Positions 1 through 64,000 of a stretch of 64,000 nucleotides of DNA are shown in pieces (position 1 is the stretch's first letter; the number at the start of each line of letters is the position of its first letter). Made by a program: the position numbers and the translations under genes. Source of the DNA: Miscanthus floridulus (Eukaryota > Streptophyta > Magnoliopsida > Poales > Poaceae). The notes beneath the pieces are model-generated. The model saw only the letters and a list, made by a program, of their open reading frames with translations. It was not told the DNA's origin and did not search any database. The stretch spans positions 69,234,485 through 69,298,484 of the forward strand of contig NC_089581.1 in NCBI RefSeq assembly GCF_019320115.1. The letters are read 5' to 3'.

Positions 1-1166
1 GAAAACGAGTGCCTGATGCGTCGTAGTAAGCAGTATCTGCTCGTCGATGGCAAGTTATGGCGCAAGAATGCAAAGGAGGAAATCTTGGTGAAGTGTATAA
101 CCTAGGAGGATGGCGAACATCTCCTGGACCAAATCCACTCTAGCTCCTACGGCAACCACGCGGCCTCGAGAACGCTGGTTGGTAAGGCTTTCCAAGCAGG
201 GTTCTATTGGCCTTCAGCGGTAGTCGATGTGGAGAAGCTAGTCCACCACTGTGAGGGTTGTCAGTTCTTCGCCAAGAGAATCCACGTACCAGCACATGAG
301 ATCCAGACAATACCAGCCTCTTGGCCCTTCGCATGCTCGGGACTGGATATGATCGGGCCCTTCAAATCGGCTCCTAGGAAATTTACATGTGTCTTTGTGC
401 TGATCGACAAATTTTCTAAGTGGATAGAGTACATGCCTCCGGTATAGGCATCCTCAGAAAAGGCTGTCACATTCCTCGACCAGGTCATCCACCGCTTCGG
501 CATACCCAACAGCATCATCACTGATCTGGGTACTCAGTTCACCGGGAACGCTTTTTTGGGACTTCTGCGATGAAAGGAGCATATTAGTAAAATACGTCTC
601 GGTGGCGCACCCTAGAGCTAATGAACAGGTCGAGCGGGCAAACGGTATGATTTTGGACGCATTGAAGAAGAGGATGTACAGAGAAAATGACAAAGCTCTC
701 GGAAGATGGCTCAAAGAGTTACCAGACATGGTCTAGGGCCTCAGAACTCAGCCCAGTCGTAACACCAGTGTCTCACCATACTTTATGGTTTATGGCGCTA
801 AGGCAGTCCTCCTAGCAGATATAGCTTTTAGATCAGCACGGGTAGAGAACTTCGATGAAGGCAAGGTCAATGAAGTACGGGAGCTAGAAGTGAATAGTGC
901 AAAAGAGAAGCGGCTCGATTCTTGCATACGTATAGCCAAATACCTTGCTGTTTTGGGCAGGTACTATAACAAGAATGTTAAAGAGCAGTTCTTCATGGTC
1001 GGGGACCTGGTCCTGAAGTGGAAGATGAATCAGGCTGGTGTCTATAAACTCGCAACTCATGATCAAGGAAGTCACACGACCAACGTCTTATAGGTTAGCT
1101 CACCTAGATGGTACAGACGTACCAAATTCATGGCACATCGACAAGCTTAGGCGTTTCTATGCTTAA
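1..1166 (+). pseudogene. Element B integrase (3' end of pol), degenerate
   Basis: Translation shows a retroviral-type integrase: the zinc-binding segment with CEGCQFFA near 250-280, the catalytic-core start GLDMIGPFK near 340-365, the second block IPNSIITDLGTQFTG near 500-545, an E-box remnant AHPRANEQVERANG near 605-650 interrupted by a frameshift, and the C-terminal end DKLRRFYA with stop at 1164-1166. Integrase would join element cDNA to host DNA in the nucleus. The frame is broken by a stop near 446, a shift near 570 and further stops, so this copy is dead. It aligns block by block with the integrase of element G. Confidence 0.85.
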
Positions 1167-1675
1167 CTACTGAGATATGTACTCCTCTTGTACTTTTGAT
1201 TTAATTCAATAAAGCTATTATGATTTCTTCGACCACTATGATTGTGTCACTTCAAATTTTACAGTTATTGTAACTTAGCCAGTCAAAGCCGACCACCATT
1301 CCTTCATGGGTTTTCGGAGCAGGCCCTATCTTCGGTTCCTCTCAACACGTGCATGGGATCTGCTCTCTACGCTACGAGTGATCAGCAGGTCCCCCCTGGT
1401 TTGACTTGTTCATGTCTACGTGTGCACATGTCACGCACCTCACACTCCGACCACATGCCAAATCAGGGCCGTACAAACTTTTCAGGATGACGTGTCAAGT
1501 AAACTGGTACAACTAAACAGAATGCTAACATGTTCTCACTTAGTTACGCCAACACGAGTTTCAAGCTTAAATACGTTTTATACAAAACAAACAAGCTTAT
1601 AATGATATACATTTACGTTATTACAAGCTAGCCTGAAGAGGTACAAGTTTACAATAACACAACTACATCCTTCTT
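1167..1675. other. Non-coding spacer of element B
   Basis: This stretch lies between the integrase stop and the 3' end of the antisense gene. A polyadenylation-like run (TTCAATAAAGC near 1205-1215) follows the pol stop. I see no supported coding frame or repeat array. Confidence 0.5.
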
Positions 1676-4600
1676 CTATAGCTCTAGCCTATCCTGTTGG
1701 CTGGTCGGGGCACGTGGCACCTGCTGCTCGCTACTTCCGACATCCCGCTCGAGTCTCGGGGACTCTTGTACTGGTTGAGCCGAAGAGGATGGCCCCACCG
1801 ATGCCTGCTGGTCGAGACCGTAGGCTTCGCCGATTGGCTCACAACTGATGACGTTTCCAGCTGGCTTGTTGATGGCGTTCCTTGTACAGGTGCTGTCCCA
1901 CCTCCACACAGGTTAATATCGCCTATTATCTTTGAAGATAGGTCCAGCTAGGTCATCCGAAGCTCCTCAGCCTTGTCTAGATTTACCTCCTTCGGGTACC
2001 TAGCCTCCAAGCACTTGAGATCGATCAGGGGGTAGTGGGCACGCACCATGCTTAGCACATGTGCGCCTATGTACTCACCCGCCTCCTTCACGAACTCTTG
2101 GAACCATTCCCATGCCTTTCGGCATCTCTCGACCCTTCTGAGCTACGGCGTCCTTGGCGCTTCCTCTGTAAGCGCTGGGTCGATAAGGTTGAGGATGGGC
2201 AAAATACCAGTTGCCACTTCCTATCACTGGTTCTTCCATGTGTCCCAATCCTCGGTGATCTCTAGGCATCGCGCCTTCCAGCCATCATGATCTTTCATCA
2301 TAGTTTCCAGATGCTTCTTGGCATTGACTTTCAAAACTACAAACCGCACAAGATATTAAAATGTCACGCCATGACAAGATAACGCGGGCAACAGAATAAG
2401 CAAGGTGGTCTGGAACACTTACTTTTCAGTTCCTCCTTCATCTTGGTTGTGCGGTCCTGGAGTTGCGACTGGTCATGCGCTAGTTTCTTGTTGTCCTCCT
2501 TCAGGCGACCACACTCTACGGCCACATGGCTATTCTCCTCTTGGAGATGGACTACTTTGGCTTCTAAGCCTGCACTACAGCTGTTACTACCAACAATGCA
2601 ACAACATGTGTCATGCACTTGCTGTGATAAAGTGACAACTTACTTGTTTTTTCTTACTCTTTGTTACTGAGCTAGATGACTAGGTTCTGGTTCTGTGCCT
2701 CTTGCTCCATCCTCTCCTGGTCGGTGGCTTCAAGTTGGTGGCGCAAGCGTTCCACCTCAGCCGCCGGTTCTCTATTGCTTGCTGTGATCCCCTCAATCTG
2801 GTTGAAGCACTTCTTTCGGTACCTTGCGGTCTTCATCAAGTCCTGCATGTAAAAAAAAAGCTAAGTCAGACAGTTTGACTAGATAGCAGGATCAAGTGGT
2901 CAAGCCAAACATACCTAGACTTCTGTCACCAGACATTTTGCCGCTCATTCAACTTTCATGGCCTCTTCGACCTCTGGGATTTCCTCATGCATAACCCATT
3001 GGTCATTCCGCCAGCGCGACACATATACATGTTGTCGCTTGTCCTGAGGACGGCCCAAGACCTCTTCTACTTCGTCCTCTTTGGCCTTTTGTTCGGGTAG
3101 CGGCACTGGTCTAGAGTTTGCAGTCTCTGCAATCACTATGGCTTTCCCACGGGCCGTAGCATTGGCAAACGTGCTCTGTACCACCTCCGGCTGCTGCTCC
3201 TCGGTTTGGTCTAATACCCTTGGTGCCAAAGTATTCCCCTCAGCAGGGTTAGTGCTTGGAGCACTTGTACTTAGCTCGGCTCTCCCCTCGACCAACTACT
3301 CGGGGACTGTCGTCTGGCCGCTCGTCTGCTGAGGCTCTGGTGGACTTTCTGCTATAGGTTCCTCCATAGCCATCTGCTAGGCAGTTTTCTCCGCCATTGC
3401 TGGCGGAGCCATGCTGCACCCGGCTAGTTGGTTGGGATTTTCAGTGGATGTCGACCTAATATATCAGAGATAAGTTCAGAAGACAACAATATTCAATATA
3501 AATTGTAAGCTTACATCAAGGTTACAAATACTTATAGCTTGGAAGCATGGAATGATGTGGCGAAGGTGCGTCTCTTCATCCGTGCTTGCTCCACATGCTC
3601 TATGGGTGCCACCGGGTCTCTTTCCATGACCAGTACCAGCGCCGGGGCTTGATGCTCGACCCCTTTGCCGCTTGTCCTCTGCATTGCAGTGGTCGGTGAT
3701 GTGAGTCCCACTGGCATGGAGGAGCCACCCTGCTCCGTCGACTCCTGTTGTCTCCTCCTCTTTTGAGGGATGAGGCAGAAGATGTCTGCGTCCTCTATTT
3801 CATCATCTAACAATGTAAAGATGGCCCGACGATGCTTGCTGGCCACCGGCCGCTTACCAGCAGCCCTGGCCGTTGCCTCCTCCCCAACCCTGAGTACGGC
3901 CCAGTCGACGTCTTTGATCCTAGCACTGGTCTGGGCGGTTGGGCTGGCAACTTGCGGCCAATCCACACCAGGGGGTGGAGACACGAACACTGCTGCTCTA
4001 TCACGACCATTACTCTGGGAAACGTAAAGGCGACAACATAGTAAGTTTCTATTACAACATAACTCTATGGGTACAAGGCAGCATAATTTACCTTTGGGGG
4101 AGGTCGGGGCAGCTTGAAAGCATGCTCGATGTCGCTCAACCTGACATAATTTGGATCAGCTAAGTTGAATAGCTCTCCAATCCTGGCCTTGACTTCTATC
4201 TTGTCAAGCGCCTCTTGCCTGGTCCTAGTTGGGTATACGCTACCTTGGTACTCATAGCCGGGATGTACCCTCCTCTGGCAAGGCTGGATCCTTCGGCTGA
4301 TGAAGTTTCCGACCACACTCAAACCGTCCAATTTCCTCCACGGGATCAGCCCAATTTGTTCTTGGATCTGTTCTAGGTGCTCGGGCTTTTCTGACCAGCT
4401 ATTCTTCTTCTTCAGAATGAACCCCATGTCGCACAATGTGATTGTGTTTGGCTCCTCGTGGATGTAGAACCACTTCTTGTACCAGTCCTCCAGTGATGTG
4501 TTCCAAGGGCAGTGCAAGTATTGGGCCTTCATCCCGTCATGCAGATTGTGGTACACACCTCCGGTTATCTTTGAGCCACCGCTTCCTTTCTTCCACAGAT

Positions 4601-4977
4601 AGAAAATATGGTGAAAGAAGTCAAAATGGGACTGGAAGCCACCATATGCTTCATAAAGATGAATGAAGGTGGAGACAAGAAGAATCGAGTTGGGATGCAG
4701 ATTGCAAATCCCAATCTCGTAATACAAGCAGAGCTCCTGAAGGAAAGGGTGCACTAGAACCCCAAAACCCCGCTTGAAGAAATCTTCGAAGACCACAATC
4801 TCACCTGGTTGTGGATCGGGGTACCCTTCTCCTTCCGGCATGTGCCATCCCGCGAGTTCCTTGTTGTGGAGTACTCCCATGGTGACGAGGTCTTTGATGG
4901 TCTGCTCATTGCTTCTTGACTTCCACCACTCCTTCGCCATGACTCTAGCTTTCTTCTAGGCGTCACTCTTCGCCATG
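1676..4977 (-). pseudogene. Antisense accessory gene of element B (gypsy-type 'Transposase_28'-like), several exons
   Basis: It reads on the minus strand, opposite to pol. The first exon starts at the ATG near 4977 and runs to about 4093. It encodes the conserved domain catalogued as putative gypsy-type transposase, e.g. GEIVVFEDFFKRGFGVLVHP, and ends PPPK before a GTAAAT donor. A CCCAG acceptor near 4015 opens a second exon to about 3532. Further low-complexity and coiled-coil exons follow (e.g. 3455-2940, 2618-2427), and the last segment near 2100 contains FQEFVKEAGEYIGAHV. Function is unknown. The family label 'transposase' has no catalytic support here. Stops such as the TAG in codon 6 are single transitions. 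Exact exon borders downstream of 3532 are uncertain. Element G has a homologue. Confidence 0.7.
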
Positions 4978-5488
4978 AATCCACCCTTGCTGATGGAGGT
5001 GGATGCGGTGGAGGGGTGATTAGCGATGATTTCGGAGGTATTAGGGTTGGCAAGAGGAAGAAGAAGGCTGCGGCGGCGAATGGTAATGGGGATTGGTAAA
5101 AAGTAACTTACCAGTTGTATATTATAAATAACCAAGAGTTCCGCCGTTTTGTCTGCCCAAAAATCTTGGGAGACATGTGCACGCGCCGCAGACGGTTGTT
5201 TTCATAATCTCGAGATCTATGCCAATATATGCGCCCCTTTGTTACCTGTGTACGTGCCTCTTTGTTGCTAGTGTGAGAGGGCCCACACTGACGCACCTCC
5301 TTATAGGTGCCAAGCGACTGTTTGCTTGAAAGGACAAGAAGGCAGTATGACGTGCTATACCTGTCTGCTTTTTTGACTAGACGTGTCAGATTGGACTTGA
5401 CAGAGTAAGAAGATAAATAAATACAACAAATAGTAGTACAAGCGGCATTCGTTTCTTCGCTGCATGTCTCATGCTCAGGGATGGTCCA
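4978..5488. other. Non-coding zone of element B upstream of the antisense gene
   Basis: On the minus strand this is the region 5' of the antisense gene, where its promoter would have to be. I see no clear TATA box and no supported coding frame. Confidence 0.4.
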
Positions 5489-5656
5489 GACCACTACCGT
5501 GCTTGGGGACTGCCTAGACCACTACCGTGCTCGGGGACTACCCAGACCACTACCGTGCTCGAGGACTGCTCCGATCACTACCGTGCTCGGGGACTGCTCC
5601 GACCACTACCGTGCTCGATGACTGCTGCGACCGCTGCCGTGCTCGGGGACTGTTAC
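5489..5656 (+). repeat. 28-bp minisatellite, six units
   Basis: Six adjacent units of exactly 28 bp share the core GACCACTACCGTGCTCGGGGACT, written here as GACCACTACC then GTGCTCGGGGACT. Only single-base changes separate the units. The CTCGGGGACT half also recurs next to the 3' LTR, resembling the polypurine-tract context of the element. Confidence 0.9.
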
Positions 5657-5674
5657 GAAGAATGCTCGGCGATT

Positions 5675-6330
5675 GCTCTCCTCGGCTACATGTGATTTGT
5701 ACTCACATACAGTTGAGAGACATTTATTTAGACCTTGCTACAAGGCTTATACTTTGCCTTCCAGCAAGCTCGGGGACTACATCGGTATGATGCACCTGCC
5801 GGTGCATCTAGTATTGATTGTACGACGATTGGATTCTTAACTCCAGTAGAAATTCTTTTTAGACCCTGGCACCACATGCCTACGTCACCTACTACCAGGC
5901 TCGGGGACTAAGTGGGCACACTTCACCTTGCGGTGAATGTGTTTATTTAATCGACCCCTATGCTTTGACTGATTTTTAGGATTACTATCGTGCTCGAGAA
6001 CTGTCCCGACCACTGCTCGAAGACCGCTCTCCTCGGCTACATGTGATTTGTACTCACATACAGTTGAGAGACATTTATTTAGACCTTGCTACAAGGCTTA
6101 TACTTTGCTTTCCAGCAAGCTCAGGGACTACATCGGTATGATGCACCTGTCGATGCATCTCGTATGGCTTATATTATGATTGGATTTTCGACTTGACTGG
6201 GAATTCTTTTTAGACCCTGGCACCACGTGCCTGCGTCACCTACTACCAGGCTCAGGGACTAAATGGGCACACTTCACCTTGCGGTGAATGTGTTTGTTTT
6301 TTCAACCCCTACGCCTCTGGTGATCAAGGA
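5675..6330 (+). repeat. Tandem duplication, period 351 bp
   Basis: The block starting GCTCTCCTCGGCTACATGTG at 5675 recurs at 6026. Both copies contain the same landmarks in order: GTTGAGAGACATTTATTTAG, CCAGCAAGCTC, TATGATGCACCTG, CCCTGGCACCAC and CACTTCACCTTGCGGTGAAT. The copies differ by scattered substitutions, so the duplication is old. No coding frame is supported. Confidence 0.85.
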
Positions 6331-6554
6331 CGCTACGCTTCAAGACGCACTTACATTTCTTTTTAGAAATACAAGTGGGCACACTTCCTAGGACAGAAAT
6401 CTTTTTCTTTTTTCTTAAAAGCACCATACATTCTTTGGACAACCTACTTCTCCGGTGACAACGGTGGTCAGAGATGTCAAGAACTCAAGCCTCACTGTTC
6501 GGAGAAGGTTAAAATGGCGTGTCGCAGCATAATACATGGTGCTCAGAGACTAGC

Positions 6555-7027
6555 TGTGGGGGTATTAACCCCTATACCCTTACGGCTAGGCTTGGGCCGG
6601 CCCAGCTCAGAGGGTCTGGTCCACCAAAAGACGATGCGTGGCCTGGCTAACCTATTCGGAGTCCTATGCAAGGAGTCAAGACAGATTTGGCGATCAAGCA
6701 AGATCCTGGTCGGTTAGAATAGGAATCCTTATCCAGCCACCTATGGCAATTGTAACTGGCTAGGATTAGTTTCCAGATCTGTAACCCTGCCCCCTAGACT
6801 ATATAAGGTGGGCAGGGGACCCCTCTAAAAACATCTCTCATTGACATACAACAATACAATCAGACACAGGACATAGGTATTACGCCTTCTTGGTGGCCGA
6901 ACCTGGATAAAACCTCATGTCTATCTTGCGTCACCGTCTTGTTTATGGCTTGCGCATCTGTCTGCCGACAATCTACTACCTTGGGCATACCCCTAGGTAG
7001 ACTGCCGACCATATTTCGTCGACATCA
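6555..7027 (+). repeat. 3' LTR of element B (473 bp)
   Basis: It begins TGTGGGGGTATTAACCCC and ends GTCGACATCA. A purine-rich CTCAGAGACTAGC tract precedes it. A TATA box (TATATAA, about 6800-6806) and a CA-rich leader follow, as in a Pol II LTR promoter. The right edge abuts the interrupted pol of element A exactly. The left boundary is by motif only, because the 5' LTR is outside the window. Confidence 0.75.
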
Positions 7028-8795
7028 ATCAACTCTTACAATTGAGTCTTCAACTCGGCTAATTCCTTAGGAGGCATCCTATAAGCTCTCCGAGAGATCG
7101 GAGTTGTTCTAGGCTTTAACTCTATGTTAAACTAAACATCCCTACCTGGTGGTAGACCGGGTAAATCCTTAGGAAAAATATCAGGGAATTCACAAACTAC
7201 CGGGATATCTCTAATCTCCTTAACAAAAGTTGCACAAACTCTTTCCACTAATCTCCTTAAGGTTGGAAGTTGGATAAGAAGCTGAGAATTACTATCAGGC
7301 AAACTCACCCTTAATGTCCTATGCAAAGCATCTATAACAGCCTTATGCTGATACATCCAATTCATTCCCAAGATCACATCTATATCTTGATCCTTGAGAA
7401 TAATCATGGTAGTGGGAAATATATGCTCACCCAAGTTTATGGGTACCTGGTATACCATTTCCTTAGTACACAGACGTCCCCTGGGCGACTATATAAAGAA
7501 ACTTTGCTTTGTTTCCCCAATTGGAATTGCATGCTTTACGACAAAGGTTCTATTGATGAATGAATGAGATGCACCAGAATAAAAAAGCATAACAACAGGG
7601 TGATTGGCGACAGGAAACATACCCATCATCACTGGCTCCCCTTCCAGAATTTCTCCAGCTTGAATATAGAACACCCGTCCTATCTTCCTTTCATCTTTGC
7701 CCTTCTAAGCATTCTGATTGTGGTTCTTGTTCTGTGCTTGACCCTGTTGTTGATTAGCAGGGGCCTTCTGATAATTTTGATTAGCCTGCTTGGGATATGG
7801 ACATTCCCTGGAGAAATGACTGGTCCTTCCACAATTGTAACATGGATAATTGTGTCCCTGGGATGTTGGGGCATTGCCACCAGGAGCATTTGTCTATTAG
7901 GAATTTGGGTAGGTTATAGCAGGATGGACATTTGACTATTGCCTAGCTTGGGACTGTGGCGGACGATAAGGAGGACGATAATGGTTGACTGGATGATATA
8001 TTATCTTTTGCCTCTTTTGATTTCCACCAAAAGATCCAGACGGCACACTCTTCTTTTTCTTGATCTCCTTATGCTGCCGATACTTTTCCTCAGAAGCAAT
8101 TGCAATATTCACTGCCTCATGATAAGTAACATTGGCACATGCAGTCATCATTGTCTATAATTTGGTATTCAGTCCTCTCATGAACCATTTCTTTTTCTTG
8201 GCATCTGTATTGACATGTTCAGATGCATACTTTGATAGGTGATTGAATCTACCCACATATTGCATAACCGTTTGATCACCTTGCTTCAAAGCAAGGAACT
8301 CATCCAGCTTCATGGCCATCACCCCTTCTAGAATATAATAAGCTCTGAAGGCAGTACAGAACTCAGCCCAAGTTATTGGAATGCCAGCTAGTTGCATAGC
8401 CACTAGATTTGCCCACCAGGCACCTACTGCACCTCTAAGTTGCTGGGCAGCAAACATAGGTTTCTGCATCTCCGTGCATGGAATAAGATCAAATTTCTGC
8501 TGCATGGTCCGAAGCCAATCATCAGCCTCTAGTGGTTCATCTGCCTTAGTGAACACTAGGGGTCTTGTATCTGTAAAATCAACATATGTAGCCTCCTGCC
8601 TGTTATGATTGCAGCCACAGTTTCCTTGCACCATATTCTGATTACTCTAAGCTATCTCTCGAAGCAATCGAACATTTTCTACGGTCACATGGACCAGTGC
8701 TGCTATAGCATCAGCTAAAGTTGGCGGAACTGGTGGTGGATCGGGAACACCACCCTCTTCATGCGAAGAACCAGCGAAGCACGAGTACGAGGCAT
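7028..8795 (-). pseudogene. Element A gag-protease-RT start, degenerate
   Basis: A start ATG at 8795 directly follows TTATGAACAG. After an early frameshift near 8770, one frame (codons ending at positions divisible by 3) stays readable to 7028. It has a gag core with GAVGAWWANL, the CCHC knuckle CYNCGRTSHFSREC near 7800-7840, protease with LFYSGASHSFI near 7570-7600 (the usual catalytic Asp is Tyr here), DVILGMNW near 7350, and the pol entry DLPGLPPGRDV then RMPPKELAELK at 7060-7030. About seven in-frame TAG/TAA stops are each one transition from Gln codons. The frame ends abruptly at 7028, at the insertion of element B. Confidence 0.85.
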
Positions 8796-8967
8796 CTGTT
8801 CATAACAAACCAAACTTTACTCACAAGCCTTTATTGAGATATAAAAGAGCTCACTACAAGCACATTACATTGGGTTTACTTATTTAAGCACAAGCCTGCA
8901 CCTAAACAAGACTACTTAACATAACTAGATCTCCTATTTTACAACTCTACTCTTCTCCTCGACCACA

Positions 8968-9537
8968 TCAAGCCTCGTGATCGGTATCCATTCTGGAAAC
9001 ATTTCTGCCTTCATTATCACTTTCATCAACCATCACTACTTCTTCTAGATCTTCTTCTTCTTCCTCTTCAAGTTCATCATCATCAGCAATGATGACACTA
9101 GGATCCATTGCATCAGCTTGAGGTTCATGATTTGGATCTAGGAGGTTGCTCAGCCTATGGACTTCTTCATGCAAAGTAGTATTATGTTCTTCTAAATCTT
9201 CTACATAAAATTCTAGCTCATGCGCTCTAGCTCTAGCTACATCTTCCCTATGCCAAGCCTCATTTCTCCCTTCCACCATATGAACTAACATACGCTCACA
9301 GTTCTTATGAGCGGTGGTGTTACACTTCAATTGCTCCTTTAACTTGCCCAGCCAGATGGTGTCCAAGGCTCTATCCCTAGTAGCCTGTGCTAACTTTGTT
9401 GAAAGCCTCTGTATCTCTACCTGGGGATCAGGCCTAGAGCTGCTACTGCTAGCACCATCATTTCTAGGGGCAAGCTGGTGATGAGGAACTCCTTTAGGCC
9501 CAACAGACTTATGGGGCGTTACCTTGGTGCGAGCCAT
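8968..9537 (-). CDS. ORF0 of element A: histone H3 tail-like N-terminus, coiled coil, acidic C-terminus (189 aa)
   Basis: This is an intact 189-codon frame on the minus strand, between the primer binding site and gag. The start MARTKVTPHKSVG matches the histone H3 tail at A1-R2-T3-K4, T6, K9-S10 and G12. A QLA triplet follows, shifted one place from H3 Q19-L20-A21. A Ser-rich linker (about residues 29-34), a Leu/Glu-rich helical region (about 42-130, with CERMLVHMVEGRNEAWH) and an acidic run (ELEEEEEEDLEE) follow. The initiator Met precedes Ala, so it would normally be removed, exposing ARTK as in H3. The upstream sequence TTGCTTCCTACAG, one base before the ATG, resembles a 3' splice site. 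Element C has a 194-aa homologue. It is the only stop-free gene of element A in view. Function is unknown; mimicry is my inference. Confidence 0.8.
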   Translation of the reverse strand: MARTKVTPHKSVGPKGVPHHQLAPRNDGASSSSSRPDPQVEIQRLSTKLAQATRDRALDTIWLGKLKEQLKCNTTAHKNCERMLVHMVEGRNEAWHREDVARARAHELEFYVEDLEEHNTTLHEEVHRLSNLLDPNHEPQADAMDPSVIIADDDELEEEEEEDLEEVVMVDESDNEGRNVSRMDTDHEA

Positions 9538-9540
9538 ACT

Positions 9541-9900
9541 GTAGGAAGCAAAATTAATCCAATTAAGACCATCAGATCAAAATCTAAAGAGCAGCTAGGA
9601 TGGATTACATAACTCAACCCAAACTCACTACCCAACCTAGACTCAGGGTGAAGGAAGTAACAAGTGAATTAATCATGATGCATGAATCATTCTTATGAAC
9701 AAAAACATCAAAGCTTATAAGGTACATAACCATAGTTATTTTTATATAGGGCATAATAAGATTACTTTTTAATCAATTAAGGAATGGTGAGAATGAAATA
9801 AGATAAGCCAGAAGCAATTTGGACCAAATTAACAAGTTATATCTATTTGTCCCAAATCATTTTGAAGTTTTTGTAAAACAATACAACAAAGACTTTGTAA
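9541..9900 (-). other. Leader of element A between primer binding site and ORF0
   Basis: This is A/T-rich non-coding leader. On the minus strand it ends in the pyrimidine-rich TTTTGCTTCCTACAG just before ORF0. I see no convincing GTAAGT donor in it, so a donor for splicing to ORF0 would have to be elsewhere, e.g. in the LTR. Confidence 0.5.
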
Positions 9901-9917
9901 TGATCGCTCTAATACCA
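9901..9917 (-). promoter_or_regulatory. Primer binding site of element A (initiator tRNA-Met type)
   Basis: Minus-strand TGGTATTAGAGCGATCA lies three bases after the LTR end. It differs by one transition from TGGTATCAGAGC, the standard plant initiator-tRNA(Met) site. Element C retains the canonical form. Confidence 0.85.
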
Positions 9918-10283
9918 TTCTGTGGCAGAACCTCCTAAATTATAGGACCCACATGCACTTGTCACTGTCCAACGACCTTTGATAACTATGCATATGTTCC
10001 TGGTAACTTAAGAAGTCTGTCGGGTGTCCTCGGGGAACCCCGAATCATCCACGATTTCCGAGCAGGATCACATTACAGAGTCATTGCAGTATTACAACAT
10101 TTATTCAAATATATACATCAGACTAAAATAGCGGAAGTCTTACGATAACTTAGTTTACAAATCAGCTATTTCAAACCTTACAAACTAAGTTCGATAATTA
10201 TTACAAACCATAGTAGTAATGGAGTGGCATAATTAACATAAACATAACACACAAAATAAGCATCCTGCCCAAGGATCACACAT

Positions 10284-10354
10284 TCACTTATCGTCATCGT
10301 CAGGAACAATAGTCATGCAACAAGGTCCAAAATAGACATGCTCATGAGGCTCAC
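10284..10354 (-). other. Exon-like block beta in the LTR of element A
   Basis: On the minus strand a conserved stretch (GTACTCAAGGTTTG, then TTGTTGCAG) ends at 10355, a good pyrimidine-rich 3' splice site. The 71 bases after it read, in phase 1, GEPHEHVYFG, PCCMTIVP, DDDDK, stop. The equivalent in element C reads DDQFYFGCCKYC ... AGDED, stop. Joined to block alpha (40256-40372) across a GC-AG intron, the frame is continuous. Without G, that intron would be 981 bases. Splicing is predicted, not shown. Confidence 0.5.
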
Positions 10355-10705
10355 CTGCAACAAGGGTCAACAAACCTTGAGTACAAAAGTACTCAACAAG
10401 ACTTAACCAAAATAAAAACTGAGAAGACTCAGGAATGCAGGCTCAGGGATTCAAGGTTTGGCTTTAGCAATAATCAAAGTTCTTTAGCGTAAAAGCTCTT
10501 TACAAAATTTTAGTATTTCAACATTTAAACTTCATAAGAACAATATATGAATCTACCATGATCCGTAATGAGATCATGAACTTCATATCAAACTCTTTCT
10601 CAAATCTAGCTCAAGTTTTAGTTATTAACAACGATGATGAACAGTGAGTTGAGTCTCCATAACCGAGGAGCAACGATGATTCGAACCGATTATTAACCTA
10701 GCTAG

Positions 10706-10710
10706 GGATT
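10706..10710 (+). repeat. Target-site duplication of element G, left copy (GGATT)
   Basis: An identical GGATT sits at 39626-39630 immediately after the 3' LTR. The host sequence on both sides is the LTR of element A. Confidence 0.95.
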
Positions 10711-11113
10711 TGTCGGTGCGGGACCCACGGGATACCCCGCAAGGAAGGGAGAAGACCTAGTCAAATTAGGATTCTTCTCCTATAATCTTAGTAGCAGTAT
10801 TACTCTATAATCCTACTAGGAACTCTCATTATAAACCGACTAGGACTCTAACCTCCTGACTATATAAAGGAGGGCAGCGCTCCTTGGATCAGGAGTTTAG
10901 ACAACAATTGTACAACACAACACTTTACAATCAATCCAACGCAAAGGCTAACGCCGACTGGATGTATGGCTATTACTCGATCAAAGATCGAGGGTCCAAA
11001 CTAGGATAAATCGACTGTCTCTTGCGTTAACCATTGAGTTCCGCATACACTGAAGCCCGAACATACTGCCCCGGGGACCCCCGTGGCAGGCTATTGGTGG
11101 TCAAACATCGATA
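10711..11113 (+). repeat. 5' LTR of element G (403 bp)
   Basis: It begins TGTCGGTGCGGGACCC and ends ACATCGATA, where the 3' copy ends CGACA. A TATA box (TATATAAA, 10861-10868) is followed about 60 bp later by ACAACAATTGTACAAC leader sequence, as in a Pol II LTR promoter. Confidence 0.95.
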
Positions 11114-11115
11114 GC

Positions 11116-11133
11116 TGGCACACCAGGTAGGGG
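11116..11133 (+). promoter_or_regulatory. Primer binding site-like sequence of element G
   Basis: TGGCACACCAGGTAGGGG lies two bases after the 5' LTR, where a tRNA-derived primer site belongs. It is not the initiator-Met type seen in A, C and E. I cannot name the tRNA with confidence. Confidence 0.6.
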
Positions 11134-11162
11134 CTTTCGGTGACTTTGCATCCAAGAGCTCA

Positions 11163-11468
11163 ATGGACCTTGACAACATGATCTTCTCAAAGGGATCAAC
11201 CTTCATCTTCGGTTCATGGATCTACGAGGTAGAGGACAATGGCAAGCTCCAAGGCCGTCTCCTCGAAGATTTAGATCATCATCAAGACTATTCTATTTCG
11301 ACGATAATGACAGATCAGCTTGCTAGAAGATTCGTGCAGCTCATAATGTCCAATCCAACTTGGATTCCACGACTTCATGCATCTAATTCAAACTCAAGTT
11401 CTGCTTCTAAGATGAAGTCTTGTCCGAGTTCTTTTGGAAAACCGAGTTCTTTTCTAACAAAACTCTAG
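11163..11468 (+). pseudogene. Leader-region reading frame of element G (start of gag?)
   Basis: A 101-codon frame starts MDLDNMIFSKGSTF shortly after the primer site. I do not recognise a domain. Its place fits the N-terminal part of gag, with the frame lost by shifts between 11468 and about 12200. It may equally be leader without function. Confidence 0.35.
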
Positions 11469-11861
11469 AACATGACGTCAAGCTATCAAGAATACTACTC
11501 GGAGTACACTCAGAATACTTCAAAGAAGTTGGGTCCTCTTCCATTCGGACTCCACAGCATGGCAACATCCCATTAGACATGGCGCGGAGGATCCACCTAT
11601 CTAGTGCTTAGAATGCCACTGAAAGGAGCCTAGGAAGGTCTCGTTTTAACCATAATATCTCAAGACTGCATCGTTCACTGGCCAGGCACCATTCCTGAGG
11701 ATGACGGCACCCAACTAGTTGACGATACGACAACAACAACTCTTCCATACTAAGAAGGAGATTCGATCTATGACCTCAAAACCTCTACTAAAGTTATCAA
11801 CAGCTCTGGCAGTACGGAAATCAATGACGATGACAGAACAACTCACACTAGAGAAGTATTC

Positions 11862-13473
11862 ATGATTTGCCGTCCTCGATCACCATTAATCCCCCCGGAG
11901 GTACCCGATGTGAGGTCTTCAGATGAGTCTGAATCCAACATATCACCATTTATCCAGGGGCATGATGGTGAGACTGAGAGTCAGAGGCAAGTGAGAGAAA
12001 GAAAGAACAAATTGAAACAAGGACGTCAACGCCGTGCTAAACAGCGAAAGGACACTTGGATCAAATATGAATCAGACCTAGCCGAGTACAATAGAAGAAA
12101 ATCAGAACGAGAGGTTGAAGAAGGACGAGCGGCAAATACACCCTACGATATGATCTGAGAAGCACTAGAACTCAGGGCGACCTCATATCCCAATGAAAAA
12201 ACAAGAACAGCTCCGAGATTTTCTCCGATCAATGGTCCTTAAAACGCATGACGGAAGGGCAACATCTCATGAACAGGAAGATCAAAATCAAAGGAAGTCC
12301 GCTTTCGAAAGACTTGGACCAAGTGGAAGTCACAATGGAGAGAGCCAAAGAAATCACAGTCAAAACAACCGAGTCGAGCAACCAAGAAAAGCTAGAAGCA
12401 AAGCACCTACTCGGACAGCCACATAGAACTACTCTCACCAAGACAACAGTTGGCAAGAAGGGGGCGCAAAATCAGAATATACGGAAGCCAGAACGCATGA
12501 TAGATTCCCCTATTTTGCGAACAGACTTGCTTCAATACGACTACCTCACAAGTTCAAGCCGTCCAACCACTCCAAGTATGATGGCAAGACCGAACCAAAG
12601 CAATGGCTCAGGATTTACTCACAATCGATTGAATTGGCCGGAGGAGACGATGACATCAAAACCTTGTTCTTTCCCATGGCCCTAGAAACCATGCCACTCT
12701 AATGGTTTGACAAATTGAATCCAGGATCAATCAGAAATTGGGAAGACTTGCAAAGAGCTTTTTGTGAAAATTTTGTGGGAATTATTATACATCCAATCAC
12801 CCATGCAGAGTTAAAAGGACTCAAGCAGAAAGGAGGTGAAAGTCTCAAAAATTACTATCGACGATTTGGCGAACTACGAGCTCAAGTACATGACATCACA
12901 CAACAAGAAGTAATCGAAGCCTTCTCTCACGGAATCATGGCTAGGTGGCAATTTCAAGACTTCTGCAAAGAAAACCCAAGAAACAATGAAGAATTCAGAA
13001 GAACAGTGGAAAAGATGATTACTGCAGAGGAGAAGACGCGAGAAAGATTCCCAGATAGAAACAACAGAGACAACCCGGACAGGCAAATTCCTCGAAACAG
13101 CAGACATCGAGAGAGAAAGAGTGGTCTAGACAACACAGTAGCAATGGCTGACAAATCAAAGAAATTTACTAAGCCCAGAAGATATGACGACATTGAGAAC
13201 ATACGTTGCCCCTTGCATGCCAATGGAAAGCATACCTTCGGAAATTGCTACACCTTCAACGAAAGATACACTAAAAACGATAGCAAGGGAAACAAAAAAG
13301 AAGACAATCAAAAAAAAGGAGACAACCATGAAGACAAGGGATTCCAAAAATCCAGAGGGACGGTGGCAGTAATCTTTGCCGGGGTTCTAGATTCTAGAAG
13401 CAAACATCAAGAAAAACTAGCATTACGAACCATCATGGCAGCAGAACCTGCTACACCAAGATATCTCAACTAG
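11862..13473 (+). pseudogene. Element G gag, degenerate
   Basis: The first part (11862-12158) is a highly charged Lys/Arg/Glu segment in one frame. From about 12193 the frame is the same as the rest of pol. The gag core (WFDKLNPGSIRNWEDLQ, about 12700-12750, and LKNYYRRFGELRAQVHDI) is clear. It is followed by a Lys/Asn-rich tail with a zinc-knuckle-like CPLHANGKHTFGNC at 13207-13248. Gag would form the particle that packages element RNA. A frameshift near 12160-12190 and stops such as the TAA near 12702 inactivate it. Confidence 0.75.
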
Positions 13474-14172
13474 TCAGAGTATCCAATCCAATTTTCAAGA
13501 GAAGACCAATGGACCAGCATAGGAAACATAGACCATTACCCATTGGTTCTAGATCCAACCATCGCCGGTATGACTGTTACAAAAGTACTAATCGACGGAG
13601 GAGCCAGACTCAACATCATTTTTTCAGAAACTCTAAGGAAGATGGGACTACAACTCGCCGGGATGATCACACCAACAAACACACCTTTTTATGGCATAGT
13701 ACCCGGCAAGGCAGCAATGCCACTTGGACAAATCACTCTACCAGTTACTTTTGGGACTTCCTCGAACTACCACACAGAGTTCATCAAGTTTGAAGTCGCA
13801 GATTTCGATTCATCATATCACGCAATCCTCGGGCGCCCAGCACTAGCAAAATTCATGGCAATACCACATTATCCGTACCTGTTGCTCAAGATGCCAGGGC
13901 CTAACGGTGTTCTTTCTCTTCGGAGTGATTTAAAGCGCGCATTTGACTATGACGTAGAGGCAATCCAAATTGCAGCAAAGGCACAGGCAAACGATGGAAG
14001 AAAAGAAATAGCCACTATCACTGTAGAAATAAGCCAAGAAGAACTAGAGATACCGGCTAAAAGACCAAGCATCCTAGCACCACCAAAAGAAGCCGACGTC
14101 AAGCAAATCGACCTAGGCACCGGTGATCCCTCAAAAACAGCAACCATCAGTGCCCACCTATCAGTAAAATAG
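13474..14172 (+). pseudogene. Element G protease region
   Basis: It is in the same frame as gag. The aspartic-protease active site is VLIDGGARLNI, with Asp-Gly-Gly at 13594-13602. The C-terminal flap region has YHAILGRPALAKF near 13815-13855. The protease would cleave the polyprotein in the particle. The region is open except for the bordering TAG stops at 13471-13473 and 14170-14172, each one transition from a Gln codon. Confidence 0.8.
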
Positions 14173-15279
14173 GAACTCGCGCTCACCAACTTTCTTTGGG
14201 ACAACAAGGATATCTTTGCTTAGAAGCCAACCAATATGCCAAGGGTCCCAAGAGAGTTGGCTGAGCACAAAATTGATGTCAATGAAGGCTCCAAGCCTGT
14301 GAAGCAATGACTATGATGATTCTCTCCCGACAAGAAGGCAGCAATTAAAAAGAAAATTACAAAACTAATGGCAGCTAGATTCATCAGGGAAATTCTCCAT
14401 CCAGATTGGCTAGCAAATCCAGTTCTGGTATAGAAAAAGAACACGGACGAGTGGCGCATGTGTGTTGACTACATAGATCTCAACAAACACTACCCAAAGG
14501 ATCCGTTTGGGCTACCATGCATTGATCAGATAGTTGATTCAACAGCAGGATCTGCCCTATTATCCTTTCTTGATTGCTACTCCAGATATCACCAGATCGC
14601 ATTAAAAGAACAAGACCAAAGCAAGACATCTTTCATCACTCTGTTCAGCGCCTACTGCTACAGAACCATGTCGTTTGGACTTAAGAATGCTAGAGCCACT
14701 TACTAAAGAGCCATCCAAACATGCCTTGGTGATCAGATCGGCGAAAACGTAGAAGCATATGTGGATGGCGTGGTTGTAAAAACAAAGAACCCGGATACAC
14801 TGATTGAAGACTTAAAACAAACCTTTGAGAATCTGAAAAGGTGGAGGTGGAAATTGAACCCAAACAAGTGTGTATTCAGAGTTCCTTCAGGATAGCTACT
14901 TGGATTCTTGGTCAGTCATCGCAGAATAGAAGCAAGCGCCAAGCAAATTCGAGCCATAACACAGATGGGCCCTCCTCGAAGCGTCAAAGATGTACAAAAA
15001 CTAACAGGCTGCATGGTGGCACTCAACCGTTTCATATCAAGACTCAGCGAAAAAGGGTTGCCTTTCTTTAAACTACTAAAGAAGATAGACAAGTTCAAGT
15101 GGACGGAAGAAGCCAATGAAGCTTTCAAGAAACTTAAGGCATACCTCACCTCCTCACCAGTCCTCACACCTCCAAAGAAAGACGAAGACATGATGCTATA
15201 CATTGCAGCAACTTCTACCGTAGTCAGCACGGCGATAGTAGTGGAAAGGGAAGAGGAAGGGCGCGTGTATAAAGTATAA
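14173..15279 (+). pseudogene. Element G reverse transcriptase, catalytic motif mutated
   Basis: Blocks in order: WRMCVDYIDLNKHYPKDPF (about 14450-14508), LLSFLDCYSRYHQIAL (about 14560-14607), SFITLFSAYCYRTMSFGLKNA, and YVDG at 14758-14769. The last should be YVDD, so the second catalytic Asp is replaced by Gly. A thumb/connection region with GPPRSVKDVQKLTGCM follows. About eight in-frame stops occur. Three TGAs at 14308-14322 match CGA codons of the usual KxRLRRF motif. The frame itself is never shifted. Confidence 0.85.
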
Positions 15280-16135
15280 TGCCCAGTATACTACATCAGC
15301 GAAGTACTATCAGAATCAAAAATCTGGTACCCGCATGTGCAAAAACTACTCTACGCCCTACTGATCACTTCACACAAGCTTCGTCACTAGTTTGAGAGCC
15401 ACAAGATTACCGTGGTGATAGATTTCCCACTAGGAGACATCTTACACAACAAAGACGTAACAGGACGCATATCCAAGTGGGCAGTTAAACTCAGTGCTCT
15501 CAACATCGATTTCACTCCGTGGAAAGCAATTAAATCTCAAGCCCTTGCTGATTTTGTTGCCGAATAGATAGAAATTCAACAACCCATGTCAAGCGCCATC
15601 TTTGATCATTGGAAGATGTACTTTGATGGATCACTCAAGCTAGGTAGAGCCGGTGCAGGCGTCCTCCTAATTTCTCCAGACGGAAAACAACTAAAGTATG
15701 TCCTTCAGATATTATGGCAAGCTACCAACAATGAAGCAGAATATGAAGCTCTCATACATGGGCTAAGAGTGGCTATTACCCTCGGAATCAAGCGATTACT
15801 CATATATGGTGACTCGGCAGTAGTCATCAACCAAGTCAACAAAGATTGGGATTGCACCAAAGAAAATATGGGTGCTTGCTGTGCTGAAATCTGAAAACTC
15901 AAAAAACATTTCCAAGGATTAGAAATTCTACATGTCCTGTGGGATTCCAACATTGCAGCAGATGTCCTTGCCAAGCTTGGACCAGACAGGGCAGAGGTCC
16001 CACCCAGTGTTTTCATAGAAGAGTTATCAGCCCCCTCTATCAAACAACTCAGAGAAATAACCCCTCAAATCTTAGCAAAAGGCACCTAGATCTTAGTAAT
16101 CACCACTTCATGGACCTAGGTTTTTATTGATTACA
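15280..16135 (+). pseudogene. Element G RNase H pair (native remnant plus second, Tat-type RNase H)
   Basis: A first RNase H-like stretch (about 15100-15560) contains CPVYYISEVLSESKIWYPHV and HKITVVIDFPLGDIL. A second RNase H follows from 15586, with the three acidic sites in YFDGS (about 15618-15632), NNEAEYEAL (about 15727-15753) and YGDSAVVINQ (about 15807-15836). A second, archaeal-type RNase H is known for the Tat lineage and supports the assignment. It would degrade the RNA strand in RNA:DNA hybrids. Stops at 15559ff, 15892ff and 16087ff are single transitions from Trp, Arg and Gln codons. Confidence 0.8.
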
Positions 16136-16670
16136 TCAAAGAGAATAAGTTACCAGCAAAAAAACAAGAAGCCACATGAGTTGTTCACAGAAGCAAGAAT
16201 TACATTCTAGTAGGAGACAAGCTATACAGAAGAGCCACATCATCAGGAGTACTCCTAAAATGTGTCTCATTTGAAGAAGGCAAACAAATCTTAGACGAAA
16301 TACACTCAGGCTGCTATGGAAATCATGCCGCTTCAAGAACACTAGTCGGCAAAGCATTTCGCACTGGTTTCTACTAGCCAACCGCTTTGAAAGATGCAGA
16401 AGAACTCGTTAGAAGATGCAAAAGTTGTCAGATGTTCGCAAGATAGGCTCATGTGCCAGCCCACAACCTCATCTGCATCCCACCCGCTTGGCCTTTCTCC
16501 TACTGGGGGCTGGATCAAGTAGGACCTCTCAAGAAAGCAAAGGGCGGTTTCGAGTACATCTTTGTAGCAATTTACAAGTTCACCAAGTGGATCGAATACA
16601 AACCACTTGCAAAATACAGCATAGCCAAAGCAGTCAAGTTCATCCAAGACATTATGCACCGCTTCGACAT
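16136..16670 (+). pseudogene. Element G integrase, N-terminal part (interrupted by element C)
   Basis: The zinc-binding module is visible (HSGCYGNHAASRTLVG to RRCKSCQMF, about 16300-16440). The catalytic core start WGLDQVGPLKKAKGG is near 16508-16550. The frame is in register with the upstream pol. It breaks off at HRFD (16660-16668), where the 5' LTR of element C begins at 16671. The continuation is at 32014 (MPNRIITDLGSPF). Confidence 0.9.
16666..16670 (+). repeat. Target-site duplication of element C, left copy (GACAT)
   Basis: GACAT is repeated at 32014-32018. Removing C and one copy restores the local order of integrase codons (HRFD followed by MPNR). Confidence 0.97.
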
Positions 16671-17439
16671 TGTAACACCCTATGTGTTTGGCTTCTACAA
16701 AAGTGCATTTCATTTCATAAACATATGCATCATCTATGTCATCATGCCATTGTCACTGAAACATACATATGCAACATTCGCAAATTCTGTTTGTTTCATA
16801 CTTGATTGCTTATGAATGGTAGTAGTGCAACATGTGAATGCAACATGAGTTTCTTATACCTTGAAACATGGCAACATGGTAGGAATGTGGCAAGTTAAGC
16901 TTGCAACAAAAGTAATGAAACATGTGAAACATGGAATTGCAACAATTGAGTGAATTGATTGTTTTATGCTTCATCACATGTGATCATTAGAAATTGGTAT
17001 AACAATTGTGTAAAGTGGTTGATCATGGTCTAATACACCTTAACTACACTTAGGGTAATTGTTGGAACATTGTTCATATGGATCAAAATGACAAAAATGC
17101 CCTCAAGAGGAGGTTTGACTTGAATTGACCCTTAGAGTGCCACTGTTTGACTGATTCCAAAGACCAACTTAGAGACCTTGCATGGCTGTGCACTCTTTAC
17201 CAAAGTTGTATCTAATTTATCAAGGAACAAAAGTTGTTTTATGACCAACTCATGAAAATGTGTGGAACATGGTCAAACAAGGCCCACAAGTCAAATTTCC
17301 CTGCTGATTTCATACTTAGAATTTTTCTAAGTCCTTAAGTTGAGTTACAGTTTTGTGTACCAATGTTTGGAGACTAGACCATGAACCAGATCGCCATCGT
17401 TTGGGAGTTACGGATCATCGAATTCGCTCTGTCAGTCAT

Positions 17440-18245
17440 CGTCGTTGATCTCTGAATCGCAATTTTCAGAAAACGGTCAGAGTTTGCCGTGGCCGACCGG
17501 CGTAGGAGCTGCTCGCCGCATGGCGTGCATGCTCTGCCGAAGTCTCCATGTCACGCGTCCGAGCTCTAGAAGAAGGCCAGTGCCTGCCCGACGCACTCAC
17601 CTGCCCCATTGCCTTTCTTTCGTCTCCACCGCGCGCAGCGCCAAGCCATAGTAGCTTCTCTAGTTCCGACCAAGCGTCGCCGTCGCCTTGCGCGCTCGCC
17701 ACTGCAAAAACGCGTTGCCCAGTTCGTCAACAGCTTCGCCATGATCTCCTCTACCACCTCCACCTTTCAGCCGAGGCGATTGAGGCTGGGCAAGGGCGTA
17801 ATCGCCAGTTCTTCCACCGCTGCCATGGCGGGACCTCGCCGGAATTGGCGCTAGATGTTGTGAACGCTACTGATGCTCGTAGGGACACCCAACAGGGCCG
17901 TGACGCAGTAGCCTCGCCAGAGCCGGCCAAGCCATGGCCGTGCACCGCCATGGCCGTCACCACCCCCGCTAGCCGCGGCAATAGCTTCAATTGAGGGCAC
18001 CACTAGATGCGCACGGGTGAGGTGGACACCGTAGCACTGCTGGACTCGCCAGAGATGCCACCGGTGATGAGTTGCGCCGCCGTCCGTTCTTCCTCCCCTG
18101 CCTGTGTCACTATCACGCGGGTCCCCTTTGTTAGTCGCTGCTACAGAGGCGGGAGACAGCGTGGGCCGCACCGAGTGCTGGGCCGCGCTGGCGTTCGCTT
18201 GCGCATGCACGGTGGGCCGCCGTGTCCTTCAGGCCGGCCCAGTAG
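17440..18245 (+). other. GC-rich block in the 5' LTR of element C
   Basis: The block is strongly GC-rich and Arg/Pro/Ala/Ser-coding in several frames. The corresponding 3' LTR block (28190-29070) has a good-context ATG (TTCACCATGGCC, ATG at 28252). One frame from it is long. Several stops in that frame in one LTR are CAG in the other, so the ancestral frame was longer than either copy. It may be a first coding exon or GC-rich 5' UTR/promoter. The translation resembles nothing I recognise. Confidence 0.45.
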
Positions 18246-19542
18246 TAGAGTTAGGATTCAAATTCGTTTTTGTTTTATTCTTTTCACAGATTGGTGTATA
18301 GATTCAAAAATATGTATCTCCTAGTTGGTAGATTCAAATGTTGTGGTTCCAATTTTGCTGAGTTCATGATAATGTCTAGTATTTATTAAAAATATAATTT
18401 ATGCTATGTTCTGTTATGAAAAATGGAGTTGCTAATTATCTCTTTTAATCATGAAAGAAATAGGGGTAATTATATCTTTTTTTATGTAGCTCCAAATGGC
18501 ATGAAATTTTTATGGTATACTGCTCATCTCATGAATAGCTTGTAGTTAAATTTTCATATATTGTGGACACTGTATATAGGAGATAGAAAATTCTCTTGTT
18601 TGCATGGGTGGATCTTGTGTGAATTTTCATAAATTTTCTATAGTAAAATTTGGTGAGTGCTGTTTTTATGCTAGAATGATGCTAGGAAAAATTAGAAATC
18701 TGTTGCTTGACACTTTTCAATAGGGTTTCCTAATTATGCTAAAAATAGACATGCCACCTGTTATTTTGGATACAGCAAGTTCTGCTTGCCCAATGGCTTT
18801 GAAATTTTTATGGTAGTCTATGTGAAGCATGAGATAGCTACTGTAATTTTTGTAGATTTTTCTAAACATTTTTACTATATATTGCTTTAATCACCTAATT
18901 AACTAAATAAATTAGAAAAGGATATTAAATAATTTATTTAGAAGTTGGCACTATACTTTCTAATGTTCCTCTGGTATGCACAACAAGTTTGTAAACTTGG
19001 TTTGGTCCAATTATGCTTTTGCATCATCACTAAATATTTAATTTAGTAACCCTGTCATTTCTGGACAGATTCTAGGTTTACTGGAATTCGATTGGTTAAC
19101 ATAAGAATCATGCTTTGATGTTTACAAATGATTTGTAGAGAATTTCATAAGCTTTCCAGAATGTCCTCTTGCAAGTCAATTGAATTTATAGAACTCTGGT
19201 TATGATTGAATTAAGGAACTACCCGGGTGCATATGAAACTTTAACTGTTGTTTTAAGTATGCCTTTACTATTTCTAAGTTTGTGGTAATGTTCCTAGGTG
19301 TTAGGCTTTTAACTGAAGATGAGCATCTTTATCTTAGGTTATGCAAGTTAGGTAAGTTGATCTTGTTCTTCAAGTTAAGTTAGATACATGTTTTAAAGTG
19401 ATTTGAATAGAGCTATTCTTAATCGGTAAACGAGTGTCCAGTGATGTTTTCGTTAAACATTTACTGTGATTCATTCATCATGAGCAACATGTCATTCCTT
19501 ATGCATCCATGATATTTATCTTGTGCATCGGTATGCAAATAG

Positions 19543-19695
19543 GTGTACCGGAAGGTGTGACACTGCTGGAATTCGAGGAACCGAGCGAGCAGCAGCAGCC
19601 GACACCAGAGATTTAGGAGGTGCAGCCTTCAGGAGAAGTGCTAGACGAGGTCGCCGTTGAGTGCCCGGATCACCGTCCGTGCAACTTTGTGAAAG
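19543..19695 (+). other. Exon-like block alpha in the 5' LTR of element C
   Basis: It is 153 bases, bounded by ATGCAAATAG on the left and GAAAG|GCAAGCCCCGG on the right. Read in phase 1 it is acidic and ends in FVK, with GKPR across the donor. In this copy one Gln codon is TAG; the 3' LTR copy has CAG. A GC-AG intron of 1070 bases would join it in frame to block beta at 20766. Confidence 0.5.
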
Positions 19696-20765
19696 GCAAG
19701 CCCCGGAGCATATTAAGCCTCCTAATTTTCGAAATGCAGTTATAGTATTATTGTTACATATATATATTGTTGCATTAAGTTTAGGTGTTGGATGCAAACA
19801 CTTGCTGCATTAGTTATCCAATCCTTATCCAGATATTGATACCCTGAATCCTATGTAGCTCAGGCTTGTGTAGTGCTTAGCCCTACTTAAACACGGTAGA
19901 AGTCAGGTGATTTCCTATCACCTGTGAGATATAGGAAGATACATATGGCATGGTTGGCTATATTTGCTATCGTGGAAAAGAACTAGTCTTAATTTGAAAT
20001 GAAGACCGGACGGAGGCTTGCCGGTTTGCAGTGACTCCGTCTGTGTCGCTTAAGGACTAAATCTTAGAGCCTTTCCTGTTCATGTTGAATGCATGCCTCT
20101 CTCTTAGTTGGCCATGTCTGAAGACCGACCGCGAAGCCGAGTAGCTCACCTCAGGCCGGGAGTCGATAAGTATAAAGTGCGCCTCGGAAGGGAGCCGTAG
20201 GCGTGAGTCCAAGGGTAGGTAATTTAAAAGTTCTGATCGTCCTAGCAGAAGGGTAATCCCTAAGAGTGCTGGCGCTGATTGAACCCGCGAATTTGGTTCC
20301 TGAGTTGTCCCAAAGGTGACCCACGGCTACCCTTGCTAAGTATGCCAGGGTGAGAGTTAGGAATACCCCCTCAGCTGAGTTGTAATTCGATTCGAGTCGC
20401 CATCTCTCCTGGTTAGTGAGAACTTGACGGGCTTATCTCCAAAGTAGATACACTAAATAACATAATGGTTCAGAAATGATGATATGATGATGACAGCCTT
20501 ATTATACCTGCTATGGTTAATATTGTTTGCTCCTAATAAGTGAGTGCTCTAGTACAGGTGCAAATCTAGTGGACATGTAAATGATGATAACTTGATGCAA
20601 AGTTTAAATTGGTTACTATATTCATAAGCTCTTTTATGCAACTGTGTCTAGCTAGCCCACCTCATAAGCCTTGCATGACCCTTGGTGTCTTTTATTTCTG
20701 GTTTTGGCGGGTAAGTCTAGCTGAGTACCTTCTCGTACTCAGGGTTTATCTCCCACCTGTTGCAG

Positions 20766-20827
20766 ATGACCAGTTCTACTTTGGTTGCTGCAAGTATTGC
20801 CTTCTCCCGGCTGGGGATGAAGACTAG
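20766..20827 (+). other. Exon-like block beta in the 5' LTR of element C
   Basis: It follows the conserved tract CTCAGGGTTTATCTCCC, then ACCTGTTGCAG. The phase-1 reading is DDQFYFGCCKYC, then LLPAGDED, then TAG at 20825-20827. It is homologous to 10284-10354 (minus) in element A. Splicing is predicted only. Confidence 0.5.
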
Positions 20828-21196
20828 ACCATTGGGCATGGTCTCTACTAGTTCTCGTATTTGAAGATGCTTTTGTGGGACATGACTGAGGTCTGGCAAT
20901 GTATTTGAAACTATGAAGTTATGTACTAAACTATGTTGCTTCCGTGAACTTGACTTGGTTTGTAATATTTTATTTGAACTCTGATGGATGTAATCCGGAT
21001 GCTACTTGTGAAATGTTGTAACGAATGATGTGTTGTGTTGAATCACTATGGTCTTGGTTTGTATGTCGAGAGTTGGTTAAAATCCTTCGAGATTTCTGGA
21101 CTACCGGGATTATGGGAGCTTAAGTACAGGAATTTGATCACTTCTGTGATTGTTTTTGTACTTATGTTCTTATGATTTGGTCGGTTCTGTTATAGC

Positions 21197-21208
21197 TGGT
21201 ATCAGAGC
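21197..21208 (+). promoter_or_regulatory. Primer binding site of element C (initiator tRNA-Met)
   Basis: TGGTATCAGAGC lies two bases after the 5' LTR end. It is the exact plant initiator-tRNA(Met) 3' complement used by many chromoviruses and copia elements. Confidence 0.95.
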
Positions 21209-21950
21209 AAGATTCGACACTAAACATGTCATTTGTGTATTTAAAACAAAAGTAATTGTGAAAATCCTAAATTAAATACTAAGTATTGCCAGTGGTCATA
21301 TCCCTTATGCCCAAATAAGGACTCTTAGGTGGCTTATTAAAGTACTAACTTGGGGGTTCCTGCTTGTTTCTGTTTCGTTGTCCATATAGCGTGCTATTGT
21401 ATGGATGCCATCCGCTTGGGTGGTAATGTATGGATCCAAATACCTCTATGCTCTAGTAAGTGGAGAGATGTGAGAGCATGACCGTCCAACCATCGGTCTA
21501 GGGGAGAGTAGTTGTGGTTGCTCGCATGCTTACATGTTCGATCATGTATCTATGAGAGTACTTAAATGTGGGTATCTCTGTGGGGTAGCTGTGATACTAG
21601 AATATATACTTCGAGGGATGTATGTATGAAAGTATTTAGTTTACTGCTTACTTTACATGCCTTTTTGGGAAATTATTGGGCTGAAATGAAATTTTCTGCA
21701 GGTACACTAACAACGTATCGTTGTAGATCGACTAGATACCGTATATGAGAGAACGTATGTATGCCACCGTATATTCACTAGCCTTTAAATTTTTCTAGGT
21801 TTGTGAGGACGTACGGATCGTGCATGCATCATGTTCAAGCATACATGGCATTTCTTGCATTACTCCCTCCTTTAAAATTGATGGTCTCGACTAATTAAAT
21901 TTCATATCCCTTAAATGATTCTCCCCTTACGTTGCAACTTTTTGCTACAG
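21209..21950 (+). other. Leader of element C with candidate splice sites
   Basis: This is non-coding leader. A donor-like CTAGTAAGTG occurs with GTAAGT at 21456-21461. The leader ends in the pyrimidine-rich CAACTTTTTGCTACAG, immediately before the ATG of ORF0. A spliced leader feeding ORF0 or gag is plausible but untested. Confidence 0.5.
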
Positions 21951-22535
21951 ATGGCGCGCACGAAACTCACTGCTCGCAAGTCCGCTGGAGGTAGGGCGCC
22001 TCATCACTGGTTAGCTCCTCGTGAGCCCCATCCTGAGCCTACTAAGGTGGAAAGGCTGAGGGCAGAGCTGGCTCGGGTGACTGCTGAGAGGAATGTGGCT
22101 CAGCATTGTTTGGAGCAAGTAACATAGGAATGGGATCAAGAGACCCTGGAGGTTCAGAGGTTGACAGTTGCTCACCGCAACTATGAACGTATGTTGATTC
22201 ACATGCTGAACCAATGGAATGAAGCCTGGCACGAAGAGAATGTGTTGAGAGCGCGACAGGTAGAACTAGAGCAGCAGTTGGCAGTTGCAGAAGAGTACAA
22301 TGACCATCTCCATGAGGAGGTTCACCTATTACATAATCAGCTTCACCCTCTCCTATCCCCTGATGATGAGGATGAGATGGGCTCTGGTGTCAACATGGCT
22401 GAAGGTGATGATGGCATTGAGGTCAATGGACCTGAGGACATTCCACCTGATGAGGAGGAAGATGAGGAGTTAGAGCCTGCTAGTGATGAAGATGGAGGAG
22501 AGATCTTCGACACTGACTCCGAGGACGATGCGTAG
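21951..22535 (+). pseudogene. ORF0 of element C: histone H3 tail-like N-terminus, coiled coil, acidic C-terminus
   Basis: It has 194 codons with one internal TAG (22125-22127). The start MARTKLTARKSAGGRAP matches the H3 tail at A1-R2-T3-K4, T6-A7-R8-K9-S10, G12-G13 and A15-P16. An LA pair falls at H3 positions 20-21. Together that is 15 of the first 23 H3 residues by eye. A helical region follows, with NYERMLIHMLNQWNEAWH and DHLHEEVHLLHNQL shared with ORF0 of element A. The last 60 residues are strongly Asp/Glu-rich. It starts directly at an ACAG|ATG junction. Removal of Met before Ala would expose ARTK. Histone mimicry is an inference; no function is demonstrated. Confidence 0.8.
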
Positions 22536-22950
22536 TTTAGCTTACTACTTAGCTAATGCGCTAGAGCTAGTCTTTTGTTGATCCTCATGCATGAACGAGT
22601 AACTTTGTAATAAGTTAATCGTTGGGATGTAATATCGGACCCTATGTTATTTTGGATGAAAGTTTAGAACCTCTATGGCTTGGTTGTAACCTATCAAACG
22701 CGTTATGCTCCACGTAAGTGAGCCTTTGACAATTTCTGTCTATGCGGTATATCGATCTCATTGCTGGTTAAGTTCATCGCATTAATGTGTCAATTGATGC
22801 GCTTGATGAGTTGTGTGATTGTGATGGATGATTGTGCCTCTGTTGATTATATAAATGCATTCTCTCCAATGGAATTAGTTTGGCATAATTATACAATTCA
22901 TCTACAAAAATTTCCACATCGTCAGTGCTCATTGGCTATACATTTTGCAG
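22536..22950 (+). other. Spacer between ORF0 and gag of element C
   Basis: No frame is supported. It holds a donor-like CACGTAAGTGAG (GTAAGT at 22714-22719) and ends in CTATACATTTTGCAG directly before the gag ATG, a second 3' splice-site-like junction. Confidence 0.5.
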
Positions 22951-24020
22951 ATGGCTTATAACCTTCGTCGCGGTCATAGCATGGGAGATGAGGAACAACC
23001 ACCTCCTCCACCGCCCACACCAGCTGAGCTAATGCAGATAGTTGTTGAAAGTCAGCGCATGCTAGCTGAGGCTATGCGCCATATGGCTAACCGCGAGGAT
23101 TGACATGTCCGCCAAGGACTCGAGCCGATCCAGTATAGCAGCTTTAAGGACTTCATGGACACAAAGCCTCCTATCTTTAGAGAGGCAGAAGAACCATTAC
23201 AAGCTGATGAATGGTTGAGCACGATAGAGCAAAGGTTTGGATTGCTCTGTTTGACAGAAGGTATGAAGGCCTCGTATGCAGGACACTAGCTCTAAGGCCC
23301 TGCAGGCATCTGGTGGACCCATCACATGACCACCTTCCCTGCAAATGTCAAGATAGTTTGGGACTAGTTCCAGACAGCTTTCCGAGGACATTTTATCCCA
23401 CCTGGTCTCATGGCCATTAAGCATACCAAGTTTATGAAGCTAACCCAAGGCAACAAGAGTCTTAATGAATACCTCTAGGCATTCAACAACCTGGCAAGGT
23501 ATGCTCCCGAGTTCATCGATACTGACGCCAAAAGAATAGCTAGTTTCAAGAGGGGACTTTCCCCTAAACTGATGAAGTCTATGGGCAACTGCAAGTGTGT
23601 CACCTTCAATGAGTTTATTAGTGACACCCTGACTCAGGAGAATAATGATAAGGTATATGCGGCTTCCAAGACCCATAAAAGAAACTTTGAGGCAGGCTCT
23701 TCTCAGTCTAAGGCACTAGTGGTATCCAAGACCCAGTATCATCCACCCAATGCTAATGTCCAGTACCGCCCATCTCAGAAGAAGAATCAAGCTAAAACTG
23801 GTTTCCTCAAGGGGTACACAATTTCCTTGCCAAAGAATACCTTTGGGCAGGGCAGCTCCAATGTCCCACCAGCTAACAGGTCGTGCTGGAACTGTAACCA
23901 GCCTAGTCACTGGGCTAATAAGTGTCCCTATCCTTCCAAGCAGAATGCTCAGGGAAATGTCCATCAGGGGCGTGTTCACTACACTACTATGGAGAAAATT
24001 CCTACTGGTGAAGTGGTCAC
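22951..24020 (+). pseudogene. Element C gag
   Basis: It starts with ATG at 22951, directly after TTTTGCAG. The N-terminus has a Pro run (QPPPPPPTPAEL). The gag core contains PLQADEWLSTIEQRFGL and GLMAIKHTKFMKLTQGNKSL. The CCHC zinc knuckle [14 protein letters not shown] is at 23884-23925. Gag would assemble the particle and bind element RNA. About five internal stops (e.g. TGA 23101, TAG and TAA near 23287-23295, TAG near 23476) are almost all one transition from Arg or Gln codons. No frameshift is present. Confidence 0.85.
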
Positions 24021-24560
24021 CGCTGGTAAGTTCCTTATTAATGATCACCCTGCAGTTGTGCTCTTTGATTCGGGTGCTTCGCATTCCTTTGTGAGTTCTA
24101 CTTTTGCATCTAAGCATAAGATGAATGTGATTACAATTGTCAAGGGTGGTTATTGTATTAGTGCTGTTGGAAATAATATCATGACTAACCAAGTAGTTAA
24201 GGATGTAAAGATTGAGATTGGGGATCGAGAGTTCCTTACGGATCTTGTAGTTCTGCCAGGGGTAGGAATCGATGTAATCCTAGGAATGAAGTGGATGAGC
24301 AGGAATGGATTGTTGATCGATACATCAACCCGTGTGGTAATGTTGAGGGATCCTGTGGATAAGAAGGGTTTTCTAGTGCAGTTACCTCATGATATCTCTA
24401 TCCACAATACAGCCAATGCTACCCTAGCCAAAGCCATTGAAGATATACCAGTTGTCTGTGAGTTTCTAGATGTCTTCCCTGATGACTTGCCTGGATTACC
24501 TTCAGACCGTGATGTAGAATTCAAGATAGAACTCATTCCGGGTACGACTCCTATTTCTTG
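24021..24560 (+). pseudogene. Element C protease
   Basis: It continues in the gag frame. Active site [11 protein letters not shown] has Asp-Ser-Gly from 24067. [10 protein letters not shown] lies near 24268-24297 and the pol entry [13 protein letters not shown] near 24484-24522. The aspartic protease would mature Gag-Pol. The domain is stop-free up to the TGA at 24559-24561, which is CGA in related elements (ISRRPYRM). Confidence 0.85.
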
Positions 24561-25790
24561 AAGGCCCTATAGAATGCCGCCCAATGAGTTGGCTAAGCTG
24601 AAGAGTCAGTTAAATGAGCTATTAAAGAAAGGTTTGATTCGGCCTAGTTCTTCTCCTTGGGGTTGTCCGGCTATCTTTGTGAAGAAGAAGGATGAGTCTC
24701 TACGCATGTGCGTGGATTATCGCCCCCTTAATGCTGTTACTATCAAGAACAAATACCCTCTTCCTCGCATCGATATTCTGTTTGATCAGCTCTCCAAAGC
24801 TAAGGTATTCTCCAAGATCGATTTGAGGTCTAGCTACCATCAGATCAAAATTTGTCCTGAAGATATACCAAAGACAGCTTTCTCTACTCGTTATGGCTTG
24901 TTCGAGTACCTTGTCATGTCCTTTGGGTTGACAAATGCTCCGGCACACTTTATGTACCTGATGAATTCAGTATTCATGCCGGAATTGGACAAGTTTGTCA
25001 TCATGTTCATTGATGATATCCTTGTATATTCTCAGAATGAAGAAGAACATGCTGAACATCTAAGAATTGTTTTAACTCGATTATGTGACAGCCAGCTTTA
25101 TGCTAAGTTCAGCAAGTGCGAATTTTGGTTGAACAAGATACCTTTTCTAGGTCATGTGTTATCTAGAGATGGAATTTTGGTTGACCCTACTAAGGTGCAA
25201 GAAGTCCTAGAGTGGAAGGCACCTACTACGGTCATAGAAGTCCAAAGTTTCCTGGGTTTGGCTAGCTACTATCGTCGCTTTATCTCGGATTTCTCAAAAA
25301 TTGCCAAGCCCATGACTTGACTACTTCAAAAGGATGAGAAGTTTGTGTGGACTCCGAAGTGTGAAGAAGCTTTCCACACTTTGCGGACCTTACTAACCTC
25401 TGCTCTTGTATTGGCACAACCTAACATCAAGAAGCCTTTTGATGTCTACTGTGATGCATGTGGCACTGGTTTGGGGTGTGTTCTTATGTAGGAGGGCTGA
25501 GTCATTGCTTATGCTTCACGCCAGCTTCGAAAACATGAGGTCAATTATCCTACCCATGACTTAGAGCTAGCTGCGGTTGTTCATGCCCTGAAGATTTGGA
25601 GACATTACTTGCTAGGTAATGTGTGCAACATCTATACAAACCATAAAAGTCTCAAGTACATCTTTACTCAACCCAAGTTGAACATGCGTCAATGACGATG
25701 GTTAGAGTTAATCAAAGACTACAACCTTCAAGTGCACTACCATCCTGGTAAGGCAAATGTGGTTGCTGATGCCTTAAGCAGAAAGGCCCA
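24561..25790 (+). pseudogene. Element C reverse transcriptase and RNase H
   Basis: RT motifs: [65 protein letters not shown] and the catalytic FIDD at 25006-25017, intact. RNase H has VYCDACGTGLGCVLM near 25446-25490, [14 protein letters not shown] and HYHPGKANVVADALSRK near 25735-25785. It would copy element RNA into cDNA in the particle. Stops at 25318, about 25489, 25498 and 25693 correspond to CGA or CAG codons in the family. Confidence 0.9.
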
Positions 25791-27327
25791 TTGCAATTCC
25801 TTAGTTAGTGAAGACTTTCATCTAGCACACCTCCTTCATCCGGTAGTACTCCACAATATCACCGTGGATTGCTCTCTTAGAAGTCGAATTATCGAACTCC
25901 AAAAGACTGACGTGGGTGTGTTTCACATCAAGCGGAAGATGAAAGAGCTGGAGACCAAGCACTTTAGAGTCGATGACAAAGGAATTCTCTGGTTTAATGA
26001 TAGGCTTGTAGTACCCAAAGACAAAGAACTTAGAAATCAGATTATGGCTGAAGCCCATTCTTCTAAATTGTCCATCCATCCTGGTAGCAGTAAAATATAT
26101 CAAGATCTCAAGCTGTATTATTGGTGGACCAAGATGAAGAAAGAAATCACAGCCTACATGGCAAGGTGTGATAACTGTTGCAGAGTCAAGGCTATTCACA
26201 TGAGGCCCGGATTATTGCAGCCACTCTCTATTCCTGGCTGGAAGTGGGAAGAAATTGTTATGGATTTCATTGTTGGATTACCCACTACCAAAAAGGGTTG
26301 TGATTCCATCTGGGTTATTATAGATCGTCTAACCAAATCCGCTCACTTTATTCCGGTCAAGTCTACCTATCACCATCACAATTATGCTGAGATTTATTTT
26401 CAACAAGTGGTACGTCTCCATGGTGTACCCAAATCCATTGTTTTAGATAGAGGACCACAATTCACGGCTCGCTTTTGGGAGTGCTTACATCAGAATCTTG
26501 GCACTCATCTAATCCGCAGTTCTGCCTATCATCCGCAAACATCAGGACAAACTGAGCGTGTTAATCAAATTTTTGAAGATATGCTGAGAGCTTGTCTTAT
26601 CTCTTGCAAAGGCTCTTGGGAGGAATGGTTGTCTCTCGCAGAATTCTCTTATAACAACAGTTATCAAGAGAGTATCAAAATGGCTCCTTTCGAAGCACTT
26701 TATGGCCGCAAGTGTAGAACTCCTTTGAACTGGGTGGAACCCGGAGAAAGAAGATTCTATGGTATTGATTTTGTAAAAGAAGCCGAAGAGCAAGTCCAAA
26801 CTATACAGAAGAATATGACTGCCGCTCAGGCTAGACAAAAGAGTTACGCTGATAAGAGAAGAAAACCTATTGAGTTTGAAGTAGGTGACCATGTTTATCT
26901 GAAGGTATCCCCTATGAAAGGAGTAAAATATTTTGGAATCAAAAGGAAGCTTGAGCCTCAATATGTTGGACCCTACCAAATTATCAAGAAAAGTGGAAGA
27001 GTAGCCTATAAACTCGATCTACCCCATGAAATAGGAGCTATATTCCCGGTATTCCATGTGTCTCAGCTGAAGAAGTGTCTTCGTATTCCCGAGGAAAGAA
27101 TAGCAACGAGGAGAATCGAATTGAAATCTGATCTTTCTTATGAGGAGAAGCCCATGCAGGTTCTGGATACTCAAGAAAGAGTGACTCATAGATGAGTAGT
27201 TAAGTTATACAAGGTAGTTTGGAGTAATCATAGTGATCAGGATGCAACCTAGGAGTAGGAAGATTATCTAAAGGAAAATTATCCGGCTTTCTATATTAAA
27301 TGGTATGCTTTCCAAATCTTGAGATGA
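25791..27327 (+). pseudogene. Element C integrase with C-terminal chromodomain
   Basis: The HHCC zinc module is SSKLSIHPGS to ARCDNCCRVKA (about 26065-26195). Catalytic residues are in MDFIVGLP (about 26260), VLDRGPQFTARFW (about 26440) and HPQTSGQTERVNQ (about 26530), and are intact. The GPY-type region (QYVGPYQIIKKSGRVAYKL) leads to a chromodomain of group II at about 27145-27300 (KPMQVLDTQERVTHR, then KLYKVVWSNHSDQDAT). Chromodomains of this class steer integration by binding chromatin marks. The chromodomain carries the stops TGA 27193 and two TAGs near 27250-27258. The frame ends at TGA 27325-27327. Confidence 0.9.
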
Positions 27328-27332
27328 GATTC

Positions 27333-27349
27333 TTCTAAGGGGGGAGGGC
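27333..27349 (+). promoter_or_regulatory. Polypurine tract of element C
   Basis: TAAGGGGGGAGGGC lies immediately before the 3' LTR and would prime plus-strand DNA synthesis. Confidence 0.85.
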
Positions 27350-30300
27350 TATAACACCCAAGGTGTTTGGCTTCTACAAAAGTGCATTTCATTTCATAAA
27401 CATATGCATCATCTATGTCATCATGCCATTGTCACTGAAACATACATATGCAACATTCGCAAATTCTGTTTGTTTCATACTTGATTGCTTATGAATGGTA
27501 GTAGTGCAACATGTGAATGCAACATGAGTTTCTTATACCTTGAAACATGGCAACATGGTAGGAATGTGGCAAGTTAAGCTTGCAACAAAAGTAATGAAAC
27601 ATGTGAAACATGGAATTGCAACAATTGAGTGAATTGATTGTTTTATGCTTCATCACATGTGATCATTAGAAATTGGTATAACAATTGTGTAAAGTGGTTG
27701 ATCATGGTCTAATACACCTTAACTACACTTAGGGTAATTGTTGGAACATTGTTCATATGGATCAAAATGACAAAAATGCCCTCAAGAGGAGGTTTGACTT
27801 GAATTGACCCTTAGAGTGCCACTATTTGACTGATTCCAAAGACCAACTTAAAGACCTTGCATGGCTGTGCACTCTTTACCAAAGTTGTATCTAATTTATC
27901 AAGGAACAAAAGTTGTTTTATGACCAACTCATGAAAATGTGTGGAACATGGTCAAACAAGGCCCACAAGTCAAATTTCCCTACTGATTTCATACTTAGAA
28001 TTTTTCTAAGTCCTTAAGTTGAGTTACAGTTTCATGTACCAATGTTTGGAGGCTTGTATCTCCCTAACCAGGCCGAACCAACTCGAGCTCCAATTGAAGA
28101 AGTTGTAGTACTCACTTAGGTCTTCAATTTTGTTAACTAGACCATGAACCAGATCGCCACCGTTTGGGAGTTACGGATCATCGAATTTGCTCTGTCAGTC
28201 ATCGTCGTTGATCTCTGAATCGCAATTTTCAGAAAACGGTCAGAGTTCACCATGGCCGACCAGCACAGGAGCTGCTCGCTGCATGGCGCACATGCTCTGC
28301 CAAAGTCTCCACGTCGCGCGTCCGAGCTCCAGAAGAAGGCCAGCGCCTGCCCGACGCACTCGCCTGCCCCATTGCCTTTCTTTCGTCTCCACCGCGCGCA
28401 GCGCCGAGCCGTAGCAGCTTCTCCAGTTCCAACCGAGCGTCACCGTCGCCTTGCGCGCTCGCCACTGCAAAAACGCATTGCCTAGTTCGTCAACAGCTTC
28501 GCCATGATCTCCTCTACCACCTCCACCTTTTAGCCGGGGCAATTGAGGCTGGGTAAGGGCGTAATCGCCAGTTCTTCCACCGCTGCCATGGTGGGACCTC
28601 GCCGGAGTTGGTGCTTCACGCGACCAACTGTCATCGCGACCTTCCCATCCTTTCTCTCCCTTGCGCTAGATGCTGTGAATGCTACTAATGCTCGTAGGGA
28701 CACCCAATAGGGCCATGACGCAGTAGCCTCGTCGGAGCCGGCCAAGCCATGGCCGTGCGCCGCCATGGCCATCACCACCCCCGCTAGCCGTGGCAATAGC
28801 TTCAATTGAGGGCACCACTAGATGCGCACGGGTGAGGTGAACACCGTAGCACCACTGGACTCGCCGGAGATGCCACCGGCGATGAGTTGCGCCACCATCC
28901 GTTCTTCCTCCCCTACCTGTGTCACTGTCGCGCGGGTCCCCTTTGTCAGTCGCTGCTGCAGAGGCGGGAGACAGCGTGGGCCACGCCGAGTGCTAGGCCG
29001 AGCTAGCATTCGCTTGCGCATGCGCGGTGGGCCGCCGTGTCCTTCGGGCCGACCCAGCAGTAGAGTTAGGATTCAAATTCGTTTTTGTTTTATTCTTTTC
29101 ACAGATTGGTGTATAGATTCAAAAATATGTATCTCCTAGTTGGTAGATTCAAATGATGTGGTTCCAATTTTGCTGAGTTCATGATAATATCTAGTATTTA
29201 TTAAAAATATAATTTATGCTATGTTCTGTTATGAAAAATGGAGTTGCTAATTATCTCTTTTAATCATGAAAGAAATAGGGGTAATTATATCTTTTTCTAT
29301 GTAGCTCCAAATGGCATGAAATTTTTATGGTGTAATGCTCATCTCATGAATAGCTTGTAGTTAAATTTTCATATATTTTGGACATTGTATGTAGGAGATA
29401 GAAAATTCTCTTGTTTGCATGGGTGGATCTTGTGTGAATTTTCATAATTTTTCTATAGTAAAATTTGGTGAGTGTTGTTTTTATGCTAGAATGATGCTAG
29501 AAAAAATTAGAAATCTATTGCTTGACACTTTTCAATAGGGTTTCCTAATTATGCTAAAAATAGACATGCCACCTGTTATTTTGGATACAACAAGTTCTGC
29601 TTGCCCAATGGCTTTGAAATTTTTATGGTAGTCTATGTGAAGCATGAGATAGCTACTGTAATTTTTGTAGATTTTTCTGAACAGTTTTACTATATATTGC
29701 TTTAATCACCTAATTAACTAAATAAATTAGAAAAGGATATTAAATAATTTATTTAGAAGTTGGCACTATACTTTCTAATGTTCCTCTGGTATGCACAACA
29801 AGTTGGTAAACTTGGTTTAGTCCAATTATGCTTTTGCATCATCACTAAATATTTAATTTAGTAACCCTGTCATTTCTGGACAGATTCTAGGTTTACTGGA
29901 ATTCGATTGGTTAACGTAAGAATCATGCTTTGATGTTTACAAATGATTTGTAGAGAATTTCATAAGCTTTCCAGAATGTCCTCTTGCAAGTCATTTGAAT
30001 TTATAGAACTCTGGTTATGATTAAATTAAGGAACTACCCGGGTGCATATAAAACTTTAACTGTTGTTTTAAGTATGCCTTTACTATTTCTAAGTTTGTGG
30101 TAATGTTCCTAGGTGTTAGGCCTTTAACTGAAGATGGGCATCTTTATCTTAGGTTATGCAAGTTAGGTAAGTTGATCTCGTTCTTCAAGTTAAGTTAGAT
30201 ACACGTTTTAAAGTGATTTGAATAGAGCTATTCTTAATCGGTAAACGAGTGTCCAGTGATGTTTTCGTTAAACATTTACTGTGATTCATTCATCATGAGC

Positions 30301-30357
30301 ATCATGTCATTCCTTATGCATCCATGATATTTATGTTGTGCATCGGCATGCAAATAG

Positions 30358-30510
30358 GTGTACCGGAAGGTGTGACACTGCTGGAATTCAAGGAACCGAG
30401 CGAGCAGCAGCAGCCGACACCAGAGATTCAGGAGGTGCAGCCTTCAGGAGAAGTGCCAGACGAGGTCGCCGTTGAGTGCCCGGATCACCGTCCATGCAAC
30501 TTTGTGAAAG
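30358..30510 (+). other. Exon-like block alpha in the 3' LTR of element C, open copy
   Basis: It is 153 bases (51 codons, phase 1 at both ends). The sequence is acidic and Pro/Gln-rich, e.g. LLEFKEPSEQQQPTPEIQEV. It is flanked by CAAATAG on the left and GAAAG|GCAAGCCCCGG on the right. The predicted intron is 30511-31584 (1074 bases, GC-AG). Confidence 0.55.
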
Positions 30511-31584
30511 GCAAGCCCCGGAGCATATTAAGCCTCCTAATTTTCGAAATGCAGTTATAGTATTATTGTTACATATATATATATATTGTTGCATTAAGTT
30601 TAGGTGTTGGATGCAAACACTTGCTGCATTAGTTATCCAATCCTTGTCCAGATATTGATACCCTGAATCCTATGTAGCTCAGGCTCATGTAGTGCTTAGC
30701 CCTGCTTAAACACGGTAGAAGTTAGGTGATTTCCTATCACCTGCGAGATATAGGAAGATACATATGGCACGGTTGGCTATATTTGCTATCGTGGAAAAGA
30801 ACCAGTCTTAATTTGAAATGAAGACCGGACAGAGGCTTGCCGGTTTGCAGTGACTCCGTCTATGTCGCTTAAGGACTGAATCTTGGAGCCTTTCCTGTTC
30901 ATGTTGAACGCATGCCTCTCTCTTAGTTGGTCGTGTCTGAAGACCGACCACGAAGCCGAGTAGCTCACCTCAGGCCGGGAGTCGATAAGTATAAAGTGCG
31001 CCTCGGAAGGGAGCCATAGGCGTGAGTCCAAGGGCAGGTGATTTAAAAGTCCTGATCGTCCTGGCAGAAGGGTAATCCCTGAGAGTGCTGGCGCTGATCG
31101 AACCTACGAATTTGGTTCCTGAGTTGTCCCAAAGGTGACCCACGGCTACCCTTGCTAAGTATGCCAGGGTGAGAGTTAGGAATACCCCCTCAGCTGAGTT
31201 GTAATTTGATTCGAGTCGCCGTCTCTCCCGGTTAGTGAGAACTTGACGGGCTTATCTCCAAAGTAGATACACTAAATAACATAATGGTTTAGAAATGATG
31301 ATATGATGATGACAGCCTTATTATACCTGCTATGGTTAATATTGTTTGCTCCTAATAAGTGAGTGCTCTAGTATAGGTGCAAATCTAGTGGACAGGTAAA
31401 TGATGATAACTTGATGCGAAGTTTAAATTGGTTACTATATTCATAAGCTCTTTTATGCAACTGTGTCCAGCTAGCCCACCTCATAAGCCTTGCATGACCT
31501 TTGGTGTCTTTTATTTCATGTTTTGGCAGGTAAGTCTAGCTGAGTACCTTCTCATACTCAGGGTTTATCTCCCACCTATTGCAG

Positions 31585-31646
31585 ATGACCAGTTCTACTT
31601 TGGTTGCTGCAAGTATTGCCTTCTCCCAGCTGGGGATGAAGACTAG
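31585..31646 (+). other. Exon-like block beta in the 3' LTR of element C
   Basis: Acceptor ACCTATTGCAG is followed by a phase-1 reading DDQFYFGCCKYC LLPAGDED and stop TAG at 31644-31646. It is identical in protein to the 5' LTR copy. Confidence 0.5.
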
Positions 31647-32013
31647 ACCATTGGGCATGGTCTCTACTAGTTCTCGTATCTAAAGATGCTTTTGTGGGAC
31701 ATGACTAAGGTCTGGCAATGTATTTGAAACTATGAAGTTATGTACTAAACTATGTTGCTTCCGTGAACTTGACTTGGTTTGTAATATTTTATTTGAACTC
31801 TGATGGATGTAATCCGGATGCTACTTGTGAAATGTTGTAACAAATGATGTGTTGTGTTGAATCACTATGGTCTTGGTTTGTATGTTGAGAGTTGGTTGAA
31901 ATCCTTCGAGATTTCCGGACTACTAGGATTATGGGAGCTTAAGTACAGGAATTTGATCACTTCTGTGATTGTTTTTGTACTTACGTTCTTATGATTGGGT
32001 TGGTTCTGTTATA

Positions 32014-32698
32014 GACATGCCCAATCGAATCATCACAGACTTGGGTTCTCCCTTCACAGCTACAAAATTCAAAAGTTGGGCACATGATTATGGTTTCAGC
32101 ATTGATTACGCATTAGTCGCACATCCAAAAGCCAACGGACAGGTAGAAAGGGCTAATGGACTCATACTGGCTGGATTGAAACCAAGACTGTATGAAGAAC
32201 TAGTAGACTATGGATCAAAATGGATTGAAGAATTACCCAAGGTCGTATGGGGGCTATGGACTCAAATAAGCAGAGCCACTGGATACTCACCTTTCTTTCT
32301 GGTGTATGGATCAGAAGCCGTACTACCCACAGACTTGATCTGGATGTCACCAAGGATAGAGCAATACGACGAAGGAGAAGCAGAACACACATGAAGATTA
32401 GAACTCGGCAGTACAGAAGAAGTCAGAGTAAACGCTACCCTACAATCAGCAAGATACCTCCAAGGACTAAGGCGCCACTACAACAAGAATACCTAGTCTC
32501 GATCATTACAAGTCGGAGACCTAGTACTAAGAAGAGTACAAAAAAACCGACGGACGCCACAAACTACTCAGTCCATGGGAAGGTCCTTTTATAGTCACAA
32601 AAGTCATCGGACCAGGCACATACAAGCTCATAACTAAAGACGGAAAAGAAGTCAACAATACATGACACATTAGTCAGCTACGAAGATTCTACGCATAA
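32014..32698 (+). pseudogene. Element G integrase, C-terminal part (continuation after element C)
   Basis: It resumes at the right TSD (GACAT, 32014-32018). MPNRIITDLGSPFTATKF carries the second catalytic Asp, and AHPKANGQVERANGLIL carries the catalytic Glu. GYSPFFLVYGSEAVLPTDL and the end QLRRFYA with stop 32696-32698 follow. A TGA at 32392-32394 and a one-base shift in an A run near 32531-32537 break the frame. No chromodomain is present, consistent with Tat. Confidence 0.9.
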
Positions 32699-32862
32699 AA
32701 ACAACTCAAGGGAAAATATGTATACAAGACACAAGAGATCAACGTTCATGATTAACAAAGATAGCGCTATGTATCATTGTAACACATCAATATTCATGAT
32801 CAATAAAGATGATTATCTCTCAACAAACATATGTCTCATGGCTCTCTCTGAGTTGTTTCTTA

Positions 32863-33522
32863 AATGCAAAATGGCTGAAAAGACGCCTGAGCATCCCGGC
32901 CAAGAGCAAAATAGCTGAAAAGACGCAGCCCACCGATGAGGGTAGCTAACAAGCTAACACCCGAAATAAAATGCAAAATGGCTGAAAATACGCTTGAGCA
33001 TCCCGGCCGAGAGCAAAATAGCTGAAAAGACGCTTGAGCCCGCCGATGAGGGTAGCTAACAAGCTAACACCCGAAATAAAATGCAAAATGGCTGAAAATA
33101 CGCCTGAGCATCCCGGCCGAAAGCAAAATAGCTAAAAAGACGCTTGAGCTCGCCGATGAGGGTAGCTAACAAGCTAACACCCGAAATAAAATGCAAATTG
33201 GCTAAAAATACGCCTGAGCATCCCGGCCGAGAGCAAAATAGCTGAAAAGATGCTTGAGCCCGCCGATGAGGGTAGCTAACAAGCTAAAACCCGAAATAAA
33301 AAGAAAAATGGCTGAAAAGACGCCTAAGCATCCCGGCCGAGAGCAAAATAGTTGAAAAGACGCTTGAGCCCACCGATGTGGGTAGCTAACAAGCTAACAC
33401 CCGAAATAAAATGCATAATGGCTGAAAAGACACCTGAGCATCCCAGCCGAGAGCAAAATAGCTAAAAAACGCTTGAGCCCGCCGATGAGGGTAGCTAACG
33501 AGCTAACACCCAAAAACAAAAA
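32863..33522 (+). repeat. 110-bp tandem array, six units, in element G
   Basis: The unit carries AATGGCTGAAAAGACGCCTG, AGCATCCCGGCCGAGAGC and GGTAGCTAACAAGCTAACAC. The AATGGCT anchor lies at 32871, 32978, 33088, 33198, 33308 and 33418, so the period is 110 bp (107 for the first). GCTGAAAAGACGC occurs twice in each unit. It lies just after the integrase stop. No conserved coding frame was found. Confidence 0.9.
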
Positions 33523-34005
33523 GCAAAACAACTAAAACTAAGCCTGGGCATAGACCAAAGCAATTTCAAGACAAGACCCTCCAGCTACTTGTCCCAAATA
33601 GCAAGAGGCTCGAGGGCTGCACTGGAGATACCCAAGAACACAAAGACCTACATATAACGAGTTGTTTACATGGCATAGAAGAAGGCCAGACAAGCACTCG
33701 ATAGATCAAGAAAGGTTGTCAGCACAAAGATCTATATATATAACGAGTTGTTTACATGGGACAGAAAAGTACTCGACAAATCAAGAAAGCTTGTCAAAAT
33801 AGCACGCAGAGTTGTTTACAAGGCAAAGACAAAAGCAAGACAAAGTACTCGGCAAGTCAAGTAACTCTGACCAATTAGGCAAATCATTCAAGGAATAAAC
33901 AAGGCATCAAAGGCATCCAGGTAGAGAAGACATCAACAAAAATCTTCATTCAAAAGAAGCATAATATCATATTACAAGGCATGGGCATAAAGGTCAAATA
34001 CATCA
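33523..34005 (+). repeat. Degenerate repeat zone of element G
   Basis: Two clear and one partial copy of a roughly 100-bp unit containing CGAGTTGTTTACATGG and ACTCG(A/G)(C/T)A(A/G)(A/G)TCAAG occur at about 33650-33860. A copy of AAGACCCTCCAGCTACTTG is shared with 38730 and 39003 further down. No gene is supported. Confidence 0.6.
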
Positions 34006-37000
34006 AGCCTCATCATCAGGAGGAGACATAACAATATTAAGATTATCTACTATTCTACTAGCTAAGTCTTCAACCTCAGGCTCCATCCTCTCAACGGCAT
34101 CAATGTATTCTTGACTATCAGCCTCCTCTGCTATCTTGGACAAAGGAGTCGCTGGAGCAAGAACTCAGACCTGGGCCAGGACATTCTTGGTACACAGTTG
34201 GGCACACCTCTTCACGAACTCTTGGAAACAAGTCGGAATTTGAGGAATCAACTAAGCCCAAGATTGCCCATCATCCGCTGGAGTTCGGAGAACGTCGGCT
34301 ACTGAATGAAAGGATTTCCACAAAGCTTTCTAGTTTTCAGTAGCCGTCGCCAACTTGCCAGACAAGTCTTCAATAGTTTTTTGGGCCTGTACAAGATCTC
34401 TATCAGCTCCACGCCTAATCAACTTAGCAAGCGCAAGTTCCTCCTCAGCATGAGTAATTACCTCCTCAGCTTTGTTGTGACTGGTGCGAACAAGAGTCTT
34501 CATTTCATCAACGCCCTCCAAGAGTTTCTGCTTTTCAACCCGGAGAGCTAGACAAGGCAACAAACAACAAGTCAACAGAAAGGAGAGTTTGAATGCAGAA
34601 GGAAACAAAAAGAACCCGCAATACTGTTGCACTCTTTCTTCATGGCCTCCAAGTTCTTCACGGCCTCTGAATTCTTTTGAGCCTCCTAGAAAGCAGCATC
34701 CCTCTGAGTCTTGGTCTCAACAACCTAGGCACGAAGAGATTTTTCCTCCTCTGATGCGTTTGATGCTCAGCCTCCATCTTGGCCCGGAGGAGGTCAAGAT
34801 CAGCTTTCAGGGCGCTCACTTTGGAAGACAACTTTTTCTCATTTTCAGACGAGAAAAAGAAGTCGGTATGATCATGAGAGAAGGACTAAGCAAGAAGAGA
34901 CAAAGAAAAACAAGGAATGAGGACAGAAGAAAAGTGAACATCCAAAGAAGGAACGGTGAAAAAACTTACCTAGAGCTTTTCTCCAAAAGAAGTCGCAAGG
35001 GACGATAAGCTTCCCCAGGCAGCAGTTAACTTCGATAGCCGATGAGTGGCATCAAACTGCTACACCACATCATCAGCAAAAGGTAGACCACCGGAGGCAA
35101 GACAAGGAGAAGGAGAAGCCGGTCGAGGCAAAGAAGGCATGACCAAAGCAATCTCCTGGAAAGCCAAGGCCAATCCCTCAGAAGGACCTGCCGCAATGGC
35201 CATTGTCACCTCTGGGGCAACCAAGTCAGCAGCGGCATCATTGCCAGAAAGCCTTGTCGCCCCCACAACCACTTCACTAACAGTGTGCTACGAGTCCTAA
35301 GGCTCAGTACTTGGTGGCACAACAGAGGGCAGAGAAGAAGTCGGTGGGGGGACGAGAGAAGACGAAGGCCTGAAAGTTGATAAAAGAACTCACCAATGAG
35401 AACAAGAGAAAAGGAAAATAGAAGCAAAGAGACAAAACCAGAACCCACTCACCTAGCTATCTTCTTCTTTGCAAAAGAAAAAGAAGACCTCACAGGGGGA
35501 ACCATGGCGGCAAAAATGTCCCTGCCACTTGGCGGCAGCAGCGGTATAGCCGGTACTGGAGCCCCAGAAGAAGCCAGTACTAGAGCCCTAGAAGAACTCG
35601 ACACCGGAGCTATGGAAGAACTCAGTACCAGAGCTATCGAAGAACTCAACACCGGAGCTACCGAAGAAACCGGCACAGGAGCCTCAGAAGAACCCATACC
35701 CGACATCCGATTACTACAAAAAGATCAAGACTAAAGTCAAAACAAAGAGGGGGAATTCAACGGCAGGAAAATATGAAAACAACTCACCGCCGCATGATAA
35801 GGGGTACTTCATCATCCTCTTCCTCCTTAGTCTTGACCAAGGCCGCCAGGGCACCCGCTGAAAAAAGAACAAAAGTACTCGGTTCAAGATAAAAATAAGA
35901 AAACAAAGGGACAGAGAGTATTAATATGCTCACCTAAGAGCATGCTAGCTACAGCTAGAGTACCTAGACGAGTACTTGGCTTGCGAGACTTCTTGGAAGC
36001 AGGCAGACCAGATGAAGAACCATCTGTTCGCCCCCTCTTCGAGACACTACGAGGACCTCAAGGGGCTGGATGAGGAACATATTCTTCATATACATCAACA
36101 AATCCAGAAGAAACTCTAGGAAACACTGTGGCGATTGGGAACTTACTGGTTATAGAAGCCCTAGCAAGGTTCTCCCTAGTATTCACCATGGTAGGGAGGA
36201 CATCAAGAGGGATCGGGTCAACAAAGTTGCGCCCCAATTCCTATGAAAAAAAACAAAACAACAAGACAAGGAAAGTTAAGCAAAAATGGATGCAGCAAAA
36301 GAAATACAGAAAGTACCCGCATAGCTTTTTGCATGAAGAGAAGACGACTTACAGCTAGGGGCGGGTTGTTGGCGGAGAACTCAGAAACAGTAAGCGGGAC
36401 AATGCTTGCTCCTTTCAGCATCTTTTAGAGACACTCAAGTACCTCCTCGTTGGTCAACTCAAGGGCTAGAACCATGCGTGAAGGATCCTCAGCCCCAGAA
36501 TACTCGAAGCCAAGGTGCTCTCGCTCCTTCAGAGGCTGAACTCGACGATGAAGAAAGCTCGAGACAATACCGAAACTAGTAAAGCCCTGCTGTTTTAGTA
36601 TACTTATCCTATCAAGAAACGGCTAGATTGTCTGAACCTCAGCAGTCGTCTTAGGGTTCTTATCCCATCGGTCATTAACCAAGGGACCAGATCCAGAGTG
36701 AACAACAAGAGAAGGAATCAGATTGGCGGTATAAAACCAGTTGGCATGCTAATCCCTCACAGAATTGACCAGGTCATAGTTAAAGAACTTGCTCTTAAGA
36801 CCCTAGCGAAATTGAATCTCGTAGCCACCAAGAACACTAGTGTCTTCGCGGCGGGGTTGGGGTTTTAGATGAAAGAAGTAGCAAAAGAGAGAAAGAGAAG
36901 GGAGAACTCCAAGGAAAGTTTCGCAAAGATGAACAAAGATAGAAAGGTGAAGAACTACATTGGGAGCAAGATGATTTAGGCAAATCCCAAAATAGTTGAG

Positions 37001-37312
37001 AAATTGATGAAGAAAGGCGGAGGCAGGAAGGCAAAGTCCAGCACGAATGAAGGAGACGAAAAGAACGATCTCACCAGGACCTAGAGCAGGGACTCGATGC
37101 TCGCCTAGAACTCTCCATTCAGCAATGGCCTTGCTCTGGATCAAACCATCGCTGACAAGTTCCTAAAGCTGGTCTTCGGTCATCATCGGTGCTGGCCAAG
37201 CCTTCTGGGTAGCCCTCATGGCCACGAACTCTTGGTTTTCAATCACGGAGTGTGATGATTCCTCATCCACGAAGGTTGACTAGGACTTGCTCGCGGCCTT
37301 CTTCTTACCCAT
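34006..37312 (-). pseudogene. Antisense accessory gene of element G (gypsy-type 'Transposase_28'-like), six or more exons
   Basis: It starts with MGKKKAASKS at 37312. Exon 1 contains GPGEIVLFVSFIRAGLCLPA and ends near 36357 before GTAAGT. Exon 2 opens after CATAG near 36235 and ends near 35937 before GTGAGC. A small acidic exon lies at about 35858-35792 (KEEEDDEVPL). The next, about 35711-35457, encodes 8-residue repeats and ends before GTGAGT. Another, about 35372-34978, ends before GTAAGT. The last includes the coiled coil HNKAEEVITHAEEELALAK and ends DDEA with stop near 34006. Exon 1 aligns with element B, and both end exon 1 at the same relative point. Function is unknown. Stops are single transitions. 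Confidence 0.7.
35543..35686 (-). repeat. 24-bp coding minisatellite in the antisense gene of element G
   Basis: Six units of exactly 24 bp, plus-strand core GAAGAACTCGACACCGGAGC plus 4 bases. On the coding (minus) strand each unit encodes 8 residues of the SSSIAPVL type, so repeat number changes would keep the frame. Confidence 0.8.
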
Positions 37313-39222
37313 GTACTAACGGAGGCAAAAAAGCAACTAGAGAAAGAGAAAGCATGGATGGTGGCGCTAAGACGGCGGCAGCAATGGCGATGGCGGATTT
37401 ATGAAAGCTAGGGTTTCAAGGCAAGAGAAGGGTAGTAAAGAAAAAGAAGATGAAGGGTCTTTAAATAGATTTTATAGCGATAAAAATGGCCCACCAGGCC
37501 CGTTAAAGGACCGTGTGAGAACGCAACGGTCCATTTACTGACACAGCTAAAATGATGGAGGGCACAAATCCACACAACGGTACAATTCAACGGGCAGATT
37601 TTAGATCTATCCATCCAGCACTACGGTGGAGCTATCAGATTACTGCAAAAAATAACCCGATAACCATGAAGAAAAGAAGGCCTACCTCACAAGGAACATA
37701 AGAACTCGGTTATTATGGAAAGAACTCAGGAACCTCATGAACAACAGGGATTACAACAAAAAAGTAAATGACAACTCAGAAGACAAGATTCGTTCCATTA
37801 TAAGTGACTTCAAAAATAGAAGATTACAAATCTTACAAGACCCAATGAACTCGGTACCATGAAAAACAAAGTAGCAAAGAGGAACATAGACATGGCTAGG
37901 CTCTAGTATGACTACATGTCCCAAATTGCTACTCGGAAGGTCAAACTGCCATCGGCTACACTATCTTCTTCAAAGGACGGACGCAGTGCATCCAAGGCGA
38001 AAATCAGCAGCACGGCAGGACAACATGGAGCAGAGATGGCCGATAGGCATCTGTCTACCCAAGACCAATGTGATGCTAGATATGGTGTTGATCTGCACCA
38101 GACAGTCTCAGGACAGGCGACAAGGATCAACCCAGAACTGCCAGATGAAGGAACGAAGCCCACATCACAAGACTTCCTCCAACTACCGCCACGTACATCC
38201 TGGTACAATGCTGCTATGGGATTAGCCTACCTCTAATCCCTATCACAAGACTTCCTCTAGCTACGACAAGACAAACAGGAACTACAAAACATGCCCGGGG
38301 GCTGCTCTACTTCACAAACTACCATGTTCATGACCATGAAGGTTTCAACAGAATATTCAATGGATGAAAACAAGCACTCCGGGAGGGTATTTATAGATCA
38401 AAGGAGCAGTGCACATGGACTAGGAGTACCAACGAAATAAGCCTAACAAAGGACACAGTGAAAAGACATGACTCAATAATGGAAGACTTAGGTGAAAGGG
38501 AACAGTACTCAAAGACGAGCATATTCGGAAGAATATACCAACGCAGTACAACCCGTGAACAAAAGGCATTCAAAACCAACCACCACCATACAACTACATC
38601 TGACAACAGTAGACTATCAAAGAATACGCCAAGACCTAGCATCCGAGTTCTTCCTGAACAAAACAACCCGGATATACGCTCGGGGGCTGCAAAAGGAAAG
38701 ATATATAGTTCTTTCGAACAACTTAGATTCAAGACCCTCCAACTTTTTGTTCCAAATAGCAAGAGGCTCGGGGGCTACACTCAGTGAGTGCCCTTTTTTC
38801 AAAAAAGCGCACGTCACTCAGAAGACTTCTTCAAGATAGATGACTTCAAGGCCACAAGACAAAAAGAACCCGGACATAGCTATATCCAAGCTCTTTTCAA
38901 CAAAAAGAACCCAGACATAGCTAAATCCGAGCTCTTTTCAACAAAAAAGACGGGTATATGCTTAGAAACCTTTCAATGAAGAGTCAGGGGGATTTCAAGA
39001 AAAGACCCTCAAAGCTCCTTGTGCCAAACAACAAAAGGCTCAGGGGCTACATCCAAATGAGAGTACTTTTTTCTTCAAAAAAGTACACACCACGCAAAGA
39101 TCTCATGAAGCGCTACACGGTTTTGCTCAAGAAAGCACTCGGACGACGCTTGTTCCTGCTCAACGAGACTTGAAGGAATAAGACGAGGCTTCCAGAACTC
39201 AACCATGTAGTGCTCGGGGGCT
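37313..39222 (+). other. Non-coding 3' region of element G
   Basis: No supported gene. A repeated module with AAGAACCCGGACATAGCTAT recurs three times between about 38870 and 38960. Another, GACCCTCCAACTTTTTGTTCC then CAAGAGGCTCGGGGGCTAC, recurs at 38730-38780 and 39003-39050. The CTCGGGGGCT tract (39213-39222) just before the 3' LTR is the likely polypurine tract. Confidence 0.6.
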
Positions 39223-39625
39223 TATCGGTGCGGGACCCATGGGATACCCTGCAAGGAAGGGAGAAGACCTAGTCAAATTAGGATTCTTCTCCTATAATCT
39301 TAGTAGCAGTATTACTCTATAATCCTACTAGGAACTCTCATTATAAACTGACTAGGACTCTGACCTCCTGACTATATAAAGGAGGGCAGGGCTCCTTGGA
39401 TCAGGAGTTTAGACAACAATTGTACAACACAACACTTTACAATCAATCCAATGCAAAGGCTAACGCCAACTGGACGTAGGGCTTTTACTCGATCAAAGAT
39501 CAAGGGTCCGAACCAGGATAAATCGACTGTCTCTTGCGTTAACCGTCGAGTTTCGCATATGCTGAAGCCCAAACATACTACCCTGGGGACCCCCGTGGTA
39601 GGCTATCGGTGGTCAAACATCGACA
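39223..39625 (+). repeat. 3' LTR of element G (403 bp)
   Basis: It starts TATCGGTGCGGG (TG changed to TA) and ends CATCGACA. It has the same length as the 5' LTR, with its TATA box at 39373-39380. The TSD GGATT follows at 39626-39630. Confidence 0.95.
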
Positions 39626-42417
39626 GGATTCCAGACCACATGACATATGCAGGTCCCCGACTTACATATATCAACCTACCCTTGGATCTTCTAAAATAAG
39701 AATGGGTCCGTGCCACCCGAGAATACAGTACTCCACCAATCCGGCCTATTGCCACATGGGTACACGCTATTCCTGCCATCTCTCCACTCCTAGTGCACGA
39801 GTAGCCATTCTCATAATAGAATAGCCAAGTTAAGGCTTACCAGAGTATGTGGTTAGTACTACAAAGTCTCACCTCATGCAATTCAACAACGGACGGACCT
39901 TAATCGACACAGGTAGAAAGAAGCCGCTCATAAGACCTTCATGTCTTGTGGCTCTCACACACCGAGTCCGCCCGGTCTAGATTTATTACTTCCATGCTCA
40001 TATCTCATGATAACATAAGTAACCAAAGATCCATTTAAAATTCTCAGGTGACAGGTAATCACCTGACTAAGCATGACTAAGCATATTTAGACATTTACGA
40101 ATAAAACAGGTAATCAAGATAGATAGGGAAAAACAAGGTTGGTAATGCACCAATTAGGTTCCCACTTGACTCCTAATCACTTAATGCAGTATATAAAAGC
40201 AAACGTGATAAAATTTGTAAAACACAAGGTAGGGTTAAATGCATCCGGGGCTTGCCTTCGTTGATGGAAAAGTTAGGTTCCTGCGATATTCCACAATTAT
40301 CCGTTCTGACCTCAACAGATGGATTAACCTCCTCCACAACTTGATTAACTACCACGTGCTCACCTTCATTCACTACACGTAGTAACAATGCCATGTTTGA
40401 CATGATGCGAAATACGAAACATGATGCTTGATGATGGATGTAAAATTAACAAATCGAATACAACTTTCCTTCGCGGTACAGTTGCAAGTCAAACGATCTA
40501 GATATTTTTTGTAACACATACATCAATTGCCAAGGATCATTACCAACTAATGATCCAAGGTCATCACTCAATCCAAAATTCAATCAAAACCTAAATCATT
40601 AAAGATTACTATTTGCTTTTATGAATTAATTATTTAATTCAAAATTATGAAATAAATCAACTTATTCCAATTGAGCTCAAAATTTGTGTAAATGTTCATC
40701 ACATGATAACTAAGTGGAAAAACAATTTTCATAATTTTTGAATAATTAATTAAGCCTAGAAAAATCATGGAAACCCATTTATTAATTAATTGAGCAATTT
40801 TTATCACATTCAAAAAGTTCTGGAAATCAACATTTCATATTTTTCCTAAATATTATTCATCACAGAGAGGTCACACAAAAATTTTCATAATTTTTGGAGC
40901 TCTACATAAATCTATACAAAAATAACAAAAACAGACACTATTCATTCAATTCTGAAAAAGGAAAAATCATTTTCAAACTGCTGAGTCATTGACACTCGGG
41001 TCCCACCTGTCATCCCTAACCTCCCGCGTTGACCACGACGGCGACGGCGCTGACCGATGGAAACTCGCTGACGGTGAGTCCAATAGCGACGGCCAAAGTA
41101 CCAAAACAATCACCATGACTAGGCGCATCGATTGAAGGCACTAGCTTAAACGATTACAGCATGATTCAAGACTGACGCCGGCCATGGCGGATGCGACAGC
41201 ACGGTGGTGCTACGCCGGCAATAGGAGACCGGTAGCAGTCAAACAAAGGGTCCAGGAAGCATCAGTAGCTCACCTCGAACGTGTTGAAGCAAAGAGCGAG
41301 ACCGGAGAAGCAATGGTGACGCGGGTCGACGTCCACGGTGATCACGGCGAAGAAAAGCTCATCGGTGGCGGTGTTCCGGCGACTGCAGTGGGCAAAATGA
41401 CCAAGAAACAAGGGAGTAAGCACCACGGCATCGAGATGGAGCTGTAGGTACATAAAGCAAGGGCAACGGCTCACCGAAGGGCGCTGGCCACGACGGCGCA
41501 GCCACGACGGAGAGGTTGCCGACCGCGAGGAAGAAAAGTGGCTAGCGACGATTCCTGATGAAATCAGATGACCACAGTTGGATGGCTAGGTGTGCAAGGA
41601 GTAGGCAAAGCTATTGGGCCCTTTGCTGCGATGGCACAGGCGCTGGTTCGACAACGAGGGCTCACCGGAGATGAGCAAGGGCGACGGGAAAAACAGAGCA
41701 GCGAAGGGAAGGTCGACGACGGCGTCTGAGCTTTATAGAGCGGCCAAGAGAGCAAGGAGGCAACACGCAGTGGCCTTCTCCGCACCAGCACGAAGCCAAG
41801 GGCGGCCACAAGCACGTCTGGAACCGAGCAGAAGGTCGCCGGCGATGGGGTGGTGGTTGTGACACTATTCACCATATTTACAGAAATGCCATTCATTTTA
41901 AAATCCAAATTACTCCCAAATTTGTATAACAACTCAAAAATCTCCAAAAATAAAAGTTGCTCAAAATTCAAAGTTCTACAACTTTGCTTTTATAACCACC
42001 CCCTAATTCGGTCTACATTTTGAAATGAAATTTTGAATTCAAATAGGGGACATTTAACGAATTACGCCTTTTCAAATTACTTCAAATTTTTCATAACAAC
42101 TTTGAAAACTCCAAAAACAAACTTTGTATAACTTGACAAGCTCTACACTTTTTCTTTTAGGCTCAACCCCAAAATATGCTTAGATTTTGAAATGAGTTTT
42201 CAGGGTAGGATTTAAATGCTGAAAATCAGGGTTTTCTTGAAAATTCAAATCCAAACCAAATTTTGAACTTGATTCAAACAATACAATTCAACACATACCA
42301 CATAAAGGTAAACTTGTTTTAGTGTATGCATATCAAAATTTTCACTAAATGCCAAATGCTTTGCAATGCATATGATGACATGGCAGGTTTTAGTATTTAA
42401 ACACCCGAGGTGTTACA
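39626..42417 (-). repeat. Element A 5' LTR, upstream part (U3 side)
   Basis: On the minus strand it begins TGTAACACC TC GGGTGTT at 42417. With the part at 9921-10710 the LTR is about 3.58 kb. It has a GC-rich block (about 40990-41870) and exon-like block alpha (40256-40372). The rest is A/T-rich. Short frames in the GC-rich block are not supported as genes by themselves. Confidence 0.85.
40256..40372 (-). other. Exon-like block alpha in the LTR of element A
   Basis: It is 117 bases on the minus strand (39 codons, phase 1 at both ends). It follows CTACGTGTAG and ends at GAAG|GCAAGCCCCGG. The peptide is acidic (NEGEHVVVNQVVEEVNPSVE) and stop-free, with GKPR across the donor. Joined to 10354-10284 it reads INEGEPHEHVYFG in frame. 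Confidence 0.5.
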
Positions 42418-42950
42418 TAAGTTCAATCACTTGTCCTAGTATCCTGGCACTCATGTGGACATAGATGAGAAGAAGAGGGACCACTTCTATCGTGGCCTCT
42501 CTTGTAGCCTTCAGGAGAAATTGTATACTAGGAACTATCAGACCTTCGAGGCAATGATGAATGCTGCCATCGCTATGGAGGGCTTACAGCGGGATTCCTA
42601 GGCAGAGTGGAAGAGAAAGCGGGTGGCTATGGGGTCCTTTAGCCACCCCCATGCTCAGAAAGTATAGGTTGTTCGATGGGTGCCCAATCAATCATTAGGT
42701 AGACATTCATTTCGACAGCCCCAACATACTTCTCTGACTTCTTCCACGTAGTACCGTGCACCGACTCAGCAGGTGCAACCTCAGCAACCCTAAGGATAGT
42801 AGGCCCCACCTTGGCTAGGATAGGGAAACAAGCTGGGAGCTTGTTTCAAATGTGACAAGGATGGACACTATATATGCCCGAGAGTGTCCTCAAAACTAGC
42901 CAATCCAATCTGCTCAACCATCGGCTAACTCCAGGCTAGTCAGGAGGATA
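42418..42950 (+). pseudogene. Element D gag, C-terminal part
   Basis: Readable gag: FNHLS, then PGTHVDIDEKKRDHFYRGLS, FEAMMNAAIAMEGLQRDS and a degenerate CCHC knuckle (CFKCDKDGHYICPRV, about 42840-42885; the last Cys is altered). Several TAG/TAA stops are one transition from Gln codons. It starts abruptly at the insertion point of element A. Confidence 0.75.
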
Positions 42951-43615
42951 GTGATCAAGAAGAAAGTGCCAGCCAGCCGATTGGGACAGGTGAACTTCAC
43001 AGATGTTGAGCAGATATTGCAGCAGGAACCGATGATGGCTGGTATGTTTACCATTGATTCCCATCTAGCTTATGTGTTGTTTGATTCTGGTGCATCACAT
43101 TCATTTATGAGCATGGGATTTGTAGACCGGGAAAACATACCTCTTATGGCCATACCGTATGCCGATAGAATTCATACTCCGGGTGTGTAGATGTGCATCA
43201 ATACTAGGAATAGACACAATAAGCTTGGTATTAGCCACCCACACTTACCATCTATAGTTCATGGTACTGCCTGAGCAAGGCATTGATGCAATTCTTGGAA
43301 TAAACTAGTTGCGAGTGTATGGGGTAGTTTTGGATTTGAAGCGGAGAATTGTTGAGTTACAGCTTCCTTCTTCTGAGGATAGGATGTCTCTTCTTGTACC
43401 CTTAGATCCAATCTTACCTGTTGCTGCTCATGCTAAGGCCTCTCCTGATCTTACCTCTATTTCGGTAGTATGTGAGTTCCTAGATGTTTTTCTTGAAGAT
43501 CTACCTGGGTTGCCACCGGATAGAGATGTGGAATTCTCCATTAAGTTAGAGCCTGGTACTGCTCCTTCTCCCGATGCTCGTACCGCATGGCTCCAAAAGA
43601 GTTGGCTAAAATGAA
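42951..43615 (+). pseudogene. Element D protease
   Basis: Active site [16 protein letters not shown] is near 43075-43120, with intact Asp-Ser-Gly. The flap-side block is near 43300 (GIDAILGIN, then stop). The pol entry [13 protein letters not shown] is near 43498-43540. Frame changes near 43200-43300 and near 43590 break the continuity with RT. Confidence 0.75.
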
Positions 43616-44800
43616 GAAGTAGTTGGAAGAATTGATGGAAAAAGGCTTCATCCATCCTAGCTCTTCACCATGGGGTTGTCTAGCCATTTTTGTGAAGAAG
43701 GATGACACTCTTCGGATGTGTGTGGATTACCACCCACTTAATGCAGTAACCATTAAGAACAAGTATCATTTGCCTCGCATAGATACCTTGTTCGATCAGC
43801 TAGCTGATGCCAAGGTGTTCTCCAAGATCGACCTTCGTTCAGGCTATCATTAGATCAAGATTAGACCACAAGATATACCAAAGATGCCTTTTTCTACTAG
43901 GTATGGGCTGTATGAGTACCTAGTAATGTCTTTTGGTCTCACCAATGCTCCTGCATTCTTCATGTACCTGATGAATTTAGTCTTTATGCCGGAGCTGGAC
44001 AAGTTTGTTGTGGTGTTCATTGATGATATCCTGATATATTCCAAGAATGATGAAGAGCATGCTCAACACCTTCGAATTATACTAACCCGATTGAGGGAAC
44101 ACAAGCTATATGCTAAATTCAGCAAGTGTGAATTTTGGTTAGATCGGGTGTAGTTTTTGGGGCATGTGTTGACACCTGATGGCATTTCTGTAGATCCCAG
44201 CAAGGTGCAAAATATGCTGAATTGGAAGTCTCCCAAGTCTGTGCACTAGATTCATCAGTTCCTTGGTCTAGCTAGGTACTGTCGATGTTTCATTCCAGAT
44301 TTCTCCAAGATAGCTCAGCCAATGACCAAGCTGCTCCAAAAAGAAGTCAAGTTTGACTAGAGCCCAGCCTGTGAAGAAGCCTTCCAAGCTCTAAAGACAT
44401 TTCTGACCACTGCTCCTGTTTTGGCCCAACTAGATATTAACAGACCCTTTAATGTATATTGTGATGCCTTAAAGATGGTGTTGGGATGTGTGCTTATGTA
44501 GGAAGGGCATGTGATAGCTTATGCTTCGCGCCAACTGAAAAAGCATGAAGTAAATTACCCCACTCATGATTTAGAGCTGGCTGCTATGGTCCACGCTCTA
44601 AAGATTTGGTGACACTATTTATTGGGCAACAAAGTATATATTTTTACTAATCATAAGAGCCTCAAGTATATTTTCACTCAGTCTGAGTTGAATATGAGGC
44701 AAAGGAGATGGTTGGAATTGATTAAGGATTATAACTTGGAGGTACATTACCACCCAGGAAAGGCCAATGTAGTGGCTGATGCTTTGAGCCAAAAGTCACA
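43616..44800 (+). pseudogene. Element D reverse transcriptase and RNase H
   Basis: [63 protein letters not shown] and the catalytic FIDD at 44016-44027 are present. RNase H shows VYCDALKMVLGCVLM, where an expected Ala/Gly-rich stretch is altered, and HYHPGKANVVADALS. Stops at about 43852, 44151, 44248, 44358, 44500 and 44611 are CAG, TGG or CGA codons changed by one transition. Confidence 0.85.
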
Positions 44801-46312
44801 TCAGGTTGAGGAAACACCTTTGTCTCTCAACCATGCAGAAGTGCTGGCTCACATTGCCTTGACCTTAGAGTTGCTTGAGCAGATTATTCTAGAGCAAAGG
44901 CAAGACACTGAAGAAATTCCTCACATCAGGAAATTGATTGTCGAAGGGCGTGGCCCTCACTTTAGTATTGATGAGCAAGATGTAGTGAGGTACAAGAATA
45001 GATTGGTGGTTCCAACCAATGAGGAGTTGAGAAGGAAGATTTTGAATGAAGCACATCATTCAAAGTTGTCTATTCATCCTGGCAGCAACAAGATGTACCA
45101 TGATTTGCGCTACTCGTACTGGTGGTCCAACATGAAGCAGGACATCATCTAGTATGTCGTGGAGTGCGACACTTGTGGGAGAGTTAAAGCAGATCATATG
45201 CGTACTCTGGGATATTTGTAGCACTTGCCCATTCCTATTTGGAAATGGGAAGATATCTCCATGGACTTTGTGGTGGGTTTGCCCTGCACATCCAAGGGCT
45301 ATGATTCTATTTGGGTCATTGTGGACCGTCTCACTAAGTCTGCTCATTTTATCTTGGTGGACACGAAATATACAACCAAGAAGTATGCTGAGATATATTT
45401 TCATCGGATTGTGACCCTACATGGAGTTCCCCTCACTATCATCTCGGATAGAGGGTTAGTTTTTGTCTCTCATTTCTGGGAGCAACTACAGCACTGTCTT
45501 GGTACTTGTCTCCTCAAAAGCTCAGCATATCATCCACAAACTGATGGTCATACTGAAAGGGTGAACTAGGTGCTCGAGGATATGTTGAGAGCTTGTGCCA
45601 TTTCTTTTCCTGAGAAGTGGGATGAATGCCTGAAGTTAGCTGAATTTTCTTACAATAATAGCTACTAAGAAAGCATCCACATGGCACCATTTAAAGCTCT
45701 ATATGGGAAGACATGTAGGACACCACTGAACTGGGTGGAAGTGGGAGACCATGGATATTTTGGGCCTGATTTCATCAAAGAGGCTCGAGAGCAAGTCATC
45801 ATTATTCAAAGTCATTTAAATGCAGCTCAGAGCTGATAAAAAGCCTATATGGACAAGCGAAGAAGACCCTTGCAGTTTGAAGTTCAGGATTATGTGTACC
45901 TCAAGGTGTCTCCTATGAGAGGGGTGCATCGGTTTGGTGTCCATGGTAAGCTAGCTCCCCGATATGTGGGTCCTTACAAGGTTTTGGCATAGTGTGGCCC
46001 AGTTGCCTATCGCCTCTAGCTTCCTGATATTTTATCTATGGTACACAATGTGTTTCATGTATCGCAATTGAAGAAATGTTTGCGGGTACCTGATGAAGCT
46101 GTAGAAGTTGAAGGACTTCCACTCTAGCCTGATTTGACTTATGTTGAGCACCCGGTCAAAATCCTAGATGAAAAAGAAAGAGTGACAAGGAACAGTGTGG
46201 TAAAGTTCTATAAGGTGCAGTGGCAAAACCATTCAGAGGATGAAGCCACGTGGGAACAAGAGAGCTATATATTGAAGCATTACCCCCACCTTCTCTCTAG
46301 TTTTGATAGGTA
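44801..46312 (+). pseudogene. Element D integrase with C-terminal chromodomain
   Basis: The zinc module is SKLSIHPGSNKMYHDLR to VECDTCGRVKA (about 45060-45195). Core residues are in MDFVVGLPC (about 45260), IISDRGLVFVSHFW (about 45440) and HPQTDGHTERVN (about 45535). The chromodomain is at about 46140-46290 (HPVKILDEKERVTRN, FYKVQWQNHSEDEATWEQE), with its aromatic residues and no stop. The frame ends at TAG near 46310. About nine stops lie upstream. Ser replaces the usual Lys/Arg after RVTRN. Confidence 0.85.
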
Positions 46313-46388
46313 GTTGCTACGTTGAAATGTATTACCTATCTCATTTCCCACACTAGGCACATGAAATCCCGGGTCAAGATTTTGTTTT

Positions 46389-46401
46389 AGGGGGGTAGAT
46401 T
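46389..46401 (+). promoter_or_regulatory. Polypurine tract of element D
   Basis: AGGGGGGTAGATT directly precedes the 3' LTR start TGTAACACCC. Confidence 0.8.
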
Positions 46402-47992
46402 TGTAACACCCTCGGTGTTACACTATATAATTTTTTGCTAAAACACTGCATGAGCATCATACTTATGTGTAAATGTGTGTAATATAGGGTGTAAAGAAAT
46501 ATACGGAACTTGAAACGTTCACCAAAAATGCGAAACAAATGTTATATTTCATGTCGCGTTGTGTCACTTGGGGTTCTAGATGAATTTTTATTGAACGAAA
46601 ATGCTATAGAATGCATACCCAGTATTTTAATAAAGTTGGTCGTACAAACTTTGTAGGTGGCGGTGAAATACTTGCGGTCGAGAATGGAGTTCGCTAGATA
46701 GCAAAGTTGGTAGCTTGGAAATCAAAACTGACGCGAATCCGAACAAATAACTTAGTCGTTTCTTAAATCAGAAAATGGTTCGACGGAGCTAATTCGACAT
46801 TTTTTATAGGGGAGTCGGGTTAAGCAGTGGCATGGTCTTAAGGCTGGTTTTATAAGCTTGATACACCATCTCAAACATAAAATAGTTGGTTTAGCATTTG
46901 GATCATTGGGTTGGATTTTTGAGCCGCTTTAAAAAGCGTACAAGTCATGTTTTGAACTATGCCAACCCCTGGGCGCGATCAACCTGCTGGCTCTCGACGC
47001 GCTGTGCTAGACCACCCGTCCTACATGCGTAAGCATGCAAGTGTGCGTGGCTTCATGCTGCTGGCCACGACCACCATTGCCGTGCTCTACGCACGCTCAC
47101 GCACGCACGCGCATCGCGCCAGCAAGCCTGGCTACTCTGCCCGCTGTCGCGTCCGCCTAAGCCATCACCATCACCGTCGTGTCGAACTATGTCCATGGCC
47201 ATGCTACGCTCTGACCATCGTTGCCGCACGGTCACCGCTACTATTGAGCCTTTGCGGCTGCACGCGCGTAGGCCTGCCGCCTGACTTTGCCATCACGTCC
47301 GTGCTCAACGCCACGCCATGTTGTTGCCTCCCTGAACCGGTGTCAGTCTCTGTGGCGCGCTATGCCATGCGCTGTCATCTTGCGGGTCATGGCACTGTGG
47401 CTGCATGTCGCTGTGCTGGCCTCATACGCGCCATGGAGTCTTCCCCGTCGCGCTGCTGTCCATCCCCAATTAGAAATTTGCGCCACACAAAGCTATCATC
47501 ACATCGCCTACAATGGCGCTGTGCCGGCTGAGCTGTGCCAAGGCAGTAACCACAGAGCTTGGCCCTACTCTCATAATTGCGCACGTCTAGAGGTCGAGCG
47601 GGAGTCTAGCTTCACGCCAAGCTCGCCACTATTGTGGCCGTACGGTGTCGGGGCTTCAATTGGAGCTTTCCTCCGCCATTGACCCCCTTAAATCTGCACG
47701 CCATCGCCCGTCCAATTGGCCTTACATTGTCCACCTCCGTCTGATTAGCCATGCACCCAACTAGCTCTGGTAGTTAGCTCTTGATTGGAATCGTTCTGAT
47801 GAGCCGTCATCTTCCAGTGAGGTAATGTGGAGCTTTTTCCCTGCGGCGGTTCGCCATGGCTGCCGAGGTGGGTGCTTGGCCAGGATGTTGCCCCTTGCTC
47901 CTTTGTCTCAATTGAGCAGGGCTTTGCATCTCCTTGACTGGTTTGCCTTTCCCATGCATCAACTTTGCTGGTGGAGCAGCAGGCCGCTAGGC
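46402..47992 (+). repeat. 3' LTR of element D, first part
   Basis: It starts TGTAACACC CTC GGTGTTACA. A GC-rich block begins at about 46960 and carries a long open frame (46959-47531, ATG after GTTTTGAACT). The protein resembles nothing I recognise. The LTR is interrupted at 47992 by element E and resumes at 58500. Total LTR length is about 4.4 kb. Confidence 0.9.
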
Positions 47993-49965
47993 TGAAAGCT
48001 CTAGTTTGGTTTTGGTTAATTGATGAAACCCTAAGTGCTAACCTAGTTTATCAAGACGATTATGAGATAGGTAGCACTACTCCAAGTGATGAAGCAATGG
48101 CAAAGATCATGACAATGGTGATGGCATGGTGATGGTCAAATGCTTAAACTTGGAAAAGAAGAAAGAGAAAAACAAAAGGCTCAAGGCAAAGGTATAAAAT
48201 GTAGGAGCCATTTTGTTTTGGTGATCAAGACACTTAGCGAGTGTGATCACATTTAGGATTGATAGCCATACTATTAAGAGGGGTAAAACTCGTATCGGAA
48301 TGCGGTTATCAAAGTGCCACTAGATGCTCTAACTCATTGCATATGCATTTAGGATCTAGCGGAGTGCTAACACCCTTGAAAATATTTATGAAAATACGCT
48401 AACACATGTGCACAAGGTGATACACTTGGTGGTTGGCACATTTGATCAAGGGTGGTGAAGTTTAGGTGCAAGGGTAAGAAACTCCACCGGCGGAGTGTCT
48501 GCCCGTAGAGTGCGGACAGTCCAACGGTGGCACCGGCACCCTAGATAGAAAACTTGGAGGTCACTGCAAGTGACCAGACGCTAGCCTCAGTTGGACCGGT
48601 GCATCCGGTCAGTGGCAGCAGAGGGTGCGTGCGTCGGTCTACTGACCAGACGCTGGGTCACTCAGCGACCGGATGGTGATAGGCTACGTTCGGTCAAACT
48701 GACGAGTCTGCACAGTACCTAGGGTATTGCACCGGACGCTAGTCTGTGTCCAGTCAAGGTGGACTGGATGCGTCTGGTCGAAAAAATACGCCTCGGGGAG
48801 CTTACTGGAAACAACCGGACACTGGGGCTTCAGTGTCCAGTCAGTTTTGTCGGAGCGTCCGATCAGCTTCATAGCCATTGAAATCTAACGAACATCATTT
48901 GAAGCTAGTGACGCGTGGCGTCCATCGGGCCACCAGACACTGAGGGTCAGCGTCTGGTCAGTCTGACCAGAGCATCTGGTCTGCCCGCAGTGTGCCCAGT
49001 GAAGGGGTACAATGGCTCTATTTCGTGGGGGGCTTCTATTTAAGCCCCATGGCCGGCTCAAACTCACTCTCTTGCACATTTTCATTAACATAGCAACCTT
49101 GTGAGCTTAGCTAAAGTCCTCCCACTCATCTCCATCATTGATTCATCATCTTTGTGAGATTGGGAGAGAATCCAAGTGCATTGCTTGAGTGATTGCATCT
49201 AGAGGCACTTGGTATTCGTGTTGCACTGCGGATTTCACTTGTTACTCTTGGTGGTTGACACCACCTAGACAGCTCGGTGCAGCGGTGGAGGATCGGCATG
49301 AGTTGGTGATTGTTCGTGGCCATCTCCGGTAATTGTGAGGGGAGTTGTACCTTCCCCGGCGGAGCGCCGAAAGGTAACTCTAGTAAATTGCTCATGTCAT
49401 TGAGTTACCTCACTTATGGGTCGGTTCTTGCGGCGTCCAATTGTGTGGATGAGGTTTGTGAAACACCTCTTAGCCGCCAAACCACCAAGTGTTGGTCGAC
49501 ACAACGGGGATGTAGCGTGTTGGCAAGCACATGAACCTCGGGAGAAAATCGATTGTCTCTTGTCTTTGGCATTCTCCCGGTGATTGGCTATATATTCTTC
49601 TTGTGATTGGTTCATCCCCTACACGTCGGTATAATCACCCTACTCACTTATTTACATTCTTGCAAACTAGTTGATACAAGCTCTTTAGTGTAATTAGAAT
49701 TGAGAGCTTGCTTTATTATTTACATTCATCTAGTTGAGCTCTTTAGAGTAGCAAGATTGAGAGCTCTTAGTGAGTAATTACATTACAAGTTGTGTGCCTA
49801 AGTAATCATTGCAACTAGAATTGTTGGATAGGTGGCTTGCAACCCTTGTAGAGCTAGAGCAAGTTTGCATTACGCTATTTGTCATACTAATCAAATTGCT
49901 CTAGTTGATTTTTAGATTTTTAAATAGGCTATTCACCCCCCCTCTAGCCATATTAGGACCTTTCA
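47993..49965 (+). repeat. 5' LTR of element E (1973 bp)
   Basis: It starts TGAAAGCTCTAG and ends GGACCTTTCA. A TATA-like CTATTTAAG lies near 49036. Repeated GCGTCCGGTC-type motifs lie at about 48560-48990. Many have decayed to CTGGTC or CCAGAC here compared with the 3' LTR. Confidence 0.95.
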
Positions 49966-49967
49966 AG

Positions 49968-49981
49968 TGGTATCAGAGACA
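49968..49981 (+). promoter_or_regulatory. Primer binding site of element E (initiator tRNA-Met type)
   Basis: TGGTATCAGAGAC lies two bases after the 5' LTR. It matches the plant initiator-tRNA(Met) site over its first eleven bases. Confidence 0.9.
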
Positions 49982-50025
49982 TGGTCACTGTTTGATTGAA
50001 GGCTTAACAACCTCTGTGTCAAATT

Positions 50026-52113
50026 ATGGCTCAAGTTGTGTTCAACCATATGGGGGGCAAACCACCGTTCTTTGATGGCACATGCTATGATTATTGGAAG
50101 AGAAAGATGAGGATGTATCTTGGTTCAATCAATGATCAAGTATGGGAAGTGACCGAGAATGACTATGCTATCATTGATCCCGATGATCTCACCAACCAAG
50201 ATAAGATCAACAAGCAATGCAATACAATGGCTCTCAACACTATATACAATGCCATTGATTCCAAGGTGTTTGAGCAAATCAAGGATTGTGAAAGAGCAAA
50301 TGAGGTGTGGAAGAGATTGGAGAAAACATATGAGGGCACACCAGCGGTGAAGAGTGCCAAGTTGTATATCCTCAAGGACAAATTGACAAGCTTCAAGATG
50401 AAGAAAGATGAGAGCATTCCGGAGATGTTCCATCGATTGCAAGTAATTGTCAATGACTTGAAGGCTTTGGGAGAGAAGATCAAGGATGATGACGTCTCTC
50501 ATCGGTTCTTGATGTGCCTACCTCTAAGATTTGAGATGTTAAGATTGCTAATCATAAGAGGAGGATTGAAGGATATTACCCCCAACTAAGTACTAGGTTA
50601 TGTCATGACACAAGAGACATACCATGTGGAAAGGGAGGGGGATGACAAGGATGACAAGAAGGAAGAAGAAGACAAGAAGAAGAAAAGCATAGCATTCAAG
50701 GCTAGCTCATCATCATCAAAGAACAAGGGCAAGTCCAAGAAAGAATCAAGTGATGATGATCTTAGTGATATTGATGATGAAGCTATGGCTCTCTTTGTGC
50801 GCAAGATGGGCAAGTTCATGAAGAAGAAGGGCTATGGTGCAAGAAAGAGAAGAGATCACACCAAGAAGAAAGAGTATGTGAGAAGATGCTACAATTGCAA
50901 AAGCCTCGATCATGTAGTAGCAAATTGTACATACAATAGTGACAATGATGAGGATGAGAAGAAGAAGCACAAGGAGGATAAGAAAGAAAAGAAGGAGAAG
51001 AAGGAGAAAAGAATGACCTTCCAAAAGAAGAAGAAGGATGGAGGCTATGTGGTCACATGGGATAGTGATGGCTCTTTGGATAGTGATAGCTCTAGTGAGG
51101 ATGATAAGAAATCTATCAAGAGAGCACTAGCAAGCATTGCCATCAACAACAAGCCCTCCATCTTTGACACTTCATCGATGTGCCTCATGGCAAAACCTAC
51201 CAAGGTAAAATATGATGTGAGTGATGATGATGAATGTGAAAGTGATGCTTGTAGGAGTGATGATGATGATGAGGAGGAGTACTCCAAGGAGGAGCTCATG
51301 GACATGTGTGAGCAAGTGCATACTTGCTTTGAGATGAAGAGAAAGGAGTGCAAGGAATTGAACAAGAAAGTCAAATTTCTTGAGCAATCCCTTGATGAGC
51401 TCAATGCCACTCATGAGAGACTAATGGAAGCCCATGAGAAGCTTGGTAAAGCTCACTCTAAGCTTGAAAAGGCTCACTCCTCTCTTATTGAGCAAGTCAA
51501 AGTGGAGGAAGCCAAGAAGGAGCAAGTGATCATAACATGTGATGTGGGACTAACATGTGATCTTATTGATGAATCTTTTCATGAACCCATTATTGTTGCT
51601 CCTACTAACACTTCTTGTAGCACAATCATTACTACACCACCTATGAATGATACATCACTAATGGTGGAAAATGAGAACCTCAAGAAGGAGGTGAATGAGC
51701 TCACTCGTGCCTTAGACAATGCCTATGGTGGAGAAGCCCACTTGCTAAAATGCTTGGGTAGCCAAAGATTTTCTCTCAATAAAGAGGGATTAGGCTATAC
51801 CCCCAAGAAAGGCAAGGCGGCCTTTGTCACTCCCAAAGCTAGCTTTGTGAAGGGCAATGGTTGGTTTTGTAATAGATGCAAGCAAGTTGGGCATATAGAG
51901 CAAAATTGCAAGACTAACAAGAACAAGCTACCTAATGTATCCTTAATCAAATTTGATTCTTGTTACACACTTTATAAGGGTGCCAATGGTGTGAAGGCTA
52001 AGTTCATTGGTACACCAATTGTGGGCCCAAAGAAGAAGGCCATTTGGGTACCAAAGACCTTGGTGACTAACCTACAAGGACCCAAGCAAGTTTGGGTACC
52101 TAAAAGGAATTGA
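50026..52113 (+). pseudogene. Element E gag (one premature stop)
   Basis: It starts MAQVVFNHMGGKPPFFDGT, with the copia gag core (KRKMRMYLGS, then VWKRLEKTYEGT). A TAA at 50587-50589 interrupts an otherwise continuous frame and is one transition from CAA. A Lys/Asp-rich region and two CCHC knuckles follow: CYNCKSLDHVVANC (about 50887-50928) and CNRCKQVGHIEQNC (about 51868-51909). Between them is a coiled coil (SLDELNATHERLMEAHEKLG). The large C-terminal extension is typical of SIRE/Maximus gag. The frame ends at TGA 52111-52113. Confidence 0.88.
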
Positions 52114-52127
52114 TCTTCTTTTGTAGG

Positions 52128-52519
52128 TAAATTATAAAGCCGGGGGAAGGCATTGGGTGCTTGATAGTGGGTGCACACAACACATGACCAGTGATTCAAG
52201 AATGTTCAATTCAATCAATGAAAGCAAGAGCAATGGGATTGATAGTATCACGTTTGGTGACAATGGCAAAGGCAATGTCTAAGGGCTTGGTAAGATTGCA
52301 ATATCCAATGATTTAAGCATTTCCAATGTGCTACTAGTAGAGAGCTTGAACTTCAACCTATTGTCGGTAGCTCAATTGTGTGATCTTGGTTTCAAGTGCA
52401 TATTTGGTGTGGATGATGTAGAGATCATAAGTGTAGATGGCTCTAACTTGATATTCAAAGGATTTAGATATGAGAATCTATACTTAGTTGATTTCAATGC
52501 TAGAGAAGCTCAACACTAA
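52128..52519 (+). pseudogene. Element E protease and pre-integrase segment
   Basis: WVLDSGCTQHMTSDSRMF carries the copia protease active site (Asp at 52163). The frame is +1 relative to gag, and a TAG stop occurs near 52279-52281. The segment ends [12 protein letters not shown] at 52519, where the frame shifts again. The gag-protease shift could be a programmed event or an indel. Two shifts within 400 bp favour decay. Confidence 0.8.
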
Positions 52520-54677
52520 GTCTAGCATGGGTTGGTTATGGCATAGAAGGCTTGGTCATGTTGGAATGAAACAATTAAACAAGTTAATCAAGCATGACTT
52601 AGTTAGAGGCTTGAAAGATATCACATTTGAAAAGGATAAGCTATGTAGTGCATGTCAAGCTAGAAAACAAGTTGGTAACACACATCCTAAGAAGAGCATG
52701 ATGAGCACATCCAAGGCATTTGAGTTGATGCACATGGACTTGTTTGGACCAACCACATACACTAGCATTGGTGGAAACAAATATGGATTTGTGATTGTGG
52801 ATGATTTCACTAGATACACATGGGTGTTCTTTCTTGTTGATAAGAGTGATGTGTTTGCAACATTCAAATTATTTGTCAAGGGCATTCACAATGAGTTTGA
52901 AACAACCATCAAGAAAGTTAGAAGTGACAATGGAAGTGAGTTCAAGAACACTAGAATTGATGAGTTGTGTGATGAATTTGGAATTAGACATCAATTCTCG
53001 GCCAAGTATACTCCTCAATCAAATGGGCTAGTTGAAAGAAAGAATAGAACCTTGATTGATATGGCAAGATCAATGTTGAGTGAGTACAATGTGAGTCATT
53101 CATTTTGGGCTGAAGCAATCAACATGGCTTGCTACTATAGCAACCGACTCTATTGTCACCCTATGATGGAAAAGACACCTTATGAGCTATTGAATGGAAG
53201 AAAGCCCAACATAGCATACTTTCAGGTTTTTGGTTGCAAATGCTATATATTGAAGAAAGGCACTAGATTGAGCAAGTTTGAAAATAAATGTGATAAAGGT
53301 TTCTTGCTTGGTTACTCCACTACTAGCAAGGCTTATAGAGTTTGGAATTTGGCTAGTGGTACTCTTGAGGAGGTTCATGATGTGGAGTTTGATGAAACAA
53401 ATGGTTCCCAAGAGGAAGATGAGAACCTAAATGATGTAAAAGGCACTCAATTGGTCAATGCAATGAAGAACATGGACATTGGTGAGTTAAGGCCTAGAGA
53501 GGTGATTGATATTGAAGATGACAAGAATCAAGTGCTCTCTAACTCAAATGTGCAAGCTAGTGGTTCTCATGATCAAATCCAAGCAAGCACTAGTAATGGC
53601 AATGTGCAAGATCAACAAATGGCTAGTTCATCATCTCAACCAAGTGGTCAATCTAATGCAAGCAATCAAGTGCAAGTGCTTCAACCAACCAATGTTGCAA
53701 GAGATCATCCATTGGACACTATCATTGGTGATATTTCAAGAGGTGTGCAAACAAGATCAAGATTGGCTTCATTTTGTGAGTATTTCTCATTTGTGTCATC
53801 CATTGAACCTAAGAAGATAGCTGAAGCTTTGAGGGATGTTGATTGGGTCAATGCTATGCATGAAGAGCTAAACAACTTCATAAGAAACCAAGTATGGGAT
53901 TTAGTTGAGAGGCCTAAGGATCATAATGTGATTGGAACTAAGTGGGTCTTTCGGAACAAGCAAGATCAAGATGGGATAGTAATAAGGAACAAAGCAAGAT
54001 TAGTGGCTCAAGGTTACACTCAAGTTGAAGGTCTTGACTTTGGAGAAACATATGCCCCGGTTGCAAGATTGGAAGCAATTAGGATCTTGCTAGCTTATGC
54101 TTGTGTCCACAACATCAAGTTATACCAAATGGATGTGAAAAGTGCATTTCTAAATGGGTACATCAATGAGCTTGTGTATGTTGAGCAACCTCCCAGATTT
54201 GAAGATGAGAAGAAACCCAACCATGTCTACAAGTTGAGAAAAGCTTTGTATGGATTGAAACAAGCACCTAGAGCATGGTATGAGAGATTGAGGGATTTCC
54301 TACTCTCTAAGGGATTTAAGATGGGAAAGGTTGACACCACTCTCTTCACCAAGAAGCTTGGAAATGACTTGTTTGTAATGCAAATCTATGTTGATGATAT
54401 CATCTTTGGATCAACAAATCAAGAATTTTGTGAGGAGTTTGGCAAGATGATGGCAAGTGAGTTTGAGATGTCTATGATTGGAGAACTTAGTTACTTTCTT
54501 GGTCTTCAAATCAAGCAAATGAAGAATGGCACATTTGTGAGTCAAGGCAAGTATATCAAGGACATGCTCAAGAAGTTTGAAATGGATGAGAGTAAAGCTA
54601 TTAGTACACCAATGGGGACAAGTGGAAGCTTGGATAGTGATGCTAGTGGCAACATGGTGGATCAAAAGATGTATTGA
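52515..54677 (+). pseudogene. Element E integrase and reverse transcriptase
   Basis: It is a single open frame of about 720 codons. Integrase: [16 protein letters not shown] and CSACQARKQ (zinc module), [24 protein letters not shown] and [16 protein letters not shown] with the DDE residues. [55 protein letters not shown] and the intact catalytic YVDD at 54387-54398. The frame ends at TGA 54675-54677 in KMY*SMIGSLLY, where the family has Arg (CGA). Confidence 0.93.
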
Positions 54678-55340
54678 TCTATGATTGGAAGCCTACTCTA
54701 TGTGACCGCATCAAGGCCGGATGTAATGTTTAGTGTATGCATGTGTGCTAGATTTCTAGCCTCACCAAGAGAAAGTCATTTGAAGGCAACTAAGAGAATA
54801 TTGAGGTACTTGAAGCATACACAACATGTTGGATTATGGTATCCCAAAGGAGCAAGATTTGAGTTGATTGGATATTCGGATTCCGATTATGCGGGATGCA
54901 AAGTTGAGAGAAAGAGCACATCGGGCATATGTCAACTATTGGGAAGATCACTTGTATCTTGGTCATCAAAGAAGCAAAATAGTGTAGCACTTTCAACCGC
55001 CAAAGTGGAGTACATTTCGGCCGGTAGTTGTTGTGCTCAATTACTTTGGATGAAGGCTACTTTGAGTGACTTTGGAATCAAGTTCAAGCAAGTGCCATTG
55101 CTATGTGACAATGAAAGTGCCATAAAGCTCACCAACAACCTGGTTCAACACTCAAGAACAAAGCATATTGATGTCCGCCATCATTTCATAAGAGATCACC
55201 AACAAAAAGGGGACATTTGCATAGAGAGTGTGGGCACCGAAGATCAACTTACCGACATATTCACCAAGCCACTTGATGAGAAGAGGTTTTGCAAGCTAAG
55301 GAATGAATTGAACATACTTGACTTCTCCAATATGTGTTGA
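54678..55340 (+). pseudogene. Element E RNase H (C-terminus of pol)
   Basis: It is in frame with RT after one stop. GYSDSDYAGCKVERKSTSG, SWSSKKQNSVALSTAKVEY and LLCDNESAIKLTNNL carry the acidic sites. The usual STAEAEY motif reads STAKVEY, so a conserved Glu near the active site is Lys. The end is NELNILDFSNMC, then stop at 55338-55340. It would remove the RNA template in reverse transcription. Confidence 0.9.
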
Positions 55341-56505
55341 TGCACCCCCCCAATTTATATGACATGCCTCTCCTTCGAGCCAAGCAAGGTAAAGTTGATT
55401 GACATGTCATCCATATATTGCTAAGGACTTGTTTAGTGCATCTAGACATATTTCCCATTTGAATAGGCTCATTCATGAAGATTAAATGAATTTGATGCTT
55501 GTATGGTACCACTATTGCTTGTATGTTTGAAATGATCTAGTGGTAGCATATGACATGTTTGTGGGCTTGTAAACCTAGTGTTTGATTTAGAAAATGAGCT
55601 ATAAGTGTTTAACTCAACATGGTACAAGATAACCCTTATTTGGAGGTGTGAAGAAGCTTGTCCTTGGATCAAACCGAGTTAAATATCTTTTGCAAGTAAT
55701 CTAGATTGAACCAAATTGGGAAAATGATACTCATTTCACATGGTTTCACCCCAACCTATCTATAATTTGAGGCCACCTTTTGTGCAAATTGTTGACATTA
55801 ATTATCCTACCCTATCTATACCTTAAGCCTTTGTGGTCATTGATGACAAAGGGGGAGAAATAGTGTACAAAGATAGTGAAACAAAGGGGGAGAGATAATA
55901 TATGACAAAAGAAGGGGATCAATTAAAATTTTGAGCATACAAATAGGGGGAGCAAGCTCATAAACTTGTATGGTGCACTTGAATGAGCATTACATATGTT
56001 TGCTTGCATGGCATAAGTTTTAATTTCAAATATCCATGCTTGTGTGGTGTATGCTAGTTGTAGGTTTGAATGTTGAAATGAAAAACTAGCATGCATAGGC
56101 TAAGTAACTAGACTTATGTTCATTCTATGGAAACTAGACCCTTGCATGTAATGTTGATCTCAGAGGGTATTCTAGTTCTTGTATATGTCTAGTTACTAAT
56201 GGTGCTAAGGATGGTATATTGGTGCACTCCGATTGGTATCATGCTTCAAAGGTCCATCTCTTATACCTTAGCATCATTTGGTAGAAATTGACTCCTATAT
56301 TTCCTATCTAATCATATGTGCAAAGCTTCAATCCAAACTCTTAGCACATATGTAGGGGGAGCAATTGCTATCATAAGGAGTTCATGAAACTTGCCCATAT
56401 CCTTTACACATGGTAAATATGCTTGGGCAAGCAACATGCATTCAAATGAACTTTAATTCATATCTTTGTATAAGGATTGTCATCAATTACCAAAAAGGGG
56501 GAGAT
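55341..56505 (+). other. 3' untranslated region of element E with repeated polypurine tracts
   Basis: Non-coding. Short G-rich purine tracts occur near 55848 (AAAGGGGGAGAAATAG), 55885 (AAAGGGGGAGAGATAAT), 55945 (ATAGGGGGAGCAAGC) and 56353 (TAGGGGGAGCAA). The final one, AAAAAGGGGGAGAT (56492-56505), adjoins the 3' LTR. No envelope-like frame is present, although some SIRE relatives have one. Confidence 0.75.
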
Positions 56506-58499
56506 TGAAAGCTCTAGTTTGGTTTTGGTTAATTGATGAAACCCTAAGTGCTAACCTAGTTTATCAAGATGATTATGAGATAGGTAGCACTACTCCAAGT
56601 GATGAAGCAATGGCGAAGATCATGACAATGGTGATGGCATGGTGATGGTCAAATGCTTAAACTTGGAAAAGAAGAAAGAGAAAAATAAAAGGCTCAAGGC
56701 AAAGGTATAAAATGTAGGAGCCATTTTGTTTTGGTGATCAAGACACTTAGCGAGTGTGATCACATTTATGATTGATAGCCATACTATTAAGAGGGGTGAA
56801 ACTCGTATTGGAATGCGGTTATCAAAGTGCCACTAGATGCTCTAACTCATTGCATATGCATTTAGGATCTAGTGGAGTGCTAACACCCTTGAAAATATTT
56901 GTGAAAATACACTAACATATGTGCACAAGGTGATACACTTGGTGGTTGGCACATTTGATCAAGGGTGGTGAAGTTTAGGTGCAAGGGTAAGAAACTCCAC
57001 CGATAGAGTGTCCGCCCGTAGAGTGCGAACAGTCCAACGGTGCCACCGGCGCCCTAGACAGAAAAGTTGGAGGTCACTACAAGTGACCGGATGCTGGCCT
57101 CGGCTGGACCGATGCGTCCGGTCAGTGGTAGCAGAGGGTGCGTGTGTCGGTCTATTGACCGGCCGCTGGGTCACTCAGTGACCGGACGCTAATAGGCTGC
57201 GTCCGGTCAAACTAATGGGTCTGCATAGTACCTAGGGTATTGCACCGGACGCTAGTCTGTGTCCGGTCAAGGTGGACCGGACACGTCCGGTCGAAAAAAT
57301 ACGCCTCAGGGAGCTTACTGGAAATGACCGAACGTTGGGGCTTCAGCGTCCAGTCAGTTTTGCCGGAGCGTCCGGTCAGCTTCGTAGCCGTTGAAATCTG
57401 ACAAACAGCGTTTGAAGCTAGTGACGCGTGGCATCCATCGGGCGACCGGACGCTGAGGGTCAGCGTCCGGTCAGTCTGACCGGAGCGTCCGGTCAGTCTG
57501 ACCGGAGCGTCCGGTCAGCCCATAGTGTGCCCAGTGAAGGGGTACAATGGCTCTATTTCGTGGGGGCTTCTATTTAAGCCCCATGGCCGGCTCAAGCTCA
57601 CTCTCTTGCACATTTTCATTGACATAGCAACCTTGTGAGCTTAGCCAAAGTCCTCCCACTCATCTCCATCATTGATTCATCATCTTTGTGAGATTGGGAG
57701 AGAATCCAAGTGCATTGCTTGAGTGATTGCATCTAGAGGCACTTGGTATTCATGTTGCGCTGTGGATTTCACTTGTTACTCTTGGTGGTTGCCACCACCT
57801 AGACGGCTCGGTGCAGCGGTGGAGGATCGGCACAAGTTGGTGATTGTTCGTGGCCGTCTTCGGTGATTGTGAGGGGAGTTGTACCTTCCCTAGCGGAGCA
57901 CCGAAAGGTAACTCTAGTAAATTGCTCGTGTCATTGAGTTACCTCACTTGTGGGTCGGTTCTTGCGGTGTCCAATTGTGTGGATGAGGTTTGTGAAACAC
58001 CTCTTAGTCGTTGAACCACCAAGTGTTGGTCGACACAACATGGACGTAGCGTGTTGGCAAGCATGTGAACCTCGGGAGAAAATCGATTGTCTCTTGTCTT
58101 TGGCATTCTCCCGGTGATTGGCTATATATTCTTCTTGTGATTGGTTCATCCCCTACACGTCGGTATAATCACCCTACTCACTTATTTACATTCTTGCAAA
58201 CTAGTTGATACAAGCTCTTTAGTGTAATTAGAATTGAGAGCTTGCTTTATTATTTACATTCATCTAGTTGAGCTCTATAGAGTAGCAAGATTGAGAGCTC
58301 TTAGTGAGTAATTACATTGCAAACTGTGTGCCTAAGTAATCATTGCAACTAGAATTGTTGGATAGGTGGCTTGCAACCCTTATAGAGCTAGAGCAAGTTT
58401 GCATTATGCTATTTGTCATACTAATCAAATTGCTCTAGTTGATTTTTAGATTTTTAAATAGGCTATTCACCCCCCCTCTAGCTATATTAGGACCTTTCA
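56506..58499 (+). repeat. 3' LTR of element E (1994 bp)
   Basis: It starts TGAAAGCTCTAG and ends GGACCTTTCA. Near 57465-57520 it has one extra copy of a GTCAGTCTGACCGGAGCGTC unit compared with the 5' LTR, which accounts for the 21-bp length difference. CpG-containing GCGTCCGGTC motifs are better preserved than in the 5' LTR. Confidence 0.95.
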
Positions 58500-59864
58500 T
58501 AGGGACATCGTCGCCGCGCTTGCCGTGAACTAGAGTCACCCTGTGCTCATGGCCAACCACCTTACCAAGCCCCATGACTTCGTCCCATCTATCCTACGCA
58601 TCTTTGGTGAGGGCCTCTTGCTCCTAGGGTAGGTGGTTGAGCCGGTTGAGGTCTAGGTCGCCCGGGACAAGTTCGCTGCCACCAACAAACTGGTGTGGAT
58701 GTTGTTCCCATGGCCAGCGCGATTAGGAGTGGTAGTGATTCAATTAGGACTTCTATATTGTTGGTCATAGTCTGTAGATGGATACAGGGAAGCGGTAAAG
58801 GCGTTGGGCTAGGTAATTTCACCGGCGCAGGTGTTGCCATGGCCAGACCCCATCGCAGTGCATGGCCACTCCTATGTGCTGCACCGTTGTTAGTGTATGA
58901 TACCTCGATCGATGGCACTTCACTCGTAGAGTGCTAGGGAGGTATTGGTTGAGGGTGAGGAGGCCCGTGCTCCTAGGCGTTTGGCCGGAGATGTCGTGGC
59001 CTCGGTTGAGTTTCGGCCAGGGACGTTGTAATGCGAATTCGAAGTGAACTAGGGGGTTAAGTGCGAGGGTCAGTGAGAGAGGGGAATAGTGGAATGGATG
59101 GCAGTTCCATTTGATTGGAAGCCCATGGCTCTTTTGCATAATGCGGCGCACGCGTGGGTCTTCCTTCCGTGGGTCGCTGTCGTGTGTGGGCCGTGCCACG
59201 CTAGGACGCGCCGGTGCGCTGCACTGGTGCGCGCGGGGGCGTTGCGGGAGTGGGCCAAGCCACGAAGTGGGCCACGCGGTGAAGTTTAGTTTCTTCTTTT
59301 CCAGTGAATTAACAAATGCTTAATCAATTTAGTTGTGACCTAAACTTTGATAATTTATAGTAAATCTTATAGGTGTCCAAAAATAGTGAAACAAAATTTG
59401 TTAGGTTCACAAAAATGCTATCTATCTATTGGTGTAGTTAGTTTACAGTTAGTTGTGATAATGATAGGTTCATAAATTCAATTTAGAAAGCTTAGTATTG
59501 TTTAGCCTAATATTTGTAGGAATTTTTGTGGCAAATTGATGATAGCTTTAGCCATGAAAATTTTATAGTAGGTTCGTTAGATTATTATGTACTTATTGTA
59601 ATTTTTGTAGCCCTAGAGTAGGTTGATAAATAGAGTAGGTAGTACCCCTTGTTTTATCATATATAGAGTAAATCAGATTAAGAGTAAGAATACCTTCAGT
59701 TGCTAAGATAATATATGACATGCTTCATACTTGTTAGTGTTAACAGTAGGTAACTTAGCACCTTAGTCACTAGAACTCGCTTAGTAGCTTGATAGATGTA
59801 TTTTTATTTTAAGAGTTGCTATTGCCGTATTACTAAATGTTGCATCATCATTTCATGCATGTAG

Positions 59865-60005
59865 ATCATGAGTTGGTAGAGTTCGTGCCCGTAGACAAAC
59901 ATGATTACGAAGAGGTCATTGAGGAGTATGAGAAGGAGATCCTCATGTAGGAGGGAGCCCTAGAGCCTTTTGGTGCTGACTTTGCTGACCCACCGCCTAC
60001 CCAAG
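59865..60005 (+). other. Exon-like block alpha in the LTR of element D
   Basis: It is 141 bases (47 codons, phase 1 at both ends). The left flank is ATGCATGTAG and the right flank CCCAAG|GCAAGCCCCGG. The peptide includes YEEVIEEYEKEILM, then one TAG, then EGALEPFGADFADPPPTQ. The minus-strand element F encodes a close relative in which several differences are synonymous third-position changes. Confidence 0.5.
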
Positions 60006-60986
60006 GCAAGCCCCGGTGCATAACCCTTATTTTAAATGATCACTGATTATATATGATGTGCATTTATGTTACATGCATTTTGTGGAAACTACATGCATAA
60101 ATATATCTACCTATGAGTCCTACTAGTATAGGTCGAGTAGCTGCTATGCTCAGGATTTCGGTAGCGTGAGTAACCTACCGTTACTCACAATAGGTGATAA
60201 TTATGACCACTCATGATAAAATGGTGGAAAGGAAAAGTGGTGACCAGGTAGGGATATGGTTTGGATACTAGTGGGTGTAAGAGGTTGTGTCCTGCAGCCA
60301 ATAGGGCATAGCTTGGTTACACTTTTTCCCTGTCTGTGTCGGTTAAGGACCGACCGTTGCATAAGTCTCGAGACAAGTCACAGATTTATTATCCCGAGCA
60401 CATACTTAGGTATGGGCGTAGGGAAGACTTGTTGCTCTCTTATCGTGGGTTTCGACTCTTTCTAGACCGACTGATTGGAGGCGGGGATGGTGGAGGTCCT
60501 TACACCACACTAAGTCCGGGACTTAGAAGCAGGGGCTTGGAGTCCAAGTTTAGATGGGGACCTGGAGCCCATGATAGGAGGGTGATGGGTTGGTCCTGCT
60601 TGCGCCTAGGGTATAAGCGGGCGTGTGTTTTTGTGGTACCTAGCTGGAGGCATTGATTCGTAAATCGCCGGGCAATCTGGTATTGCTTGTTTTGGGTCTA
60701 GCACCGTAGTAAGAACTGAAAGATGGAAGGTGATGAAATGGAACTGATTGCTCAACTCTTGCTTAAAAGTAGAACAAGTGCTTACATAGAATGACTAGAT
60801 AATAAATTAATACGGCTATTAATAATAACATAAATAAGGACTCACTATTAGTATTGCTTTCTGCAAAAAGAAAACCAGCAAACCATAAAGCTTATCATAT
60901 CTCTTGGAGTCGGGAAAGTATTCCTACTAGTCGGATAAGTCTTGCGAGTACATTGTGTACTCAGGGTTTATTTACCCCTGCTGCAG

Positions 60987-61040
60987 GTAATGCATGAGGA
61001 GTACTATTGTGTGAATGATTTTTCTGGTGGGCACAAATGA
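60987..61040 (+). other. Exon-like block beta in the LTR of element D, frame-shifted
   Basis: The acceptor tract CTCAGGGTTTATTTACCC, then CTGCTGCAG, is conserved with A and C. The following bases read HEEYYCVNDF only in the phase not predicted by block alpha. An alignment to element A suggests loss of two bases right after the junction. Confidence 0.4.
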
Positions 61041-61467
61041 AATCCTAGCTTACTATCGATAGATGTTTCTTTTAAATTCCACTGTTTAATATTCCACACT
61101 TTGACTTTAAAAATGTAATAATGTACTTTTTATGAACTCTGGATGCATGAAATGGATTAAGTATTGTAACTTATTCTTATTATTGGATCCTTGGAAAAAT
61201 GTGGATCTTTTGGGTTCTCCCTTGGGGTGTGCCCGACGGATACCGCCCACTGTAGTTTGCTTTTAAGGTGCTTAGTGTCTGGTGGAAGACGTGCGCCTCC
61301 GTAAGTATGTTATTTCGGACGGTTCTGCCACACCCACTCTTCATTTTCTTTTCATCGTTTTATTATGAGAGTAATAGTAATCTCCTATTGTGAGTAATGA
61401 TAGGTTACTTATGTCACCGACAACCTAAGCATAGCAGCTACTCGAACCTGCATTAATAAGAATCTTA

Positions 61468-61469
<2 letters not shown>

Positions 61470-61555
<86 letters not shown>
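61470..61555 (+). repeat. Compound (TA)n(TG)n microsatellite
   Basis: About 15 TA units are followed by about 27 TG units without interruption. It lies in the predicted intron of element F's LTR and is absent at the matching place in D. Confidence 0.95.
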
Positions 61556-61556
<1 letters not shown>

Positions 61557-61612
61557 GTGCATTTACATTGCAGGAGTTTTATGGAAAATAGGGGTTATGC
61601 ACCGGGGCTTGC

Positions 61613-61742
61613 CTTGGGCAGGCGCGGTGTCAGCTGAGTCAATCAGTGGTAGCTCCAGGACCTCCTCCTACACGAGAATCTCCTCCTCGTACTCCTCGAT
61701 GATCTCCTCGAACTAGTGCTCTCTGGTCCACTGACTCGTTCT
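61613..61742 (-). other. Exon-like block alpha in the LTR of element F, decayed
   Basis: On the minus strand it follows ATGCATATAG and ends CCCAAG|GCAAGCCCCGG. It encodes FEEIIEEYEEEILV, a TAG at the same place as in element D, then EEVLELPLIDSADTAPAQ. Its length (130 bases) is not a multiple of three, so the 5' part has lost the frame. Confidence 0.45.
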
Positions 61743-64000
61743 CTATATGCATGTGATGATGATGATGCAACGATTTAATATTTAAACAACAACAACTCTT
61801 AAAATAAGAACACATAAGCTATACTAACAAGCTGGCTCTAATGGCTAAGATACTAATCTAACCATCAGCTCTATCAAATCAAGTGTCAAGCTCACCCTTT
61901 ATTTCATTAGTCAATATTCTTCTTTTATTCATATTAAAGGTTTAATGGATATTTAGCTACCCTAATAAACAAGCTATCTTAGGGCTAAAAAAATTACAAT
62001 AGGCACATAATAATATACTGAAGCTACTATAAAAATTTTAGGATTAAAGCTATCACTAATCTACCATAAAAATTCCTACAATATTTATCCTACTAATATT
62101 AAGTACTTTTAAATAATTTGATATGCCTTAGCATTAACATAGATATGTATGAACTAACTACACTATCAGGTAGACAATGATTTTAGAAACCTAACAAAAT
62201 TAGTTTCACAATTTTAGGACATCTACATGAATTTATATTAAATATACAAGTTTACCTCAAAAACTAAATTAGAAAAGCAACACCTAATTCATTTAGAAAA
62301 AAGAAAGATGATTTCACTGCGCGGCCCATGCGAGGCGGCCCACGCACATGAGACGGCCCACGGCGGAGAAGCCCGCGTGCGCTAGCACTTTTGCAACAAA
62401 GTCCTCGGTTTCCTTCCGAATCACACCTAAGTCCTAATAATATTGTCTCCTCTCTCAGTCACTCTCACTTAACCCCCTGACCTTCCTAGAATTCCCCCGC
62501 ACGCACCCCCAATGACCCAGCGCAAGGCGGCGCGGTGGATGCTGACACAGCACGGCCGCAGTGACCACCTAGGACTTGCGCCGACCCACCTATCAGGTCG
62601 GTCACAATCCCCGACCATGGTGGCTACACTAGACGGCGGTAAGGGGTGGCGGGACTCGCCGGGGAAGGCTACAGCGGCGCGCGGCCATCCACGACGATGG
62701 CGCAACTACTCCGGTGAGCTCAGGCAACTATAGGCCTAGACGGTTGGCGAGCGAGCATTAGAAGACTACCGCGGGTCTGGCCGAGGTGACGGTTGGAGTG
62801 GAGGATGACGGAGGAGGGCTAGCCACATGCGGCCAAGCCAGGCAGCGATGCACCGTGGTGGCACGGTCACATCAGCGACGCTGGGGAAGCGGTAGAGGTA
62901 TGGCTAAGGCGCGCAGGGTAAATAGAGGATGGAAGCAAAGCTAGCAGTGCACTAGAATTGGTTCAGGATGGACAGGTGGAGGGCTGCCCTCGGCTATGGC
63001 TGAGCACGGCCTTATCGGCATGGCGGCGGGGAAGACTCCAAATTGAAGCTTGGCCGTGCACGCTTCAAGGCTGGGTAGGGTCGGGCAGCGAGAGGGCTTG
63101 ATGATAGAATTACGGACGTGCTGAATTGGATTGAGGTGATCTCTCGCTGGCTAATTGCGTGGGGCGCGGCTCCGACAGCGGAAGCGGCAGGGAGAGGAGA
63201 TGGGTTCGAGCTTTGGCCATCCTCGCTTTGGTGGCAAGCGGTCGGCCGGACCCGAGGTAGCGTCCGCGCACTCACTACGTGACAACGCGGCCAGACAACG
63301 TGCGCGCGTGGGGAGGCAGGTGGGGGTGCGGCCTGCGTGGCCGTAGCCCCATTAAGGCGAGGCGACAGTGCGAGCAGCCGAGACAGCTCATGTGCGCTCG
63401 GTGGTAAGGCAAGCAGCAGCAGCGCAACACGACGTCATGGTGGCAGCAGCATCGCATGGCAGCGGCCGAGGGCAGCAGTGGCTGCGTCCCGGCAGCTTGG
63501 CAAGGCGACAGCTACGATGATGACGACGTGTTGGCTAGTGGAGCAGCAATGCAGCGCCCCGCAGCGCCCGGCTACAGCCTGGCCATGGCCGGGCCAGAGG
63601 CGCCTTGGCCCACCGCATGCGGCAGTGCACGTGCGCGCATGGGCCGAGCCAGCGTGGCGACGCTGCCCCCCGGGACGTGGTGACCGCGCCCACCCGGCCA
63701 GCCAGCCCGAAATCGTGTCGTGCATGAATTTTAAAGCATCTATAAAAACTAACGGTTGCTCTTAGAACCAAACCACCTTCACCATGCTCAAGAGAGCATA
63801 TCGGGGTACCAACCCAAGCTAAAACATGACACCACCTCTTAACTCAATTCCACAAAATAATTTCCCAACCATGACATTGTCTTGTTGTCTATATACTTAA
63901 AAATCTTCTAAGTTTTTGAGCTGAATTTTGATTCCAAGTTCCATTTCTAGGCTATTAGAAGTATTGGCTAGCAATGTTATTTTTCTACAGCAAAGGTTGC

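Follow-up and report, generated by a model that had tools for sequence, protein, structure and literature searches.

Gypsy-type retrotransposons of grasses with an extra open reading frame (ORF0) upstream of gag-pol have already been published, and the accessible passages of Gao et al. (2012; PMC3485330) describe the ORF0 of rice RIRE3, RIRE8 and Retrosat2 together with grass homologues, in elements whose long terminal repeats (LTRs) measure about 3 kb or longer. According to the same passages, ORF0 diverges faster than ORF1, was found in that paper only in grasses, shows a similarity of about 10% between Retrosat2 and Sorsat2, and was modelled as hydrolases, transferases or transporters; in Oryza brachyantha, FRetro3, which has an ORF0, is stated to have taken the place of the canonical centromeric retrotransposons. 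The words "histone" and "coiled" are absent from the main text of PMC3485330.

The window analysed here is a stretch of 64,000 nucleotides of Miscanthus floridulus DNA, in which two elements, B and C, have an ORF0 and resemble RIRE3, RIRE8 and Retrosat2, the ORF0s being likened by description. The LTR terminus TGTCACACCC, given for RIRE8 and Retrosat2 only in the accessible part of PMC3485330, does not occur in the window, whereas the LTR of element C starts with TGTAACACCC. Element C shares with the three rice elements a separate ORF between the 5' LTR and gag, and its LTRs of 4524 bases (5', positions 16671–21194, + strand) and 4664 bases (3', 27350–32013, + strand), delimited by self-comparison and by their ends, agree with the length of about 3 kb or more.

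In elements B and C, ORF0 has an N-terminus that resembles the histone H3 tail. Animal viruses and some host factors are known to mimic histones; SNAG-domain factors bind LSD1, and influenza NS1 is a viral histone mimic. Both rely on a short peptide at a protein end that mimics the H3 tail and contacts a protein that binds this tail, as proposed below for ORF0, but they belong to animal hosts or viruses, have a shorter H3 likeness and are not products of plant retrotransposons. The nearest known transposon with H3 sequence that we met is the hAT element of Pyrenophora tritici-repentis with its H3L (PMC3538342, accessible passages), which is also a transposable element with an H3-like sequence; however, it is a fungal DNA transposon whose H3-like protein has the globular domain, whereas ORF0 has only the tail, joined to an unrelated helix. 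VANC of the Arabidopsis VANDAL elements (PMC5735166, PMC10398659) is a transposon-encoded anti-silencing protein, and anti-silencing is also one of two roles suggested below for ORF0, but the opening parts of the abstracts describe it as sequence-specific and do not mention histone mimicry. No description of an H3-tail-like retrotransposon ORF0 was found in the literature within reach, which excludes most subscription papers and bioRxiv preprints, and the available passages of PMC3538342, PMC10264360, PMC11288735 and PMC5469831 describe none.

The ORF0-bearing elements of the window

Element C (16671–32013, + strand) is a decayed LTR retrotransposon of the Ty3/gypsy type with an ORF0, delimited by self-comparison, its LTR ends and a 5-bp target duplication, GACAT (16666–16670 and 32014–32018). 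A primer-binding-like sequence, TGGTATCAGAGC, stands at 21197, and ORF0 (21951–22535, + strand) sits between the LTR end at 21194 and the gag ATG at 22951. The gag and protease region (22951–24561, with an RVP_2 protease inside 23572–24561) has in-frame stops in gag, the reverse transcriptase (24574–25320) and the integrase with its SH3_Tf2-1 domain in Pfam (25732–27195) each lie in an open piece of their own, and the domains of the three enzymes, all on the + strand, are spread over separate pieces. The original prediction also gave this element an integrase chromodomain; a chromodomain-like stretch can be recognised by eye after the integrase (27196–27291, + strand), but it is a decayed remnant with in-frame stops at 27193, 27250 and 27256. 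Over 4520 aligned columns, the two LTRs differ by 140 transitions and 16 transversions (K2P 0.036), which at a rate of 1.3e-8 gives 1.4 million years. This copy of the element is dead, and its function must therefore be argued from the family. Past its 3' LTR lies a tandem array with a 110-base unit, measured from start to start (32817–33586).

The translated frame of the ORF0 of element C (ORF0-C) consists of an H3-like N-terminus, a helix-rich middle and an acidic end. The sequence bears out this frame, its start at 21951 and an N-terminus like that of H3, but the frame is not open over 194 codons as first read, because a TAG at codon 59 (22125–22127) interrupts it.

Element B is opposite in orientation to element C, and ORF0 stands before gag in this element too. 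Its ORF0 (ORF0-B; 8968–9537, - strand) is uninterrupted over 189 aa, has an ATG one base after CTACAG and opens with MARTKVTPHKSVGPKGVPHHQLAPR, i.e., with the same MARTK; it is 42% identical to ORF0-C over 163 aligned positions, and ORF0-B is the better of the two copies for experiments. In the translated frames, gag of element B (8155–8795, - strand) starts with MPRTRASLV at 8795, its ATG following GTTATGAACAG, and the open frame from 8634 to 8155 differs in frame from this start. The letters MPRTRAS are faintly like the start of ORF0, and the gag of element C (MAYNLRRG) is unlike it. A disordered tail, a long helix and an acidic end are predicted for ORF0 by the structure model of ORF0-B (mean pLDDT 73), in which residues 1–37 are unstructured, residues 38–133 form a single helix with pLDDT block means of 96–98 over residues 41–120, and the acidic end is without structure.

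A tblastn search with 11 relatives detected no third ORF0 in the window. This includes a pol-like sequence at 43465–45977 with 65–71% DNA identity to element C, in which the same search detected no ORF0. The window further holds an element that is copia-like by eye (47993–58499), with direct repeats of about 2 kb that are 93% identical and with long open frames at 50026–55340, and an imperfect inverted repeat (59250–62343), the arms of which lie within 59250–60235 and 61344–62343 at 69–78% identity.

The H3-like N-terminus and its translation start

The H3-tail-like module of ORF0-C spans 24 codons (21951–22022, + strand) and was delimited by phmmer, the family profile and residue counts. The N-terminus reads MARTKLTARKSAGGRAP, and its start, MARTKLTARKSAGGRAPHHWLAPR, equals histone H3 at 16 of 24 positions in a gap-free comparison with Met counted; the 15 of 23 identities first counted by eye were about right. 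The PDB set searched comprised 177635 distinct sequences, and the best match in it of the 58-aa piece of ORF0-C before the stop was H3 (phmmer, E=4.8e-4). ORF0-B alone gave zero PDB matches at E up to 10. A profile search against H3 had been proposed as a check, and H3 came out first in the PDB for the profile of the C family, built from 18 sequences (E=1.7e-5), for that of the B family, built from 15 (E=0.032, with an unrelated coiled-coil protein as third match at E=0.12) and for a profile of the N-termini of 11 lineages (E=2.1e-9), with ORF0 in register with the H3 N-terminus in the PDB alignments shown.

Canonical H3 scores 43.2 bits against the N-terminal profile. When the columns of the profile were shuffled with Met kept first, the score was at most 7.0 bits against 38.5 for the real one (n=60), which means that the order of the residues matters. 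The 11 representatives are identical to the H3 tail at 12–17 of 24 residues, and lineages that were chosen by likeness to one relative, P0006, show H3 letters missing from P0006 itself, namely A7 in P0255, P0257, P0258, P0259 and P0260, Q5 in P0255 and T22 in P0259. Judged by these comparisons, the likeness of ORF0 to H3 is beyond chance. CENH3 was considered as the model instead of H3 and rejected, as two published CENH3 peptides of non-grass plants reached 8.9 and 6.6 bits where H3 reached 43.2. A known Pfam domain in ORF0 was likewise rejected, since the matches were weak and every one fell under the curated cut-off, and a histone fold is not indicated: the Pfam matches of the 10 queries (8 whole ORF0s and 2 pieces of ORF0-C) included no histone family, and the model of ORF0-B shows a single long helix.

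An H3-like end depends on where translation begins. In element C, an upstream ATG at 21915 opens a 12-codon in-frame extension (21915–21950, + strand) that reads MILPLRCNFLLQ-MARTK and is present in 10 of the 18 aligned relatives, so that in the C family the H3-like tail would be buried by translation of unspliced RNA from this ATG. The extension ends in TTTTTGCTACAG, which resembles a 3' splice site and directly precedes the ATG of ORF0-C, and the gag ATG of the same element (22951) directly follows ATTTTGCAG. In ORF0-B there is no in-frame ATG between the previous stop and MARTK. In both elements, the start codons of ORF0 and of gag, four in all, have a CAG 0–1 base before them (21939–21950 and 22939–22950, + strand; 9538–9550 and 8796–8806, - strand); as background, [CT]AG stands at those two spacings before 75 and 64 of the 2813 ATGs of the window. 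We infer from this arrangement that the elements may use alternative 3' splice sites, of which one would serve ORF0 and the other gag. The leaders contain 27 upstream ATGs in element C (755 bases) and 11 in element B (395 bases), through which plain scanning would hardly reach ORF0. Around the acceptor-like site before ORF0, the leaders of the two elements showed no significant DNA similarity, 224 of 1000 shuffles reaching the score, and a search for donor motifs with a few strict patterns in 5300 (C) and 2500 (B) upstream bases gave one match, 2601 bases before the start of ORF0-C and inside the 5' LTR, which alone is unconvincing.

Conservation of the module across the ORF0 family

Relatives of ORF0 were collected with three queries. 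The whole of ORF0-B found 300 proteins; among the 120 matches listed, 23 have the N-terminal module, 96 start inside the protein, and P0064 has unrelated letters upstream of a later part. The part of ORF0-C after the stop found 430 proteins, and with this query the search is incapable of selecting for the N-terminus; among the 120 matches listed, 18 have the module, 102 start inside the protein and none has a different N-terminus in the module's place. The gene calls of 38 of these 120 begin at an internal Val or Leu, which hides the true N-terminus, and relatives beginning inside the protein are in both searches (96 and 102 of the 120 listed) uninformative on this point. The third query, residues 1–42 of P0006 only, found 39 proteins from 40 candidates, including the very divergent ORF0s P0255 (MAHTRQTARKKTGPKGVPRHQLA), P0257 (MAPLKRTARKSTGPKGVPRHQLA), P0258 (MARTKITARKSTGPHGVPRHQLA) and P0259 (MARTKTTARKSTGPKGVPRHPMATR), all of which by eye have an acidic end and a helix-like middle as in ORF0-B and ORF0-C. 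On the evidence of these proteins, the H3-like N-terminus recurs in deeply diverged ORF0s.

Residues were counted in 262 sequences (260 from the database and the 2 of the window), 60 of which passed a filter for a complete module. Because this filter accepted only Lys or Arg at K9 and only Pro (or Ser) at P16, the 60/60 at these two positions is partly built in. The filter left out P0014 (Met at K9, Ala at P16) as well as P0250 and P0256, in which the first residues are absent. Among the 60 N-termini, A1 is kept in 57, R2 in 45, T3 in 53, K4 in 59, T6 in 57, R8 in 45, S10 in 51 and R17 in 39; K9 is Lys in all 60, where the filter allowed Arg as well, and the K14 position is K or R in 56. P0255 has Arg instead of K4, and the Q5 position is occupied by eight different residues. 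MARAK, with T3 changed to Ala, occurs in 4 of the 60, including P0005, the biggest cluster listed (254 members). Among the letters other than Arg, 13 of 15 at R2, 15 of 15 at R8 and 20 of 21 at R17 are compatible with decay of methylated CpG, as judged from protein letters with the codons unseen. Other departures from H3 are constant, with His for K18 in 59, Pro for T22 in 57 and Arg for K23 in 57 of the 60, so part of the conserved module is specific to ORF0. In the two motifs emphasised originally, ARTK and A7-R8-K9-S10, K4 is nearly invariant, but R2 (45/60) and T3 (53/60) are less so, and A7 has given way to Pro in 36 of the 60 N-termini and S10 to other residues in 9.

Free variation of the first 25 residues beside a conserved coiled coil had been named as the pattern that would speak against the prediction, and the opposite was found. 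Residues 1–25 exceed the rest of the protein in identity in 54 of the 55 lineage pairs formed by 11 representatives (mean 72% against 39%), with P0137–P0152 as the single exception (71% against 81%); 5 of the 11 representatives came from the N-terminal search, which biases this comparison. Eight pairs of C-type and B-type proteins from outside the N-terminal search (2 x 4 proteins) gave 58–71% for residues 1–25 against 38–45%, the B-type proteins among them having been found with the whole of ORF0-B, N-terminus included.

The DNA of the two copies in the window allows the same question to be asked of codons, and this comparison is limited to them because no ORF0 relatives were confirmed in the viral_contigs and genome_contigs DNA. 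Between ORF0-B and ORF0-C, pN is 0.22 over residues 1–25, 0.50 over 26–75, 0.29 over 76–135, 0.34 at the acidic end and, for everything after residue 25 taken together, 0.36; pS is near saturation in both parts (0.76 for residues 1–25, 0.82 for the rest). In these two copies the N-terminus is the least changed part of ORF0, but by a small margin over residues 76–135, the best-preserved stretch of the helix (0.22 against 0.29). Residues shared by the two proteins are written with different codons at 9 of 15 positions in residues 1–25 (Met excluded) and at 38 of 62 in the rest, which argues for selection on the protein, and not on the DNA or RNA, in both parts. At the level of sequence comparison, the presence of the H3-like module in diverged lineages and its constraint as protein are shown.

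Candidate functions of the module

Plant retrotransposons are silenced via H3 tail marks and DNA methylation. Of the explanations considered, the most likely one, at about even odds, is that ORF0 mimics the H3 tail and engages proteins that bind this tail, perhaps to counter silencing. As a self-encoded ligand for H3-tail readers, which is how the original prediction saw it, ORF0 would be an accessory protein encoded by a lineage of grass-type gypsy retrotransposons, and its residues 1–23/25 would be a mimic of the H3 tail that most likely came from the captured 5' end of an H3 gene; a plant H3.3 gene with a 5'-UTR intron would be a possible donor, splice site included. We infer that translation would begin at the MARTK start, probably on spliced RNA, that removal of Met would expose the ARTK end, and that the long helix would oligomerise ORF0 and present several tails together, and the acidic end may touch basic chromatin proteins. 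The tails would then bind host proteins whose ligand is the N-terminus of H3, either PHD/ADD-type readers or LSD1-type demethylases. In this way ORF0 may weaken silencing of the element by acting as a decoy, or may form a bridge by which the element's particles reach chromatin. The freedom of Q5 beside the constancy of A1, K4 and T6 fits with the contacts made by readers of the ARTK end. LSD1-type enzymes use about 21 residues of H3, and the constraint up to residue 23 fits them, but it would also fit karyopherins. The full proposal, that a plant LTR-retrotransposon lineage encodes a selected H3-tail mimic, displayed in multiple copies on a coiled coil and competing for, or recruiting, host readers and demethylases to oppose silencing or direct integration, is tentative, and we consider it somewhat less likely than not.

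The fit with karyopherins leads to the main rival, in which the captured H3 fragment is retained to direct import into the nucleus. Karyopherins use the tail of H3 as a cargo signal, and a retrotransposon needs entry into the nucleus; in keeping with this, the basic residues are retained (K4 in 59, K9 in 60, K or R at K14 in 56 and R at K23 in 57 of 60) and the conservation extends to residue 23 with no stop at 10. However, a simple basic signal needs neither A1, T3 and T6 nor an exact position at the N-terminus, and all of these are conserved nearly as well as the lysines. We hold this explanation to be rather unlikely.

An N-terminus without structure that adjoins a long helix, as in the model of ORF0-B, may also suggest that ORF0 is a coiled-coil accessory protein with a basic arm for binding RNA or DNA, and that the H3 likeness of this arm is convergence on a basic disordered peptide. 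This is improbable, given that the order of the residues matters (7.0 bits after column shuffling against 38.5) and that H3 is the top match of the profiles among all the distinct PDB sequences. We give equally little credence to a reading centred on K9, in which host SUVH-type enzymes would methylate this lysine of the mimic and the element's integrase chromodomain would bind it and so gather integration complexes. Lys at K9 in all 60 filtered N-termini (P0014, with Met, lies outside the filter) and the chromodomain-like remnant seen by eye after the integrase of element C are consistent with it. Chromodomains favour a small A7, however, and the Pro found there in 36 of 60 and the replacement of S10 in 9 of 60 weaken this reading, and the chromodomain of element C, judged by eye, is decayed. 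That the module is a functionless relic of gene capture, conserved by common descent alone, would agree with the decay of element C but is hardly credible, because the module is still kept where synonymous differences between ORF0-B and ORF0-C are near saturation and it is more conserved than the rest of ORF0 in 54 of 55 pairs.

The present case is a long copy of the H3 tail in a protein that is repeated, diverged and under constraint and that belongs to apparent plant retrotransposons. If the H3-tail mimic proposed above is true, the unexplained ORF0 of these elements would gain a concrete function that can be tested quickly, and transposons would have a further route by which they engage the machinery that silences them.
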